64,000 nucleotides of DNA from Sphingobacterium athyrii (lineage in GTDB: Bacteria; Bacteroidota; Bacteroidia; Sphingobacteriales; Sphingobacteriaceae): contig NZ_QCXX01000004.1 in NCBI RefSeq assembly GCF_003071065.1, positions 620,614-684,613 on the forward strand, read 5' to 3'. Under the pieces are notes generated by a model that did not search any database, was not told where the DNA came from, and saw nothing but the letters and a program-made list of their open reading frames with translations. Shown here piece by piece: positions 1-64,000 of the stretch (position 1 is the first letter of the stretch; every line of letters begins with the position of its first letter). Position numbers and translations under genes: made by a program.

Positions 1-161
1 TAACCATAAAACTTAAAAATGCGCCTTTTACTGCAAAGGAAAACAAGCAGGTAGAAATGGGCGGTAAAAAGCTTGATGATGGCGTGGCACGTAATGATGC
101 CAATGCCAAAGGGACCTTGAGCATTATCGAAGCCGATATACATCAGGTGTTGGTTAATTAG
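1..161 (+). CDS. C-terminal fragment of an unidentified protein (cut by left edge)
   Basis: An open frame (codons starting at position 3) runs in from the left edge and stops with TAG at 159-161, giving about 52 residues that end in ADIHQVLVN. No family can be named from this tail. It lies 38 nt before rhaM on the same strand, so it probably belongs to the same rhamnose/pectin operon and may be a further carbohydrate-active enzyme; that is inference from position only. Confidence 0.6.
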   Translation, partial: TIKLKNAPFTAKENKQVEMGGKKLDDGVARNDANAKGTLSIIEADIHQVLVN

Positions 162-199
162 GATTATACTGTAACACTAAAATAGTTTAATAACTCGAA

Positions 200-511
200 A
201 TGGAGAAAATAGCATTTAAGATGAAATTAAAACCAGGCATGTCTGCGGAGTATCAGCGGAGACATAATGCGATCTGGCCGGAATTAACAGCCTTATTGCG
301 CGAAAATGGAGTATCTGATTACAGTATTTTTTTGGATGAGGAGACGGATACCTTATTTGCTGTTCAGTATCTTTCAGGGCATTCCTCGCAAGAATTGGGC
401 AAGGAAGCGATTGTCCAGCAGTGGTGGGATTATATGCATGATATCATGGACGCAAATCCGGATCGTTCCCCAGTTTCGATAAATTTGAAAAAAGTATTTC
501 ACATGGATTAG
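200..511 (+). CDS. rhaM: L-rhamnose mutarotase
   Basis: The 103-residue product matches the length and sequence pattern of the RhaM family, cytoplasmic enzymes that interconvert alpha- and beta-L-rhamnopyranose so the sugar can enter catabolism. The segment YQRRHNAIWPEL places Tyr18 and His22 where the family has its active-site residues, and the QWWDYMHDIMD stretch (about 74-84) is the conserved tryptophan-rich part. There is no signal peptide, which fits a cytoplasmic enzyme. The next gene, a GH106 alpha-L-rhamnosidase, starts only 12 nt downstream, so the two are almost certainly co-transcribed: one releases rhamnose, the other prepares it for isomerisation. The rhamnose isomerase, kinase and aldolase genes are not in this window. 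Confidence 0.95.
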   Translation: MEKIAFKMKLKPGMSAEYQRRHNAIWPELTALLRENGVSDYSIFLDEETDTLFAVQYLSGHSSQELGKEAIVQQWWDYMHDIMDANPDRSPVSINLKKVFHMD

Positions 512-523
512 GCCAATTTTAAC

Positions 524-3265
524 ATGAAGAAAATCTATATATCACTCGTGCTTGCCTGTAATCTGTTGGCTTTCGGTCGAACGATGGCGCAGGATTTATG
601 GCCAGCAGTTACCAAAGAAATGAAACCCTGGACGCGTTGGTGGTGGCTCGGTTCAGCGGTGGACAGAACTAACCTCGAACGGGAATTAACCTTGTTTGAA
701 AAAAGTGGGTTTGGCGGTGTTGAGATAACGCCTATTTATGGTGCAAAAGGGTTTGAATCCAATTATTTGACCTTTCTTTCTCCCCAATGGATGAATATGT
801 TGGGTGTAACAACAGATAAGGCTAATGCCTTGGGAATGGGGGTAGACATGAATTTGGGAACAGGTTGGCCTTTTGGGGGGGCTCAAATCAAAGAAAAGGA
901 TGCGGCAACAAAATTGATTCTGGATGAATTTGAATTGAAAAAAGGTGAAAAAATTACTTTCCCTTTGAAACCAAAAGACCCCAAACAACGTTATTTTTTC
1001 CTGCAAGCTTTACGCGCATTTAAATCCGATAATAGCGAAATTAATCTGGATGATTACAGTTCACATACCGATGGAACTTGGGAAGCGCCGACCGACGTAC
1101 GTTTATTGGCTGTATTCTCAGGAAGAACGGGGCAAAAAGTGAAACGTGCAGCCCCTGGTGGCGAGGGGTATACCTTAGACCACCTGGGTAAAACATCTGT
1201 CGCATCTTATTTTAATAGGTTTGCAGAAGTTTTCAATGGAAAACAATTAAATGTCCGCGCATTTTTTAATGATAGCTACGAAGTATATGGCGCGAACTGG
1301 ACAGATGAATTTTTACAATCGTTCGAACGAATAAAGGGATATAAACTGCAGGATAATCTTTTGGATTTTGCAGGAAAGGGAGGAAATGAAAATAAAACAG
1401 CACGTCTAAAATCTGATTATCGTGAAGTTGTAAATGCGTTACTGGCCAACAACTTTTTGATCCCATTTACAGATTTTGCCCATCGCTATCAAGCGATTTC
1501 AAAAAATCAAGCGCATGGATCTCCAGGAAACCTGATTGATTTATATGCCGATACAGATATTCCCGAGTGTGAAACCTTCGGTTCCAGTAGTTTTGCTATT
1601 CCCGGATTAAGACGTGACACTGCCGATATTCGTAATGTAGACCCGGATCCAATAATGGCTAAGTTTGCAACCTCAGCAGCAAATGTGTATGGGAAGAAAT
1701 ATACTTCTTCGGAGACGTTCACTTGGTTGACGGAACATTTTAAAACCTCCTTGTCACAAACGAAACCCGAAGTTGAACAATTATTCCTGGCGGGGGTGAA
1801 TCATGTGTTCTACCATGGGACAACCTATTCGCCTAAAAATGTTCCCTTTCCGGGTTGGTTATTCTATGCGTCTGTTAACTTTGTTCCCCAAAATTCATTC
1901 TGGGATCACCTATCCGGTTTGAACCAATATATTACACGTGTCCAATCCATTCTACAGTCCAGTCGTGCCGACAATGAATTGTTGGTGTATTGGCCCATTT
2001 ACGATATTTGGAACAATGCCAAGGGGATGGATAAAGCGTTGAAGGTTCATGATGTTGACGAGTGGTTGCACCCAACGCAATTTTATAAACAAAGTGTTCA
2101 ACTACAGAAACGTGGGTATAGCTTTGATTTTGCCACAGATAAAATTCTGGCGGGAACAACTGTAAACGACGGAAAACTAAAGACTTCGAAGGATGCGATC
2201 CCGTATCGAGCGATTTATATCCCTGCCTGTCATTATTTTTCCGAAGTGACGCTTCAGAAAATTTTAGAAATGGCGAAGCAAGGAGCAACTGTCATTTTCC
2301 AACAATTACCGCAGGAAGTACGTGGGTATAATCAATTGGATGAACGCACTGCGCTATTCAATAAATTAATTACGTCGCTTGGTTTTGAAAAAAATAATGC
2401 GAACCAGTATACGGCTTTTGGAAAAGGTAAAATCTATCTGACGACGGATGTCAATTCAGCCCTCGAAACAGAACAGATCGCACCCGAACGAATTAACCAA
2501 ACAGGGTTGAAATTTTCAAGGAGAGTCTCTGGTAAGGATACGTATTATTATTTGGTCAATCACAGCGGGCAGACCGTGGATCGTAGTATGACGCTAAATG
2601 CTCAGGCTAAATATTATTCTTTTTTGGATCCGCAGACGGGAAGAGTATTTAAGTTACCATCAAGGGATGGTAAAATACGGGTGCAGATTCCTTCGGGTTA
2701 TTCTTGGATCATTTTGGCTTCTGAGCAGCAAGCCGTGGAACCATTCCGCTATCAAGATGAATTGATTCAAGTGACTCAATTGGATCATGATTGGAAAGTG
2801 AGCTTTATTTCAGGAGGATCTGTTTTACCGCATGCTAGAAAAATCGGTCGACTGTCATCCTGGACGGAATGGGGCGACAAGGATGCGATCAATTTTTCGG
2901 GTACCGCAGCGTATGAGAAAACATTTTCCATCGAGAAGGATCAATCGAAATCTTACCTGTTGAAGCTTGGGCGTGTTGCTGAAAGTGCTCGTGTATTTAT
3001 TAATGGAAAGGATGCGGGTATTTTATGGTCGATACCCTTTCAACAGGATGTCACCAAGTGGTTGGTCAATGGAGAAAATAAAATCCGTATCGAGGTTGCT
3101 AATCTAATGGCAAACCGTATTCGTCAGCTGGATCAGCAAAAATTTGCCTGGCGTAATTATCATGAAATAAACTTTGTCAATATCAACTATAAAAACTTTG
3201 ATGCCAGCGATTGGAAACCAATGGAAAGTGGTCTGATCGGCCCTGTGACTTTGTGGAGTTATTAG
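524..3265 (+). CDS. GH106 alpha-L-rhamnosidase, secreted
   Basis: This 913-residue protein starts with a Sec signal peptide (about 1-22, ending TMAQ) and continues with the GH106 hallmark opening: KPWTRWWWLGSAVD followed by a GGVEITPIYG block (about 75-85). The family removes non-reducing terminal alpha-L-rhamnose, typically from rhamnogalacturonan-type pectin side chains. The middle segment around VNHVFYHGTTYSP (about 423-436) and the LVYWPIYDIW block are also typical. The last 150 residues (RVAESARVFINGKDAG, GENKIRIEVANL) look like a jelly-roll sugar-binding domain often found at the C terminus of these enzymes. The length is normal for the family. It lies 12 nt after rhaM. Exact linkage specificity cannot be read from sequence. 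Confidence 0.9.
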   Translation: MKKIYISLVLACNLLAFGRTMAQDLWPAVTKEMKPWTRWWWLGSAVDRTNLERELTLFEKSGFGGVEITPIYGAKGFESNYLTFLSPQWMNMLGVTTDKANALGMGVDMNLGTGWPFGGAQIKEKDAATKLILDEFELKKGEKITFPLKPKDPKQRYFFLQALRAFKSDNSEINLDDYSSHTDGTWEAPTDVRLLAVFSGRTGQKVKRAAPGGEGYTLDHLGKTSVASYFNRFAEVFNGKQLNVRAFFNDSYEVYGANWTDEFLQSFERIKGYKLQDNLLDFAGKGGNENKTARLKSDYREVVNALLANNFLIPFTDFAHRYQAISKNQAHGSPGNLIDLYADTDIPECETFGSSSFAIPGLRRDTADIRNVDPDPIMAKFATSAANVYGKKYTSSETFTWLTEHFKTSLSQTKPEVEQLFLAGVNHVFYHGTTYSPKNVPFPGWLFYASVNFVPQNSFWDHLSGLNQYITRVQSILQSSRADNELLVYWPIYDIWNNAKGMDKALKVHDVDEWLHPTQFYKQSVQLQKRGYSFDFATDKILAGTTVNDGKLKTSKDAIPYRAIYIPACHYFSEVTLQKILEMAKQGATVIFQQLPQEVRGYNQLDERTALFNKLITSLGFEKNNANQYTAFGKGKIYLTTDVNSALETEQIAPERINQTGLKFSRRVSGKDTYYYLVNHSGQTVDRSMTLNAQAKYYSFLDPQTGRVFKLPSRDGKIRVQIPSGYSWIILASEQQAVEPFRYQDELIQVTQLDHDWKVSFISGGSVLPHARKIGRLSSWTEWGDKDAINFSGTAAYEKTFSIEKDQSKSYLLKLGRVAESARVFINGKDAGILWSIPFQQDVTKWLVNGENKIRIEVANLMANRIRQLDQQKFAWRNYHEINFVNINYKNFDASDWKPMESGLIGPVTLWSY

Positions 3266-3543
3266 GGGAAATCGATTGGATGTATTTACTGTAAATCATC
3301 CTTGACTGGTCAATTTTTCGCCATGGCAAGAAGTTTATATGGAGCTGTAGCTGGAATTGAAGACGATGAACCTGTTACATTAAAAAAAATAATAGTTGCA
3401 GAAAGCCCCATTTATGGGGCTTTTTGGTTTCTGTAACAGGCTGGATACACAAGAGCCTGTAAGTTCAGGATAGTTAGTTTAAAGAGATACTATAACTTCC
3501 AGTTACCAATATAAATCACAAATAACAATTTAAACTTCAACCC
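3266..3543 (+). other. Intergenic region between GH106 and first SusC gene
   Basis: This 278-bp gap holds an intrinsic terminator near 3402-3425 enclosed by a wider 9-bp inverted repeat (3371-3379 and 3432-3440). The remaining 100 bp before the SusC start should contain its promoter, but no clear TAnnTTTG box is visible. Confidence 0.6.
3402..3428 (+). terminator. Intrinsic terminator after the rhaM-GH106 unit
   Basis: The arms AAAGCCCCA (3402-3410) and TGGGGCTTT (3415-3423) form a perfect 9-bp stem with a TTTA loop, followed by a T-rich tail. It lies about 140 nt after the GH106 stop codon. Confidence 0.85.
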
Positions 3544-6500
3544 ATGAAAAATATCTTACGATATGGTACCGTAGTAATGGCCCAGTTGGCTTTGACTCAG
3601 GTATTATATGCTCAAGAACTGCTGAAGGGAAAAGTTGTTGACGATAAAAGTCAACCTATCAGCGGAGTGACTATCCTTGTCAACGGCAAAGGTAGTGGAA
3701 CAACGAATCAAAATGGTGAATTTGGTATCGTTGCCAAGCCAGGGGATAAAATTACCTTCACTTCGATAGAATACCTCACTAAAACCCTAAATGTAGCTAA
3801 CCTCTCGTTTTTACAAGTGAACTTGACACCTAAACAAGAATCGCTTGACGAGGTCGTTGTCATTGGTTATGGATCCCAAAAACGGACTAATCTTATTGCT
3901 CCAGTTTCAAAATTTAATGCTGAGAATCTCGATGAGCGTCCTATTGCGCGGGTTGATCAGGCCCTGATCGGGCAGATGTCTGGGGTGCGGGTTAAGCAAT
4001 CCACTGGTGTTCCAGGAAAAGGGTTAAGTGTGCAGGTTAGGGGATCGGGGTCTATCACTGCCGGAAGTGAACCTTTGTATGTCATTGATGGTTTTCCATT
4101 GTCGACGGCCTCACAGAATGGTTCGGGAAATTATGCTTCGGGAAATCCTTTGGATAATATGAACCCAAATGATATTGAATCTGTGGAAGTGCTCAAAGAT
4201 GCATCTGCAGCTGCGATTTATGGATCTAGAGCTGCAAACGGCGTCGTTTTGATTACAACAAAGCGCGGTAAGAGCGGCCAAGCTAAAGTGAGTCTGAATT
4301 CATATGTAGGCATTTCCGAGGCTTATAAGAAATTGGATATGCTCAATGGAGAAGAATGGATAGATAGAGCGGTCGAGATGATTAATGCACAGTGGGAAGC
4401 CTCGGGAGCAGGAAGGCTGGCCAGCCAAAGCAATGCTGAACGAAGGAAGATATTAGGCCTTGCCGATGGGACATACAATACAACCTATATGTACGATGAT
4501 CGATGGCTAGAGCCGGGACACCCAGGGCTTTACCTTATTAATTGGCAGGACGAAGCTTATCGGAAAGGGGTAATTCAAAACTATCAAGTTGCGGCTTCGG
4601 GTGCGACGGAGTTTGTCAATTATTATGTTTCAGGAAATTATCTCAATCAGCAAGGAATTGTCAAAGGCCTGGATTATAAAAATTATACCGCGAGAGCCAA
4701 TGTTGAAGTGAAACCCAATAAAAAGTTTGCATTTGGCTTAAACCTAGCTCCAACTTATTCTATTGGGAATGACCCCGGTGTGGAAGGAAAAGATAATATT
4801 ATGCATCAGATTTATTCCATGTCACCTGTGCAGGACCATCCTGCGGGGACAGTGAACGTTTTTGACAATGAAAAATATCCTTGGAGCACGTCGACAAATG
4901 ATCCAATTGCAAAATTGAACTATTATATCGGAGAAAATAAAATTTCACGTTTATTGGGGACAGTTTATGGGCAGTACAATATTTTGGAGAACTTGAATTT
5001 TAAGACAACGGTCAATTTGGATCAAACCGATAGCCGAAGCAATAGATTTCAGCCCTACACAGTAGGCGGTACCTTAGCTAATCGAACCAATAACCCGAAT
5101 CAGGCTACCTACGGATCCAATAATGTGTATCGGAAACAGACATTCGTTAATGAAAATACCTTAAACTATCACCTCAATATTGACAAACATGATATTACTG
5201 CTTTGCTGGGGCAGGCTTATAATTTTGATAAGCTTGAAACTTCTTCAATAACCTCGCAGGGAGGTTACACCAATAGCTCCATTACAACCTTAAATGGTGC
5301 GGTCGCGACGGTAGCCACAACAGGGGCGACGCAAAGTGTCTTGTTGTCTTATTTTGGACGGGTGCAATATGCCTATGATGGAAAATACCTTTTGTCAGGA
5401 AGCATTCGGCGGGATGGTTCATCACGTTTCGGATCCAACACAAAATGGGGCTGGTTTCCTTCGCTATCAATGGGTTGGCGTTTGTCAGAGGAGAATTTTA
5501 TGAAGCCGATTTCCTTTATTAATGAGCTGAAATTGCGCGGAAGTTATGGAGAGTCAGGAAATAATAATATTGGTGATTACAGTAGCATTGCCTTATTGGG
5601 ATTTTATAATTATTCGTTAAATGGCTTGTCAGCATCTGGACAGGCTCCAAGCAATATTATTAATCCAGATCTGAAATGGGAAAAATCCAGGACCTATGAT
5701 GTAGGGTTGGATTTTGGCTTATTGGGCTCGCGTATCACTGGCTCATTTGACTGGTATACACGCAAGAGCAGTGATTTATTATTAAATGTACCTTCTATGC
5801 TGGCTACCGGTTTTTCCTCCTATTTGGATAATGCCGGTGAAGTGAAAAGTAAAGGCTGGGATTTGGAGATTACTTCACATCAGATTAGAAAGTCCGATTT
5901 TTCATGGTCCACCTCTTTTAACATAAGTCATAATTCCAACAAGGTAACAAAACTTGATGGTGAACAAAAAGAAATCTTAATCCCGTCTTCGTTTGATATC
6001 CAACATAGCCTTTTACGGATTGGTGAACCTATGTACAGTATTTATGTCGTTAAACAAGATGGTATACTGAGTCAAGCAGACATTGATGCCGGGGCGGCAT
6101 TGTATGGCAGCCAAAAGGCTGGTGATCCAAAATATGTAGATTCCAATGGTGATGGCGTGATCGATGCTAATGATCGTGTAATCGTGGGACATCCAAACCC
6201 CAGTTATACGTGGGGAATAACCAACAACTTTAAGTATAAAAATTTTGATTTGAGCTTTATGTTCCAAGGGCAAAATGGTGGGCATATCTATTCTTTGTTG
6301 GGTAGAGCACTGGGACGTACGGGCCAAGGGGCATCGGACAATGCACTCGGATTCTATCGGGATAGATGGCGTTCAGAAGATGATCCAGGAGAAGGTCGTG
6401 TGGGAAAAGCCTATTCAACCTTTGGACGGATTAAAAATACAGATTGGCTGTATTCTTCAGATTACTGGCGCCTACGCAATGTAACTTTAGGTTATAATAT

Positions 6501-6717
6501 GAGAGACTTGAAACTTGGGAGTCAGTCCAAACTTAGTTTAGTCCGTTTATTCGTGACATTGGAGAATTTTTGGGGAAAAGACAAGTATGACGGTGGTGTA
6601 AATCCAGAATCGTCCAATACGAATTTAAGTGGAAGTACTGATTATCCGGAAGCAGGTGATTATGGAGGCTTAGCAATTCCAAAAACAGTAACATTTGGTT
6701 TAAACGTAAATTTTTAA
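3544..6717 (+). CDS. SusC/RagA-type TonB-dependent outer-membrane transporter
   Basis: A 1057-residue protein with a signal peptide (about 1-24), an N-terminal carboxypeptidase-regulatory-like beta-sandwich (about 26-97), a TonB-box/linker segment LDEVVVIGYGSQKR (101-114), a plug domain with the SusC signature LKDASAAAIYGSRAANG (about 218-234), and a long beta-barrel ending in an aromatic residue (VNF). SusC proteins form the outer-membrane channel for oligosaccharides and work with a surface SusD lipoprotein, whose gene starts 4 nt downstream. Location between GH106 and the GH28/PL1 genes suggests a pectic oligosaccharide as substrate; this is an inference. The start is supported by the signal peptide that immediately follows it. 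Confidence 0.95.
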   Translation: MKNILRYGTVVMAQLALTQVLYAQELLKGKVVDDKSQPISGVTILVNGKGSGTTNQNGEFGIVAKPGDKITFTSIEYLTKTLNVANLSFLQVNLTPKQESLDEVVVIGYGSQKRTNLIAPVSKFNAENLDERPIARVDQALIGQMSGVRVKQSTGVPGKGLSVQVRGSGSITAGSEPLYVIDGFPLSTASQNGSGNYASGNPLDNMNPNDIESVEVLKDASAAAIYGSRAANGVVLITTKRGKSGQAKVSLNSYVGISEAYKKLDMLNGEEWIDRAVEMINAQWEASGAGRLASQSNAERRKILGLADGTYNTTYMYDDRWLEPGHPGLYLINWQDEAYRKGVIQNYQVAASGATEFVNYYVSGNYLNQQGIVKGLDYKNYTARANVEVKPNKKFAFGLNLAPTYSIGNDPGVEGKDNIMHQIYSMSPVQDHPAGTVNVFDNEKYPWSTSTNDPIAKLNYYIGENKISRLLGTVYGQYNILENLNFKTTVNLDQTDSRSNRFQPYTVGGTLANRTNNPNQATYGSNNVYRKQTFVNENTLNYHLNIDKHDITALLGQAYNFDKLETSSITSQGGYTNSSITTLNGAVATVATTGATQSVLLSYFGRVQYAYDGKYLLSGSIRRDGSSRFGSNTKWGWFPSLSMGWRLSEENFMKPISFINELKLRGSYGESGNNNIGDYSSIALLGFYNYSLNGLSASGQAPSNIINPDLKWEKSRTYDVGLDFGLLGSRITGSFDWYTRKSSDLLLNVPSMLATGFSSYLDNAGEVKSKGWDLEITSHQIRKSDFSWSTSFNISHNSNKVTKLDGEQKEILIPSSFDIQHSLLRIGEPMYSIYVVKQDGILSQADIDAGAALYGSQKAGDPKYVDSNGDGVIDANDRVIVGHPNPSYTWGITNNFKYKNFDLSFMFQGQNGGHIYSLLGRALGRTGQGASDNALGFYRDRWRSEDDPGEGRVGKAYSTFGRIKNTDWLYSSDYWRLRNVTLGYNMRDLKLGSQSKLSLVRLFVTLENFWGKDKYDGGVNPESSNTNLSGSTDYPEAGDYGGLAIPKTVTFGLNVNF

Positions 6718-6721
6718 GACG

Positions 6722-8227
6722 ATGAAAAAATTGAGTATATTTTTGTTGATCGCAGGTCTATTGGGATCTTGCAAAATGGATCTGGACCAGCAACCAATTT
6801 CGAATGCAACTTCAGATACGTACTTTAAGACAGCGAACGATTTTATTCAAGGATTGAATGCCATCTATAACAGTACGCGAGGATATCCTGATCGTCTGAT
6901 GAATCTTTCCGAGACACGATCGGATAACCTGTACGCGGTATCCGATGGCGGTGTACGTGATTGGGAAGGAATCAACAGTTTTCATAAAACGATTGCCAGT
7001 AATCCCTATGTAATTGAAGCTTGGCAAACAAATTTCAATGGTATATTTCGGGTAAACAATTATTTGGAGCAACTTTCGTCGAATGGGACTACAGCCATCA
7101 CGGATGAAAGTCTTCGCAATAGAATGGAAGGCGAGGCTCGGTTTCTACGTGCATTTTTTTATTTTGATTTGATTCGATACTTTGGAAAGGTGCCACTGAT
7201 CGACAAAGTTGTATCCGCCAGCCAAGCTAAAAATATTGGGCGGAGCAATGTCGAGGAGTTATATGCATTGATTATTGAAGATCTGAACAAGGCTATTAAT
7301 GCGCTTCCTGCCCCCAGTGCGTATGCGGTGACAGATAAAGGACGTGTCAATAAATATGCTGCAAAAATGCTGCTGGGATTGGTTTATATGACGCGATCAG
7401 GACCTGACTTAGGCATTGATGGGGCTGGGTTGAATAGCAATGAATGGGCGAAAGCCTCGGAGCAATTTAACGATGTGATCACAAGTAATGAATTTAGTTT
7501 GTTGGCCAGCTACAATAGTATTTTTGATTATGGTAATGAGCGCAACAAGGAAGTGATCTTTAATATTGAATATTCGAGCGGTGCTAATCCTGTTGTTGGG
7601 GCAACCTTTCCTTGGGTACTTGTACCGGACAATTGGTTCAATTCACTCGGGCTAGCCACACAAGGGGGCTTGACGATTAGACCAGTATCTGAAGACTTGC
7701 TTAAACAGTATGATGCAGGCGATGGCAGGAAAACGTTCAGTATTCAGCAAGGATATACCTATGGTAACGTTGTTGAGACAAGATCTTTCGTAAAAAAATT
7801 TGTTGATTTAACTAAAGTACCAGCAAATCGAATGGATTGGCCCATCAATTACATTGTGTTTCGTTATACAGATCTATTGCTATTAAAAGCGGAATGTGTA
7901 TTGAATGGTGCTTCTGGTTCTACAACGACGGATGTGGATGCGGTTGTTAATCAAATTCGAAAACGCGCTGGATTGACAACAGCGCTAACCAATGTAACTA
8001 AATCTCAGCTGATGGACGAACGGAGACGGGAGTTTATCGGTGAGGGAACACGCTGGTTTGATCTGATACGTAGCGGAACAGTCGAATCTGTTATGAAGGC
8101 TTGGATCACGAAGGACGATGTAGCAAAACAAATGTCTGCTTTTCAAGTAAACTATGTGTTATACCCAGTACCACAATCTGAGCTCGACAATAGCCCGGGC
8201 TTGTATACCCAGAATCCGGGATATTGA
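6722..8227 (+). CDS. SusD/RagB-type surface glycan-binding lipoprotein
   Basis: A 501-residue lipoprotein with lipobox LLGSC (Cys17), followed by the usual SusD start and the helical TPR-like core (LRNRMEGEARFLRAFFYFDLIRYFGKVPL at about 127-156 is written in part: EGEARFLRAFFYFDLIRYFG). The C-terminal block DERRREFIGEGTRWFDLIRSG (about 438-458; key residues RRxEFxGEGxRWFDL) is diagnostic of the RagB/SusD family. It would sit on the outer face of the outer membrane as the lid of the SusC partner encoded 4 nt upstream. The length is typical. Ligand is unknown but probably a pectic oligosaccharide given its neighbours. Confidence 0.94.
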   Translation: MKKLSIFLLIAGLLGSCKMDLDQQPISNATSDTYFKTANDFIQGLNAIYNSTRGYPDRLMNLSETRSDNLYAVSDGGVRDWEGINSFHKTIASNPYVIEAWQTNFNGIFRVNNYLEQLSSNGTTAITDESLRNRMEGEARFLRAFFYFDLIRYFGKVPLIDKVVSASQAKNIGRSNVEELYALIIEDLNKAINALPAPSAYAVTDKGRVNKYAAKMLLGLVYMTRSGPDLGIDGAGLNSNEWAKASEQFNDVITSNEFSLLASYNSIFDYGNERNKEVIFNIEYSSGANPVVGATFPWVLVPDNWFNSLGLATQGGLTIRPVSEDLLKQYDAGDGRKTFSIQQGYTYGNVVETRSFVKKFVDLTKVPANRMDWPINYIVFRYTDLLLLKAECVLNGASGSTTTDVDAVVNQIRKRAGLTTALTNVTKSQLMDERRREFIGEGTRWFDLIRSGTVESVMKAWITKDDVAKQMSAFQVNYVLYPVPQSELDNSPGLYTQNPGY

Positions 8228-8243
8228 TATTTTAATGAATTGC

Positions 8244-8280
8244 ATCGCCCTTAGTATTTAAGGGCGATTTTTTTATTTTT
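8244..8280 (+). terminator. Intrinsic terminator after the first SusC/SusD pair
   Basis: A perfect 10-bp stem (ATCGCCCTTA at 8244-8253, TAAGGGCGAT at 8259-8268) with a GTATT loop is followed by a run of T residues to about 8280. It separates the first SusCD pair from the second. The rest of the 285-bp gap up to 8512 contains only a short CCTATT/AATAGG dyad (8393-8408) and AT-rich leader; no promoter box was recognised. Confidence 0.9.
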
Positions 8281-8512
8281 GGCGCCAGCCAATGACAGGA
8301 TTGAACAGGATGGTTATTATAAATCATCCTGTTATTTTTAGCCATCATTATAAGCCTGAGAGAAATCTTGATAATCTTTTTAAGTCAACCTGCCTATTAA
8401 AAAATAGGTAAAGATCATACAGCTTTTTCATTAGCTCGCTATAATGAAAATTGATTTTCACTACTGAAGGTCAACAAGGGAAAAAATAAAATAATACCTA
8501 AATAATACTTTA

Positions 8513-11500
8513 ATGATAAACTATTTAACAATTAGGTTTGATCATCATGTAAAGAGGTACACTTTTTTGCTGTTTATGGCAATGCTGTGCACCTTGAATT
8601 TATTTGCTCAAACCACTAGGACTGGAAAGGTAAATGATGAAAAGGGTTTGCCTATCCCAGGTGTGACCGTACAGGTGAAAGGAAAAGCCATGACGGCAAA
8701 AACCAATGCCGACGGTTCATTTACGATCAATGCAGCTTCATCTGATGCATTGACATTCAGAAGTCTTGGTTATGAACCCAAAGAAGTTTCCGTTGGTAGT
8801 CAAAATAATTTCAGTATTGTCTTGACACAGAAGGTGGATGTCATGGATGAAGTGGTTGTGGTTGGTTATGGCACGATGAAAAAGAAAGATGTGACGGGCT
8901 CGATTGCCAGTGTGGGAGAAAAAGAGCTCAAAGCGATGCCGGTTAAAGATGCATTGCAGGCGATGCAAGGTAAAGTTGCGGGTGTGGATATTACATCGAA
9001 TCAACGGCCAGGTACAACAGGTAGTATAAAAGTTAGGGGAGTCCGATCCATTAATGCAGATCAAAATCCGCTATATGTAATTGATGGAATGGTCATACAA
9101 TCGGGCGGGATCGATAATATTAATCCAAGTGACATCGAAACTATTGATATTCTAAAAGATGCCTCCGCAACAGCCGTATACGGATCCAGAGGAGCCAATG
9201 GTGTGGTATTGGTCACAACCAAACAAGGAAAAAAAGGGCGTTTGCTATTAAATTATGCGGGTACAGCAACATTTGAAAAGATGTACGATGTAACGGAATA
9301 TATGGATGCTGCGGAGTGGTTGGACTATGCGCGTTTGGCAAATTTCGGCACCACAACACCTGACTATAAAACAGATTACGAGAAATGGGGGAAAGTTCCG
9401 GCTTCATGGGCTAATATTGCCAAAGGTTGGACTAACAATAATACGGTTTGGGATCCAAGTCTTGTCGGGAATTACGATTGGGCGGATGCAGGACGAAAAA
9501 ATGCCTTGTCTACAGAACATACTTTAAGCATATCTGGGGGTGGGGAGAATTCGAAAGGTTATGGTTCATTTGGTTATCTCAAGCAGGATGCAACACAACC
9601 GGGACAAAAATTTAATCGATATACTTCAAAAGTAAGTTTTGAGGCGACTCCGACGAAGTGGTTTACGATGGGGGCCTCATTAAATGCTTTTTTCTCCGAT
9701 CAAGACTATGGATATAATTTTTCTAAATCCGTAACTGGTGCTGGTGATTATTACTCAGCTTTACGTAGTATGTTGCCATGGTCAGTACCTTTCGATGAAA
9801 ACGGGAACTACCTTCGTAATCCCGCGGCAGGAGAAGTAAATATTATCAATCCAATAAACGAGTTGACAAATAATACCAATCAACGTCAGACTTTCGGTGC
9901 TAATGGTAGTTTCTTTAGTCAATTGGATTTTGGACAGATTTATGCGCCATTGAAAGGGTTGAGATATCGGATACAGTTTGGTCCTGAGTTTAGATATTAC
10001 CGTTTGGGTTTGGCGAATGCGGCCGCAGGAATTAATGGTGACGGAAATAATGCTGTGACTTACTCGACTAATAGGAATCTTGCTTGGACCTTGGACAATT
10101 TAATTTACTACGATCGGGACTTTGGAACAGATCACCATCTAGGCATTACATTATTGCAAAGTTCGTCGAAAAGGAATCTTGAAATTAGTGAAATGAAAGC
10201 GACTAATGTCTATAGTGCAAGAGAATTATGGTATAATATCAATTCTGGTGGTCTCGCTGGCAATTGGAAAACGGGGCTAGAAGAAGTTCAGATGGAATCT
10301 TATATGGCCCGTGCTAATTATAGCTATAAAGACCGTTATATGTTAACTGCCTTTGTGCGTTGGGATGGATCTTCGGTATTGGCTCCAGGACACCAGTGGA
10401 GTTCATTTCCTTCGGTAGCGGCTTCATGGCGCATTGACCAAGAAGATTTTATGAAAGATGCTCAATTTATCAACACCTTAAAATTACGTTTGGGAGCTGG
10501 TGTCGTAGGTAATGCTGCAATTGGTGCCTATGGTACAAAGGGCGGATTGACGCAAAATTTTTATAATTGGAATGCAAACAATTCGAGTTCGGGGTATGTG
10601 GCATCAGATCCTTCTGCAGCGAATCCACAGAAAATGGCCAATCCTGAGTTGGGTTGGGAACGTACCACACAGTATAATGTAGGGGTTGATTATGGTTTTT
10701 TTAATAATCGGATAAATGGTGCTTTGGACTTCTTTAAGACAAAAACGAACGATTTATTGTTCGCAATGACTTTAAATCCAGTAACAGGCTATCCGAGTAC
10801 TTGGGCCAATGTCGGGAAAACCTCCGGTTGGGGAATAGATTTTCAATTGAACACAGTCAATATTAAAAATGACGACTTTCAGTGGAATACAACCTTAACC
10901 TGGTCAATGGATAGAAATAAAATTTTGCAATTGAATAACGGACGGACAGAAGATGCTGATAATAGGTTGTTTGTTGGTCAGCAAATTTCTGTACCCTACG
11001 ATTATGTTTACGATGGTATTTGGAAAACCTCGGAACTGGACGAAGCTACAAAATACGGTGCCAGTCCTGGACAGATTCGTGTAAAGGATATCAGTGGTCC
11101 AGATGGTGTACCTGACGGAAAAATAGACCCAACTTATGATCGGCAGATTTTGGGATCTTATCGCCCGAAATGGTCCGGTGGTATTATGAACACTTTTACC
11201 TATAAGAATTTTGATTTATCGTTCTTTATTTTCTCCCGTTGGGGGCAAATGATCAATGCCGGGGCAGAAAATCTAGGTGGGCGTTTTATGATGCGTAAAT
11301 TGGATTATTTTATCCCTGGCGTGAATGAAGACGCGGAGTATTATCAACCTGGCTTGAATGGTATTGATGTTGCAGACCCGAAGAACTCTTCCATGAATTA
11401 CCGTGACGGATCATTTATTAAGTTGCGGAACGTGAGTTTGGGTTATAATTTTCCAAGAGCAAAATTAGAAAGACTTGGTATCAGTAATTTTAAAGTCTAT

Positions 11501-11644
11501 GCGCAGGTCATGAACCCGGCAATGTTGTATTCAAAAGTAGATTTCTTGGATCCGGATCTATCAAGTTACAATAATAATACGACACAAGCAGGCTCATCTA
11601 TTACCATAAGAGGAGCGGTAATCGGAGTCAATATCGGTTTTTAG
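8513..11644 (+). CDS. SusC/RagA-type TonB-dependent outer-membrane transporter
   Basis: A 1043-residue SusC family protein: signal peptide (about 12-33, ending LFAQ), carboxypeptidase-regulatory-like domain (about 35-110), linker VMDEVVVVGYGTMKKKDVTG (about 117-136), plug with LKDASATAVYGSRGANG (about 213-229), then the barrel ending GVNIGF. It follows a terminator, so it probably has its own promoter, and leads directly into a SusD gene 33 nt downstream. The first methionine gives a longer, charged N-region before the hydrophobic core; a start at the internal methionines would cut into the signal peptide, so this start is kept. Substrate presumably pectic, by context. Confidence 0.94.
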   Translation: MINYLTIRFDHHVKRYTFLLFMAMLCTLNLFAQTTRTGKVNDEKGLPIPGVTVQVKGKAMTAKTNADGSFTINAASSDALTFRSLGYEPKEVSVGSQNNFSIVLTQKVDVMDEVVVVGYGTMKKKDVTGSIASVGEKELKAMPVKDALQAMQGKVAGVDITSNQRPGTTGSIKVRGVRSINADQNPLYVIDGMVIQSGGIDNINPSDIETIDILKDASATAVYGSRGANGVVLVTTKQGKKGRLLLNYAGTATFEKMYDVTEYMDAAEWLDYARLANFGTTTPDYKTDYEKWGKVPASWANIAKGWTNNNTVWDPSLVGNYDWADAGRKNALSTEHTLSISGGGENSKGYGSFGYLKQDATQPGQKFNRYTSKVSFEATPTKWFTMGASLNAFFSDQDYGYNFSKSVTGAGDYYSALRSMLPWSVPFDENGNYLRNPAAGEVNIINPINELTNNTNQRQTFGANGSFFSQLDFGQIYAPLKGLRYRIQFGPEFRYYRLGLANAAAGINGDGNNAVTYSTNRNLAWTLDNLIYYDRDFGTDHHLGITLLQSSSKRNLEISEMKATNVYSARELWYNINSGGLAGNWKTGLEEVQMESYMARANYSYKDRYMLTAFVRWDGSSVLAPGHQWSSFPSVAASWRIDQEDFMKDAQFINTLKLRLGAGVVGNAAIGAYGTKGGLTQNFYNWNANNSSSGYVASDPSAANPQKMANPELGWERTTQYNVGVDYGFFNNRINGALDFFKTKTNDLLFAMTLNPVTGYPSTWANVGKTSGWGIDFQLNTVNIKNDDFQWNTTLTWSMDRNKILQLNNGRTEDADNRLFVGQQISVPYDYVYDGIWKTSELDEATKYGASPGQIRVKDISGPDGVPDGKIDPTYDRQILGSYRPKWSGGIMNTFTYKNFDLSFFIFSRWGQMINAGAENLGGRFMMRKLDYFIPGVNEDAEYYQPGLNGIDVADPKNSSMNYRDGSFIKLRNVSLGYNFPRAKLERLGISNFKVYAQVMNPAMLYSKVDFLDPDLSSYNNNTTQAGSSITIRGAVIGVNIGF

Positions 11645-11677
11645 AGAACCTAAAGTTTAACGTATAAATTCATTTTA

Positions 11678-13756
11678 ATGAAAAATTATAAAATATTAAT
11701 TGCTTGCATCTTTGGTGCTGCTGGATTGCTGGTATTGAATGGATGTAGCAAAGACTTTTTAAAAGAGGATCAAATTACTATCCCGGATACGGAATATTTT
11801 AAAACGCAGGCAGGGTTGGATGATCTGGCGACCGGAGTTTACTCGAAGCTGAAGTTTAAATACAACTATACCTGGGGTATGGCCTTGTTCAATTTGGGTG
11901 CAGACGAATTTACAGATGCAAATAATCCTTCCCCAAGTTTCAACAGCTATAGTGCGGATCTAAATTCTATGGAATCAACCTATGGTGGCGGAAATATTAA
12001 GCCGGTATTTGACAATATGTATAGCGGTATCGAATCGGCCAATACACTGATTCAGAATGTACCGTTGTATTATGATAAATCCAACGCCAACTACAATACA
12101 CGTCTAGGCGAAGGATACTTTATGCGAGGCTATTTCTATCTGCAACTAATTGTACAGTTTGGTGGAGTTCCACTCAAATTGACACCAACGACAAAAGTAG
12201 AATCCTATTTCACGCGAGCTTCGGAAGATGCCTGTTTTGCACAAGCCATTTCGGATCTGGAACAAGCTTATACGCTGTTGCCTACTTCGGTTACACAATT
12301 TGGACGTGTCACCAAATCTGCTGCGGCACACTACATAGCTAAAGCAAGATTGACTCGCGCGAGTGAGTTATACGCTTCCTGGAATTCAAAATATACTGCT
12401 GAAGATTTGGATGCGGTTATCAAATACGGAACAGAAGTCGTCGCGGCACATCCCTTAGTTGATGATTATGTCAAATTATGGGATTATCAAAAGGCGAATA
12501 GTGCCAACGAAAAGGTTTCGGAGGTTGTTCTGTCGGCACAATTCTCAGACGACCAGGCAACATGGGGACGTTATGGAAATCAGATCCACCTTTATTATCC
12601 TGCAGTTTATCAAGATTTAGGTGGAACAAGCCGCGATATCTCCGGGGATCGTGAATTCTCCTATGCACGTACCACAAACTATACCTTAGATGTTTTTGAT
12701 CGTGTCAATGATTCCCGTTTTTGGAAATCCTTTATCACGATGTATGGCGCGAATAATACCGCTAATGCACCTGTATGGACTGCAACTAATGCAGCACTTG
12801 GCCCCGAGGGTACTGTTGCTGGAACCAAACGCTTTAAAGGTGGTGAGTTAGGTATTAAATATATTGTCAATAATGCTGGCGATACACGCTATAAAGCTGT
12901 AGCGAGTGATGCAACAGGTGTACTTAAAAATGGCGTGATGCAAAATCCGCATACTTTCGTGCGTTACTTCCAAGGAGAACCGCAAGCCTGGGTGGGAAAA
13001 CATGGAAATAATGGCTACTACGGTGTACAATCACGTTATGTGGCGCTCTCAAAGTTCAGAGATGGCTACAGGCTAAGTATAGCATCTGCCAATGGTACGC
13101 GGGATGTGATTATGGCGCGTTCGGCAGAAGATGTATTAATGGTCGCTGAAGCGTATATCCGTAAGGGGGAAGGTCAGTACGCCAATGCAATACAATGGAT
13201 CAATAAATTACGTAATCGTGCTGGCTATAAAAATGGTGAAGACCGCGCGAAGCATGTAGATGGCGGACAATCCTACAAAAATAATTCGTATGCTGTCGGC
13301 AAAGGAGGCGGCTTTTCGGCTGAGGGCGCAATTTATTGGGAGGGAAATTCCTATTATGAATCCAATAACGATATGGCCAAAACAACAGCATCATCCGAAT
13401 CACAGATGCTGATTAATTCGGTGGCAGATATTTATAATTCAGCAGTTGATGCTCCGATCTACGAGAAATTGGGCGCGTCAAGCAATGCGCAGAAAATGAT
13501 GGCATTCTTATTGAATGAGCGCACACGCGAACTGTGTGGCGAGCTCTATCGTTGGGAAGATCTAGCCCGTACCAAAACCTTGGAAGCGCGATGGAAAGCC
13601 TTCAATGATGGTTATGTTCGTACGGGAGCAGCTTTTAGTCCAAATACACATTACTATCGACCTATTCCGCAATCTTTCTTGGATGCAACGACCAGTGAAA
13701 GTGGTGCTGCATTGACACCGGCAGAAAAACAAGCAATGCAAAATCCAGGCTATTAA
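11678..13756 (+). CDS. SusD/RagB-type lipoprotein, long variant
   Basis: A 692-residue surface lipoprotein with lipobox VLNGC (Cys23) and a SusD fold. The core helix block YFMRGYFYLQLIVQFGGVPL (about 148-167) and the C-terminal ERTRELCGELYRWEDLARTK block are characteristic. It is more than 100 residues longer than the other SusD proteins here; extra material lies between about residues 340 and 600, including a Gly/Tyr/Asn-rich stretch near 525-565. Long SusD variants usually carry enlarged ligand-binding loops, so this protein may bind a larger or branched glycan; that part is inference. Partner is the SusC gene 33 nt upstream. Confidence 0.93.
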   Translation: MKNYKILIACIFGAAGLLVLNGCSKDFLKEDQITIPDTEYFKTQAGLDDLATGVYSKLKFKYNYTWGMALFNLGADEFTDANNPSPSFNSYSADLNSMESTYGGGNIKPVFDNMYSGIESANTLIQNVPLYYDKSNANYNTRLGEGYFMRGYFYLQLIVQFGGVPLKLTPTTKVESYFTRASEDACFAQAISDLEQAYTLLPTSVTQFGRVTKSAAAHYIAKARLTRASELYASWNSKYTAEDLDAVIKYGTEVVAAHPLVDDYVKLWDYQKANSANEKVSEVVLSAQFSDDQATWGRYGNQIHLYYPAVYQDLGGTSRDISGDREFSYARTTNYTLDVFDRVNDSRFWKSFITMYGANNTANAPVWTATNAALGPEGTVAGTKRFKGGELGIKYIVNNAGDTRYKAVASDATGVLKNGVMQNPHTFVRYFQGEPQAWVGKHGNNGYYGVQSRYVALSKFRDGYRLSIASANGTRDVIMARSAEDVLMVAEAYIRKGEGQYANAIQWINKLRNRAGYKNGEDRAKHVDGGQSYKNNSYAVGKGGGFSAEGAIYWEGNSYYESNNDMAKTTASSESQMLINSVADIYNSAVDAPIYEKLGASSNAQKMMAFLLNERTRELCGELYRWEDLARTKTLEARWKAFNDGYVRTGAAFSPNTHYYRPIPQSFLDATTSESGAALTPAEKQAMQNPGY

Positions 13757-13781
13757 TTTAGTAAATATAATAAACGTGAAT

Positions 13782-13817
13782 CTACCTGTTCTGTACTAGA
13801 ATGGGTAGTTTTTTTTT
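13782..13817 (+). terminator. Intrinsic terminator after the second SusC/SusD pair
   Basis: An 11-bp stem with two G-U pairs (CTACCTGTTCT at 13782-13792, AGAATGGGTAG at 13798-13808) and a GTACT loop is followed by nine T residues. It closes the SusCD unit before the enzyme operon. Confidence 0.88.
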
Positions 13818-13851
13818 GAGGAAACCCTTAGGAGGTTTGTAAATATTGGTT

Positions 13852-13865
13852 TGCAATCGGTTGCA
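13852..13865. promoter_or_regulatory. LacI-type operator-like dyad before the enzyme operon
   Basis: TGCAATCGGTTGCA is a 14-bp dyad centred on CG with one mismatched pair, the layout typical of LacI/CcpA-family operators. It lies 113 nt before the GH43-like start codon. A closely related site (12 of 14 bases) lies before the PL1 operon at 23768-23781. No LacI-family gene is in the window, so the regulator is unknown. Confidence 0.45.
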
Positions 13866-13977
13866 GGATAGCGCAGGATAGGTGGCTTGACTCGTTTTAT
13901 TATCTTACAGCTTGATTCGTGTAAATATTACGGATCTGATTAAACCAAATTGTAAATCAACGGAAGGGAATGTTCAA

Positions 13978-15039
13978 ATGGATAGAAGAGTCTTCTTAAA
14001 GTCAAATGCATTTTTATGGATGACAACCTTGCTCCCCTTAGGTACATGGGGTCAAAAAGGTAGGATAGAGTCGCCCTATTTCAAATTGAAACCGATCGGT
14101 CGTTCATTACAATTAAAGGATTATTTTATTTGGTGTTCATCACCGATTTGGGGCGAGGATGGGAAAGTCCATCTTTTTTATTCGCGTTGGCGAAAGGAAA
14201 AAGGAATGGGGGGCTGGATCAAAGGTTCTGAAATAGCCCATGCTATTGCCGATTCTCCCTATGAAGCATTCAAACACAAGGATATTGTTTTACAACCTCG
14301 AGAAGGTTTTTGGGACAGCACCACTTGCCATAATCCCTTAATAAAAAAAATAGATGATAGCTATTATTTATTTTATATGGGAAATTCTAATGGAAAGACA
14401 GATACGAAAAGGGTAGGTGTGGCAACAGCGAAAAGCTTGGATGGGCCTTGGAAACGGAGTGATCATCCGATCTTATTGCCAGGAGCAGAAGGGGCATGGG
14501 ATGACCACTGCACCACAAATCCAGCATTTTTAAAAGGGGATGACGGTAAATTTTGGCTTTACTACAAATCTTGGAATACAGCCGAATACCTCCATGATAA
14601 AGGTTCTGTCCGGGGAAATCGGAAATATGGGATGGCCAAAGCAGATCACCCTTTGGGGCCATACCTAAAGGTGTCTGAATCTCCAGTGATTGACTTTTCG
14701 GACCGCCCTCATAATGCACAGCTCGAAGATGCTTTCGTTTGGAAACAGGATGGACAGTATTGTTTGATCGCAAGGGATATGGGGTTCTATAATCATGAAT
14801 ATGGCCTAATCTTAACATCATCAGATGGGCTGCAATGGTCCGAACCGAAAGCAGCCTATTTAAATTTAGCTGAATATGTCCAGGAACCGCCACCACCGGC
14901 AAATTTGAAACGGTTTGGTCGGCTGGAGCGGCCCATGATTTTAATGGATAAAATAACAGATAAACCTCGTTTCCTATTTGGAGCAACCCAAGGTGGGGAA
15001 ACGGATACTGCTACAACTTTTGTTTTTGAAATATTGTAA
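13978..15039 (+). CDS. GH43-like five-bladed beta-propeller glycosidase, Tat-type signal
   Basis: From the ATG at 13978 the product is 353 residues and begins MDRRVFLKSNAF, a twin-arginine signal pattern (RRxFLK) followed by a hydrophobic stretch. An upstream ATG at 13912 exists in frame but would put 22 extra residues before that signal, so the later start is preferred. The body has repeated propeller-blade motifs: VHLFYSRW, YYLFYMGNS, WDDHCTTNPAFL, KFWLYYKSW, QLEDAFVWKQDGQYCLIARD, RPMILMD. This pattern fits the GH43/GH62/GH117-like propeller superfamily, whose members act on arabinose, xylose or galactose linkages. Specific family and substrate are not certain. It is the first gene of an enzyme operon with GH28 and GH105. 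Confidence 0.75.
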   Translation: MDRRVFLKSNAFLWMTTLLPLGTWGQKGRIESPYFKLKPIGRSLQLKDYFIWCSSPIWGEDGKVHLFYSRWRKEKGMGGWIKGSEIAHAIADSPYEAFKHKDIVLQPREGFWDSTTCHNPLIKKIDDSYYLFYMGNSNGKTDTKRVGVATAKSLDGPWKRSDHPILLPGAEGAWDDHCTTNPAFLKGDDGKFWLYYKSWNTAEYLHDKGSVRGNRKYGMAKADHPLGPYLKVSESPVIDFSDRPHNAQLEDAFVWKQDGQYCLIARDMGFYNHEYGLILTSSDGLQWSEPKAAYLNLAEYVQEPPPPANLKRFGRLERPMILMDKITDKPRFLFGATQGGETDTATTFVFEIL

Positions 15040-15174
15040 AGATCATGTCGCTGTTCAATCGCATTCGTTATAGAAAGCAGCTACAAAAGAGTCGTGATAA
15101 GGATTCAATACAAGCTACTCTGTATGGAGTTTGTTAGCTTTAAAACAATTATAACTAGAAACAATGATAAGCCA

Positions 15175-16575
15175 ATGAAAAAGATTTTTAGTATGCTCCT
15201 TGCTATTTTTGCATGCGTAGCAAGTCAAGCACAACAGACAACCTGGACCAGTGCACAGCAACCCTTAAAGGAAATTGAACAGCTCAAAAAGGTCATTGTC
15301 GCGCCTACATTCAAAAAGAAAGATTATTCCATTGCTGATTTTGGCGCAATTGGAGATGGGAAAACAAAAAATACGGCAGCCTTTAAAGAAGCAATTGAAA
15401 CGTGCAATAAGCGCGGCGGGGGACGGGTAGTTGTTCCCAAAGGTGTGTATTTGACCGGTGCAATTTATTTGAAAAGCAATGTCAATCTTCATATTAGCGA
15501 AGGGGCAACTGTACTCTTTAGTCAGGATAGTGCTGATTATCCGATGGTCTTCACGCGTTGGGAAGGCATGGAATGTATCAATTTTTCTCCCTTTATCTAT
15601 GCGTATAAAGAAGAAAATATTGCGATTACAGGAAAAGGATTGCTGGATGGAAATGCCGATAATGATCATTGGTGGTACTGGTGCGGTGCCCGTAAATATG
15701 GCTGGCACGAAGGCCGTCCTGGCGAACAAAAGCCTGCTCGGGCAATTTTGCATCAGCAGATGGCCCAAGAGATGGCCCCGAATAAAAGGGTATTTGGCGA
15801 TGGACATTTTCTTCGTCCCAATTTTGTGCAACCTTATCTCTGCAAAAATGTCTGGATTGCTGATGTGAAGCTAATTAATTCGCCCATGTGGAATCTGAAT
15901 CCTGTTTTATGCGAAAATGTGTTGATCGAGGGTGTAAAGGTGGTTAGCCATGGACCTAATAATGATGGTTGTGACCCTGAGGCAAGTAAAAATGTATGGA
16001 TCAGAAATTGTTATTTTGATACGGGCGACGACTGCATCGCCATTAAGTCGGGGCGAGATGAAGATGGGCGCAATATTGGTCGACCCGCTGAGAATCATAT
16101 CATCGAAAATTGTGAAATGAAGGATGGACATGGCGGCGTCGTCATCGGTAGCGAAATTGCAGGCGGAGCCAAAAATATCTACGCACTTAACAATGTGATG
16201 GATAGTCCAAATTTGGATCGGGCGCTACGCATAAAAACCAGTTCCAGCCGGGGTGGTATTATTGAAAATGTGTTTTTTTATAACACGGAAGTGGGACAAT
16301 ATAAAGAAGCAGCTGTACGATTCAATATGTTTTATGAAAAACCCGGAAAACACATCCCAACAATCCGTAATATCTGGGTCGAAAATCTTCACGTAAAAAG
16401 TGGTGGAAAATATGCTGTGCTCTCCACAGCGTACGAATCTTCGCCTGTAACTGATTTTACAATGGTCAATTGTAAGATTAATGGGGTAAAAGAAGCATTT
16501 AAAGTGGATTACCTCAAGAATGTCTCTTTAAAGAATGTTATTGTCAATGGAAAAGAGCTAAAGTCTTTTGATTGA
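15175..16575 (+). CDS. GH28 polygalacturonase family protein, secreted
   Basis: Translation from the ATG at 15175 gives 466 residues starting with a clean Sec signal (MKKIFSMLLAIFACVASQAQ); the frame extends upstream to 15094 but that would bury the signal. GH28 motifs are in order on a right-handed beta-helix: NNDGCDPE (262-269, equivalent of NTD), TGDDC (283-287, the DD motif), GHGG (318-321, the catalytic-region His) and RIK (352-354). All catalytic elements are present. GH28 enzymes hydrolyse alpha-1,4-galacturonosyl or rhamnogalacturonan bonds; the bacterial type with this GRDEDGRN loop is often exo-acting. Likely periplasmic. It lies 135 nt after the GH43-like gene. Confidence 0.92.
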   Translation: MKKIFSMLLAIFACVASQAQQTTWTSAQQPLKEIEQLKKVIVAPTFKKKDYSIADFGAIGDGKTKNTAAFKEAIETCNKRGGGRVVVPKGVYLTGAIYLKSNVNLHISEGATVLFSQDSADYPMVFTRWEGMECINFSPFIYAYKEENIAITGKGLLDGNADNDHWWYWCGARKYGWHEGRPGEQKPARAILHQQMAQEMAPNKRVFGDGHFLRPNFVQPYLCKNVWIADVKLINSPMWNLNPVLCENVLIEGVKVVSHGPNNDGCDPEASKNVWIRNCYFDTGDDCIAIKSGRDEDGRNIGRPAENHIIENCEMKDGHGGVVIGSEIAGGAKNIYALNNVMDSPNLDRALRIKTSSSRGGIIENVFFYNTEVGQYKEAAVRFNMFYEKPGKHIPTIRNIWVENLHVKSGGKYAVLSTAYESSPVTDFTMVNCKINGVKEAFKVDYLKNVSLKNVIVNGKELKSFD

Positions 16576-16732
16576 TATGAAATAATCGCTGTTTAGCATG
16601 AAGAATTGCGGCGGATTACGAAGGAGCATGAGCGTCATTAAAACTGCAGAGGACCGCAATAAACGCTTTAATGGGACAATAAATTCATGGATAACAAACT
16701 GAGCATAGCGAGCTCATGAAATAATTATTGAT

Positions 16733-19700
16733 ATGACACGAAGGAGCTTGATTCTTTTCTGTTTTTTAGCCGGTATTGTATTACAGGAGACAGCTGCCCA
16801 ATCTAAACATTGGCAACATAATGACCGTGTATTGCATTATACGGAAGATCAAGGAGATTTCCTGCTGGTCAATGGACGATATCGATTTAATCGCGCGCTT
16901 TATGGTAATAACTTGGCATCCCGTGTTGAAGCTGGCGATTTACCTGAATTTGCACTCTATATGCCAGGGATGGCAGGAAATCTGCAATTTGTCCTCGGGA
17001 ATAAACAAATACGTAAAAAATTAATCAATGCCGATCATATTGAGACAAGATATCGGCCCGGAGCCATGCATTATCGTATCAAAGATGCTCTACTGGGGAA
17101 GGGCTATATCGATATCGTTGTCATGGCGCAGGCTGATGCCGAAGGAATGATCGTAAAACTACAGGGCATAGACATTGGACCCGAAGTACAGCTCTATGCT
17201 GTTTATGGTGGTGCCAGCGGAAAAACCTTTAGCAGAAATGGAGACATAGGAGCAGACCCAGAATCTGGATTTTACCTTCTTCCTGCCTATTGCGAAAATA
17301 ATCGCTATACACTGGAGAAAAATCGTTTTGAACTAAGTTATCAAAATAAGAAAAATGAACCGCAGTTTATTCAGGGTAGCTTTTCTGGACTATCAACACT
17401 GTGGATGTCAGATGCTACTGTTTTGGATGATCTCTCGAATCTAACCAAGGTAAAAAGCACTGGCAGCCCTATCCTCGTGGGGCAATATAATCTGACTAAA
17501 AAGCCATGTTATATTCAAATCGCCAAGGGTAAGCTTGCGGCTGCAAAATTTTCTGAAAGTTCCTTGGTAAAGGCCTTTGAACAAGCAGAGCAAAAAAGGG
17601 TTTCCTTGGCCAGTCGTGTTAAAATAAACACGCCGGATCGATACATCAATAATTTAGGGGCGGCGCTCGCGGTAGCTGCCGACGGTATTTGGGAATCGCC
17701 TACTTTTTTGCATGGTGCTGTGGCCTGGCGCATGCGCTTGAATGCCTGGCGAGGAGCTTATACCGCAAATGCATTGGGCTGGCATGACCGAGCGAAAGAG
17801 CATTTTTCGAGTTACGCCAAATCGCAGGTGATTGAACCTAATACGGGTCCAGTTGTGATGGATACGACCCTGCATTTGGCACGGCATCTGGAAAAGATGG
17901 GAACATCGATGTTTTCCAATGGCTATATTTCTAGAAATCCCAATAATAACAAAGTACCGCATCATTACGACATGAATTTGGTCTTTATCGACCAACTATT
18001 GTCGCATTTTAATTATACAGGAGATATTGCCTATCTCAAACAAATGTGGCCCACACTGACCCGGCATCTCCATTGGGAAAAACGCAATTTTGATCGGGAC
18101 AATGATGGCTTATACGATGCCTATTGCGCGATCTGGGCCAGTGATGGATTGCAATATTCCGGTGGGGCCGTTACGCATACTAGCGCTTATATGTACCGGG
18201 CCAATCAAATGATGGTCAAACTAGCACAGCTAATAGGGGCAGATGCTAGACCCTATCAACAAGAAGCCGATAAGATTAAAAAGGCGCTAAAAGACCGACT
18301 TTGGTTGAAAGAAAAGGGATATTTTGCGGAGTTTCAAGATGCGTTGGGAAATAAACTGGTACACGAAAACCCAGGATTATGGACCATTTACCATGCCGCG
18401 GACGCCGCTATGCTGGATGATTTTGAAAGCTACCAAAACCTTCAATATGTAACCAATTATTTGCCAAAGATTCCTATTCGTGTCAAAGGACAGGAACAAC
18501 AAGACCTGTATACATTGCCCACGACGACATGGCAGCCCTATACTTGGTCAATCAATAATGTTGCTTTGGCTGAGAATCTGCAAACGGCACTAGCCTACTG
18601 GCAAGCTGGTCGGGCGGAGGATGCCTACCAACTCTGGAAAAGCAACCTCATGGAAAGTATGTACCATGGGATCAGTCCAGCCAATTTTCAGCAGCTCTCG
18701 CATTATGATGCATTTCGGGGTGAATTGTACCGTGATTTTGCTGATCCTATTGGTGTTGCATCCCGCACCTTAGTTGAAGGATTATTTGGCGTGCATCCAC
18801 GTCTATTGGATAAACAGTTGTTTATAAAACCAGGTTTTCCAGCGACATGGGATTTTGCACAGATCGAACTGCCTGAATGGAGTTACGCCTATAAAAAAGA
18901 GAAGGCAGCCCTTACATTTCAGATAAAAACGCGTTATGCGATGCCTGTAAAACTTACCTTGGAGGTCCCCATAGATTTTACACAAGTGCGTGCTGTTAAA
19001 GTCAATGGAAAGGAGGTCAAATGGTCGCTAATATCTTCCGCTATTAATAAGCCCTATGTTGTCATTGAATCTGAAGCTGATCGGAATTTCGACGTCGCAA
19101 TATTAGGTGAAGGTAAACTCGAAAAGATAGATACCAAAAATGTGGAGCATGCATTCACCGAACCATGGTCATTCCCCTTAGGGACGCATACAACGTTATT
19201 GGATTGTTATGACCCACAGGGGATGATCCAAAAGCGAGCGGATGACAAATTCTCTTTTGTCCAGCAAGAGCGTTTAGGAACTTTCTTTGTGAAGCTCCAG
19301 CAAGATGATATGGTTTGGTGGCAAGCGGTCGATATGCGTTTATTACCGCCGTTAAAAGCAACAATTGTAAAAAAACAGGCGAATTATGAGCTAGTCGTGG
19401 AAAACCGTTCAGGTCAGCCGCAACACCTAAAGATTGAGCATAGCAATTTTCAGACGACCTTAAACTTAAAATCCAAAGAGATAAAAGAACTTGCGCTTCC
19501 CATCACTATCTTTTCGAAAGGAACAAATAGCCTTTATCTGAATGGGGAAAATTATCATCAAAAGGTCGATTATGTGGATTGGACCATGCATGATAACCCA
19601 AGTTTTTTGGAACAAAACTTATCAAGCTATTACAATGCACGTTTGACGGACATCTTTCAGCAGAAATATCTTTCGCCAAGGCCAGAAGGTCCTACCCTGC

Positions 19701-20320
19701 AGCTGCCTTGGCAAGGGATAGGCAACTGGTGTTATCCGTTGACTATGGCGAATATCGATGATTCAGGAATCATGGAACGAAACAAGCAGGATAGTTTAAA
19801 ATACTTAGGTATCCCGTTCAAGATAAACAGTGATACCAAAAACGTGGTCTTTGTCAGCCAATGGGACAACTATCCAACAAGTGTCACGATACCTTTGGAA
19901 GGTCAGGCCAGCAAAATGTATCTGCTGGTCGCCGGTTCTACAAATCCCATGCAATCCCAATTTGTAAACGCTAAGATTAAGGTCAATTACAAAGATGGAA
20001 CCTCCGATACGCTTGATTTGGTTAACCCCATAAATTGGTGGCCGATAGAACAAGACTATCTGGATGATAACTATGCCTTTGAAATCCCGGACGAGCGAGT
20101 TCCTTATCGAATCAGTTTGCAATCAGGAGCACTTTATAAAGGCGGGACCTGGAAACATTATACGGAAATCAAGGGATATAGTAATCGTGCCATTGATGGC
20201 GGAGCTGCGACCCTATTGGACCTACCATTGAATAGGAAAAAAAAGTTGCAATCGTTGGAGCTGATAGCCGTGGCAAATGATGCGGTCATTGGTCTGATAA
20301 GCCTCACTTTGATGCGGTAG
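16733..20320 (+). CDS. Large DUF4450-type protein with (alpha/alpha)6-barrel-like core
   Basis: A 1195-residue secreted protein (signal peptide about 1-22, ending TAAQ). The N-terminal 280 residues resemble the DUF4450 domain (FLLVNGRYRFNRALYGNN and LQFVLGNKQIRKKL blocks). The middle (about 290-680) has the helix-hairpin pattern of six-hairpin glycosidases, with acidic candidates in DNDGLYDAYCAIWASDG (about 456-472) and a TTTWQPYTWSINN block. The final 400 residues are beta-rich and end like a carbohydrate-binding domain. Such proteins recur in pectin loci but a precise activity is not known to me. It sits between GH28 and another unassigned enzyme in the same operon, 157 nt after GH28, so a role in pectin side-chain removal is a reasonable guess. 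Confidence 0.7.
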   Translation: MTRRSLILFCFLAGIVLQETAAQSKHWQHNDRVLHYTEDQGDFLLVNGRYRFNRALYGNNLASRVEAGDLPEFALYMPGMAGNLQFVLGNKQIRKKLINADHIETRYRPGAMHYRIKDALLGKGYIDIVVMAQADAEGMIVKLQGIDIGPEVQLYAVYGGASGKTFSRNGDIGADPESGFYLLPAYCENNRYTLEKNRFELSYQNKKNEPQFIQGSFSGLSTLWMSDATVLDDLSNLTKVKSTGSPILVGQYNLTKKPCYIQIAKGKLAAAKFSESSLVKAFEQAEQKRVSLASRVKINTPDRYINNLGAALAVAADGIWESPTFLHGAVAWRMRLNAWRGAYTANALGWHDRAKEHFSSYAKSQVIEPNTGPVVMDTTLHLARHLEKMGTSMFSNGYISRNPNNNKVPHHYDMNLVFIDQLLSHFNYTGDIAYLKQMWPTLTRHLHWEKRNFDRDNDGLYDAYCAIWASDGLQYSGGAVTHTSAYMYRANQMMVKLAQLIGADARPYQQEADKIKKALKDRLWLKEKGYFAEFQDALGNKLVHENPGLWTIYHAADAAMLDDFESYQNLQYVTNYLPKIPIRVKGQEQQDLYTLPTTTWQPYTWSINNVALAENLQTALAYWQAGRAEDAYQLWKSNLMESMYHGISPANFQQLSHYDAFRGELYRDFADPIGVASRTLVEGLFGVHPRLLDKQLFIKPGFPATWDFAQIELPEWSYAYKKEKAALTFQIKTRYAMPVKLTLEVPIDFTQVRAVKVNGKEVKWSLISSAINKPYVVIESEADRNFDVAILGEGKLEKIDTKNVEHAFTEPWSFPLGTHTTLLDCYDPQGMIQKRADDKFSFVQQERLGTFFVKLQQDDMVWWQAVDMRLLPPLKATIVKKQANYELVVENRSGQPQHLKIEHSNFQTTLNLKSKEIKELALPITIFSKGTNSLYLNGENYHQKVDYVDWTMHDNPSFLEQNLSSYYNARLTDIFQQKYLSPRPEGPTLQLPWQGIGNWCYPLTMANIDDSGIMERNKQDSLKYLGIPFKINSDTKNVVFVSQWDNYPTSVTIPLEGQASKMYLLVAGSTNPMQSQFVNAKIKVNYKDGTSDTLDLVNPINWWPIEQDYLDDNYAFEIPDERVPYRISLQSGALYKGGTWKHYTEIKGYSNRAIDGGAATLLDLPLNRKKKLQSLELIAVANDAVIGLISLTLMR

Positions 20321-20352
20321 ATGAAATCAATACTTATAACTAATTTATACGG

Positions 20353-22509
20353 ATGAAAAAGAAATTTTGCGTTATTTTCATAAGCCTTGCAAGCGTATTT
20401 TTTCCGATGTTGATCAAAGCACAACAAGGAACAAAAATTAATCGTCAAAGCGTCGTCAAAAGACATAATGTATTTAACCAAACCATGGATACATTAGCCT
20501 CGCTCACGGTAGGGAATGGTACCTTCGCCTACACCGTTGATGCTACGGGTATGCAGACATTCCCTGTATACTATAAAAATGGGGTATCATTAGGAACACA
20601 ATCTGAATGGGGCTGGGACTCATTTCCCAATACAGAAAACTATACATTCGAAGAAACATTGAAGTCCTATGATTTTAACAATGAAGGACGAGATGCGAAG
20701 TATAGTATTCAGTTGAAAGAGCCCGAGCGCAACGTCCGGGCGGTAAATTATTTTAGAGAGAATAAGCATCGTTTGCAGCTGGGCAATGTTGGTTTGGAGC
20801 TTTATCTGAAAAATGGGCAACGGGCGACTGTAAAAGATATTGAGGGCATTCGACAAGAATTAGATCTTTGGACGGGTATTATTACGAGTGAGTTTCGTGT
20901 TGAGGGTGAGCCAGTTGTTGTGAAAACAGCGTCGCATCAAGGAAGTGATCGGATAGCTGTCCATGTCGTTTCCCCATTGATCGCAGCGCAAAGACTTAAT
21001 GTATTTGTACACTATCCTTATCCAAGTGGGAAATTTTTGGATGAAGGTACCCATTATGGTCAAGTAGACAGCCATAGCACGTCGATTGTAGCTGAATCGA
21101 CAAGATCTGCGGTTATCAATCATCAGCTGCAGGGAACAGATTATTTTACGAAACTGGATTATTCCCAAGGAACGATAAAAAATACAGATCCACACTATTT
21201 CGTGTACCGACCAGCAGCGGGACTCCATGAATTTGATTTTTCATTTGCATTCGCTGCCACAGATAAATTTGATCATGATGTCCCTAGCTATGCGGATGCA
21301 GCACGTGAAAGTACAGCATCCTGGAAACATTTTTGGGAAAGCGGTGCAGCGGTTGACTTTGCAGGAAGCACAGACCCTCGGGCCAATGAATTAGAAAGGC
21401 GGGTAGTGCTTTCCCAATATCTGACAAAAGTCCAATGTGGTGGAAGTAACCCACCACAAGAGACAGGACTTACTTTTAATAGTTGGTATGGTAAACCGCA
21501 CACAGAAATGCATTGGTGGCATGCTGTCCATTTCGCACTCTGGGGGCGCCCTGAGATTATGGAAAAAACACTTGACTATTATTTTCGGACTTTTGAAAAA
21601 GCCAGAGAACTAGCGAAAAGGCAAGGCTATCAAGGAGTGCGGTGGATTAAGATGTCTGACAACGAAGGCAATGAAAGCCCTTCATCAGTTGCTGCATTTT
21701 TAGTTTGGCAGCAGCCACATATTATCTATATGACGGAATTGGCATACAGAGATAAAAAGAACTTGGCTGTCTTAAAGAAATACAAGGATCTGGTTTTCGC
21801 AACAGCTGATTTTATGGCTGACTTTGCACATTACGATAAGACTACTGGTCGATATAATGTCGGTAAAGGTGTCATCCCGGCTCAAGAAGTTTTTAAAGCT
21901 TCTGAAACAATGAATCCTACTTACGAGGTCGCTTATTGGGATTGGGCACTTCGCATCGCCCAAGAATGGAAGGAACGTCTGGGCGAACCCAGGGTGGCAA
22001 AATGGGATCAGGTTATTGAAAAATTGGCTCCCTTACCAAGTAAGGACAACGTCTACTTAGCCACCGAAACCGCTCCCGATTCGTATACCTACGAGCGTTG
22101 GATGACTGATCATCCTGCAGTATTAGGGGCATTGGGAATGGTGCCCGAATCACCTAAGCTAAATAAAGAGGTGATGAAAAATACATTGGATGTCGTTTTG
22201 GAGAAATGGCATTGGGAAAAAACTTGGGGATGGGATTTCCCCATGACGGCTATGAATGCTGCTCGTCTGAATCTTCCTAATAAGGCGCTGGATGCATTAT
22301 TTATGAATATCCAAACCAATACTTACCTCAAAAATGGGCATAATTATCAGGATGGACGCCTTCGGATCTATTTGCCGGGCAATGGAGGGGTATTGACGAC
22401 CGTGGCGATGATGCTGGAAGGTTGGGATGCATCCACAGGTGATTTACCTGGCTTTCCGAAAGACGGCTCCTGGGTTATAAAAAAAGAAGGATTTAAAAAG
22501 ATGCCTTAA
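20353..22509 (+). CDS. Unassigned six-hairpin glycosidase-like protein, secreted
   Basis: A 718-residue protein with a Sec signal (about 1-24, ending IKAQ). The first 310 residues look like a beta-sandwich domain (LASLTVGNGTFAYTVDATG at about 46-64). The rest is a helical (alpha/alpha)6 core with conserved-looking polar blocks: EMHWWHAVHFALWGRPEIM (about 385-403), GVRWIKMSDNEGNESPSS (about 433-450), NPTYEVAYWDWALRIAQEW and TWGWDFPMTAMNAARL. The N-terminal sandwich plus toroid layout resembles the GH65/GH95-like clan, but no family signature can be assigned by eye. The glutamates in the EMHWW and EGNESP blocks are candidate catalytic residues. It is 32 nt after the DUF4450 gene and 3 nt before GH105. 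Confidence 0.65.
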   Translation: MKKKFCVIFISLASVFFPMLIKAQQGTKINRQSVVKRHNVFNQTMDTLASLTVGNGTFAYTVDATGMQTFPVYYKNGVSLGTQSEWGWDSFPNTENYTFEETLKSYDFNNEGRDAKYSIQLKEPERNVRAVNYFRENKHRLQLGNVGLELYLKNGQRATVKDIEGIRQELDLWTGIITSEFRVEGEPVVVKTASHQGSDRIAVHVVSPLIAAQRLNVFVHYPYPSGKFLDEGTHYGQVDSHSTSIVAESTRSAVINHQLQGTDYFTKLDYSQGTIKNTDPHYFVYRPAAGLHEFDFSFAFAATDKFDHDVPSYADAARESTASWKHFWESGAAVDFAGSTDPRANELERRVVLSQYLTKVQCGGSNPPQETGLTFNSWYGKPHTEMHWWHAVHFALWGRPEIMEKTLDYYFRTFEKARELAKRQGYQGVRWIKMSDNEGNESPSSVAAFLVWQQPHIIYMTELAYRDKKNLAVLKKYKDLVFATADFMADFAHYDKTTGRYNVGKGVIPAQEVFKASETMNPTYEVAYWDWALRIAQEWKERLGEPRVAKWDQVIEKLAPLPSKDNVYLATETAPDSYTYERWMTDHPAVLGALGMVPESPKLNKEVMKNTLDVVLEKWHWEKTWGWDFPMTAMNAARLNLPNKALDALFMNIQTNTYLKNGHNYQDGRLRIYLPGNGGVLTTVAMMLEGWDASTGDLPGFPKDGSWVIKKEGFKKMP

Positions 22510-22512
22510 TAT

Positions 22513-23646
22513 ATGATGAAGAAAATATTATTACTACTGCTTTTGGGCTGTGGAACAGGAGTGACGATTGCCCAGGATTTACCAGCTAAGTCTACGATTG
22601 TCCGTGAGTTGCGTTCTGCTAATGACTATTTTATGAAGAAATGGCCAGATCCAGTCAAAACCATTATTACAAATAAAGAAAGACCGGCCAATATCTGGAC
22701 CCGCGGTGTGTATTATGAAGGACTCATGGCATTTTATAAAATCGATAATCAAAAACGCTATTATGATTATGCGGTAGAATGGGCCGAAAAGCATCAGTGG
22801 AAACCCGTCCGCGGTGAAGTGTATACGCGACATGCAGACAATCAAAACTGTGGAATGACCTATATTGATTTATATCGTATTGATCCCAAACCTGAACGTT
22901 TGGCAGCGATTAAAGCAAATATAGATGCTGTCATTAACAGTGGACGATATGATGACTGGACCTGGATAGATGCCATTCAAATGGCGATGCCGATCTTTGT
23001 CAAACTGGGCGTAACGTTAAATGATACCAAATATTTTGACTATATGTATAAGATGTACAGTCATATTAAATATCAGGAAGGTGGACATGGTCTCTTTAAT
23101 CCGAAAGATAACCTGTGGTGGCGCGATAAGGATTTTATACCGCCCTATGCCGAACCTAATGGTGAAGACTGTTATTGGGCACGCGGAAATGGCTGGGTCC
23201 TCGCTGCTTTGGCTTTGGTGCTTCAGGAATTACCGAAGACAGATGCACATTACATGGAATATCTGGATGATTTCCAAAAATTAGCGAAAGCATTGCTCCC
23301 CTTGCAAAGAACTGATGGTTTTTGGAATGTAAGTTTGCATGACCCAAATCATTTTGGCGGAAAAGAAACTTCAGGTACGGCGTTATTTGTGTATGGAATG
23401 ACCTGGGGGATAAATAATGGGCATCTAGCAAAAACGGACTTTTTGCCAGCAGTAGCAAAAGGTTGGAATGCAATCTCAAAGGAATCATTACAACCAAATG
23501 GTTTCTTAGGATACGTGCAATCTACAGGAAAAGAGCCGAAGGATGGACAACCGGTCACTGTTGACAAAGTACCGGATTTTGAAGACTACGGGCTCGGCTG
23601 TTTTCTATTGGCAGGCACTGAAATATATAAACTTGCGAAAAAATAG
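22513..23646 (+). CDS. GH105 unsaturated rhamnogalacturonyl hydrolase
   Basis: The 377-residue product is a GH105/GH88-type (alpha/alpha)6 barrel with a signal peptide (about 1-21). It contains RPANIWTRGVYYEGLMAFYKI (about 57-77, the family opening; key residues WTRGVYYEG), the HADNQNCGMTYIDLY block, the DDWTWIDAIQMAMP block with the probable catalytic Asp153, and ARGNGWVLAALALVL (about 224-238). GH105 enzymes add water to the unsaturated galacturonic acid left at chain ends by pectin lyases, freeing it from rhamnose or galacturonate. Translation can start at either of two adjacent ATGs (22513 or 22516). It ends the first enzyme operon; a terminator follows. Confidence 0.92.
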   Translation: MMKKILLLLLLGCGTGVTIAQDLPAKSTIVRELRSANDYFMKKWPDPVKTIITNKERPANIWTRGVYYEGLMAFYKIDNQKRYYDYAVEWAEKHQWKPVRGEVYTRHADNQNCGMTYIDLYRIDPKPERLAAIKANIDAVINSGRYDDWTWIDAIQMAMPIFVKLGVTLNDTKYFDYMYKMYSHIKYQEGGHGLFNPKDNLWWRDKDFIPPYAEPNGEDCYWARGNGWVLAALALVLQELPKTDAHYMEYLDDFQKLAKALLPLQRTDGFWNVSLHDPNHFGGKETSGTALFVYGMTWGINNGHLAKTDFLPAVAKGWNAISKESLQPNGFLGYVQSTGKEPKDGQPVTVDKVPDFEDYGLGCFLLAGTEIYKLAKK

Positions 23647-23652
23647 ACTCAT

Positions 23653-23685
23653 GGCTATCCAACTCTTTGGGTAGCCTTGTTTTTT
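23653..23685 (+). terminator. Intrinsic terminator after the first enzyme operon
   Basis: GGCTATCC (23653-23660) pairs with GGGTAGCC (23669-23676) with one G-U pair; the 8-nt loop is AACTCTTT and the tail is TTGTTTTTT. Confidence 0.82.
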
Positions 23686-23767
23686 ACAAAAGGTTGGTCT
23701 ACAAACCAAAGGAAAGACAAAGATACCGTGGTGTCTTTTTGACATACAACAGTACAGTGCAGGATGA

Positions 23768-23781
23768 TGAAACCGGTTGCA
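23768..23781. promoter_or_regulatory. LacI-type operator-like dyad before the PL1 operon
   Basis: TGAAACCGGTTGCA is a near-palindrome centred on CG that agrees at 12 of 14 positions with the site at 13852-13865 and fits the general LacI-family operator shape. It is 81 nt before the PL1 start and abuts a 10-bp-period direct repeat (23781-23800). Confidence 0.5.
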
Positions 23782-23800
23782 TTGTGTAATATTGTGTAAA
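23781..23800 (+). repeat. Two-copy 10-bp direct repeat in the PL1 promoter region
   Basis: ATTGTGTAAT is followed directly by ATTGTGTAAA: nine of ten bases repeat with a period of one helical turn. It lies 62-81 nt before the PL1 start codon, beside the LacI-like dyad, and could be a second regulator site. Confidence 0.5.
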
Positions 23801-23861
23801 CCAATATATAACAATTATAAACCCTAAAGCCAGCACTGGTTGGCTTGAAAATCTCATCATT

Positions 23862-25313
23862 ATGAAAAGACAGTGTCTATTTTCTTTTGGCGCTTTGGCT
23901 ATGATTCTTCTTTCTTGTTCCAAAGATGCACTTGTTTCCAGATTGGAATGGATTGAATGGGCTGAAAATAATGCTACAACTGACGGCGGAAGGCTACTCG
24001 CTTTTCCTGGGGCAGAAGGCTTTGGCCGTTTTGCTGCCGGGGCTAGGGGAGCAGCAACACCAAGTGTCTATTTTGTAACAAATCTGGATGACAGCGGTCC
24101 AGGCTCGTTTCGCGATGCGGTAAGCAAGCCTGGGCGTTTTGTATTGTTCAATGTATCCGGTATCATTAAATTAAAATCTAATCTAGCCGTTGCCGCAAAC
24201 ACCACCATCGCCGGACATACGGCGCCAGGCGATGGTGTGGTCCTATATGGAAGGAAAGTTTCTTTTTCTGGCTCAAATGGGACGATTGCACGCTTCGTTA
24301 GGATCAGGCTCGGCGCAAATGCCGGGGCCGGGAAAAGTGATGATGCATCCGGTATTGCCAACGGAAAAAATATCATGCTCGACCATATGTCTTTTACCTG
24401 GGGACTGGATGAGGTGTTCTCCATAAACTGGGATAACAAAGGTAACGAGCCAGATAGTATTACCATCCAGAATTCAATCATTGGGCAGGGGCTACATCGT
24501 CATAATCACTCTGCCGGCGGCTTGATACAGACTGGAGGGAAGATATCTATTATCAAATCACTTTATCATAGCAACAAGACTAGAAATCCGAAAGTGAAAG
24601 GCATTAATGAATTTGTCAATAATGTAGTTTATAACTTTGGCAATGCCAATACAACCTATCCCGATCATGCCATATCTGCAGATGCTTACATTCTTGGTGG
24701 TGAATCCTCCGGAGAGTCTAATGTGACCATCTTAAATAATTATTTTGTGGGCGGTCCGTCAACCCCAAAGACAAAAGGAACCCCATTTTCTAGAGGAAAC
24801 GGCAACTTTAATCTCTATCAGTCGGGAAATTATTTTGATAATAATCAGAACGGAAAGCTGGACGGAGAATTAATCGAAGCTACAGCGGCCTGGTACCCGG
24901 GGCTAGCTGCAGATAATTTTAAAACAGCCGACTTCTACGAGACCTACCCCACCTTGAGGCCCAAAATGAGCGCTAAAAAAGCGTATGCCTACCTGATTGA
25001 TCATGTCGGTGCCACCTTGCCCCAAAGAGATCAGGTTGATGCTTTTTTAATTCAGGAATTACAGAGCAAAGGCACACTCGGATTTTATACCTATCGCGAA
25101 TCGGATCTTCCTTTGGACAATGGCGGGTTGGGCAGATTTGAATCTGCCGATCTACCGATGGATTCGGATGGAGATGGAATACCTGACGAATGGGAAGTAA
25201 AGTTAAAGCTTGACACAAATAATAGTGCTGATGCCTTGCAGTCAAGTAAGCATCCTTTGTTCAAGGGCTATTTAAATATTGAAGCTTATTTGATCTTGTT
25301 AGCGCAAAAATGA
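23862..25313 (+). CDS. PL1-type pectate lyase lipoprotein with C-terminal calcium-loop motif
   Basis: A 483-residue protein with lipobox LLSC (Cys19), so probably anchored to the outer membrane. The catalytic beta-helix starts at FPGAEGFGRFAAGARG (about 48-63) and shows the PL1 pattern: DDSGPGSFRDAV, TTIAGHTAPGDGV (114-126), the DDASGIANGKNIMLDHMSFTW calcium/substrate block (about 160-180; key residues DDA, DH, W) and RNPKVKG (241-247) with the likely catalytic arginine. Near the end a DSDGDGIPDEWE motif (434-445) is a thrombospondin/dockerin-like calcium loop. PL1 enzymes cleave polygalacturonate by beta-elimination, making the unsaturated ends used by the GH105 enzymes here. It is the first gene of the FAS1/SusCD operon. 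Confidence 0.9.
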   Translation: MKRQCLFSFGALAMILLSCSKDALVSRLEWIEWAENNATTDGGRLLAFPGAEGFGRFAAGARGAATPSVYFVTNLDDSGPGSFRDAVSKPGRFVLFNVSGIIKLKSNLAVAANTTIAGHTAPGDGVVLYGRKVSFSGSNGTIARFVRIRLGANAGAGKSDDASGIANGKNIMLDHMSFTWGLDEVFSINWDNKGNEPDSITIQNSIIGQGLHRHNHSAGGLIQTGGKISIIKSLYHSNKTRNPKVKGINEFVNNVVYNFGNANTTYPDHAISADAYILGGESSGESNVTILNNYFVGGPSTPKTKGTPFSRGNGNFNLYQSGNYFDNNQNGKLDGELIEATAAWYPGLAADNFKTADFYETYPTLRPKMSAKKAYAYLIDHVGATLPQRDQVDAFLIQELQSKGTLGFYTYRESDLPLDNGGLGRFESADLPMDSDGDGIPDEWEVKLKLDTNNSADALQSSKHPLFKGYLNIEAYLILLAQK

Positions 25314-25390
25314 GATAGTTTAACGTGCTATCATTAACCACAATTATAAACCAATGCCAGTAATAATAACTTGGCACATTTAAATTTTTT

Positions 25391-27589
25391 ATGAAAAGAC
25401 TATTCATCTATTTTATTGGTGTCAGTTTAGCCTGTTCGTATTCCTGTTCCAAAAAGGAACTTGTCTCGCACTATGAGAGACCAGATTGGCTGAAAGGCAA
25501 CGTTTGGGAGGTTTTGGACAATCGGAAAGAATTCTCCATTTTTTTAAAAGGTGTCGAACGTGCTGGTTTTAAAGAAATATTGAATGGCAAGACAATCGTG
25601 TCCGTCTTTGCGCCTAGCGATCCAGTGTTTTTGAACTATCTGAAGGACAGAAACCTGACCTCAATAGAACAGATCCCTATCAACGAATTGAAAAAGATTA
25701 TCGGTTATCATCTTATTTATTATTCCTATGATAAGAGTCGACTGATGAATTATCAACCACAAGGGAGCCAAAATGTACAACCTGCTTTTGCGGGTCTGTA
25801 TTATAAGCATCGTACCAGGAGTCAGGATTCTATCAGTGAAGAAATTGATGCAACAGACGGAAAGTTGAAAAAAGTATATCATAAGGACCGGTTTGTGCCC
25901 ATTCTTTCGACAACACATTTTCAAACGAAAGGAATTGATGCGAAGCAGAATTATGAATATTTTTTCGGATCAGAAAGTTGGTCTGGAGAAAATGGTTTTA
26001 ATGTCTCGAATGCCGGAATTACGGAATATGATATTCCAGCGGATAATGGTTATGTGTATGTGGTCGATCAGGTAATTGCTCCCTTACCAACCATTTATGA
26101 ACGTTTGGCTCAAAGTGCAACCTACAAGGATTTTTTGTCTGTTTATGATCGTTTTCGAAACTATACATATGATGAACAAGCGAGTATAAACTATGCGGCG
26201 GCAGGAGACTCCTTATTTTTAGTTAACTATGGTGCCTTACCCGCAATTGCTTCAGAATGGTCGTATAACGGTGAATCAGGTATCCCAGACTACGCCAATC
26301 TCGGAGATCTTTCTTATAAAGCTTTTAATGTATTTGCGCCCAACAATCAAGCTTTGTCTACTTTCTTTAGTCAATATTTTAAAGCCTATTACCCTTCCAT
26401 GAAAGATGTGGACATGTTGCCTTTGGCCATGATGCTACGAAACCATGTATATGCGGGAAACGTGGTCTTTCCTGCTGAAATCGGTAAAAATCCAGATATT
26501 AAAACAGTCGATGGAATTCCTATTGTTTTCAATACACAATCGGATGTGGGAGATAAAGCAATCGCCTCCAATGGAACATTTTATGGTTTAAATAAAGTCT
26601 TAATTCCCGAAGCTTTTAATAGTGTAACGGGACCGGTGATGGTCAATCCGAAATATAAAATTTTTATGTATATGCTGTATAACTCTGGCATGTATAAAAC
26701 GTTGTCGAGTAGAGATATACGTTACACGCTGCTGATTCCGTCCGATGAAGAAATTCTAAATACACTTTATGGCGATAGCTATATCTTCTGGAATGAAGGT
26801 AGTCCTTTGATCTTTGGAGATGAAGAGGTGCAGATTCAAAATAACGATGGCGTTAAAGTAGCCATGTCGCAACGTCAACAGGAACTGTTTGTTTCCGAAC
26901 ATATTGTGTATGATGATATCACCAATTTGGCGGGTACCAAAGTGTACCGGACCCGAAATCCATATAACTATATATTTACGAAAGATGGAAGCATGTATTC
27001 GACAGCTAGCTATAATAGCAATGAGGCAGTATCCGTGATGCCAATCGCGGGAAATTGGTATAATGGAAAGAGTTTCGAAGCAGCTCAAACTTTGTTGGGA
27101 GAAACGCGAACGATCAAGTTTACGTTGATCGGCGCTGAAGCCAGTAGCAACCCCCTAAATAAATACGCAGAATTCTCGAAGTTATTGGCGAAAGCAGGTA
27201 TGATTGATGCAGGTAGTTCGCTTTCCTTTCTTTTTGGTAATCGCTTTATACTGTTCGCACCAGACAACGCTACCGTTTTGTCAGGTATCGCCGCAGGTCT
27301 CATTCCAACAGATAAAACAGCCCTGACGGAATATCTCAAATCCTATTTTGTTTCTATTGCTGACAATTCTCTTGGCGATTATCCTTTTCCGGGTTTTGGC
27401 ATCCAAGGAACCTGGAATACGACACGAAGAACAGGTTATAACGTTTATCGGCAGCTTACCTTAGTGGATCAGGGGACAAACTTGCGCCTGAAAGATTCGG
27501 ATGGGACGAGCATTCCGATCGTAGAATATCTGCCACAAGTATTTAATGATGGGGCTGTCTATCATATTAATAAACTTTTAAAGCCATAG
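25391..27589 (+). CDS. Multi-domain fasciclin (FAS1) surface lipoprotein
   Basis: A 732-residue lipoprotein (signal with SYSC, Cys19) built from about four fasciclin-like units. Their hallmark strands are visible: TIVSVFAPSDPVFLNYL (about 69-85), AFNVFAPNNQALSTFF (about 315-330), RYTLLIPSDEEILNTLY (about 444-460) and RFILFAPDNATVLSGI (about 618-633); each is followed by an H-type strand such as LRNHVYAGNVVF or VYHINKLL. FAS1 domains mediate cell-surface adhesion and ligand binding. Its place between the PL1 gene and a SusC gene suggests a surface glycan-binding role, which is inference. The N terminus after the lipid cysteine (SKKELVSHYE) resembles that of PL1 (SKDALVSRLE). It is 77 nt after PL1. 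Confidence 0.85.
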   Translation: MKRLFIYFIGVSLACSYSCSKKELVSHYERPDWLKGNVWEVLDNRKEFSIFLKGVERAGFKEILNGKTIVSVFAPSDPVFLNYLKDRNLTSIEQIPINELKKIIGYHLIYYSYDKSRLMNYQPQGSQNVQPAFAGLYYKHRTRSQDSISEEIDATDGKLKKVYHKDRFVPILSTTHFQTKGIDAKQNYEYFFGSESWSGENGFNVSNAGITEYDIPADNGYVYVVDQVIAPLPTIYERLAQSATYKDFLSVYDRFRNYTYDEQASINYAAAGDSLFLVNYGALPAIASEWSYNGESGIPDYANLGDLSYKAFNVFAPNNQALSTFFSQYFKAYYPSMKDVDMLPLAMMLRNHVYAGNVVFPAEIGKNPDIKTVDGIPIVFNTQSDVGDKAIASNGTFYGLNKVLIPEAFNSVTGPVMVNPKYKIFMYMLYNSGMYKTLSSRDIRYTLLIPSDEEILNTLYGDSYIFWNEGSPLIFGDEEVQIQNNDGVKVAMSQRQQELFVSEHIVYDDITNLAGTKVYRTRNPYNYIFTKDGSMYSTASYNSNEAVSVMPIAGNWYNGKSFEAAQTLLGETRTIKFTLIGAEASSNPLNKYAEFSKLLAKAGMIDAGSSLSFLFGNRFILFAPDNATVLSGIAAGLIPTDKTALTEYLKSYFVSIADNSLGDYPFPGFGIQGTWNTTRRTGYNVYRQLTLVDQGTNLRLKDSDGTSIPIVEYLPQVFNDGAVYHINKLLKP

Positions 27590-27634
27590 GCATGATTTCA
27601 TTCGCATTGATTTCATTACCATAAACTAAAATTC

Positions 27635-30600
27635 ATGAAGCTAAATATATTTTTAATGATTACCTGCATTGCTTTTGTGCTACCCGTTTTTGGCCAACCG
27701 GCAAAAGTCTTGACAGGTAGTGTTCAAAGTGTGCAAAACGCGCCTTTGGCAGGGGCTTCCGTTTATATCGAAAACAAGGATAATCGGAGTCTGATGGGCG
27801 CTTCAACAGATAATTTAGGCCAATTCACCATCGCCGTCCCCTCCGGTGAAGGGCTGACTATTGTCGTTGCCTGTATCGGTTACAAAACAACAAAAATACC
27901 ATTTAAGGGACAAGGCAGTGTGATCATCAAACTCGTTAAAGATGATCGGGTGATGGACGAAGTAGTGATTACGAAAGAGAAAGCCAATACTAAAAACAAT
28001 ATGGGGATCAGCTACCGTAATCAGGTTTCGGCGACGGAACGCTTTGATATGAAGGAATTGGAAGCTTTACCTTTTGCATCTATTGAAAGCGGGTTACAAG
28101 GTAGGCTAGCCAACGTTGATATCGTATCCAGTGCAGATCCTGGAGCAAGAAGTTCAATACGTATTAGGGGTACATCTTCATTGAATGGTAATTCCGAACC
28201 GTTGATTGTGGTTGATGGAGTTCCCTATCCAACATCCATAGGCAGTGATTTCAACTTCTCTACTGCAAATGACGAGGATTTTGGCGGTTTGGTCAATATT
28301 TCTCCTAACGATATTGAGTCAATTGAGGTGCTGAAGGACGCAGCGGCCACTGCTATTTGGGGATCCAAAGGAGCAAATGGTGTCTTACTCTTTACGACTA
28401 AAAAAGGGCGGAAAGGTAAAACCCAATTTGCATTGTCCAGCAAATTGGATGTTAAGCGCGAAGCAGAAACCATTCCTATGTTAAATGGAGGGCAGTATGT
28501 TGCGATGGTGCAAGACGCCGTTTGGAATTCAGTGAATGACCTCGGATATAGTGCCGCACTACCCTACCTCAACTTACTCTATAATACTAACGAAATCAAA
28601 TATGATCCGTCATGGGTTTATTTTAATGAGTATAATCAAAATACCAATTGGCTTGACCAGGTAACCCAGGTGGGACATTTCGAAGATAATTCGCTTTCGA
28701 TTAGTGGCGGAGGAGATAAAGCTACCTATAGGCTGTCACTCGGCTTCTTAAATGATGTCGGAACAACCAAAGGGACCAAGCTGAATCGTTATAATTCACT
28801 GTTGAGCCTCAATTATAAATTTTCCAATAAATTTAATATCAATGCCGACATGTCCTATTCCATTAGCGATCGGAAGAATTTTTGGACGGGTGAAGATGTA
28901 AGTACGCCAAGAGGTATGGCAATGACGAAAATGCCAAATATGAGTCCTTACGTCATCGGGGAGGATGGCCAATATACAGATCAATATTTTACGCCTAGGA
29001 TAAACTTTCAGGGTTCATTTGGAGATAACCAAATGTTCAATCCGGTAGCCATGGTGAATGAATCAATCAATAATACTGTCGGCGAGCAGGCAAGAGTCGT
29101 CTTTCGAGGGATCTATAATATTATTCCAGCGCTTCAATATATTGGTACAGTTGGATTTGATACCAGGTCAACGAAAAATCGAAAATATTTGCCGCAGGCT
29201 GTTACCGGAGTTATCTGGACCGATCCGTTCTTCAATAGGGGATCGGATATGCTGTCAGATGAGTTATACCTAAACACCGAGAATAAATTTATATTCAATA
29301 AAAAGATAAAAGAGCATAGCATTGTTGCTACGGGCTTATTACAGACAAATGAAGCACGAAAGTTTAGCTATGCCAGTGAGACATCAGGAAACGCATCATC
29401 ATCTTTAAGTGATCCAACCGCCGGCGGCGCCGTCGTGAATATGGGGTCGGGAAATTCTAAAACACGGAATATCGGTGCGATTTCCAGTTTGCATTACGCA
29501 TATAAGGATCGTTATATCGTCAGTGGTACATACCGTTGGGAGGCCAACTCCAGTCTCTCGGCACAACATCGCTGGAAAGGGTTTCCCTCAATTGGCGCTG
29601 CCTGGCACCTCGGTGACGAAGAATTTATTAAAAAACTAGGTCTTGTCAGTACCGCGAAACTTCGCTTTAGCTGGGGGAAAAGTGGAAATGCCCCTTCGGG
29701 CGCTTTCACTTATTTGGGCACGTTTCAGCCGATCACTCCAGGTTATATTGATATGACTGCTGTGGGACCAGTATCCATTCAATTGGATAATCTTAAATGG
29801 GAGACGATAACTCAAACTGATTTTGGTGTCGATCTCTCTTTCTTTAAAAATAGACTTCAATTTACGGGTGAGCTATATAATCGGGTTACAACGGACCTCC
29901 TACAAAAGGACGTGACATTACCTTCATCCACGGGCTTTGGTAAAATGAGGTATTACAATTCAGGGAAATTAGCCAATAAAGGTTGGGAATTGATTTTCAA
30001 TGCCGAGGCTATCCGCTCCAAAGATTTTGGTCTCTCCATTAATGCGAATGTATCACGCAATAGAAATGAAGTTATTGTACTACCGGATAATATGCAATTT
30101 GAGAACTACAACTTCGGAAACGGTAAATACGCCCATAAAATTATTGAAGGAAATCCCGTTGGCTCATTTTATGGCTACCATTATCTCGGTGTTTATCAGA
30201 ACGAACAAGATACCTATGCAAAAGATTTAGATGGTCAGGTCATTCATGATTTACAGGGACAGCCCGTATTTATGATGAATGGTAACAGGCGGGTATTTGC
30301 CGGCGACGCCAAATACCAGGATATCGATGGTAATGGTCTGATCAATCAATATGACATTGTTTATTTAGGAAATGCAATGCCTTTATTTACGATGGGCGGG
30401 GGAATAAATGTGCGCTACAAAGCATTTGCGCTAAGTACTTTTTTACACGGTAGGTTTGGCCAGAAAGTAGTCAATCAGGTACGGATCAATACGGAGAATA
30501 TGTATGGAACAGCTAATCAAAGTACTGCAGTACTTGGACGATGGCGCCAGGAGGGAGATGTTACTGATATACCGAGAGCGCTATACGGTGAAGGTTATAA

Positions 30601-30874
30601 TTACCTGGGATCGGACCGCTTTGTAGAAGACGCGTCTTTTGTGAGATTAAAAATGATCTCTTTAAAATATGCGCTTCCTAAAAAAGTAATAGAGCGGTGG
30701 GGGTTGACACGGTGTGAAATATTTACCACAGTTCAGGATGTATTTACATGGACCAATTATTCCGGACAAGATCCAGAAGTTTCCCTATCAAGTAATATCT
30801 ATATGTTAAGCCAGGATAATGCAAGCACGCCCCGTCCAAGACGTTTCGCTTTGGGGGTAAATGTAAATTTTTAA
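27635..30874 (+). CDS. SusC/RagA-type TonB-dependent outer-membrane transporter
   Basis: A 1079-residue SusC homologue: signal peptide (about 1-21, ending VFGQ), carboxypeptidase-regulatory-like domain (about 25-105), linker VMDEVVITKEKANTKNN (about 107-123, which lacks the usual VGYGTQ), plug with LKDAAATAIWGSKGANG (about 231-247; Trp replaces the usual Tyr), and barrel ending GVNVNF. It is 45 nt after the four-unit FAS1 gene and 11 nt before a SusD gene. It likely imports oligogalacturonides or related products released by the PL1 enzyme of the same operon; that is inferred from context. Confidence 0.94.
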   Translation: MKLNIFLMITCIAFVLPVFGQPAKVLTGSVQSVQNAPLAGASVYIENKDNRSLMGASTDNLGQFTIAVPSGEGLTIVVACIGYKTTKIPFKGQGSVIIKLVKDDRVMDEVVITKEKANTKNNMGISYRNQVSATERFDMKELEALPFASIESGLQGRLANVDIVSSADPGARSSIRIRGTSSLNGNSEPLIVVDGVPYPTSIGSDFNFSTANDEDFGGLVNISPNDIESIEVLKDAAATAIWGSKGANGVLLFTTKKGRKGKTQFALSSKLDVKREAETIPMLNGGQYVAMVQDAVWNSVNDLGYSAALPYLNLLYNTNEIKYDPSWVYFNEYNQNTNWLDQVTQVGHFEDNSLSISGGGDKATYRLSLGFLNDVGTTKGTKLNRYNSLLSLNYKFSNKFNINADMSYSISDRKNFWTGEDVSTPRGMAMTKMPNMSPYVIGEDGQYTDQYFTPRINFQGSFGDNQMFNPVAMVNESINNTVGEQARVVFRGIYNIIPALQYIGTVGFDTRSTKNRKYLPQAVTGVIWTDPFFNRGSDMLSDELYLNTENKFIFNKKIKEHSIVATGLLQTNEARKFSYASETSGNASSSLSDPTAGGAVVNMGSGNSKTRNIGAISSLHYAYKDRYIVSGTYRWEANSSLSAQHRWKGFPSIGAAWHLGDEEFIKKLGLVSTAKLRFSWGKSGNAPSGAFTYLGTFQPITPGYIDMTAVGPVSIQLDNLKWETITQTDFGVDLSFFKNRLQFTGELYNRVTTDLLQKDVTLPSSTGFGKMRYYNSGKLANKGWELIFNAEAIRSKDFGLSINANVSRNRNEVIVLPDNMQFENYNFGNGKYAHKIIEGNPVGSFYGYHYLGVYQNEQDTYAKDLDGQVIHDLQGQPVFMMNGNRRVFAGDAKYQDIDGNGLINQYDIVYLGNAMPLFTMGGGINVRYKAFALSTFLHGRFGQKVVNQVRINTENMYGTANQSTAVLGRWRQEGDVTDIPRALYGEGYNYLGSDRFVEDASFVRLKMISLKYALPKKVIERWGLTRCEIFTTVQDVFTWTNYSGQDPEVSLSSNIYMLSQDNASTPRPRRFALGVNVNF

Positions 30875-30885
30875 AAAGTAAGCGT

Positions 30886-32352
30886 ATGAAAATAATATAT
30901 AAAATAATGTTGTTGTGTCTACTCTTGCCAGCAACATCTTGTCAAAAATGGCTTGATCTTAAACCACAGAACGAACAGGTCAGTGATGCTTATTGGACCA
31001 ATAAGGCTGAAGTCGAAGCCGTATTAGGTGCGGCTTATGTCAAATTGCAAGGCGCTGTTAAAACTATGTTAGTATGGGGTGAAGGTCGGGGAAATACATT
31101 GAGCTTAGGCGGCTATGTCGACGTCGATCTCTCACGGTTAAAAAACTTCTCCCTTCTACCGACAAACAGTTATGCAAAATGGGGTGAATTCTATCAAATC
31201 ATTAATTACGCGAATATGGTGATAAAATATGCGCCTGCTGTGGTAGAAAAAGATCCTTCGTTTAACCAGGCCACGATGGCGTCATTTTTATCTGAAGCTT
31301 ATTTTCTGAGAGCGCTCAGTTATTTTTATATCGTCAGGAGCTTTGGAGAGGCGCCATTGATCTTAGAACCCTATATGGATGATCAGCAGGCTTACGAATT
31401 GCCAAAATCGTCCAAAGCCCAGCTTTTTGAACAAATTATTCAAGATCTAACGGTCGCCGCAACCAATGGCAAGGAGATCTGGCCTACCGTTTGGGAAACC
31501 AAAGGGCGCTCGACAAAATGGGCTATACAGGCTTTATTGGCAGACGTCTATCTGTGGTTGGGCAAATACGATGAAGCGATTATTTCATGTAATGCAATAT
31601 TGCAATCGGGCAAATATGGACTTATACAAGGAACTGTTAATAACAAAAACAACTGGTTCAGTATTTTTAATCCGGGCAATTCCAACGAAGGAATTTTTGA
31701 AGTCCAATTTGATTATTCCAAGAACCAAACAAATAAATTGATGGAGATATTCGGGTCAAACTATAATTGGATCATATCCAACTACTGTGTATCTCTTTTT
31801 ATAGAAAATGCCGAAGATATCCGCGGTGTAGGGGCGTCTTATGAAACGATTAGCTACAAGCTTTGGAAATATTTAGGGGCAGAGGGAAATACAACAATCC
31901 CTAGACCCTATAGTGATCAAAACTGGATCATCTACAGGATAGCGGATATTTACCTGATGAAAGCCGAAGCATTAATCATGAAAGGAGAAAGCTACTATCC
32001 GCAGGCGGTGGAATTGATAACGGCAATTCGTTCCCGGGCAGCTATATCCAGGCCATTGGAGGCCGGAAGTACTGAATTGGATCTACTGAAAGTCTTAATG
32101 GAGGAGCGGGCGCGCGAGTTTGTCGGGGAAGGAAAGCGCTGGTTTGATTTATTACGCGTAGCACAAAGAGATCAATATAAATATAAGGAATATTTGATCG
32201 AACAAGTGTTATTGGGTGTATCGGGTGCTTCGACCCCCGTCATTAGATCCTTATTGCTCAATGAAAATGCACACTACTTGCCGATTCATGCCGATGAATT
32301 AAAGTATAATAAATTGCTCGTGCAGAACCCGTATTATGAAAACCTAAATTAA
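30886..32352 (+). CDS. SusD/RagB-type surface lipoprotein
   Basis: A 488-residue lipoprotein with lipobox ATSC (Cys19) followed by QKWLDLKPQNEQ, a very typical SusD start. The helical core FLSEAYFLRALSYFYIVRSFG (about 131-151; key residues EAYFLRAxxYF) and the C-terminal MEERAREFVGEGKRWFDLLR block (about 405-424) identify the family. It pairs with the SusC encoded 11 nt upstream, and is followed 7 nt later by a FAS1 lipoprotein gene, so a SusC-SusD-FAS1 surface complex is plausible. Confidence 0.94.
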   Translation: MKIIYKIMLLCLLLPATSCQKWLDLKPQNEQVSDAYWTNKAEVEAVLGAAYVKLQGAVKTMLVWGEGRGNTLSLGGYVDVDLSRLKNFSLLPTNSYAKWGEFYQIINYANMVIKYAPAVVEKDPSFNQATMASFLSEAYFLRALSYFYIVRSFGEAPLILEPYMDDQQAYELPKSSKAQLFEQIIQDLTVAATNGKEIWPTVWETKGRSTKWAIQALLADVYLWLGKYDEAIISCNAILQSGKYGLIQGTVNNKNNWFSIFNPGNSNEGIFEVQFDYSKNQTNKLMEIFGSNYNWIISNYCVSLFIENAEDIRGVGASYETISYKLWKYLGAEGNTTIPRPYSDQNWIIYRIADIYLMKAEALIMKGESYYPQAVELITAIRSRAAISRPLEAGSTELDLLKVLMEERAREFVGEGKRWFDLLRVAQRDQYKYKEYLIEQVLLGVSGASTPVIRSLLLNENAHYLPIHADELKYNKLLVQNPYYENLN

Positions 32353-32359
32353 TGCAAAA

Positions 32360-33973
32360 ATGAAAAAGAATCTTATTCCTCTTTCTAAAATTGTGCTGCT
32401 TTTTATTGGATTATTTTCGATCATACTTACCGCGTGTAAGGATGATTTTGAAAATAATACCTATTCGGCCTACGAAGATTTGCCGATGGCTGTATACCTC
32501 AAAAATCAACCCGAAAAATATGATTTATGGGTGAAAGTCCTCGAAAAAGCAGATTTATACAATACATTAAATATTAATACCATATATACGCTCTTTGCTC
32601 CGGTTAATGAAGGTGTCGAACGATATCTAAAAAAAATGAAGCTGACTTCGGTAGATCAAATGACAAAAGAAGATGCTAATTATTTGGTACGCTATCATCT
32701 TATCCCCAATGTTTCAATTGATCTTGGTCAGTTTCAAAGTGGTGCAATATCAGACTTAAATGCTACTGACGATAATCTGTTCGTTGAATTTAAAGAAGGC
32801 GGATTGGATCAGATCTATTTGAACGGAGTGTCTAGATTTAATGCTTTTGATGTGAAAGTGATCAATGGTATTATCCATGGTATTGACGATGTTTTAGAAC
32901 CGTTGACAGCGACTATATTGGATCGCTTGAAGGATGGTAAGCATAGCATATTTTACGGTTTGGCAACTGCGACAGGATATGACGAGCGATTAAATACGGT
33001 GTATACCACAGGTACGGATCCGGATGGAAATCCAATTCAACAGCGATTCAGATATACCGCGTTTGCCGTAAGTGACGATGTTTATCTGAAAGAAGGTATC
33101 CATACGTTGGCGGAGTTATTAAATAAACTGGGCGCATCGGGTTCGGATCTAAAATCGCCAGAGAATCCTGCCAACCGTTATATGGCTTACCATTTATTAG
33201 CGCAACAACGCTCGTTTGCCGACTTAGGAACATTCCCTGCTGGAGCAACGAAAATGAATTTGGAGACAATGGCACAATACGAGTTGATCAAAATTAGTGA
33301 AGGTGGGGACGGCTTGGTTATCAATGCGACTGGAGATGCTGGTAGCGCTATTCAGTTCAATGAGATTAATATCCCGTGTAAGAATGGGGTAATCCATGAG
33401 GTTGACAGTTGGATGCCAATTTTTGTTCCTGAGCAGGTTAAAGTGGTCTGGGAATTTACAGATTACCCCGATATCGCTGCCAATGTTACACAATACAGAA
33501 ATCCAAGCTTAGGTGCGCAATACAATAAGACCTTTGTTGCGGCTGATCTAAAGAGCATTCTATGGCAGGCGCAACCAGAGACAAAGTTAAATGTCCTGAT
33601 TTATCGTAATAACAGGAGTGCGGATGGTGTTTGGTATACTGGAACACTGAATTATGATCATTTACGCGTGGAGTTGGGAGAATCAGGCTGGATTCAGATG
33701 CAAAGCCCGACGATTGTAAAAGGAAAATATAAAGTGAAGTTGACATGGCCGAGCACAAAATATGCTTCAAATACAGGTATATGTGCCTTTGTGTTAGACA
33801 ACGAAATGATTTATCCGCGATTGGTTATGTCCAATACGAGCTCAGACAAGATCATGTCACAGGATTTAGGAACCGTTGAATTTACTGAAACAACTAACCA
33901 TACCCTGCGCATATTGTCCCTGGATGGTAAATTGCTGACGTTGGATTATATCCAATTTGAACCGATTAATTGA
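32360..33973 (+). CDS. Fasciclin-domain lipoprotein with C-terminal beta-sandwich
   Basis: A 537-residue lipoprotein (lipobox LTAC, Cys26). The first FAS1-like unit spans about 37-185 (IYTLFAPVNEGVERYLKKM, then YLVRYHLIPN, then NGIIHGIDDVLEPL). A second, more divergent unit lies at about 190-350 and ends KNGVIHEVDSWMP. The last 180 residues (VKVVWEFTDYPD to LLTLDYIQFEPIN) form a beta-rich module that looks like a carbohydrate-binding sandwich, with KGKYKVKLTWPS and LTLDYIQFEP strands. This is the architecture expected of a surface glycan-binding protein encoded after SusD. It lies 7 nt after SusD and 30 nt before a third FAS1 gene. Confidence 0.82.
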   Translation: MKKNLIPLSKIVLLFIGLFSIILTACKDDFENNTYSAYEDLPMAVYLKNQPEKYDLWVKVLEKADLYNTLNINTIYTLFAPVNEGVERYLKKMKLTSVDQMTKEDANYLVRYHLIPNVSIDLGQFQSGAISDLNATDDNLFVEFKEGGLDQIYLNGVSRFNAFDVKVINGIIHGIDDVLEPLTATILDRLKDGKHSIFYGLATATGYDERLNTVYTTGTDPDGNPIQQRFRYTAFAVSDDVYLKEGIHTLAELLNKLGASGSDLKSPENPANRYMAYHLLAQQRSFADLGTFPAGATKMNLETMAQYELIKISEGGDGLVINATGDAGSAIQFNEINIPCKNGVIHEVDSWMPIFVPEQVKVVWEFTDYPDIAANVTQYRNPSLGAQYNKTFVAADLKSILWQAQPETKLNVLIYRNNRSADGVWYTGTLNYDHLRVELGESGWIQMQSPTIVKGKYKVKLTWPSTKYASNTGICAFVLDNEMIYPRLVMSNTSSDKIMSQDLGTVEFTETTNHTLRILSLDGKLLTLDYIQFEPIN

Positions 33974-34003
33974 CCGAATTAAATGAGATCTAATTATATA
34001 CAG

Positions 34004-35569
34004 ATGAAAAATATTGTAGGAATTCTCCTGTTGATGCTGGTTGTGGCAACAGGGTGTAAAAAAAATTGGAATGATCATTATGAGGATCAGGGAACCGTTT
34101 CCGATCTAGATTTATTAGCTTATCTGAAAACTCAACCACAATATAGCCTATTCGTCTCTAAGCTGGAAGAATATGGGATTGCAGAAGAGTTGTCACGGGA
34201 TCAAGAATTAACAATCTGGGCCGTACCTAACGATCAGATGGCAGTCTTGGAAGCATCTACAGAAAATAAAGCTTCGATTCTAAAATATCATATCAATAAT
34301 CTAAAATATGATAGCGGAAAGCTCAAAGATGGTTTAAAACTAATTACGTTAAATGGAAAGTACCTGATGGTTTCCCGTAAGGATGATCAGCTGCACGTTG
34401 GTGACGCAGCGCTAACAAAAGCAAATCAATTTTGTAAAAATGGAGTGGTCCATGAAATTGACCAATTGTTAACCCCTGATGTTAGCATCTATGATTATCT
34501 CCGTGGACTTGGAAGCGATTATTCTATCATCAGAGATAGTGTTCTTGCGATGAATGATACTATTTTCGATTTGTCAAATAGTATTCCAATTGGTGTTGAC
34601 CCTACGGGAAATACGCTATACGATTCTGTATTTACCATTACGAATCCAATTTTTGAAAAGGCAAATATTCGCTCGGAATTTGCAAATGTTACGATGTTTT
34701 TACCAAGTAATCAGGTTATTAAAAACTGTTTTGACGACTTAAAACGTCTCTATGATCAATTTGGGAAACAATTTTTGAAAGAAGATTCATTAATCGCCTA
34801 TAGTTGGATCAAAGAGGCAATTTTTTATAATGAAATCATTGATAATTATGGTACGAAGGATCTCACATCGGCATTTAATCGAGTATGGAAGCCAACAGTG
34901 CAACTTGTGGATCCTCAATATAAACGGATGAGCAATGGCCGAATTTTTAATGTTACCAAATTAAAGATTCCCAATAATGTTCATATTCGAATGATAAAAC
35001 AGTTGTTTCATTATTATGAATATGTGCCTGAGCATGAAAAGCCAGATCTATTTACTTTAGCAAATGTGACCGGTATAGAACCAAAAGATCGGGACAAAGT
35101 GTCTTTTCCGACATTGGGAATAGAGTTAACCTATAGAACATTATTGTTTAGGGGCAATATCTCAGATAATCTACCCGCTTCTATCGATTTTACCCCGATT
35201 ATGCTGGAGCGGAAACCAGACGGTTCCACAGGATATAAAGTGGTGGAGGTGCCTCCGGGAGAATATAATCTATATATGGGGTTCTTAGCGAAGAATCATC
35301 CCTTTGTCAATATCTATGTGGACGGCAAACTTATCGCTAAATCATTGAATGTAGAACCAGCTACGCCATGGAATTACGATCGTGCCACAAATACCGTACC
35401 TGGTACGAAATATAATGGCTGGGGCGGATTGGTTGGCCCCCTTGTTATCGAAGGTGATAAAATCCGATCTTTTAAAATAAAAGTTGAATTCGCCGGATTA
35501 GGAAAAGGGACTGTAGAAAATATAGAGCTATATCATTGGGCATTGATCCCAACAGTAAATAATTATTAA
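34004..35569 (+). CDS. Fasciclin-domain lipoprotein with C-terminal beta-sandwich (third copy)
   Basis: From the ATG at 34004 the product has 521 residues and opens with a lipoprotein signal (MLVVATGC, Cys18). The frame is open to an ATG at 33983, but this would add seven residues before the signal, so the later start is preferred. FAS1-like elements include LTIWAVPNDQMAVLE (about 67-81), SILKYHINNL and NGVVHEIDQLLTP. The C-terminal 170 residues are beta-rich (EVPPGEYNLYMGFLAK, PFVNIYVDGKLIAKSL, SFKIKVEFAG), again like a carbohydrate-binding sandwich. It resembles the preceding gene in layout but not closely in sequence, suggesting an old duplication. SusC follows after 4 nt. Confidence 0.8.
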   Translation: MKNIVGILLLMLVVATGCKKNWNDHYEDQGTVSDLDLLAYLKTQPQYSLFVSKLEEYGIAEELSRDQELTIWAVPNDQMAVLEASTENKASILKYHINNLKYDSGKLKDGLKLITLNGKYLMVSRKDDQLHVGDAALTKANQFCKNGVVHEIDQLLTPDVSIYDYLRGLGSDYSIIRDSVLAMNDTIFDLSNSIPIGVDPTGNTLYDSVFTITNPIFEKANIRSEFANVTMFLPSNQVIKNCFDDLKRLYDQFGKQFLKEDSLIAYSWIKEAIFYNEIIDNYGTKDLTSAFNRVWKPTVQLVDPQYKRMSNGRIFNVTKLKIPNNVHIRMIKQLFHYYEYVPEHEKPDLFTLANVTGIEPKDRDKVSFPTLGIELTYRTLLFRGNISDNLPASIDFTPIMLERKPDGSTGYKVVEVPPGEYNLYMGFLAKNHPFVNIYVDGKLIAKSLNVEPATPWNYDRATNTVPGTKYNGWGGLVGPLVIEGDKIRSFKIKVEFAGLGKGTVENIELYHWALIPTVNNY

Positions 35570-35573
35570 TCAG

Positions 35574-38500
35574 ATGAAATTTACGGATCTCATGTTTAGA
35601 AAAAAGAAACTTATTTGGAAACTGTCCATCACCTTGTCATTCTCCATATTCTGTGTGAATAGCTATGCGCAACATAGTATCCAAGGGAAAGTCGTGAATT
35701 CATATGATAAAACTCCGATTGAGGGAGCTGTCATTACCATTTTGAATTCTACACATACGACCAAGACAAAGGGGGATGGAACGTTTTCGTTAGATAAAAT
35801 AATTGAAGAAGCACCGGTAATCCGAGTTTGGAGTCCTGGTTTTTTTGAATCAAGAATTGAGCTGTTAGGACGGAGCCAGATTGAAATAACCTTGGTTTCG
35901 GAGGGACGGGAACATTATGAAAATGTAGTTTCAGGATCTTTCTCATCGGCCAATTCAAGGATTTTGACAGCTAATGATTACCCTAAAGGCGCGACTACAG
36001 TTGAACAAGTACTCAAAGGGCAAATTGCAGGTTTGCGTGTTACCAACAAAAGTGGGATGCCCTCAGAAGGTGGTGCGTTAAATTTTAGAGGAATTCGATC
36101 GTTTGAAGCAAACAATAACCCATTAATTGTGGTCGATGAGGCTCCCTTTTTTCCAGATATGGATAATTCTCCGATTATCGGTGGATATTCGCGGAGTATT
36201 TTCGCCCCATTTAATCTTCAGGACATAAAAAGTATTCGGTTTTTAAAAGGAGCTGAAACGGCTCGTTATGGATCGTTGGGATCCAATGGCGTGTTAAAAT
36301 TGGAAACCTCAGCATCAGATGATATGGAAACGGTCATCGAATACCATGGTAATTTTGGTATCAGCCACCAATTCAGAAGGCTCCCGTTATTGAATGATAG
36401 TCAGTATAAAAGTTATCTTGGCGCAGTGGGGATGACCAACTACAATGATATGGGGGAACTTTTAACACAATTTCCTTTCCTGAAAGATGATCCGAATTAT
36501 TATTATAATTATCTGTACAACAATAAGACAGATTGGCAAGATCAGATTTATAGAAATGCTTTTGTAACAGATCACCATTTAAGGATCAAAGGAGGAGATG
36601 CTATCGCAAAATACGATCTCTCACTCGGCGTATTGAATCAGCAGGGTGCATTGGATTATACGAGCAACACACGATACAGCACCCGCTTGAATTCAACCAT
36701 CGCTTTAGGACAAAAATTCGATTTGAATGCGATGATGGCGTTGACCTATAGTACCGGAAGATTGCAGGAACAGGGTATGCTAAAAACGACTAATCCCATG
36801 CTGGCTGCGATGTATAGAGCACCAATTCTTAGTCCTTATACAAAAGATAAAGACAATAACGTATTGAATGATTTGGATGGTGTTCGGCAATTTGGAGTAT
36901 CCAATCCAATAGCTCTTTTGCAAACTGGCGATTTTACATCAGATATCTACGATGTTTTTGCACAGGCTAATTTACGTTATAGCGCTACAAAAAGTCTCCA
37001 ATTTAATGCCTTGCTCGGATTCTATACAAATTATAGCAGACAGACAACCTTTGTACCGGGACTGTCCAGCGGAACTATTGTGCCTTTGGAAAATGGCATG
37101 GCCTTAAATACTGCGCGGTCTGGTGCGGGCAAATCGTCTAATATCTCATGGAATTTTTATGGAAGTTATTCCAGGCAGTATGGCAAGGATCAATGGGAAG
37201 CAGGTGCCGGTATACAGGGACTTCTGAACAGCCAGGAATACGATGCTGGTGCGGGGAGGAATACGAGTTCCGATTTTTACCGCACACTGAATTACGTAAG
37301 TAACGCTGGACGTAAGTTTTGGGGATACGATGAAGACTGGAATTGGATGAATATGTATGGTTTCCTTAATTACAATTGGCGTAGCTTGTTGAAATTAGAT
37401 GTCAATCTTAGTGTTGATGGCACTTCAGTTACAGGCTCAAATGTCGGAAGGTTTGGGTTTTTCCCAGCTGCGGACTTATCCATTTTGCTATCTAACATGT
37501 CTTTTCTCAAGGAACGTGAATCGCTTAATAAGCTAATTTTGAAATTCGGTTATGCAAAAACCGGAAATAGCCGTTTTTCATCGAAGATTGGACAATCGTA
37601 TTACAGCAGTCAATTATATCGACAACTTGCTGGAATTGTCGTTGGGAATATTCCCAACAATAAAATTAGATGGGAAGATAATCAAAACCTGCAGGGCAAT
37701 CTGATCTTTTCCGGATTCAACCAACGTTTAAACGTGAATGCAGGTTATTATTACAACAGAGCTAGCCATCTTTTGAATGCGTTTTCAGTATCGCCGATAG
37801 CTGGGATCGATAAGATATTCTTAAATGGCGGACAAATCGACAATCATGGTTTGGAAGTAGACGTGAATTTCGCTTTTGTTGATAAAAAAGACTGGTCCTT
37901 TACGCTTGGCGGTAACCTATCCACATTAAACAGCACGGTGAAGAAACTTTTGAGCGTAGACCCCATATTGTTACAGCAGGAAGATGATGTTGTTCGCATT
38001 CATCAAGTAGGACAGTCTCCCTTTTCTTTCTATGGCTATCAATCAAATGGAGTTATAGCTAGCGCTAAAGAGGCCGAGCAATTGAATTTATACGATTATA
38101 AAAATAGAATGTTTTCTGCAGGAGATATTCAGTTTGAGGATATCAATAATGATGGTATTATAGATGCTGAGGATCGGATGGATTTAGGAAATAGTTTACC
38201 CAAATTATTTGGAGGTGCCTATTTCTCATTACGTTACAAGAAGTTTCAATTGCAGGGCCTGATGAGTTTTACAAAAGGAAATAAAGCTTACAATGCCGTG
38301 CGAAGAAGCCTCGAAGACCTGTCCAGTTATAACAATCAATCCATTGCAGCATTGCGCCGTTGGCAAACGGATGGCCAGCAAACGGATGTGCCACAGGCTC
38401 AATATGGAGATCCGATGGAGAATGCACGATTTTCCAACCGCTGGATTGAAGATGCTTCTTATATGCGGTTAGAGAACCTGTCGTTGTCTTATAGGTTTGG

Positions 38501-38690
38501 AAATCATAGACTTAAAATTCTTTCCAATTCGGAATGGTATATCGCTGCTGAAAATCTATTTACTTGGAGCAAATACTTAGGTCTAGATCCTGTAACGGCT
38601 TACAGCAATAATATGAGTTATACAGGTGCTGACTATGGGAAAATTCCATTACCTCGAACTTTTAAATTAGGTGTCAATATTAAACTCTAG
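35574..38690 (+). CDS. Divergent SusC/RagA-type TonB-dependent transporter
   Basis: A 1038-residue SusC homologue with signal peptide (about 12-33, ending SYAQ), a carboxypeptidase-regulatory-like domain (about 34-105), plug and barrel. It is unusual: the region where the other SusC proteins have DEVVVxGYG reads REHYENVVSGSFSSAN, and the plug motif is LKGAETARYGSLGSNG instead of LKDAxAxxYGSxxANG. The barrel end GVNIKL also differs. The fold elements are complete and the frame is intact, so it is not a pseudogene. It starts 4 nt after a FAS1 gene and leads into a SusD gene 7 nt later. An alternative start at 35592 is possible. Confidence 0.9.
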   Translation: MKFTDLMFRKKKLIWKLSITLSFSIFCVNSYAQHSIQGKVVNSYDKTPIEGAVITILNSTHTTKTKGDGTFSLDKIIEEAPVIRVWSPGFFESRIELLGRSQIEITLVSEGREHYENVVSGSFSSANSRILTANDYPKGATTVEQVLKGQIAGLRVTNKSGMPSEGGALNFRGIRSFEANNNPLIVVDEAPFFPDMDNSPIIGGYSRSIFAPFNLQDIKSIRFLKGAETARYGSLGSNGVLKLETSASDDMETVIEYHGNFGISHQFRRLPLLNDSQYKSYLGAVGMTNYNDMGELLTQFPFLKDDPNYYYNYLYNNKTDWQDQIYRNAFVTDHHLRIKGGDAIAKYDLSLGVLNQQGALDYTSNTRYSTRLNSTIALGQKFDLNAMMALTYSTGRLQEQGMLKTTNPMLAAMYRAPILSPYTKDKDNNVLNDLDGVRQFGVSNPIALLQTGDFTSDIYDVFAQANLRYSATKSLQFNALLGFYTNYSRQTTFVPGLSSGTIVPLENGMALNTARSGAGKSSNISWNFYGSYSRQYGKDQWEAGAGIQGLLNSQEYDAGAGRNTSSDFYRTLNYVSNAGRKFWGYDEDWNWMNMYGFLNYNWRSLLKLDVNLSVDGTSVTGSNVGRFGFFPAADLSILLSNMSFLKERESLNKLILKFGYAKTGNSRFSSKIGQSYYSSQLYRQLAGIVVGNIPNNKIRWEDNQNLQGNLIFSGFNQRLNVNAGYYYNRASHLLNAFSVSPIAGIDKIFLNGGQIDNHGLEVDVNFAFVDKKDWSFTLGGNLSTLNSTVKKLLSVDPILLQQEDDVVRIHQVGQSPFSFYGYQSNGVIASAKEAEQLNLYDYKNRMFSAGDIQFEDINNDGIIDAEDRMDLGNSLPKLFGGAYFSLRYKKFQLQGLMSFTKGNKAYNAVRRSLEDLSSYNNQSIAALRRWQTDGQQTDVPQAQYGDPMENARFSNRWIEDASYMRLENLSLSYRFGNHRLKILSNSEWYIAAENLFTWSKYLGLDPVTAYSNNMSYTGADYGKIPLPRTFKLGVNIKL

Positions 38691-38697
38691 AAAACGT

Positions 38698-40326
38698 ATG
38701 AAAAGTTATCATATTCATTATGGCATAGCTGTGCTGTGCTTGTTTTTTACCAGTTGTTCCAAATACTTTGAAGTTAATACCAATGATATTTTGACGGATA
38801 AGGAATATGGAAAGGAAACAAACGAATTATATTCGGGATATATGGGCGTTGCCGCAAAAATGCAGACATTAGCTGATCAAACGGTATTCTTAAGCGAACT
38901 GCGTACAGATCTCCTTGAACCCACCGCAAATGCACCGCAAGATTTGTGGGATCTGTATAATTATAGAGAGAAAAAAGGAAATACCTTTGCCAATCCCCGG
39001 ACTTATTATGATTTGATTGTAAATGCCAATGCTTATTTAGAAAAGATTATGGCATATCGCAAAGCGAATCCAAAGGCGCTGGAAGATGAACATTATAGGG
39101 CATTGATTTCTGGAACTATTCGTTTTAAGGTATGGACCTATCTCACGCTAGGAAAACTGTATGGTAAAGTCGCCTATTTTGATGACCCTAAGATTAACCT
39201 GGATAATGTTGCCACAATTCCCGTGATCTCCTTGAATGAATTGTTGCCTAAACTAGTTTCATTAATGGAAGCAGGACTAGATGGCGTTGATGGTAAGTAT
39301 GTTGCGAACTGGGGAAATATTTTGTTCCCCGGTGTCAATACCAATCAACAGGATCTCACATGGAATATGATCTGTCCATCACCAGAACCGTTGTTAATGG
39401 AACTCTATCTATGGACAAAACAGTATTCAAAAGTTGTCGATATCGGTATCCGCTTTATTTATGACAATGGAAGTAATAAGTTTAAGGTGAGTAATGACGA
39501 TTATAACGGCGAGTGGGTTCAGGTATTTACACGGGATCCAATCACGCGGACAAGAGTATTAATTAATATTGTTCCTTATGATTTCGAAAGAAATCAGACG
39601 AATCGTATGATCCAGTTTTTTTCAAATCTTACACCTTCAGTTTATTATTTAAAACCCACGGAGGTAGCGATGAAGAGATACCAGGAGCAAATTAGGTATG
39701 ACGGTCATACACTGGGCGACCAATATCGAGGCGAGAATTACACCTATTATTTACAGAATGGAGATTGGGTCATTCGCAAGTTCTCCAGAGATCGGGAAAG
39801 TGCATCAGAAATATATAAAAATAACGTGCATATTGTAATATATAGAGATGCTGACGTACATTTTTTTATGATTGAGGCCTTAAATAATTTAGGACTATTT
39901 GACCAGGCGGAAGCGTTACTGAACGATGGCGTAGAGTTGTACCTTTCGCGAAATGCGGGCAATTTAAAGTACCCTTTTGATGATGCGGTGATGAATGTTA
40001 GCCTCGCCAGAAATTGGGGCATCAGGCGTCGGGTCAATCTTGCCCCCGTTTATCCTGAGGGTTTAAGCAAGGACGACTTGTCAACGGTCGAGAAAATGGA
40101 TGCTTATAAAAAAGCGTTGGATAAATTGATTGTTAAAGAAACGTTGATGGAAAGTGCTGGTGAAGCAAAGGCATATTTTGCCCTAATGCGGATTGCCGAT
40201 CGATGGAACGAGCCAGCAATTCTAGCCGATGTAGTTGCGCAAAAATACGCTGCTGGACAAGCGAATCAGATTCATCAATATTTGTTGGATAGAAAAAATT
40301 GGTTTGTTCAATATCCCTTAGAGTAA
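38698..40326 (+). CDS. SusD-like surface lipoprotein (SusD/RagB superfamily)
   Basis: The ATG at 38698 gives a 542-residue lipoprotein with lipobox FTSC (Cys20). The same frame is open from 38671, inside the end of SusC, but that start precedes the SusC stop and spoils the signal. The sequence has SusD-like helical features (TNELYSGYMGVAAKMQ, ISGTIRFKVWTYLTLGKLYGKVAYFDDP, AYFALMRIADRW), although the classic RRxEFxGEG block is replaced by ESAGEAKAYFALMRIADRW. It therefore belongs to a divergent SusD branch, matching its divergent SusC partner. Last gene of the PL1/FAS1/SusCD operon. Confidence 0.85.
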   Translation: MKSYHIHYGIAVLCLFFTSCSKYFEVNTNDILTDKEYGKETNELYSGYMGVAAKMQTLADQTVFLSELRTDLLEPTANAPQDLWDLYNYREKKGNTFANPRTYYDLIVNANAYLEKIMAYRKANPKALEDEHYRALISGTIRFKVWTYLTLGKLYGKVAYFDDPKINLDNVATIPVISLNELLPKLVSLMEAGLDGVDGKYVANWGNILFPGVNTNQQDLTWNMICPSPEPLLMELYLWTKQYSKVVDIGIRFIYDNGSNKFKVSNDDYNGEWVQVFTRDPITRTRVLINIVPYDFERNQTNRMIQFFSNLTPSVYYLKPTEVAMKRYQEQIRYDGHTLGDQYRGENYTYYLQNGDWVIRKFSRDRESASEIYKNNVHIVIYRDADVHFFMIEALNNLGLFDQAEALLNDGVELYLSRNAGNLKYPFDDAVMNVSLARNWGIRRRVNLAPVYPEGLSKDDLSTVEKMDAYKKALDKLIVKETLMESAGEAKAYFALMRIADRWNEPAILADVVAQKYAAGQANQIHQYLLDRKNWFVQYPLE

Positions 40327-40477
40327 ACTTAAATTATATTGTAAATAGTTGATTTATTGATGGTTTAAATAGAGGTGTGCCTTTTTTCTTATTAGAGATG
40401 CTTCCTAAAGAGGTAAATCGCCGAGTAAATGGTTGATTTCCCACTATGGAATCAGTTTTTTGACGGGTGTGTTAACG

Positions 40478-40497
40478 ATTTTTCCGTGTGGAAAAAT
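40478..40497. repeat. Short perfect hairpin
   Basis: ATTTTTCC (40478-40485) and GGAAAAAT (40490-40497) are perfect 8-bp arms around GTGT. It has no T-run directly after it, so it is not a convincing terminator. Confidence 0.5.
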
Positions 40498-40536
40498 GAG
40501 CATTTCCTCTGTAGATCTTCTGCAAACGTCCGTCGA

Positions 40537-40587
40537 AATGAAAAAGTCCGGTGACTGTTCTGTTTAGTCGCCGGACTTTTTCATTTT
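40537..40587 (+). terminator. Long hairpin, probable terminator after the SusCD operon
   Basis: The left arm (about 40537-40556, ending AAAAAGTCCGGTGAC) and right arm (about 40566-40587, starting GTCGCCGGACTTTTT) pair over about 20 bp with one G-U pair and a loop of about 10 nt. The right arm supplies a T-run. It lies about 210 nt after the SusD stop. Confidence 0.65.
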
Positions 40588-40613
40588 TCCGCCTGTCAAA
40601 ACGAAGAAGTCCA

Positions 40614-40660
40614 GTGACTAACTGATTCTTTCATGTGACTCGTTGAACATTCCACGTGAC
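40614..40660 (+). repeat. GTGAC-centred direct repeats with 21-bp period
   Basis: GTGACT, GTGACT and GTGACA begin at 40614, 40635 and 40656, that is, two helical turns apart. The sequence between them is not conserved. Such spacing suggests protein binding on one face of DNA; function is unknown. Confidence 0.4.
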
Positions 40661-40911
40661 AGAATAGACCAAACGTTGTTCTGAAAGGTATTTTCATGTG
40701 GGGGAAACAACATTTTACTGCGCAAAATCGTCGAGTAAGGGCGCGGAATCAAGACAGTTCAGGACAGCTTCTATTTCTTTTCGTCGTACTTTTAGGATTG
40801 CCAATTTCTGTATACGTTTAAAATTCATTCTTAAAGTATATCCAAAACGTTCAATGCATATCGATATCTAATTGGTCAATAAATCGGTGTTAAAAATAAA
40901 GGATTACATAT

Positions 40912-42069
40912 ATGTTATTTAAAAAGATCGTTCTTTTCCTACAGTTGCTAGTCAGTATATTAACTTTGACAGCACAATCGATGTATCAACAGTTTGCGGA
41001 TTCGGAGATGAAACGTTTCCCTGAGGCTTGGCAATTGGATCATGGTAAACGACTATATTTCGGGTATTCCCAAGGTTTAGGTTGTCTTGCTATGCTAAAA
41101 GTTGCCGAAAAGACCGGCGATAAAAAATACTTCAACTACGTAGAAAAGTGGGCGGATACACTCATCAATGAAAAGGGAGAAATTCATCTATACGAGCTCA
41201 GTGCCTATAATGTGGATTTTGTGAATTCCGGAAAAATACTCTTTGAACTTTATGAAAAAACTAAGAAAGAAAAATATCGTCTGGCTATTGAAACATTGGT
41301 TCACCAACTAAAATATCAACCTACAACACTCGAAGGCGGCTATTGGCACAAATTAATTTACCCCCATCAGATCTGGTTGGATGGCGTTTATATGACCGGG
41401 CCTTTTCTCGCTAAATATGCAAAGCTGAGCAAGGATGACCAATATTATGATAAGGCTATTGACGAAATTTTAATTACAGCTAAACATACATTGGATCCTA
41501 GGACAGGGTTGTATTATCACGCTTGGGACGAAAGTAAAAAGCAAGCTTGGGCAAATCCCCAAACGGGACAATCGCCCAATTTTTGGGGCAGAAGTATTGG
41601 CTGGTATTTTATGGCTGTCATTGATGTATTGGATGAATTGCCGTTGGATTATCCCAGAAGAGATAAATTGATTCAATTGGCTCAATCGTTAGCTAATACC
41701 CTTGCCAACTATCAAGATGATGAAGGCCTGTGGTGGCAAGTAATTGACCAGCCCAAAAGAAAAGGTAATTATCAGGAAGCGTCGGTCAATAGTATGTTTC
41801 TATATACCTATTCAAAAGGCATCAATAAAAAACACCTTTCCGAAAGCTACATGGCCTTGGTAAACAAATTATATCAGGGTATTCAAAAAAAGCTGTTAAA
41901 GCAAGAAAATGGATTGTGGACATTGATGCAGTGTAATGCTGTCGCTGGTCTGGGAGGCAATCCTTACAGGGACGGCAGTTATGATTATTACGTTGGTGAG
42001 CGGATTCGTGAAAATGATACAAAAGCAACTGGACCTTTTATTATGGGATGCATGGAAGCGGGCTTCTGA
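40912..42069 (+). CDS. GH105 unsaturated galacturonyl hydrolase (second copy)
   Basis: A 385-residue protein with a Sec signal (about 1-22, ending TAQ) and a GH105-type helical barrel. Diagnostic parts are the KRLYFGYSQGLGCLAMLKVAE opening (about 46-66), PHQIWLDGVYMTGPFLAKYA (151-170) with the probable catalytic Asp157, the NFWGRSIGWYFMAVIDVLDELP block, and EASVNSMFLYTYSKGI. It acts on unsaturated uronic acid ends left by pectin or rhamnogalacturonan lyases. It is only distantly similar to the copy at 22513, so the two probably differ in the sugar next to the unsaturated residue. It is separated from the SusCD operon by 585 bp and precedes the regulator gene by 75 nt. Confidence 0.9.
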   Translation: MLFKKIVLFLQLLVSILTLTAQSMYQQFADSEMKRFPEAWQLDHGKRLYFGYSQGLGCLAMLKVAEKTGDKKYFNYVEKWADTLINEKGEIHLYELSAYNVDFVNSGKILFELYEKTKKEKYRLAIETLVHQLKYQPTTLEGGYWHKLIYPHQIWLDGVYMTGPFLAKYAKLSKDDQYYDKAIDEILITAKHTLDPRTGLYYHAWDESKKQAWANPQTGQSPNFWGRSIGWYFMAVIDVLDELPLDYPRRDKLIQLAQSLANTLANYQDDEGLWWQVIDQPKRKGNYQEASVNSMFLYTYSKGINKKHLSESYMALVNKLYQGIQKKLLKQENGLWTLMQCNAVAGLGGNPYRDGSYDYYVGERIRENDTKATGPFIMGCMEAGF

Positions 42070-42089
42070 GGCAAATTGTTTTTGGGTGT

Positions 42090-42113
42090 TTTGTTTAAAT
42101 ATTTATAAACAAA
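42090..42113. promoter_or_regulatory. Inverted repeat before the GntR-type regulator gene
   Basis: TTTGTTTA (42090-42097) and TAAACAAA (42106-42113) are perfect 8-bp arms around an 8-bp AT-rich centre, 32 nt before the regulator start. Position suggests an autoregulatory operator. Confidence 0.4.
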
Positions 42114-42144
42114 TCGTTAATTTTATAAATATTAAAATCTAACA

Positions 42145-43182
42145 ATGACCAGTTCCGTAAATCAGTTTTTAAAGACCTTAGAAATCAGTGATTTTTCTGC
42201 TACTCCCAAATATTTGCAATTGGCAAATACGATTATCGATGCTGTTAAAAATGAAACATTGGTCAGAGATGATATGCTTCCTTCTATTAATGAGCTGAGT
42301 GCATATTTGGAAATATCACGTGACACTGTCGAAAAAGCGTACCGTTATCTTAAGAAAAATGAGATTATAGCCTCTAACCCGGGGAAGGGATATTATGTGA
42401 ATAAAACGGATGTCGAATCTAAACTTAAGATAGCGCTCTTTCTGAATAAACTAAGTGCGCATAAAAAAATTGTATATGATTCCTTTGCCAAACAACTGAG
42501 TGATTATGCGAATTTAGATTTATTTGTATATAATTCAGATCTATCGTATCTGAATACGCTTTTGGGCAGTTTAACCAAAACATATGACCATTACGTACTC
42601 TTTCCACATTTTAAAGAGGGGAGAGACAAAGCACCGGACATTATCCGTAAGATTCCTGCCGAGAAGCTCATGTTGCTGGGAAAGTTCATTGAAGATGTGC
42701 CCGGAGACTTTCCTGCGGTTTACGAAAATTACGAACATGATATTTATACTGCATTGGAGGAAGCGAATGAAGTGTTGAGTAAGTACAAAAACTTGAAACT
42801 GGTATTTCCTGACTATAGTGATTTTCCAAAGGCTATTATCAAGGGATTTTATAAATTCTGTCAACAATACGCTTTTGACCATGAGCTGGTCTCTGACATA
42901 GATGAAGAGAAGGTAGAGAAAGGTACTTGCTATATCAATATTATTGAAGACGATCTCGTCAAATTGTTAAATAAGGTTATTCAAAAAAAATTGATCATCG
43001 GAAAAGATGTTGGTATCATTTCCTATAATGAGACGCCATTAAAGAAGTTTATTCTCAATGGCATTACGACAATATCGACTGATTTTGAGATGATGGGTAG
43101 GATGGCTGCCGAATTGATCATTAATAAATCCAAAGATCGCGTTGAGGTACCGTTTTATTTGAAATTGCGTCCATCGGTTTAA
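42145..43182 (+). CDS. GntR-family transcriptional regulator with periplasmic-binding-protein-like effector domain
   Basis: A 345-residue cytoplasmic protein. Residues about 20-90 form a winged helix-turn-helix of the GntR type (LVRDDMLPSINELSAYLEIS, then DTVEKAYRYLKKNEII and NPGKGYYV). The rest, about 91-345, has the alternating strand/helix pattern of LacI/periplasmic-sugar-binding effector domains and ends TTISTDFEMMGRMAAELII, which is typical of that fold. This domain combination is found in Bacteroidota regulators of sugar catabolism, including rhamnose and other pectin sugars. Being the last gene of the locus, it probably controls part of it; the ligand is not known. A dyad at 42090-42113 could be its own operator. 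Confidence 0.88.
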   Translation: MTSSVNQFLKTLEISDFSATPKYLQLANTIIDAVKNETLVRDDMLPSINELSAYLEISRDTVEKAYRYLKKNEIIASNPGKGYYVNKTDVESKLKIALFLNKLSAHKKIVYDSFAKQLSDYANLDLFVYNSDLSYLNTLLGSLTKTYDHYVLFPHFKEGRDKAPDIIRKIPAEKLMLLGKFIEDVPGDFPAVYENYEHDIYTALEEANEVLSKYKNLKLVFPDYSDFPKAIIKGFYKFCQQYAFDHELVSDIDEEKVEKGTCYINIIEDDLVKLLNKVIQKKLIIGKDVGIISYNETPLKKFILNGITTISTDFEMMGRMAAELIINKSKDRVEVPFYLKLRPSV

Positions 43183-43273
43183 TGTTAAGTTTATTGGGTT
43201 GACCTCAATCCCAATCCGGTGAAGAAGCGAATTGGGCGACGGACGGAACATAAAAGAGATTTCTAATAATAAA

Positions 43274-43313
43274 AAACAAAAGGCTGGTCTATCAAACCAG
43301 CCTTTTGTTTTTG
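43274..43313. terminator. Bidirectional terminator between convergent genes
   Basis: A perfect 15-bp stem (AAACAAAAGGCTGGT at 43274-43288, ACCAGCCTTTTGTTT at 43296-43310) with a 7-nt loop has T-runs on both strands. It lies between the GntR-type gene (+) and the DUF4136 gene (-), serving both. Confidence 0.92.
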
Positions 43314-43334
43314 GGGAGTCATCTTAAACTCCAC

Positions 43335-43907
43335 CTATTTTTTTAATGTTTTTACCGGGAACAAATCAATCACTCCGGTCGCCACTTTACTGATGTTATT
43401 GATCGCTTTCTCCGGATTGTCTACATCCCCTGAACCCCGCGCCTGCCAGATCACGGTATTTGTTTTGCGGTCGATCGCTTCGATGATCAGGTGGCCATAA
43501 CGATAGCGTTCTTTTGCAACGGGATAATATCCACCACCGTAATAGTAAGGTGAAAACCAAGGTCTGTACCAGCCCCAAGGACCGCCCCAGCCATAATATC
43601 CGCCACCGCCATATACCAGACGGCTTTTGTTATTAACGATCGTGATATAACGGAATAATAAATCGGGATTATCTTTTGAATATCGGAGTCCCTTCGCTTC
43701 CAAGGCAGCATTTGCCGCATCCAAAATGTTAGTTTTGGCAATATCATTGTCAAAATAAGACTTTGAAAGCGAGTCTACCGGTGGTAACCAGGCATACGTC
43801 TTGAAAGGGGTAAAATCCATCTTCTCTACCCGAGTGGTATTGTATTGGTAAGATGAACATGATGCCAGCGCAACGCAAAGCACCAAAAATAACAGAATCT
43901 TTTTCAT
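43335..43907 (-). CDS. DUF4136-type lipoprotein with Gly/Tyr/Trp-rich insert
   Basis: A 190-residue lipoprotein (lipobox LASC, Cys17). The opening YNTTRVEKMDFTPFKTYAWLPP (about 21-42; key residues DFTPFKTYAWL) and the later VIWQARGSGDV strand identify the DUF4136 family, periplasmic or envelope proteins of unknown function. A low-complexity stretch of about 28 residues at 101-130 is made almost only of Gly, Tyr, Trp and Pro and interrupts the domain. The gene is alone, with a 257-bp gap behind it. No specific role can be assigned. Confidence 0.85.
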   Translation of the reverse strand: MKKILLFLVLCVALASCSSYQYNTTRVEKMDFTPFKTYAWLPPVDSLSKSYFDNDIAKTNILDAANAALEAKGLRYSKDNPDLLFRYITIVNNKSRLVYGGGGYYGWGGPWGWYRPWFSPYYYGGGYYPVAKERYRYGHLIIEAIDRKTNTVIWQARGSGDVDNPEKAINNISKVATGVIDLFPVKTLKK

Positions 43908-44164
43908 CGTAGTAATTTATTTATTAACTGTGATGAATCTATCATGAGCAACCGTTTAGCTGTATACTCATAATGATTTCATGGCCTATATGGAACTTAT
44001 ATTTATTTAAATTGTTTTAAACTTTCTTAACTATTCGCTCTGGCCGCCCTCAAGCTGGTCAAAGCAATTATTATGGCAATTCACTTTTGTACTGTACAGC
44101 ACCTATTTCAATTTATTTATGTTAGACAAAAAACTATAACTATGGTTTAATGCTAATTGTAAAA
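43908..44164. other. Intergenic region upstream of the DUF4136 gene
   Basis: This 257-bp stretch separates nadE from the DUF4136 gene, both on the - strand. It should hold the nadE 3' end and the DUF4136 promoter. No clear terminator hairpin or promoter box was recognised. Confidence 0.4.
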
Positions 44165-45808
44165 TTAATACGGATATTTTGCTACCAGTGGAATCTGTCT
44201 TCCCACACCAAAAGCTTTGGGGCTGACCCGCAGAATTGGCGGTGCCTGAAAGCGTTTAAATTCAGCATTATTCAGTAATTTACTCACTCTTTCTACTAAC
44301 GCTTTTTCGAATCCCATTGCTACAACTTCGGAACCGCTCTTTTCATTTTCAATCAATTCATATAAGATCTTATCCAGCAGGTCGTACTCCGGCAGAGAAT
44401 CTGAGTCTTTTTGATCGGGACGCAATTCTGCGGATGGGGCCTTTTCGATGGTGTTGACCGGAATAATTTCACGCTCCCGATTGATATAACGCGCCAGTTC
44501 ATAAGCGCTGGATTTATAGACGTCGCCAATGACCGAAATGGAGCCCGCCATGTCGCCATACAAGGTGCCGTAACCTACAGCGGCCTCGCTTTTGTTGGAA
44601 GTGTTTAATAGGATGTTGCCAAACTTGTTTGAGATAGCCATTAAGATAACAGCACGTGCACGTGCCTGTATATTTTCTTCGGTGGTATCGGGCTTCAAGT
44701 TTTCGAAGAGAGGAGCGAGCGTATTTTCGTATGCAGAAGCGATATCTTTAATGGGGACGATATGGTGTTTGCAGCCGGTATTGCTCACCAGATCCATTGC
44801 ATCTTTGATGGAATGGTCTGAGGAATAGACAGAGGGCATTAAAATGGAAAGCACATTGTCTGCACCGAGCGCTTCACAGGCCAGGGCCGCAACCAGGGCT
44901 GAATCTAATCCTCCTGATAAACCTAACACCGCTCTTTTGAATCCTGATTTTTGGAAATAATCGCGTAATCCCAAAATTAATGCGTCATGGATCAAGGCGA
45001 TCTCCGTTGCAGGATCTTTTATCGTTGCGGTGGTTGAGGTAATATTTCTCTGATGATAGGTGACATATTGTAGGTCTTCTTCAAATCGTTTTAATTCAGC
45101 AACCTTTGTTCCGTCCTTGTTGAATGCGAGAGATCTGCCATCGAAAATAATATCCATATGTGCACCCACCTGGTTGACATAGATCAGAGGACGATTGGAT
45201 TTCTCGACTTGAAGGGAGAGCACTTTAACGCGCTTTTCAAAATGTGTGTACGAGAATGGCGAAGCTGCAATATTGATCAGCAGATCGGGATTCTCTTTTC
45301 GCAGTTCGGCCATAGGGTCACCTACATAGGAGTTGCCGCCCTCATCGTCATCCCAGAGATCTTCACATATGGTCAGGGCAATTTTTACACCGTTCAATGT
45401 GATGCAGTCAAAACGTTTGTTGGGTTCAAAGTAGCGGTATTCATCAAATACATCGTAATCTGGTAATAAACCTTTTTTTACAATATTTCGAACAGCTCCC
45501 TGTTCGATAAATACGGCAGTATTGTAAAGCGCTTTTCCTTCGGGATCGCTGTTTGTGACAGGAGCACCGATAATACAGGCTATGTCTAAGCAGTGGGCTG
45601 CAATCTGATGGATAGCTTCGTTGCACTGTTGTTTAAATACCTTACTTCGTAGCAGGTCTTTGGCCGGATAGCCTCCGATAGCGAGCTCTGCAAATATGAT
45701 AAGATCTGCCGATGCCTCTTTGGCTTGGTTGATTGCTTGAATTATTTTTTTTGTATTTGCTTCAAAATTGCCAATATGGTAATTCAATTGTGCTAAAGCT
45801 ATTTTCAT
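44165..45808 (-). CDS. nadE: Glutamine-dependent NAD+ synthetase
   Basis: A 547-residue two-domain enzyme. The N-terminal nitrilase-type glutaminase has the catalytic triad Glu41 (FAELAIGGYP), Lys112 (KKGLLPDYDVFDEYRYF) and Cys148 (ICEDLWDD). The C-terminal synthetase has the ATP pyrophosphatase P-loop SGGLDS (298-303) and the NTSNKSEAAVGYGTLYGD block. It makes NAD+ from deamido-NAD+, ATP and glutamine-derived ammonia, the last step of NAD synthesis, in the cytoplasm. The length fits the bacterial two-domain form. All key residues are present. Apparently monocistronic. Confidence 0.96.
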   Translation of the reverse strand: MKIALAQLNYHIGNFEANTKKIIQAINQAKEASADLIIFAELAIGGYPAKDLLRSKVFKQQCNEAIHQIAAHCLDIACIIGAPVTNSDPEGKALYNTAVFIEQGAVRNIVKKGLLPDYDVFDEYRYFEPNKRFDCITLNGVKIALTICEDLWDDDEGGNSYVGDPMAELRKENPDLLINIAASPFSYTHFEKRVKVLSLQVEKSNRPLIYVNQVGAHMDIIFDGRSLAFNKDGTKVAELKRFEEDLQYVTYHQRNITSTTATIKDPATEIALIHDALILGLRDYFQKSGFKRAVLGLSGGLDSALVAALACEALGADNVLSILMPSVYSSDHSIKDAMDLVSNTGCKHHIVPIKDIASAYENTLAPLFENLKPDTTEENIQARARAVILMAISNKFGNILLNTSNKSEAAVGYGTLYGDMAGSISVIGDVYKSSAYELARYINREREIIPVNTIEKAPSAELRPDQKDSDSLPEYDLLDKILYELIENEKSGSEVVAMGFEKALVERVSKLLNNAEFKRFQAPPILRVSPKAFGVGRQIPLVAKYPY

Positions 45809-46195
45809 CCTTGTTTATTTTTCCAATTTATTAGATCGCCATTGCCACATACGAAATCCTGATAAGTTCCTGTTTTTTTACGCACATCATTAAATGTCGT
45901 ATATATTGACAAAAGCTGCTACACAAATTTATTCCTTTTTATTGAAAGTGTTTTGTTTATTGATATTGTTTTTCTAAAAGAATTCAGGGTTTCATTATCC
46001 CGCTTATTTTTCCTTAAAAAGCCATATCATTTTCTGACTCAGGAGACCGGAGTATGGTCTTTCATCAAATCTGGAACAATACTGCTTCAAAATGCGTTTA
46101 AAAGTATCGCAATACCCAAACAAAGTCACTAACCTGTTACATTTTGCTAAATTGTTTTAACATAATTTTAACAACGTTAAATGCTGTTAAATTTC

Positions 46196-46226
46196 TTGAC
46201 ATAAAAGGGAATGTATGTTACCTTTG
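46196..46226 (+). promoter_or_regulatory. Bacteroidota-type promoter for a candidate small RNA
   Basis: TTG at 46196-46198 and TACCTTTG at 46219-46226 match the Bacteroidota -33/-7 consensus (TTG, TAnnTTTG) with 20 nt between. The same spacing and -7 box are found before the GT5-fold gene (53736-53766). Transcription would start near 46233. Confidence 0.65.
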
Positions 46227-46232
46227 ATATAT

Positions 46233-46340
46233 CAAAACAGAAAGATATATACAAAATAATATATAAAGAACTTTTCATAATTTAGGTTAATAATTGGTTA
46301 GGTAAAGCTCGGAGTTCCCCACTTCGAGCTTTTGTTTTTT
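46233..46340 (+). ncRNA. Candidate small RNA (about 108 nt)
   Basis: This segment lies between a good promoter and a good terminator, and contains no open frame of note. The terminator is an 11-bp stem with one G-U pair (AAAGCTCGGAG at 46304-46314, CTTCGAGCTTT at 46322-46332) and a T-rich tail to 46340. The start is estimated from the promoter. No known RNA family was recognised. Confidence 0.45.
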
Positions 46341-46538
46341 AAAAGCTCTCCTTATTCACTCATTACACTGGTCGGACATAGAGTTTTCAATCGGCTGGAT
46401 TTCTAAGTCGAGAAATGCACTTATTGTTCTAGTTGGGATTTATTATTTGAGCAGATTGAAGGTTGCTATTTTCTGGTAGCCAATGGAAAATATAATGCGG
46501 TGTTATTTGATAAGATATATTTGTTGATTAACGGGAAA

Positions 46539-46588
46539 AAACATAAAAACGCCTAAAGTCAGAATTTGCTTGAGGCGTTTTTATGTTT
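46539..46588 (-). terminator. Intrinsic terminator for the FKBP lipoprotein cluster
   Basis: A perfect 16-bp inverted repeat (AAACATAAAAACGCCT at 46539-46554 and its complement at 46573-46588) with an 18-nt loop lies 40 nt after the stop of the - strand gene at 46628. On the - strand the distal arm leads into a T-run. Confidence 0.85.
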
Positions 46589-46627
46589 GTATTTTATGAA
46601 TATAACGGTTCTTTTTATAGGAGGATC

Positions 46628-47227
46628 TTATTTGATGTCAATGACTTCAATTACAAAATCCAAGGGAGAATTAGCGGGGATTTTTCCCATTGCGAGACTC
46701 CCATGCGCCCATCTGGAAGGTACCATAATATGGATCTTAGCTCCTTTTTGAAGCCCTTTTTCGGTCAGCCCGCCTAGTTTCATGTCTCCAATCCTTTTTG
46801 GTGCAAAGGCGAATGTCCAGGCCGGAATAATTGTGCTGTCGAAGGGATATTGATAGCCTGTATTCGTTCTAATGTTGAAGGTTGATGTTTTGCCTGCTTC
46901 CGTTTGATCAAAGATATTCCCATTCAAAAGTTTTCCTACATATTTTACGGTAGGAGAAAATTTAAGATGTTTTGCATTTAGTGTATCTATTATTTTGTAG
47001 GTATAGGTACCCGTTCCTGTGGCAAGCATCTCATACCAGATTCCCGTTTCTGCATCATACTGTGCATCAGGAAACTTGCTTTCAACATAATTTTTAAGTA
47101 GGACGGAATCTGTCTTAAATTGCTCAGTCGCATTATAAATAGGAATATCGTCGTTTTTATTGCAGCTAACATTCAGCAGAATGAGGGCTACGATTCCTAA
47201 AAATAAAGGCGATAAAAACTTATTCAT
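46628..47227 (-). CDS. FKBP-type peptidyl-prolyl isomerase-like lipoprotein (copy 1)
   Basis: A 199-residue lipoprotein (lipobox NVSC, Cys22) with a C-terminal FKBP-like domain from about residue 80: VKYVGKLLNGNIFDQT, STFNI, TIIPAWTFAFAP, GLQKGAKIHIMVPSRWAHG and a final IEVIDIK strand. FKBP domains catalyse cis-trans isomerisation at proline in folding proteins; this one would act in the periplasm or at the outer membrane. The FD pair and IIPAW match active-site positions; the usual Tyr in WAYG is His. It is the last of three tandem relatives on the - strand, 70 nt after the second. Confidence 0.82.
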   Translation of the reverse strand: MNKFLSPLFLGIVALILLNVSCNKNDDIPIYNATEQFKTDSVLLKNYVESKFPDAQYDAETGIWYEMLATGTGTYTYKIIDTLNAKHLKFSPTVKYVGKLLNGNIFDQTEAGKTSTFNIRTNTGYQYPFDSTIIPAWTFAFAPKRIGDMKLGGLTEKGLQKGAKIHIMVPSRWAHGSLAMGKIPANSPLDFVIEVIDIK

Positions 47228-47297
47228 AGCATGATTAATAGGTCTTCAAAAACTTTTTTTTGATGGTTTTTGAATACCTATTGTGTTTTCTGTAAGA

Positions 47298-47948
47298 CTA
47301 TTTATTTTTAATATCAACAACTTCAATTGTAAAATCTAAAGGTGATTTAGCTGGAATCGAAACGTCTGAAGAGGAGGAGCCTTGTTTGCCCGTATCACCA
47401 TAAGCCCAAGGAGACGGGGTAATGATGCGGATTTTAGATCCTTTTTTTAGACCTTTTGATGTAAGGCCACCTGTTGGGATGTCTTTACCGTTATAAGAAA
47501 TTGATTTTGGTAAAAAGGCTATTTGCCAAGCGGTGATCACCTGAGATAAATTCAATGTAGCGGTTTTTCCCTCTTCGGTTTGTTGGAATATTGTGCCACT
47601 GGGAACGAGTTTACCAATATATTTCACTGTAGCATCAGGGGCAATAATTGCTCCGTTTGAATTAAACGAATAGCTGTATGAAGCCTCATCTCCAGTAGCT
47701 AAAAGCTGGTAGGCTAAGCCTAGAGAATCAATATATTGTACGTTCTGAAGCTGGTTGTCAGCCACATATTTTTTGATAATAGGAAATTGTTCTTCAACGC
47801 GCTTATTGTTGATGGAATCCTGAATGCGTTGTTTTTCCAACTGTTCTCTTTCCCAAGCGGCATAGTCAAAATTGTCTTTGTTACAGCTAGCAAAAAAGAT
47901 CGAGGCCAGTGTTAGCCCAAAGAATAAGGTAGATAGTAGTTTTTTCAT
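47298..47948 (-). CDS. FKBP-type peptidyl-prolyl isomerase-like lipoprotein (copy 2)
   Basis: A 216-residue lipoprotein (lipobox FASC, Cys22) with a charged helical linker (about 30-60, rich in Glu/Gln/Arg) and an FKBP-like domain: VKYIGKLVPSGTIFQQT, TLNLSQVITAWQIAFLP, GLKKGSKIRIITPSPWAYG and the FTIEVVDIKNK end. The Asp that follows the conserved Phe in active FKBPs is Gln here (FQQT), so catalytic activity is less certain than for copy 1. It is flanked by related genes on the same strand, with 67-70 nt gaps. Confidence 0.82.
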   Translation of the reverse strand: MKKLLSTLFFGLTLASIFFASCNKDNFDYAAWEREQLEKQRIQDSINNKRVEEQFPIIKKYVADNQLQNVQYIDSLGLAYQLLATGDEASYSYSFNSNGAIIAPDATVKYIGKLVPSGTIFQQTEEGKTATLNLSQVITAWQIAFLPKSISYNGKDIPTGGLTSKGLKKGSKIRIITPSPWAYGDTGKQGSSSSDVSIPAKSPLDFTIEVVDIKNK

Positions 47949-48015
47949 GGTATTGTGTTTTTAAAAAAAAGCCATTTTCAACATGAAAATGGCTTCCATA
48001 AATAAAAAGTGTTTT

Positions 48016-48672
48016 TTAGATTGAAGTGGCTTTTTCCATACTTACTACCTCGATCGTATATACCAATGGAGAATCAGCAGGAATTGATGGACCATCACCA
48101 ATTTTATAGGTTCTATTATCAAATCCCCACACAGAAGGTGTAACCAATTTAATTTTTGAACCCTTTTTTAAGCCCTTAGGTAAAAGTCCCAATAATTTTT
48201 TCTCAGCTCCATTGCTGTTAATGGATTCTGGAACGAATGCAAAGAACCAGCATGCACCAAGAAACTGTCCTTGTGTTGTTTCAGTATAAGTAATTCTTAA
48301 ATCAGAATAATTGGCTGGAGTTCCTTCTTTTGTTTGAGCGAATACTGTCTTATTGTTATCCATTAACTCGCCTTTATAGTTGACACTGATTTTAGGAATA
48401 CCTGTAGTATAGTCGAATGGATCTCCCGTTCCCTCATTTAAGACCTCATACCATATTCCAATAGAGTCGGAAGAAAATTTCGGATTTGTAAAATTTGCGG
48501 CAGCATAATCTTTGATTGCCTGTGCTTGCTGTTTTTTGGTTTTATATTGTCTGATCTGTTCTTGTCTAATCTGTTCGTTTATAGCATCATAATCGATGTT
48601 ATCTTTGCTACAAGATGCGAAGATCATTCCCAGACACAAAAATGCCATTAAAAATTTCGTGATATTTTTCAT
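48016..48672 (-). CDS. FKBP-type peptidyl-prolyl isomerase-like lipoprotein (copy 3)
   Basis: A 218-residue lipoprotein (lipobox FASC, Cys21), first in transcription order of the three. It has a Gln/Arg-rich linker (about 33-55) and a degenerate FKBP-like domain: VNYKGELMDNNKTVFAQT, GQFLGACWFFAFVPESI, GLKKGSKIKLVTPSVWGF and YTIEVVSMEK. The usual FD pair is FA, and the IIPAW segment is FLGACW, so the active site seems eroded. It may now serve as a binding or chaperone module. The gene starts about 75 nt after the thioredoxin-like gene's stop on the same strand. Confidence 0.78.
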   Translation of the reverse strand: MKNITKFLMAFLCLGMIFASCSKDNIDYDAINEQIRQEQIRQYKTKKQQAQAIKDYAAANFTNPKFSSDSIGIWYEVLNEGTGDPFDYTTGIPKISVNYKGELMDNNKTVFAQTKEGTPANYSDLRITYTETTQGQFLGACWFFAFVPESINSNGAEKKLLGLLPKGLKKGSKIKLVTPSVWGFDNRTYKIGDGPSIPADSPLVYTIEVVSMEKATSI

Positions 48673-48747
48673 AATTTCTTAAAGTGTGTATTAATTATAA
48701 GATTCCAAACGCAGGTTCATTTGGTTTCGCTACACAAATATGTTAAA

Positions 48748-49215
48748 TTATTCTAAAAAAACACCTAACTCTTTTGAATTCAGATATTTTTGTTGTATGT
48801 TTTTTAAGCGAAATTCGCTATCAAATCGAAGGATGCTCGGGAAAACCATTTGTTTTCCCTGCAATAACAGTAGCGCCAAAGGATGGTACTGACCAGTTTT
48901 TTTTCTGTTGGATTCAGCTTTCCAGATGCTTTGATCAAAGCTGATCTCCGCCACGGATTCCGCATCCAGACTAACTGCATAATAATTTTTATTGATCACA
49001 GTGACAAGATTCTGCTTAGTGAATATCTCCCGTTCCATCTTCCGGCAATAGCTACACCAGTCGGTATGGATAAAAATAAGGGTTTCCCGCGGTTCGACTG
49101 CAAGTAAAGAATCGAGCTGTTCAAAACTGACCCAATTGATCCGCTCCTGCCCAAAATGGAGGAGCGGATAAAATAATGCGATCAATAACATGCTTATTTT
49201 CCGGCAATATTTCAT
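48748..49215 (-). CDS. Thioredoxin-fold protein, secreted
   Basis: Starting at 49215, the product has 155 residues with a signal peptide (about 1-22) and a thioredoxin-like domain containing W53-C-S-Y-C57 (TDWCSYCRKME). The same frame extends upstream to 49401, but that part overlaps the TonB receptor gene in another frame, so the internal ATG with the signal peptide is chosen. CxxC proteins of this type reduce or exchange disulfides in the periplasm; the cis-Pro segment is probably around MVFPSILRFD. The gene begins 40 nt after the TonB receptor stop, so the two form a unit, which hints at thiol or metal handling linked to the receptor. Confidence 0.85.
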   Translation of the reverse strand: MKYCRKISMLLIALFYPLLHFGQERINWVSFEQLDSLLAVEPRETLIFIHTDWCSYCRKMEREIFTKQNLVTVINKNYYAVSLDAESVAEISFDQSIWKAESNRKKTGQYHPLALLLLQGKQMVFPSILRFDSEFRLKNIQQKYLNSKELGVFLE

Positions 49216-49255
49216 TGTTTTTTTATTAGCGTCTATTTCTCCGAATGGCAATTTC

Positions 49256-51592
49256 TTAATGAAAATGACCAACGCGGAGTCCGAACGTAAAGGTTCTCGG
49301 ACGTGTTGGCCCATAAATATAATCTGAATCCCGTAAAGCGCCTTTGTCAAAATCCTTTTGAAAAGCGTTGAACATATTCTGGACGCCACCAAAGAATTCA
49401 ATGCTGAAGTCCTTGTGGACAGGAAGTGTATAGCCCAGCCGTAGGTTTAATTCAACAAAATCTCTTGCATTTTTTAAGGTCATGATATCTTGCTGGATAT
49501 GGGGTACAATCATTTTACCGGTATATACTCCGGTCAAGTCAACTGCAAACCGTTTTGTCGCTTTTAGGTTCGTATTCATATAACCGTAGATATTGGGTGT
49601 CCGGACATATTTCTTTGTCCAGATATCATGGGCATCCTCTTTGCCTTCATAGATCAGCTGATCTTTTTTATAACGCGAGCGTTGGATTGTTCCTCCGGTC
49701 TGGAAGGAAAGCCAGGATGAAGGGGCAATATTGATTTCGATGTTGGAGCCATACACGCGTGCGCCTTCTCCATTTTGCATCTCCTGAATAATCAACCCAT
49801 CCTTTTCTGAGGCCATAATGTTGACAAACTGATTGTTGAGATCTGTGTAGAAACCTTCGACAAGCAAGCTTGTCTGTACATTTCCAAAGTTTTTATTGTA
49901 ACTGAATGATCCTGTATAGGCATTGGAATATTCGGTTTTTAAGTTTTCACCAATAAGGACAAAAACCTGGTTGCCGCCGATCGAGGTCACGTGCATGTCT
50001 TCATTAAATGCCTGCGGCGCCCTGAAACCACGTGCATATCCACCCCTGAACTGCAGGTCTTTCGTGATATCATAAAGAACAGTTAATCGTGGGCTGAAGG
50101 TACCAAAGCGTTGATCTGAATTCCGATTTATACCTGCAAGACTGTATTTACCATCTACATACGTGTAATCGTAGCGGGCGCCAATCAGTGTTTTCAATGT
50201 TGAAAAGGGTTTCCATTCGTATTGTGCATAAGTACCCAACCCCTTATTCTGCTGGTCAATCGTCCGCTTATAGCCGGGAATCTCATCCTGGGTGTCGTTA
50301 TAGGAAAACTCTACACCTGCTGTAAATACATCTTTTTCAAAATTGTAGGTGTATTGACTTCCTAAAACAAGTGCAATATCATCTGTTTTTCCATACGAAT
50401 TGGATGCAAGTGTACTGTCAGCGCGTGTGGTTCCGCCACCAAGACCGCCATAATAGCTGTCACGTTCGGTTTTCTGAACGGAACCATAAGCCGACAGCTT
50501 GTGTTTGTAATCTTCGGAATAATGATCGTAGGTGATTCCGCCAACAATGGAACTGGTTTGCAATTGCTCTGTGATCTGAGTCAGGTGAGGTGCTTTATCA
50601 AGCTGATCTCCACCCCGACGGAATTCATTGACCGTGCTGAAATCAATGGTAATTTTATCCAGATCGCTCGGTTTGTAAAACACCTTGGTGCCAAATGTAG
50701 TATTTCGAAGCTTAGTGATTTCCGAAAATCCATCCCCATTGGAGTCGTAAGATTCCCTATTGCGGTGCATGCCATAAAATGTTGCGCCGGTTTTTAAGTC
50801 CTCTGCCACAAGGGAGGTGTTGAAGTCTACGGTGTTGTCCCAGCTTTTGCCGCCGATTAATGAATTGGTGGATTTTACCTGCCAGTCGTTCTCGACAGGG
50901 TCTTTTGTAATGATATTGATGGTTCCGGCGATGGCATTGGCTCCGAATAGTGCGGAGCCACCACTACGGACAACTTCGATCCGGTCAATCATACTGGTCG
51001 GGATCTGATCCAGTCCATAGACACTATTTAATGCCGAAAAAACAGCTCTACTGTTGATTAATATCTGTGAATATGGCCCTTCGAGGCCATTGAGTCTAAC
51101 CTGTGAAAAACCACAGTTTTGACAGTTATTTTCCACCCGAACACCGGGTTGATAATTTAATGTCTCTGACATCGCAACGGATTGTGTCGCATTGAATAGT
51201 TTTGGACCAATGACATTGACCACAACCGGTGCATCCTTACGTTTGACACCGTAACGCGTAGCCGAAACGACAACCTCGTCGAGATTAAGGTTGTCTTCGT
51301 CAAGCTGGATCTGAAGCGGTGATTTTAAGGTGTCCAAACTGATCACTTTTGTCAGTGAGCGATAACCTACAGCGGAAATATTTAAAGTTACTTTGGGCGT
51401 AGTCAGGCTATTGAATTTAAAGTGTCCATCAGCATCTGATGTTGTGGCTGATTTGCTATTCTTTATGGTCAATGTGCCAGAAGCAATGGCTTCACGGTTT
51501 TTATTGAATAAATATCCCTCCAAAGGTGATTGTGCGTATATGGTGGATGTGCCGGCTATTAATGTAGCCAGCAGCGTATATTGCTTTAGCAT
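49256..51592 (-). CDS. TonB-dependent outer-membrane receptor with CxxC plug
   Basis: A 778-residue receptor: signal peptide (about 1-20), carboxypeptidase-regulatory-like domain (about 22-98), TonB-box region LNLDEVVVSATRYG (102-115), plug domain (about 120-235, with IDRIEVVRSGGSALFGANAIAGTINIITK) and a 22-strand type barrel to the end. It is shorter than SusC proteins and has no SusD partner, so it is a siderophore/metal/cofactor-type receptor. The plug carries Cys157 and Cys160 (NCQNCGFSQVRLNGLEGPYSQ, key residues CxxC), which is unusual for the plug surface. Downstream is a CxxC thioredoxin-like protein and upstream a small CxxC membrane protein. The substrate is not identifiable from sequence; copper or haem are possibilities only. 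Confidence 0.9.
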   Translation of the reverse strand: MLKQYTLLATLIAGTSTIYAQSPLEGYLFNKNREAIASGTLTIKNSKSATTSDADGHFKFNSLTTPKVTLNISAVGYRSLTKVISLDTLKSPLQIQLDEDNLNLDEVVVSATRYGVKRKDAPVVVNVIGPKLFNATQSVAMSETLNYQPGVRVENNCQNCGFSQVRLNGLEGPYSQILINSRAVFSALNSVYGLDQIPTSMIDRIEVVRSGGSALFGANAIAGTINIITKDPVENDWQVKSTNSLIGGKSWDNTVDFNTSLVAEDLKTGATFYGMHRNRESYDSNGDGFSEITKLRNTTFGTKVFYKPSDLDKITIDFSTVNEFRRGGDQLDKAPHLTQITEQLQTSSIVGGITYDHYSEDYKHKLSAYGSVQKTERDSYYGGLGGGTTRADSTLASNSYGKTDDIALVLGSQYTYNFEKDVFTAGVEFSYNDTQDEIPGYKRTIDQQNKGLGTYAQYEWKPFSTLKTLIGARYDYTYVDGKYSLAGINRNSDQRFGTFSPRLTVLYDITKDLQFRGGYARGFRAPQAFNEDMHVTSIGGNQVFVLIGENLKTEYSNAYTGSFSYNKNFGNVQTSLLVEGFYTDLNNQFVNIMASEKDGLIIQEMQNGEGARVYGSNIEINIAPSSWLSFQTGGTIQRSRYKKDQLIYEGKEDAHDIWTKKYVRTPNIYGYMNTNLKATKRFAVDLTGVYTGKMIVPHIQQDIMTLKNARDFVELNLRLGYTLPVHKDFSIEFFGGVQNMFNAFQKDFDKGALRDSDYIYGPTRPRTFTFGLRVGHFH

Positions 51593-51967
51593 TTTTATAA
51601 GATTGAGTATGGAGTACTTCGTTTTGAGATCTTAATCCTAAAAGCTTATAATCTTTTATATTGCATACTTTTTCGCTATAGACAAGGGGGATGCTCATAT
51701 TAGCATCTTGCCTGTCAGCTGTATCATATAACATTGACTATATATCCTAGCCCTAAGATGTACAAAGATCTTTGGACTGCAGGTCACTCACCTGCAGCAA
51801 TCTACCGTTTACACTTAATCATCAAATGAACAGAAGTTCTTGCACCCATGTACAAGCCACGATCTTGATCAATTTTTCGATTCCGGAAATAGAGCAGCTG
51901 ACAAATGCCAGCGGCATTGCCTGATGTTATTTCACAAGGTGTACGTCAGATTAAAAAAATAAATGTT
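51593..51967. other. 375-bp intergenic region with several dyads
   Basis: The gap before the TonB receptor gene (- strand) holds GATGCT/AGCATC (51690-51707) inside a longer imperfect dyad, the palindrome CAAAGATCTTTG (51763-51774), and CTGCAGGT/ACCTGCAG (51777-51797). No promoter box or open frame was recognised with confidence. The cluster of dyads suggests regulator binding or a structured leader. Confidence 0.5.
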
Positions 51968-52330
51968 TTATGCGAAGCGGGGAGGCCCTCGGAGGTAATA
52001 GGGACTGCTTGTGATGCTGGTAATTTCGGGGCAGATCGAACAATAATCCGTTAGCTGAATTTCCTTTGGTATAGGAAGTTCGAGAATAATGAAATCGGTC
52101 TGTACGTAATTGTTTTGATAAATGACATTCAGATAATCGATCTGATCGTCTGTTTCTTGAGGTTTTTCTTTCTTTGTAAAATCATAAGGGTGCGTGTGCA
52201 TCACGATTTCCCCATTTGATTTTACCTCTTTGTGCATAAAAATAACACCCGAAAGAATAATCAGCGACATCAAAGCCAATTGGAATGATGCGATAAGCTG
52301 ACGCAGATTTCTTGTTATTTTTGATTGCAT
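51968..52330 (-). CDS. Small single-pass membrane protein with CxxC and RGPP end
   Basis: A 120-residue protein with one hydrophobic segment (about 13-32), then HTHPY (45-49), a CSIC motif (97-100) and the C-terminal LRGPPRFA. The short membrane anchor, paired His/Cys and an R(A/G)PP end recall DUF2946-like small proteins that are often encoded next to TonB receptors and linked to metals; the match is by pattern only. It lies before the TonB receptor gene on the same strand. Its start codon is directly behind the T-tract of the panCD terminator, leaving almost no room for its own leader, so expression by read-through or a hidden promoter is possible. Confidence 0.65.
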   Translation of the reverse strand: MQSKITRNLRQLIASFQLALMSLIILSGVIFMHKEVKSNGEIVMHTHPYDFTKKEKPQETDDQIDYLNVIYQNNYVQTDFIILELPIPKEIQLTDYCSICPEITSITSSPYYLRGPPRFA

Positions 52331-52360
52331 AAAAAAGCGCTACTTGTTCGAGTAGCGCTT
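52331..52360 (-). terminator. Intrinsic terminator of the panC-panD operon
   Basis: A perfect 10-bp stem (AAGCGCTACT at 52335-52344, AGTAGCGCTT at 52351-52360) with a 6-nt loop is followed on the - strand by six T residues that end one base before the ATG of the small protein gene. Confidence 0.85.
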
Positions 52361-52440
52361 CAAAAATACGATTTTTATTTAGCAGTATATAGTTCTGCTA
52401 GATAAAATTATTATTAAGTACTGTAGGAAGTACCTCAATA

Positions 52441-52791
52441 CTATCTAATCAAATGGTTGTTGTCGTCCGGGAATACCAAAGCAGGTTTAAACTGTTTCGC
52501 CTCCTCAAAGTCCATTGTTGCATAAGAAATGATAATAACGATATCGCCAACCTGTACCAAACGTGCTGCAGCTCCATTTAAACAGATCGTCCCCGATCCG
52601 CGCTGTCCGGGAATCACATACGTTTCTAGGCGGGCCCCATTATTGTTATTTACAATCTGAACTTTCTCGTTAGCGATGATATTTGCAGCATCCATCAAAT
52701 CTTCATCTATCGTGATACTACCCACGTAATTCAATTCCGCCTGTGTAACTTTCACGCGGTGGATCTTGGATTTCATTACTTCTATTACCAT
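52441..52791 (-). CDS. panD: Aspartate 1-decarboxylase proenzyme
   Basis: A 116-residue protein matching Pan[21 protein letters not shown] followed by Gly24-Ser25 (YVGSITIDE), the self-cleavage site that makes the pyruvoyl cofactor from Ser25. Later blocks [25 protein letters not shown] (about 53-77; key residues Y58, G-A-A) and [10 protein letters not shown] are also typical. It decarboxylates aspartate to beta-alanine, the partner substrate for PanC in pantothenate synthesis. It starts 24 nt after panC on the same strand. Confidence 0.96.
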
Positions 52792-52815
52792 GGCGCAAAG
52801 GTAAAATTTTTTTTA

Positions 52816-53664
52816 TTAAGCTAACGTCATATTATCAATAAGACGAACGCCTTCAACCCAGGCTGTTACCAGAGCTACATACTGTTTGCTGGCATCAATC
52901 CGCTCAACTTCTTTTAAAGAGTTGCTTTCACAGATCGCAAAATATTCGACTGTTAATCCCTCTGTCTGTGTCAAAATAGTGAGGGCTTTCTTTTTAATTT
53001 CTTGTAGGTCAATGTTGTCTGCAAGATGATCTTTCACATATTGTAACGAACGCGAAAGCGCGAGGGCTTTTATTTTTCCTTCTTCGCTCAGGCGCATATT
53101 TCGCGAACTCAAGGCTAAACCGTGTTCATCCCTGATTATTGGGCAGATCGCCAATTGAATTGGAAGATCTTTGATTTCGATCATACGTTTGATGACCATC
53201 ACCTGCTGGAAATCTTTTTGACCAAAACAGGCGATATCGGGTTGTACTAATATAAACAATTTGTAGACCACCTGTGTTACACCCTGAAAATGTCCCGGAC
53301 GTTTTTCTCCTTCCCAGATTTGATCCAGTTCGCCAAGGTCAATATGCCAATTTTCATCTTTGTCGGGGTACATTTCATCTACACTTGGCATAAATAAAAT
53401 GTCACAAGCGACGGATTCCAATAGCTTAATGTCATTTTCAATTGGACGCGGATATTTTTCAAGGTCTTTAGGGTCGTTAAACTGTGTAGGATTGACAAAA
53501 ATGCTACAAACACGAATATCACTAATGGGTTTCGCATAATCTAATAACGATAAATGTCCTTCATGAAGTGCTCCCATAGTGGGGATCAAGGCTATCTTTT
53601 TACCTGCCGAGCGTGCTTTTTGGAGATGTGCTTGGAGGGATGCTTTCGTTTTGAAAATTTCCAC
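52816..53664 (-). CDS. panC: Pantothenate synthetase
   Basis: A 282-residue enzyme of the nucleotidyltransferase fold. HEGH (34-37) in PTMGALHEGHLSL is the HIGH-type ATP site; the FVNPTQFNDPKDLEKYPR segment and GQKDFQQ bind pantoate; LSSRNMRL is the KMSKS-like loop. It joins pantoate and beta-alanine with ATP. Together with panD downstream it supplies the last two parts of vitamin B5 synthesis. The 148-bp gap before it is shared with the divergent GT5-fold gene. Confidence 0.96.
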   Translation of the reverse strand: MEIFKTKASLQAHLQKARSAGKKIALIPTMGALHEGHLSLLDYAKPISDIRVCSIFVNPTQFNDPKDLEKYPRPIENDIKLLESVACDILFMPSVDEMYPDKDENWHIDLGELDQIWEGEKRPGHFQGVTQVVYKLFILVQPDIACFGQKDFQQVMVIKRMIEIKDLPIQLAICPIIRDEHGLALSSRNMRLSEEGKIKALALSRSLQYVKDHLADNIDLQEIKKKALTILTQTEGLTVEYFAICESNSLKEVERIDASKQYVALVTAWVEGVRLIDNMTLA

Positions 53665-53735
53665 TTTGCTGAATAGTTTTTTGTTCGCAAAGTTGCATAT
53701 TATTTTGGGAATATAAAACGATGATTGATAGTAAA

Positions 53736-53766
53736 TTGCATGGTAAGTATTTTTTTTGTACCTTTG
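53736..53766 (+). promoter_or_regulatory. Bacteroidota-type promoter of the GT5-fold gene
   Basis: TTG (53736-53738) and TACCTTTG (53759-53766) are separated by 20 nt, as in the candidate small-RNA promoter. The gene starts 47 nt after the -7 box. Confidence 0.7.
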
Positions 53767-53812
53767 TAGACCGATTTTACTGTTCGAAAATAATAAATAA
53801 AAATAACTGGAG

Positions 53813-54631
53813 ATGGCAAAAACGAAGATATTGTTTATTACTCACGAGATGTCGCCTTTCCTCGAATTAACCAAAATTTCTGAAATTACACGTCAACTGC
53901 CTCAAGCGATGCAAGAGAAGGGTTTTGAAATCCGGATCTTGATGCCTCGTTTTGGGAATATCAATGAGCGTAGAAATAGATTACATGAGGTGATTCGTCT
54001 TTCAGGCTTGAACATTGTTGTGGATAATAATGATAATCCGCTAATTATTAAAGTAGCTTCACTGCCTGCAGCCCGAATGCAGGTGTATTTCTTGGATAAC
54101 GAGGACTACTTTCAGCGTAAAAAAGTTTTTAGTGATGAGCATGGCGAATTCTTTGCAGACAATAATGAGCGTTCAGTGTTCTTCTGTAAAGGAGCGTTGG
54201 AAACTGTTAAGAAATTAGGCTGGTCGCCGGATGTAGTACACTGTCACGGATGGTTCTCTGCTTTGGTACCTGCTTACGTAAAAACAACGTATAAGGACGA
54301 CCCTACATTTAAGGATGCAAAAGTGATGTATTCTTTGTTTAACGAAGAGTTCAAAGGTACATTGGGTTCAAAGTATGCTGAAATGGCTCCGGAAGGTGCT
54401 TTTAAAGCTGAAGATGCGCAAGTGTATGGTGATGGTAGCTATGAAGCAATCTATAAAGGTGCATTGCATTATACGGATATGGTTGTCGTAGCTGATGGAA
54501 ATGTCAATACGGAGATTGTTGATTTTGCCAGGTCCAAAGACATTCAGGTTTTTGAGCCTAACGGTGATCAGGACTACGATGCATTTGGCGAAGTGTATGA
54601 TCAGTTTGCGCCTGAGGAAGTGGAAGCATAG
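53813..54631 (+). CDS. Stand-alone GT5 (starch-synthase catalytic-fold) protein, probably not a normal glycogen synthase
   Basis: A 272-residue cytoplasmic protein similar to the N-terminal half of glycogen/starch synthases: KILFITHEMSPFLELTKISEITRQLP (about 5-30, written for its key residues HEMSPF and ITRQLP), IRILMPRFGNI, VVHCHGWFSALVPAYVKTTY (about 142-161) and MYSLFNEEFKG. Two features differ from a real synthase. The KTGG(L)GDV motif that binds ADP-glucose aligns with LTKISEIT, so it is lost; and the C-terminal GT1-type half is absent, with an acidic tail (DQFAPEEVEA) instead. The frame is intact. It is divergent to panC with its own promoter. Function unknown; databases usually label it glycogen/starch synthase. 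Confidence 0.8.
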   Translation: MAKTKILFITHEMSPFLELTKISEITRQLPQAMQEKGFEIRILMPRFGNINERRNRLHEVIRLSGLNIVVDNNDNPLIIKVASLPAARMQVYFLDNEDYFQRKKVFSDEHGEFFADNNERSVFFCKGALETVKKLGWSPDVVHCHGWFSALVPAYVKTTYKDDPTFKDAKVMYSLFNEEFKGTLGSKYAEMAPEGAFKAEDAQVYGDGSYEAIYKGALHYTDMVVVADGNVNTEIVDFARSKDIQVFEPNGDQDYDAFGEVYDQFAPEEVEA

Positions 54632-54675
54632 ATCCATGTCCTGAGAGGTTGAGTAAAACAAACAGACAATAAGTT

Positions 54676-54715
54676 ATAACAAAGGGCTATTTCCGACGAA
54701 ATAGCCCTTTGTTAT
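54676..54715 (+). terminator. Strong intrinsic terminator after the GT5-fold gene
   Basis: A perfect 18-bp stem (left arm 54676-54693 with AAAGGGCTAT, right arm 54698-54715 with ATAGCCCTTT) and a 4-nt loop CGAC. It lies 45 nt after the stop. The rest of the 279-bp gap to ispF holds a weak TATCTTCG box near 54806 and nothing else recognised. Confidence 0.92.
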
Positions 54716-54910
54716 TCGGATTATACCACTATTGACTACCAATAGTTAAAGCGGAAGATCATGTCTGATGCTAAACTCCATTTCAAAATATCAGCTCTAA
54801 AATGTTATCTTCGTAGCAATGAAGATATCGTGGACGCAAATTTGGTTTGTGAGGTAAAACGAGCTTATTTATTACGTTGAAAAACGTATTCTCATAATTT
54901 AATAGTAATC

Positions 54911-55390
54911 ATGAAAATCAAGGTAGGATTTGGGTTTGATGTCCATCAAATAAAAGCGGGGCATCCATTTATTGTTGGAGGTGTACAGTTGGAGCATCAT
55001 GCAGGAGCTTTTGGTCACTCAGATGCCGATGTGTTGGTCCACGCCATCTGTGACGCTATTTTGGGCGCCGCAAACTTGGAAGACATCGGTTATCACTTCC
55101 CCAACACGGATATGCGGTGGAAAGGGATCAGCAGCTTGTTGCTGTTGAAAGAATGTATGAAATTGATTCAGGCAAAAGGATATCAACTTGGCAATATTGA
55201 TGCGATGCTTTGCCTTGAAGCACCCAAAATCAAGCCTTATATTCCACAGATGAAGGTCAAACTTGCTGAAGCTACAGGTTTGGATCCGGATGATATTTCC
55301 ATCAAAGCAACCACGAATGAAACAATGGGTTTTATCGGTAGGCAAGAAGGAGTCGTTGCTTATGCCGTCTGTTTGATAGAACGGGTATAG
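54911..55390 (+). CDS. ispF: 2-C-methyl-D-erythritol 2,4-cyclodiphosphate synthase
   Basis: A 159-residue protein with the metal-binding Asp10 and His12 (GFDVHQ), HSDADVLVHAICDAILGAA (36-54; key His36, Asp38, His44), the DIGYHFPNTD loop and a TTNETMGFIGRQEGVVAYAV end. It forms the cyclic diphosphate intermediate of the non-mevalonate isoprenoid pathway in a cytoplasmic trimer. Length and motifs are complete. It stands alone between the GT5-fold gene and a penicillin-binding protein. Confidence 0.97.
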   Translation: MKIKVGFGFDVHQIKAGHPFIVGGVQLEHHAGAFGHSDADVLVHAICDAILGAANLEDIGYHFPNTDMRWKGISSLLLLKECMKLIQAKGYQLGNIDAMLCLEAPKIKPYIPQMKVKLAEATGLDPDDISIKATTNETMGFIGRQEGVVAYAVCLIERV

Positions 55391-55691
55391 CATCATTATC
55401 AACCTTGTAAAAAGGAAACATTTTCATGTTTTCATGCACACTTTTGAATGAATTAGTAATACCTTTGCCATGAATCATTCTTTGGCACATTATCTGATAG
55501 AGTGGACATTAAAATCATATTGAAATCTATATGAGAGCAAATAGTGAAATATCCAATTGAAAAAGATAAACACGGATCAAAAAACTGGATATTCCATGTA
55601 GCTTAAAAAAAACAAAATGCAGTACATTCATCAATGCTAAAGGAAAAAAAGCATAAATGAATAATGTTTGCACATGAAATTTAGTAAATAG
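55391..55691. other. 301-bp intergenic region before the penicillin-binding protein gene
   Basis: A TACCTTTG box (55460-55467) fits a Bacteroidota -7 element, but no TTG is present at the expected distance upstream, so the promoter call is weak. Nothing else was recognised in this AT-rich stretch. Confidence 0.4.
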
Positions 55692-57962
55692 ATGAAGCGA
55701 GTATCAAAAAAAAATCAACTTACTGAAGGCGATATAAAACGATATACGTTCAATTTTTGGAAGATCATTATCGGCATTGTAGCCTTGGGATTCCTATTTA
55801 TATTGAGTATACGCCTTGGACTATTTGGAAAATTGCCTTCGTTTAACGACCTGGAAAATCCAAAAAGCAATTTAGCGTCTGAGGTCATTACGGAGGATCA
55901 TAAAGTATTAGGAACTTATTATGTACAGAATCGGTCGAATGTTAAATACAGCGAACTGTCACCCTATTTGGTCAAAGCATTGGTCTCCACAGAGGACAAG
56001 CGCTTCTATGACCATTCTGGGATAGATTATTCCCGTACCTTTACCGTGATCTTCCATACATTGACCGGCAATAAACAGGGGGGGAGTACCATTACGCAAC
56101 AGCTGGCGCTTAATCTTTTTTCTGATGGCCGCCAAAAGAACTTTTTAAAACGGGTTATCCAAAAATTTCAAGAATGGGTGACAGCTGTCCGTCTGGAAAG
56201 AAATTATACTAAGGATGAGATTATTACCATGTATTTCAATACGGTGGATTTCGGTGCATATAATACATTTGGGATAAAATCTGCAGCGCGAACTTATTTC
56301 AATACCACACCAGATAAATTAACTGCTGAACAAGCGGCGCTTTTAGTGGGCATGTTGAAAGGTCCCGGAGCCTATTCACCCGTAAGATATCCTGAAAAGT
56401 CAAAAATTCGGCGTAATACCGTATTAAATAATATGGTGGCGGCCAATTTTATTTCTGCCGAAGAAGCATCGAATGCAAAGGAGAAACCACTCGGACTGGA
56501 ATTGAAAATTGCAAACTACGGGGAAGGGCTGGCGCCTTATTTTAGAGCTGTATTGAAGGATCAGATTAAAAAGGAATTTGCTAATCTTAAGATTGTTAAA
56601 GCTGACGGGACACCTTATGACTTAGACCGCGATGGATTAAAGATCTATACGACTATCAATATGTCCATGCAACAGTATGCCGAGGATGCGCAGAAAGAAT
56701 GGATGAAGCAGCTGCAATCGAAATTTTCGGCGCAGTGGAAAAATAGAGATCCGTTCAAAGGCGATAAAGCAAAACTGCTGATCAGTGGAATGAAACGTTC
56801 TGATCGTTATCGGATATTACGTGAAGAGGGATTAAATGACGATCAGATCAAAAAAGCCTTCAATGTGAAAGTTGCGATGAATATTTTCACCTGGAAAGGC
56901 AGTAAAGATACCATGATGACACCAATGGATTCCATTAAATACAACAAGCTCATGCTTCGGAATGCCATGATGTCCATGGAGCCAAAAACAGGGCATATTA
57001 AGGCTTGGGTCGGTGGAATTGATTTTGATCACTTCAAATATGATCAGGTTAAAATGGGAACACGACAGGTCGGGTCTACAGCGAAGCCATTTACCTATGC
57101 AGTAGCTATCGATAACGGTTATTCGCCTTGTTATAGTATTCCGAATTACCAGCAAACATATAATGGTTGGACGCCAAGAGGAAATGCACAGGGCGGGAAT
57201 CCGATTACTTTGGCAAAGGCATTAGCTTATTCACAAAACTTTGCAACAGCTTATCTCGTGCATGAAGTGGGAGCTGCAGAGGTCGCTGCGTTAACCAAAC
57301 GCATGGGAATAACGAGCGATGTGCCCAACTACCCTTCCATTTCCCTAGGTGCGTATGAAGCATCTGTTTTTGATATGGTTGGTGCTTATTCTGCTTTCGT
57401 TAACCAGGGAACCTGGATCGAACCAACAGCCATTTTACGTATCGAAGATAAAAATGGGACGCCTATCTATGATAAGGCGCCGAAAGTAGTGAAAGCACTG
57501 AATAGCGAATCCGCTTATATTATTGTTGATATGCTGAAAAAAGTTGTATCTCAGGGTACGGCTCGGCGTATTCAGTGGAAATACAAACTTACCAATCCGA
57601 TAGGTGGTAAAACAGGTACAACCAATGATAACTCCGATGCATGGTTTATCGGTATTACTCCGGAACTGGTCACAGGTGTCTGGACGGGAGCAGAGGATCG
57701 CGGAATCAGTTTTGACCGTATGGAATATGGACAGGGAGCTGCCGCAGCTATGCCAGTCTTTGCCTTCTTTATGCAAAAGGTTTATAAAGATTCAAACCTG
57801 AAATATACAAAAGGTGATTTCGAACAGCCACAGGGTGGACTTACCCGTGTTATTGACTGTAACCAGTATTGGGGCGGTGGCGGCTCTGATGTTGAAGACG
57901 GATCTACAGATTCAAGCAGCAAGGATGAGCCGAAATTAAAGGATGACCGCTTGGGATTTTAA
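55692..57962 (+). CDS. Class A penicillin-binding protein (PBP1A-type), transglycosylase/transpeptidase
   Basis: A 756-residue bifunctional cell-wall enzyme. A membrane anchor spans about 23-41. The GT51 glycosyltransferase domain follows, with catalytic Glu101 in STEDKRFYDHSG and GSTITQQLALNLF (131-143). The transpeptidase domain has S462-T-A-K465, S514-Q-N516 and K640-T-G642, the three penicillin-binding motifs in order. It polymerises lipid II and cross-links peptidoglycan on the outer side of the inner membrane. The C-terminal 50 residues are low complexity (GGGGSDVEDGSTDSSSKDEP). The gene is monocistronic by layout. Confidence 0.95.
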   Translation: MKRVSKKNQLTEGDIKRYTFNFWKIIIGIVALGFLFILSIRLGLFGKLPSFNDLENPKSNLASEVITEDHKVLGTYYVQNRSNVKYSELSPYLVKALVSTEDKRFYDHSGIDYSRTFTVIFHTLTGNKQGGSTITQQLALNLFSDGRQKNFLKRVIQKFQEWVTAVRLERNYTKDEIITMYFNTVDFGAYNTFGIKSAARTYFNTTPDKLTAEQAALLVGMLKGPGAYSPVRYPEKSKIRRNTVLNNMVAANFISAEEASNAKEKPLGLELKIANYGEGLAPYFRAVLKDQIKKEFANLKIVKADGTPYDLDRDGLKIYTTINMSMQQYAEDAQKEWMKQLQSKFSAQWKNRDPFKGDKAKLLISGMKRSDRYRILREEGLNDDQIKKAFNVKVAMNIFTWKGSKDTMMTPMDSIKYNKLMLRNAMMSMEPKTGHIKAWVGGIDFDHFKYDQVKMGTRQVGSTAKPFTYAVAIDNGYSPCYSIPNYQQTYNGWTPRGNAQGGNPITLAKALAYSQNFATAYLVHEVGAAEVAALTKRMGITSDVPNYPSISLGAYEASVFDMVGAYSAFVNQGTWIEPTAILRIEDKNGTPIYDKAPKVVKALNSESAYIIVDMLKKVVSQGTARRIQWKYKLTNPIGGKTGTTNDNSDAWFIGITPELVTGVWTGAEDRGISFDRMEYGQGAAAAMPVFAFFMQKVYKDSNLKYTKGDFEQPQGGLTRVIDCNQYWGGGGSDVEDGSTDSSSKDEPKLKDDRLGF

Positions 57963-57983
57963 TCTGAGTATTGAGAAATTAGA

Positions 57984-58021
57984 ATTGAGTATTGAGATTC
58001 TGGTTGGGCAAGCCTGCGGCT
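57984..58021 (+). repeat. Left copy of an inverted repeat flanking uvrC
   Basis: This 38-nt segment (starting ATTGAGTATTGAGATTCTGG, ending GGCT) matches, in reverse complement, 60094-60131 beyond the other end of uvrC, with about four mismatches. It includes AAGCC-TGC-GGCTT, which recurs as AAGCC-TGT-GGCTT near 58114-58126. Confidence 0.7.
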
Positions 58022-58181
58022 TAGAAGTTGCTTCATTTTCTAATTTTGACTTTTCAGATTTGAGTATGAAGATTTTGTTTACGCCAGCTTGTTTTTCAAA
58101 GATTAAAGAATAAGAGCTCTAGTTTGATAAGCCTGTGGCTTAGAAGCTGTCTCCGTTTTTTACTTTTTAATTTTTAAAGTT

Positions 58182-59993
58182 TTGACATTTGACTATAGGG
58201 AAGAATTAAAGAAGATACCTCATCGACCAGGGGTCTATCAATATTTTGATAAACACGATGAATTGATCTATATCGGTAAGGCGAAAGACCTTCGTAACCG
58301 AGTAGGTTCATATTTTGTCAATGAAAATCAATTAAACGGTAAGACCCGTGTTTTGGTCCGTAAGATCAACCGTATTTCTTTTACTATAGTAGATACCGAA
58401 ATTGATGCTTGGTTGCTTGAGAATTCATTAATCAAGAAGCATAAGCCAAAATACAATGTCATGCTTAAGGATGACAAGACCTATCCATGGATTGTCATTA
58501 AGAACGAACCCTTTCCCCGTGTTTTTTGGACGAGGCAATTTATTAAGGATGGTTCCCGGTACTACGGACCGTACCCTTCTGTCGGTATGATGCACATCGT
58601 ACTGGATCTGATCCGTGAATTGTTTCCGCTTCGGACATGTAATCTGGCGCTTACGCAGGAGAATATCCGAAAAGGTAAGTTCAAAATCTGTCTCGAATAT
58701 CAGATCGGAAACTGTAAAGGGCCCTGTGAAGGATATCAGTCTGAAGAAGACTACGATCAGAACCTGAGTGACATCAAGGATATTCTGAATGGTAAAATTG
58801 CCGTCGTCACCAATAGACTAAAAGAAAGCATCGCTTCAGCGGCAGCTTCACTGGATTTTGAACGGGCACAATTGATTAAAGCCAAACTCGATAAACTGGA
58901 CAATTATCAGAGCAAATCGACCGTGGTCAATTCTTCGATTACCAACGTGGATGTATTTAGTATTGCCTCGGATGAGGGCTACGCCTTTGTCAATTATCTA
59001 AAGGTGATGAATGGCGTCATTATTCAGACGCAGACCCTAGAAATGAAACGTCGTTTGGATGAGAGCGAACAGGAACTACTGTCTCTGGCCATCCCCGAAA
59101 TACGTGAACGGTTTAAAAGCCTTTCGCGGGAGATTATTGTCCCCTTCGAACTGGATATTGAGGAAAACGAACGGATAAAATTCACAATTCCCAAACTGGG
59201 GGAAAAGAAGAAACTCTTGGAGCTTTCCCAAAAAAATGTAGCTTTTTTTAGGAAAGAACGTTTGTTACAATACGAAAAACTGAACCCTGACATTCGTACG
59301 GAACGTATTTTAAAGCAGATGCAGAAGGACCTGCGCATGAATGTCCTGCCTCAACATATCGAATGTTTTGACAACTCCAATATTCAGGGGAATTATCCTG
59401 TATCAGCTATTGTAGTGTTTAAAGATGCAAAGCCTTCCAAAAAAGACTATCGGCATTTTAATGTGAAAACAGTGGAGGGACCCAATGATTTTGCGACCAT
59501 GGAGGAGGCTGTTTTTAGACGATACAGAAGGTTATTGGATGAAGATCAATCCTTGCCGCAGTTGATTATTATTGACGGGGGTAAGGGACAATTGGGCGCT
59601 GCATTAAAAAGCTTGCGCTTACTGGGAATAGAACGTAAGGTAACTGTCATCGGTATCGCTAAGCGACTGGAAGAATTGTTCTATCCCGGAGATCAATATC
59701 CACTCTATTTAGATAAGAAATCGGAAACATTAAGGATCATCCAGCACTTACGTGATGAGGCGCACCGCTTTGGGATCACCTTTCACCGTAATCAACGCAG
59801 CCGCAAGACTTTTGTGTCTGAACTGGAAAATGTACCAGGAATCGGAAAAACAACGGTGGAAAAGGTGCTTACCGAATTTAAATCTGTTAAACGAGTGAAG
59901 GAAGCTTCGGATGAAGACCTAAAAAAAGTGCTTAATCTGAAACAGATTAAAGCACTCCGTGCATATTTTAATGAAACGAACCTGTCGAGCTAG
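58182..59993 (+). CDS. uvrC: Excinuclease ABC subunit C
   Basis: A 603-residue protein with an N-terminal GIY-YIG nuclease (RPGVYQYFDKHDELIYIGKA, about 15-34), a cysteine cluster C-x16-C-x7-C-x3-C (in TCNLALTQENI to NCKGPCEGY) that matches the iron-sulfur ligands of UvrC, a UVR domain, an RNase H-like endonuclease domain (IECFDNSNIQG, IIIDGGKGQL) and C-terminal helix-hairpin-helix motifs (VPGIGKTTVEKVL). It makes both incisions in nucleotide-excision repair together with UvrAB. The chosen start is TTG at 58182, since the conserved sequence begins there and no nearby ATG precedes it in frame. Flanked by inverted repeats. Confidence 0.95.
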   Translation: MTFDYREELKKIPHRPGVYQYFDKHDELIYIGKAKDLRNRVGSYFVNENQLNGKTRVLVRKINRISFTIVDTEIDAWLLENSLIKKHKPKYNVMLKDDKTYPWIVIKNEPFPRVFWTRQFIKDGSRYYGPYPSVGMMHIVLDLIRELFPLRTCNLALTQENIRKGKFKICLEYQIGNCKGPCEGYQSEEDYDQNLSDIKDILNGKIAVVTNRLKESIASAAASLDFERAQLIKAKLDKLDNYQSKSTVVNSSITNVDVFSIASDEGYAFVNYLKVMNGVIIQTQTLEMKRRLDESEQELLSLAIPEIRERFKSLSREIIVPFELDIEENERIKFTIPKLGEKKKLLELSQKNVAFFRKERLLQYEKLNPDIRTERILKQMQKDLRMNVLPQHIECFDNSNIQGNYPVSAIVVFKDAKPSKKDYRHFNVKTVEGPNDFATMEEAVFRRYRRLLDEDQSLPQLIIIDGGKGQLGAALKSLRLLGIERKVTVIGIAKRLEELFYPGDQYPLYLDKKSETLRIIQHLRDEAHRFGITFHRNQRSRKTFVSELENVPGIGKTTVEKVLTEFKSVKRVKEASDEDLKKVLNLKQIKALRAYFNETNLSS

Positions 59994-60093
59994 CGCTGAC
60001 TTTTCTGATATTGCTGTTTTCTTTGTTCATTTTTGTGACAGTAAAAATGGATAAAGAAAAATAGATTGCACGATACAAAAACTAAAGTAAGTG

Positions 60094-60131
60094 AGCCAAA
60101 GGCTTGTACAACCAGAATCTCAATACTCAAT
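60094..60131 (-). repeat. Right copy of the inverted repeat flanking uvrC
   Basis: In reverse complement this matches 57984-58021 with about four mismatches in 38 nt. It lies in the gap between the convergent uvrC and era genes, together with several AATACTCAATACT-type short repeats. Confidence 0.7.
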
Positions 60132-60150
60132 ACTATCTACTCAGTACTAA

Positions 60151-61029
60151 TTAATCGTCGTAACCAAAACGTTTGAGGTAATTCTTCTTGCTTCTCCAGT
60201 CGGGGATTACCTTAACGAAAAGTTCCAGGAAAACCTTTCCATCAATAAATTCTTCAATATCCTGGCGGGCATAGGTACCTACTTTTTTGATCATAGCTCC
60301 CGCTTTGCCGATGATAATGTTTTTTTGTGAATCGCGCTCGACAATAATTTCGGCAGCAATACGCGTAATATTTGCTTCTTCTTTGTAGGAAGTGACGATC
60401 ACTTCTGTACTGTAAGGAATTTCTTTGTCATACAGTTTGAATACTTTTTCACGTATCATCTCGGAGACAAAGAAACGCATGGATTTGTCCGTCAATTCAT
60501 CTTTTTCGTAGTAAGCCTCGTGGATAGGCAACTTATCTTTGATGTACTGCATGACGGCTGATACATTATGATCCAACTTGGCTGAAATAGCGAAGATTGT
60601 GTCAGGATTTAGCTTTTCTTGCCAAAATTCAATTTTGGCCTTTACCTCTTCTTCAGAAGATTTATCTATTTTGTTGATCAGGACGGCTACCGGAGAATTC
60701 GTTTTACGTAATTTCTCCAATACGTCATTCTCGTCGTATTTCTCGTGGATATCAGTCACAAATAAAATAATGTCCGCATCAATAAGCGATCCCTGGACAA
60801 AGTTCATCATTGATTCCTGTAGAGAATAGTTTGGTTTGATGACGCCCGGTGTGTCGGAAAACACAATTTGATGGTCTTCATCGTTTACAATACCGATAAT
60901 GCGGTGTCTTGTCGTTTGCGCTTTAGGTGTGATGATAGACATCTTTTCACCTACTAAAGCGTTCATTAGGGTGGACTTACCAGCATTTGGCTTTCCGATG
61001 ATACTTACGAATCCTGCTTTATGTGACAT
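60151..61029 (-). CDS. era: GTPase Era
   Basis: Starting at the ATG at 61029 the protein is 292 residues, the normal Era size; the frame stays open 28 codons further upstream but those residues are not Era-like. GTPase motifs are GKPNAGKS (12-19), a switch TTRHR (39-43), DTPG (59-62) and NKID (119-122). The C-terminal KH domain has the IIGKAGAMIKKVG loop that binds the 3' end of 16S rRNA. Era assists maturation of the small ribosomal subunit. It is convergent with uvrC and divergent from the initiator tRNA array. Confidence 0.96.
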   Translation of the reverse strand: MSHKAGFVSIIGKPNAGKSTLMNALVGEKMSIITPKAQTTRHRIIGIVNDEDHQIVFSDTPGVIKPNYSLQESMMNFVQGSLIDADIILFVTDIHEKYDENDVLEKLRKTNSPVAVLINKIDKSSEEEVKAKIEFWQEKLNPDTIFAISAKLDHNVSAVMQYIKDKLPIHEAYYEKDELTDKSMRFFVSEMIREKVFKLYDKEIPYSTEVIVTSYKEEANITRIAAEIIVERDSQKNIIIGKAGAMIKKVGTYARQDIEEFIDGKVFLELFVKVIPDWRSKKNYLKRFGYDD

Positions 61030-61067
61030 TTTTCTAAATTTTATTAGGATTACAAAGAAACAAAATA

Positions 61068-61075
61068 TATCTTTG
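61068..61075 (+). promoter_or_regulatory. Probable -7 box of the initiator tRNA array promoter
   Basis: TATCTTTG fits the Bacteroidota -7 consensus TAnnTTTG and lies 69 nt before the first tRNA. The -33 position reads TTA rather than TTG, so the call is moderate. Confidence 0.45.
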
Positions 61076-61144
61076 TACTCCAATTCGGAAGGATCATAAT
61101 CTTGTTTTTTCAAAAGAAAAAAGCAATTTTGTTCAAAAATATAT

Positions 61145-61217
<73 letters not shown>

Positions 61218-61225
61218 CTAAAAGG

Positions 61226-61257
61226 AAAGATCCGGTTTGCAATGACCGGTTCTTTTT
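61226..61257 (+). terminator. Terminator-like hairpin after initiator tRNA copy 1
   Basis: AAAGATCCGGT (61226-61236) pairs with ACCGGTTCTTT (61245-61255), one mismatch, around TTGCAATG; T residues follow. The same element is found after copies 2 and 3. Confidence 0.65.
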
Positions 61258-61276
61258 AAAGAAATCAAAAATACAT

Positions 61277-61349
<73 letters not shown>

Positions 61350-61355
61350 CTAAAG

Positions 61356-61387
61356 AGAGAGCCGGTTTGCAATGATCGGTTCTTTTT
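61356..61387 (+). terminator. Terminator-like hairpin after initiator tRNA copy 2
   Basis: Same element as after copy 1, with GCCGGT and ATCGGTTCT arms (one G-U pair) around the identical TTGCAATG loop and a T-run. Confidence 0.6.
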
Positions 61388-61406
61388 AAAGACATTAAAA
61401 ATACAT

Positions 61407-61479
<73 letters not shown>

Positions 61480-61485
61480 CTAAAA

Positions 61486-61518
61486 GAGAGAGCCGGTTTG
61501 CAATGACCGGTTCTTTTT
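61486..61518 (+). terminator. Terminator-like hairpin after initiator tRNA copy 3
   Basis: GAGAGCCGGT and ACCGGTTCTT arms around TTGCAATG, followed by T residues, as in the earlier spacers. Confidence 0.6.
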
Positions 61519-61537
61519 AAAGACATTAAAAATACAT

Positions 61538-61610
<73 letters not shown>

Positions 61611-61617
61611 CTAAAAG

Positions 61618-61650
61618 AGAAAGCTGAGGTGAGAACCTTGGCTTTTCTTG
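61618..61650 (+). terminator. Terminator of the initiator tRNA array
   Basis: AAAGCTGAGGT and ACCTTGGCTTTT arms pair around a GAGA loop with two G-U pairs, followed by CTTGTTTT. Confidence 0.7.
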
Positions 61651-61968
61651 TTTTATGTGCCTATTTTAACCGTTTTAACTTCCTCTCGCCAAAATAGGGG
61701 TAATTTTGAACTTTCGCTATTTATTGTATCTCATGATGTTTGAGTATGTGTTGATTTAGCTGAATAAAATCATGATTAAACCATAAAATCTGATAATCGT
61801 ACATTTTAAGTTGCAATTGAATGTTTATGCAATCGTTTGTTCAATTGGCGCAATCGATTTCGTTCTGTTTGAATTTTGATATACCCCTATCTTCTTCTAG
61901 TTTTAGCATTCATGCACCTAAATTTTGATTAGCACGCTAATCAATTTTTAAACTAACTATTAAATATT
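61651..61968. other. Upstream region of the fifth SusC gene
   Basis: A 318-bp AT-rich region. It holds two GCAATCG motifs exactly 21 bp apart (61829 and 61850) and a 20-bp perfect palindrome (61925-61944). No TAnnTTTG promoter box was recognised. Confidence 0.5.
61925..61944. promoter_or_regulatory. Perfect 20-bp operator-like palindrome before the fifth SusC gene
   Basis: TTGATTAGC and GCTAATCAA are perfect 9-bp arms around AC, 24 bp before the start codon. The 2-nt centre is too short for an RNA hairpin loop, so a DNA-binding site is more likely than a terminator. Confidence 0.5.
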
Positions 61969-64000
61969 ATGATTTCAAAGATTCTCGACAATCACAAGTT
62001 GAGTCTGTTATCATTAGCTTTACTCATAACAAGTACACACAACCCAGCTAATGCTAATGGTCTTAAATTTCCAGACCGTAATGTTCTATTGAACAGTGCT
62101 GTTTTTCAGCAAAAAGTAAGTGGAAAAGTACAATCCGCGGATGGTCCCTTAGCGGGAGCAACCATTAGTGTTAAAGGTACCTCACGTTCTACTTCGGCTG
62201 GAGCTGATGGTCAATTTAGCATTGAGGCTAAAAATGGAGATGTTTTAGTGATCAATAGCATCGGTTACAAGACACAGGAAGTGACCGTAACAGGTTCCGT
62301 GGTCAGTATCAGCATGGAGTCCAATAGCGAAGCATTGGAAGAGGTTGTTATTGTAGGGTACGGAACGCAACAAAAAAAGGAAAGCTTGACTGGGGCACTT
62401 CAGGCGGTCAAAGGAAACAAGTTGCGTGACGTGACAACGCCATCCGTGGAAAATATGCTAAACGGCAAAGCCGCTGGTGTATATGTCGCACCAGGAGCGG
62501 GAAAACCGGGGTCAAACGGTGGGGTTGTCATCCGTGGGCAGGCAACGATAAGCGGGACCACAAGTCCCTTGTGGGTAATTGATGGCGTAATTGTTGGAAG
62601 CAGCCCTGGTGATATCAATCCAGATGACATCGAATCGCTAACAATTCTAAAAGATGCAGCTTCAACTTCGATCTACGGGTCGCAAGGCGCAAATGGCGTA
62701 GTGGTAGTAACGACTAAAAATCCATCTGCGTCAAAAACTAGCATTAGTTTTTCCACAAAAATGGGGATCAATCAATTGACCAATGGTAACATGGAAATGA
62801 TGGATGGTGCTGAACTTTACGATTACTTTGCATCATTTTCGAATCCAGCTGATATCAAATTTCCGCGGTGGAATTCTGACTTGCGAAACAGCAATTTTGA
62901 CTGGTGGAAATTAGCGACCAAAACTGGATTTGTCCAAAATCATAATTTATCTATTCAGGGCGGAACAGAAAAATTACAGTCCTATTTGTCTTTAGGCTAT
63001 TATAATGAGGCCGGTGCAGTCAAAGGATATGATTATGACCGCTATAATTTCCGATTGCGTACCAATTATAAGCCATTTAAATGGTTGACCGTTAAACCGT
63101 CTATTGTTGGTTCAAAACGTTCAGTTGACGATCGCCAATATGATGTTGGTGCGATGTATTCCAATTTACCCTGGGATAGTCCTTATGATGCAAACGGTAA
63201 TCTGGTTCCACATCGTAGTAGCTCATGGGTAAATAATACGAGTACCAATTACCTGTATGATCTGCAATGGAATAAGTCCGAAAATACGAATTACGAGTTT
63301 ATGGGTAATATGGACTTTGATGTTAAGTTGACCGATTGGTTGACATTCTCATCTGTCAATAACTATAGATACATCAGTTATTCAGCAACAGATTATACCG
63401 ATCCACGCTCAAATAGCGGTGATGGTGTTATAGGACGTGTTTCAGAATATCGTAAAGAGTTTACGCGCCGTTATACCAACCAAATTTTACGTTTCAATAA
63501 GACTTGGGATAAGCATAGCTTAAACGGTTTGGTAGCTTATGAATTTAACGACTATAGGGATAAATCGTTGGATGCTGCTGGTACTGGTATTGTCCCAGGT
63601 TTTGAAGTGCCTGACGTGACTGCAAAGCCTGAGCGTTTTAAAGGCGGTATTACCGAATGGGCTGTTCAATCTATGTTGTCGAATGCGAATTATGCTTATG
63701 ATAACAGATATTTGGCTCAGGTGTCGTTTCGTCGGGACGGTGCTTCCAATTTTGGGACAAATGCAAAATATGGAAATTTCTTCTCAATCAGTGGAGGGTG
63801 GAACATTAATAAAGAAAGCTGGTTTAACGCGCCGTGGGTAGATAACCTGAAGTTAAGAGCCGCTTACGGTTCGGTGGGTAACCGTCCAAACGATTTGTAT
63901 CCGCAATATAAGCTTTACTCCGTGAAAATTACGTCAAGTTATGACGGAATCCCTGGAGCATTGATCGACCAACATGCCAATCCTAATTTGACCTGGGAGC
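61969..64000 (+). CDS. SusC/RagA-type TonB-dependent transporter (cut by right edge)
   Basis: An intact frame from the ATG at 61969 runs to the window end (677 codons visible). It shows a signal peptide (about 9-30), a carboxypeptidase-regulatory-like domain (about 48-118, VSGKVQSADGPLAGATISV), the TonB-box region LEEVVIVGYGTQQKK (123-137), a plug with WVIDGVIVGSSPGDINPDDIE and LKDAASTSIYGSQGANGV, and part of the barrel. It is a further oligosaccharide or peptide transporter that is not connected to the pectin locus by position. A SusD gene is expected beyond the edge. Confidence 0.93.
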   Translation, partial: MISKILDNHKLSLLSLALLITSTHNPANANGLKFPDRNVLLNSAVFQQKVSGKVQSADGPLAGATISVKGTSRSTSAGADGQFSIEAKNGDVLVINSIGYKTQEVTVTGSVVSISMESNSEALEEVVIVGYGTQQKKESLTGALQAVKGNKLRDVTTPSVENMLNGKAAGVYVAPGAGKPGSNGGVVIRGQATISGTTSPLWVIDGVIVGSSPGDINPDDIESLTILKDAASTSIYGSQGANGVVVVTTKNPSASKTSISFSTKMGINQLTNGNMEMMDGAELYDYFASFSNPADIKFPRWNSDLRNSNFDWWKLATKTGFVQNHNLSIQGGTEKLQSYLSLGYYNEAGAVKGYDYDRYNFRLRTNYKPFKWLTVKPSIVGSKRSVDDRQYDVGAMYSNLPWDSPYDANGNLVPHRSSSWVNNTSTNYLYDLQWNKSENTNYEFMGNMDFDVKLTDWLTFSSVNNYRYISYSATDYTDPRSNSGDGVIGRVSEYRKEFTRRYTNQILRFNKTWDKHSLNGLVAYEFNDYRDKSLDAAGTGIVPGFEVPDVTAKPERFKGGITEWAVQSMLSNANYAYDNRYLAQVSFRRDGASNFGTNAKYGNFFSISGGWNINKESWFNAPWVDNLKLRAAYGSVGNRPNDLYPQYKLYSVKITSSYDGIPGALIDQHANPNLTWE

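Follow-up and report, generated by a model that had tools for sequence, protein, structure and literature searches.

In Bacteroides thetaiotaomicron (B. theta), induction by and growth on rhamnogalacturonan I (RG-I) have been shown for the locus BT4145-83 (PMC3243724). It contains two SusC/SusD pairs, BT4164/BT4165 and BT4168/BT4169, and BT4167 has been described as an RG-I-binding surface glycan-binding protein, or SGBP (PMC8002723). A DUF5108 protein is also encoded within BT4164-69 (PMC10434189). In the literature searched, the lipoproteins of BT4163-BT4169 are not described as FAS1 proteins, and we found no paper describing FAS1 proteins as SGBPs in the open-access literature, subscription papers being mostly outside its scope. 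In one Gramella paper, a cellulose/hemicellulose-like locus is drawn with a FAS1 protein labelled in it.

Canonical SusCD-SGBP systems, such as the Sus, levan and dextran utilisomes, combine a SusC barrel, a SusD lid and extra surface lipoproteins. Their SGBPs are of another fold, Ig-like plus CBM-like, and SGBPs are usually too variable to be recognised from sequence. The locus described here lies in a stretch of 64,000 nucleotides of the Sphingobacterium athyrii genome (contig NZ_QCXX01000004.1), hereafter the window. It shares the elements of the canonical systems but differs from them in having two SusCD pairs and three FAS1 lipoproteins, called FASa, FASb and FASc. It further resembles the stretch BT4163-BT4169 of B. 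theta PUL77 (BT4145-BT4183), which also holds two SusCD pairs with two genes between them; both loci include a DUF5108 protein in this stretch and the same enzyme families around it.

Organization of the eight-gene unit

All eight open reading frames are confirmed on the + strand between positions 23862 and 40326 (Table 1). They are separated by 77, 45, 11, 7, 9, 4 and 7 nt, which bears out the tight succession (gaps of 4-77 nt) noticed in the sequence-only reading. The last gap is counted from the ATG at 38698, taken as the start of SusD2; the GTG start of the ORF, at 38671, overlaps SusC2. The two SusCD pairs and three fasciclin-domain lipoproteins of that reading are equally found with Pfam and NCBIfam profiles: SusC and SusD domains are present in both pairs, and Fasciclin (PF02469) scores above the curated Pfam cut-off in the lipoproteins starting at 25391, 32360 and 33983. 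The nearest solved relative of SusC1 is the SusC of 8aa4/9sje.

Table 1. Features of the FAS1-SusCD unit and its surroundings, in positions of the window
Feature	Position	Strand	Details
Rest of the polysaccharide utilization locus	524..20320	+	GH106, two more SusCD pairs, GH43, GH28, DUF4450/GH116-like
GH88/GH105 unsaturated galacturonidase	22513..23646	+	PF07470; 5' of the unit
Terminator-like hairpin	23653..23676	+	10 pairs, T-rich tail; between the GH105 and PL1-like genes
Probable PL1-like pectate lyase lipoprotein	23862..25313	+	483 aa; lipobox LLSC
FASa	25391..27589	+	732-aa lipoprotein, FAS1 repeats only; 3 Fasciclin stretches
SusC1, TonB-dependent SusC/RagA transporter	27635..30874	+	1079 aa; TIGR04056 724 bits
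SusD1, SusD/RagB lipoprotein lid	30886..32352	+	488 aa; PF07980/PF14322; PDB SusD homologs
FASb	32360..33973	+	537-aa lipoprotein; two FAS1 domains and C-terminal CBM-like module
FASb tandem FAS1 domains, periostin/TGFBIp-like	32471..33427	+	residues 38-356
FASb C-terminal beta-sandwich, CBM35/CBM84-like by fold	33431..33970	+	residues 358-537; DUF5108 E 5e-10
FASc	33983..35569	+	528-aa lipoprotein; two FAS1 domains and probable CBM-like C-terminus
SusC2, second SusC/RagA transporter	35574..38690	+	1038 aa; TIGR04056 523 bits
SusD2, second divergent SusD lipoprotein	38698..40326	+	542 aa with ATG start at 38698; PF07980 E 5e-9
Second GH88/GH105 gene	40912..42069	+	PF07470; 3' of the unit
GntR-type regulator, possible local regulator	42145..43182	+	PF00392

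The eight genes seem to be transcribed together, because the PL1-like gene is preceded by a 215-nt gap that separates it from the GH105 gene and contains the hairpin, and SusD2 is followed by a gap of 585 nt before its downstream neighbour. Since promoter- and terminator-like sites show no excess over shuffled sequence across the whole region, this hairpin is suggestive only.

The first gene of the unit probably encodes a PL1 pectate lyase. No Pfam family is found above cut-off in this protein. It matches NCBIfam PelZ below threshold (E 3e-24) and also the PDB entry 9buj, 'Pectate lyase' (E 2.6e-24), and a DH...WG...DE / RNPK pattern is conserved among its homologs.

A seven-gene cassette conserved across Bacteroidota

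The cassette FASa-SusC1-SusD1-FASb-FASc-SusC2-SusD2 is a real, conserved seven-gene unit. When full-length FASb and FASc were used as queries in a phylum sample of 296 genomes, full-length FASb relatives of 26-30% identity appeared in six other genomes, followed after a few hundred bases by FASc relatives. The seven-gene order is complete in seven loci of six genomes of this sample, and two further genomes carry a six-gene variant devoid of FASc. A generic Fasciclin search mostly gave single-domain FAS1 proteins.

With the FASb alignment as query, 230 relatives were found in 84,980 genomes, and the best 77 loci were analysed. All seven genes are contiguous, on one strand and in the same order in 62 of these best 77; another 12 are interrupted by a contig end yet consistent with that order, and three deviate from it (L150, L158 and L173). 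Median intergenic gaps in this set are 14-45 nt. The hosts include Niastella, Pedobacter, Mucilaginibacter, Chitinophaga, Flavobacterium, Echinicola, Pontibacter, Rufibacter, Fibrella, Leeuwenhoekiella and Zunongwangia, among others. As the scan used FASb alone, it made no selection for the remaining six genes, and their presence in scores of genomes means that the arrangement is not due to chance. Conserved linkage between FAS1 and SusCD genes had been set beforehand as a test of the sequence-only reading, and it is what these loci display.

Within the window's genus, a close FASb (57-89% identity) is present in 18 of 92 other genomes and a second FASb type, with 23-29% identity, in about 20 genomes. 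We examined a FAS1 cluster on contig C10 of the same S. athyrii genome as a possible paralogous cassette but discarded it, since it showed no close similarity and the genes scanned included no SusD.

DUF5108 (PF17133), the Pfam family into which the FASb C-terminus falls, led to a further branch, whose genomes would be Bacteroidaceae as judged from their gene content. All 19 of these Bacteroidaceae-like cassettes are complete for the seven genes; in L219, where an antisense ORF occupies the locus, SusD1 was found by tblastn. In this branch SusC1 is 44-50% identical to that of the window; for most of the other lineages compared, the value is about 38%. In 9 of these cassettes the gene directly 5' of FASa is a PL1-like homolog, so that the eight-gene layout of the window recurs. 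In the trees of all seven genes (86-88 tips), the Bacteroidaceae-like sequences group with those of the window in one clade each time, with support of 0.985-1.0. This shows that the seven genes share their history at the window/Bacteroidaceae-like split, the trees having been compared at that clade.

Sequence and fold of the FAS1 lipoproteins

Encoded as lipoproteins beside SusCD genes, FASa, FASb and FASc are what is expected, at the level of sequence, of SGBPs. The lipoprotein cysteine is invariant in FASb (Cys26, 47 of 47 aligned sequences) as in FASc (Cys25, 46 of 46). Acidic residues following this cysteine, which were checked as an export signal, are not consistently enriched, and for this reason surface export is not claimed on the basis of that signal.

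The FASb model, built with 47 sequences, has a mean pLDDT of 85.5. Its tandem FAS1 domains match periostin (5yjg) with Z 22.2 and an rmsd of 6.3 over 282 residues. Residues 358-537 of the model match MiXBM (7ehg) with Z 16.0 and 1.8 A over 129 residues, and also CBM35 modules, among them one solved with unsaturated galacturonate (2w47, Z 12.5). Sequence identity to CBM35 and CBM84 (MiXBM) is 10-19%, and a common fold is no proof of binding. MiXBM is the founding member of CBM84. On these model-based grounds, we assign the FASb C-terminus with confidence, by fold, to a CBM35/CBM84-like module.

FASc is probably built alike, with two FAS1 domains followed by a CBM-like end, although confidence is low for the latter. 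The mean pLDDT of its model is 75.1, and the two FAS1 domains are recognised with Z about 20. Over the C-terminal part, where pLDDT falls to 35-75, the top matches are generic sandwiches and CBMs with Z 9-11. Toxin and protease domains of the same sandwich fold are also found among these matches, at fold level only. Thus, of the two FAS1 proteins previously proposed to end in beta-sandwich modules, FASb is confidently matched and FASc must be viewed with reserve. Pfam finds three Fasciclin stretches in the window's FASa, against four in two orthologs from the Bacteroidaceae-like branch, and recognises no CBM-like end in it.

FASb and FASc have the tandem FAS1 arrangement of periostin/TGFBIp (Z about 20-22). 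Unlike them, they are bacterial lipoproteins encoded within nutrient-uptake operons.

Surroundings of the cassette and candidate substrate

With its adjacent susC and susD genes accompanied by carbohydrate-active enzymes, the region is organized as a SusCD-type polysaccharide utilization locus. The 20 kb 5' of the window contain GH2, two GH28, PL11, a GDSL esterase, a sulfatase-family gene and GH105; PL11, the two GH28, GDSL and GH105 upstream, together with GH106, GH28 and GH105 inside the window, make up the gene set of an RG-I locus. The flanks of cassettes in named genomes include GH106, GH2, GH28, GH88/105, PL11 and GDSL esterases, along with hybrid two-component or GntR regulators.

PL11 is present in 28 of the 29 cassette genomes tested. 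In 16 of the 29 it lies at most 50 kb from the cassette, where uniform placement would give 1.3, and for GH106 the figures are 19 of 29 and 1.65. In the phylum sample, a strong PL11 match occurs in 6 of 7 cassette genomes and in 6 of the roughly 270 remaining ones (Fisher p = 1e-8). The p-values of these tests are lower than they should be, since genomes were taken as independent and the uniform null ignores the clustering of enzymes, but the linkage effect is nevertheless large. Neither enzyme is found within 50 kb of the cassette in 8 of the 29 named genomes, and G156 is the one cassette genome of the phylum sample devoid of PL11. Because PL11 occurs near the cassettes, and PL11, GH28, GH105 and GDSL genes by the window, RG-I rather than polygalacturonate is most likely the substrate. 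The neighbouring enzymes thus narrow the 'pectin import complex' of the sequence-only reading to RG-I; for the wider family that term turns out too narrow, as a sialic-acid relative described below indicates.

Discussion

The cassette can be mapped onto the B. theta RG-I locus. From gene order and published tags, we infer that BT4163 corresponds to FASa, BT4164/65 to SusC1/SusD1, BT4166 to FASb, BT4167 to FASc and BT4168/69 to SusC2/SusD2. The published BT tags do not contradict this mapping. A Bacteroidaceae-like genome also carries orthologous cassettes next to PL11, GH105 and GDSL genes. Should the mapping hold, RG-I binding has already been reported for one of the three FAS1 proteins, and what is new would be the recognition of this module's SGBPs as FAS1 proteins belonging to a phylum-wide unit.

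Since FASb ends in a CBM-like module and BT4167 stands at the FASc position by gene order, the glycan-binding role proposed for the FAS1 lipoproteins in the sequence-only reading appears plausible, on the strength of models and analogy. We consider it likely that they are SGBPs of an RG-I import module, in which we infer their binding, surface display and assembly. The cassette would represent the outer-membrane capture-and-import module of an RG-I utilization locus, where two SusC barrels with their SusD lids would import RG-I fragments. FASa, FASb and FASc would stand on the surface beside the SusCDs; FASb, and probably FASc, would bind glycan via their C-terminal CBM35/CBM84-like modules, and the FAS1 repeats could be rigid spacers or offer surfaces for interaction. 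The PL1-like lipoprotein would cleave the backbone, or attached homogalacturonan, at the surface, and the imported fragments would be finished by the PL11, GH105, GH28, GH106 and GDSL esterases of the locus.

The main rival is that the FAS1 lipoproteins are above all scaffolds, which bind the SusCDs and the lyase into one surface assembly and leave glycan binding to the SusDs. The tandem FAS1 domains fold most like periostin/TGFBIp, from a family known to bind proteins as well as carbohydrates (PMC6032426), FASa consists of FAS1 repeats with no recognised CBM-like end, and a seven-gene set kept together with two SusCD pairs would suit a multi-part assembly. We hold this to be unlikely, considering the confident CBM-like module of FASb and the description of BT4167, which gene order places at the FASc position, as an RG-I-binding SGBP. 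For FASa, a scaffold role could hold alongside an SGBP role of the others. That FAS1 proteins are classically adhesion proteins (PMC6032426) might also suggest adhesins or biofilm proteins found by chance beside SusCD genes. We give this very little credit: the same order is kept, with gaps of a few bases, in genomes so divergent that their FASb proteins share 24-30% identity, and the one clade compared is recovered in every gene tree.

Concerning the substrate, the PL1-like gene placed directly 5' of FASa, in the window as in nearly half of the Bacteroidaceae-like cassettes, could point to homogalacturonan (polygalacturonate) instead of RG-I, all the more as the B. theta PL1 BT4116 cuts homogalacturonan and not RG-I (PMC3243724). 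Yet the neighbours form an RG-I set (PL11, GH106, GH105, GDSL), and B. theta keeps a separate homogalacturonan locus, BT4108-24 (PMC8002723), which renders a module devoted to homogalacturonan improbable in our view.

Under the preferred reading, in which the FAS1 lipoproteins are SGBPs for RG-I, fold-defined FASa, FASb and FASc in fixed order would provide a sequence handle on RG-I import, covering soil, plant-associated, marine and gut bacteria. It also suggests a role for DUF5108, as a CBM-like module. Moreover, the cassette is a compact protein set for asking if two SusCD pairs and SGBPs form one assembly.

A last point concerns the six-gene variant. Two loci of this type, L108 in the window's genus and L109 in another family, both adjoin genes for a NanA-type (DHDPS family) aldolase, a NanM-type epimerase and an MFS transporter. 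From this gene content, the FAS1-SusCD layout probably serves sialoglycans there; consequently, the FAS1 layout alone does not specify pectin. This suggests one architecture re-used for another acidic glycan. More broadly, FAS1-SusCD cassettes might constitute a general class of surface import systems for acidic-sugar glycans, mostly RG-I and sialoglycans in the six-gene variant, in which FAS1 lipoproteins would join two SusCDs in a single assembly and CBM35-like modules would present lyase-cut or acidic chain ends; we put this forward tentatively and deem it somewhat unlikely as a whole. L108/L203 is also accompanied by sialate esterase and BNR sialidase-type genes.

Other genes of the window and its probable RG-I locus

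The window holds further genes besides the seven-gene FAS1-SusCD cassette of its probable rhamnogalacturonan I (RG-I) locus (table below). Judging from gene neighbourhood, the 718 aa protein may be an uncharacterised RG-I enzyme, since a homolog (45%) directly follows the cassette of a Bacteroidaceae-like genome (L262). A 47% homolog of the DUF4450 protein lies near the cassette in region L220. In one Bacteroidaceae-like genome, two complete cassettes in divergent orientation share a single locus (G853:C38, ~44-77 kb, L258-L260), which also holds PL11, GH105, GDSL and hybrid two-component regulator genes.

Genes of the window outside the cassette
Feature	Position	Remarks
Two more SusCD pairs	3544-13756	without FAS1 proteins; same RG-I locus as cassette
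DUF4450 protein, 1195 aa	16733-20320	GH116-like region; within RG-I locus
718 aa protein	20353-22509	weak GH65 match, its sole match
Two FKBP-type isomerase genes	46628-47948	side by side, ~200 aa each
Two further ORFs of like length	48016-49401	adjoin the FKBP-type pair

Variant arrangements and other FAS1 clusters

A six-gene variant lacking FASc, the third FAS1 lipoprotein, was found in regions L108, L109 and L203 (G016:C1, ~45-86 kb; G412:C1, ~3.168-3.188 Mb). Its neighbours encode a NanA-type aldolase, a NanM-type epimerase and an MFS protein, together with sialate esterase and BNR genes, and these loci probably serve sialic-acid utilization.

The seven-gene order is absent around relatives of FASb, the second FAS1 lipoprotein, in Flavobacterium palustre and F. 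fluvii (L150, L173) and in one Mucilaginibacter locus (L158); other Mucilaginibacter loci (L130, L142, L149) carry an additional FASb after SusD2.

The window's own genome contains another FAS1 cluster, unrelated to the cassette (L115, G000:C10:519000-538999), in which no SusD was seen among the genes scanned. It encodes a TonB-plug protein, a DUF4397 protein, a 433 aa protein with no Pfam match, three FAS1 proteins, an IPT/TIG-NHL protein and an OMP_b-brl_4 barrel.
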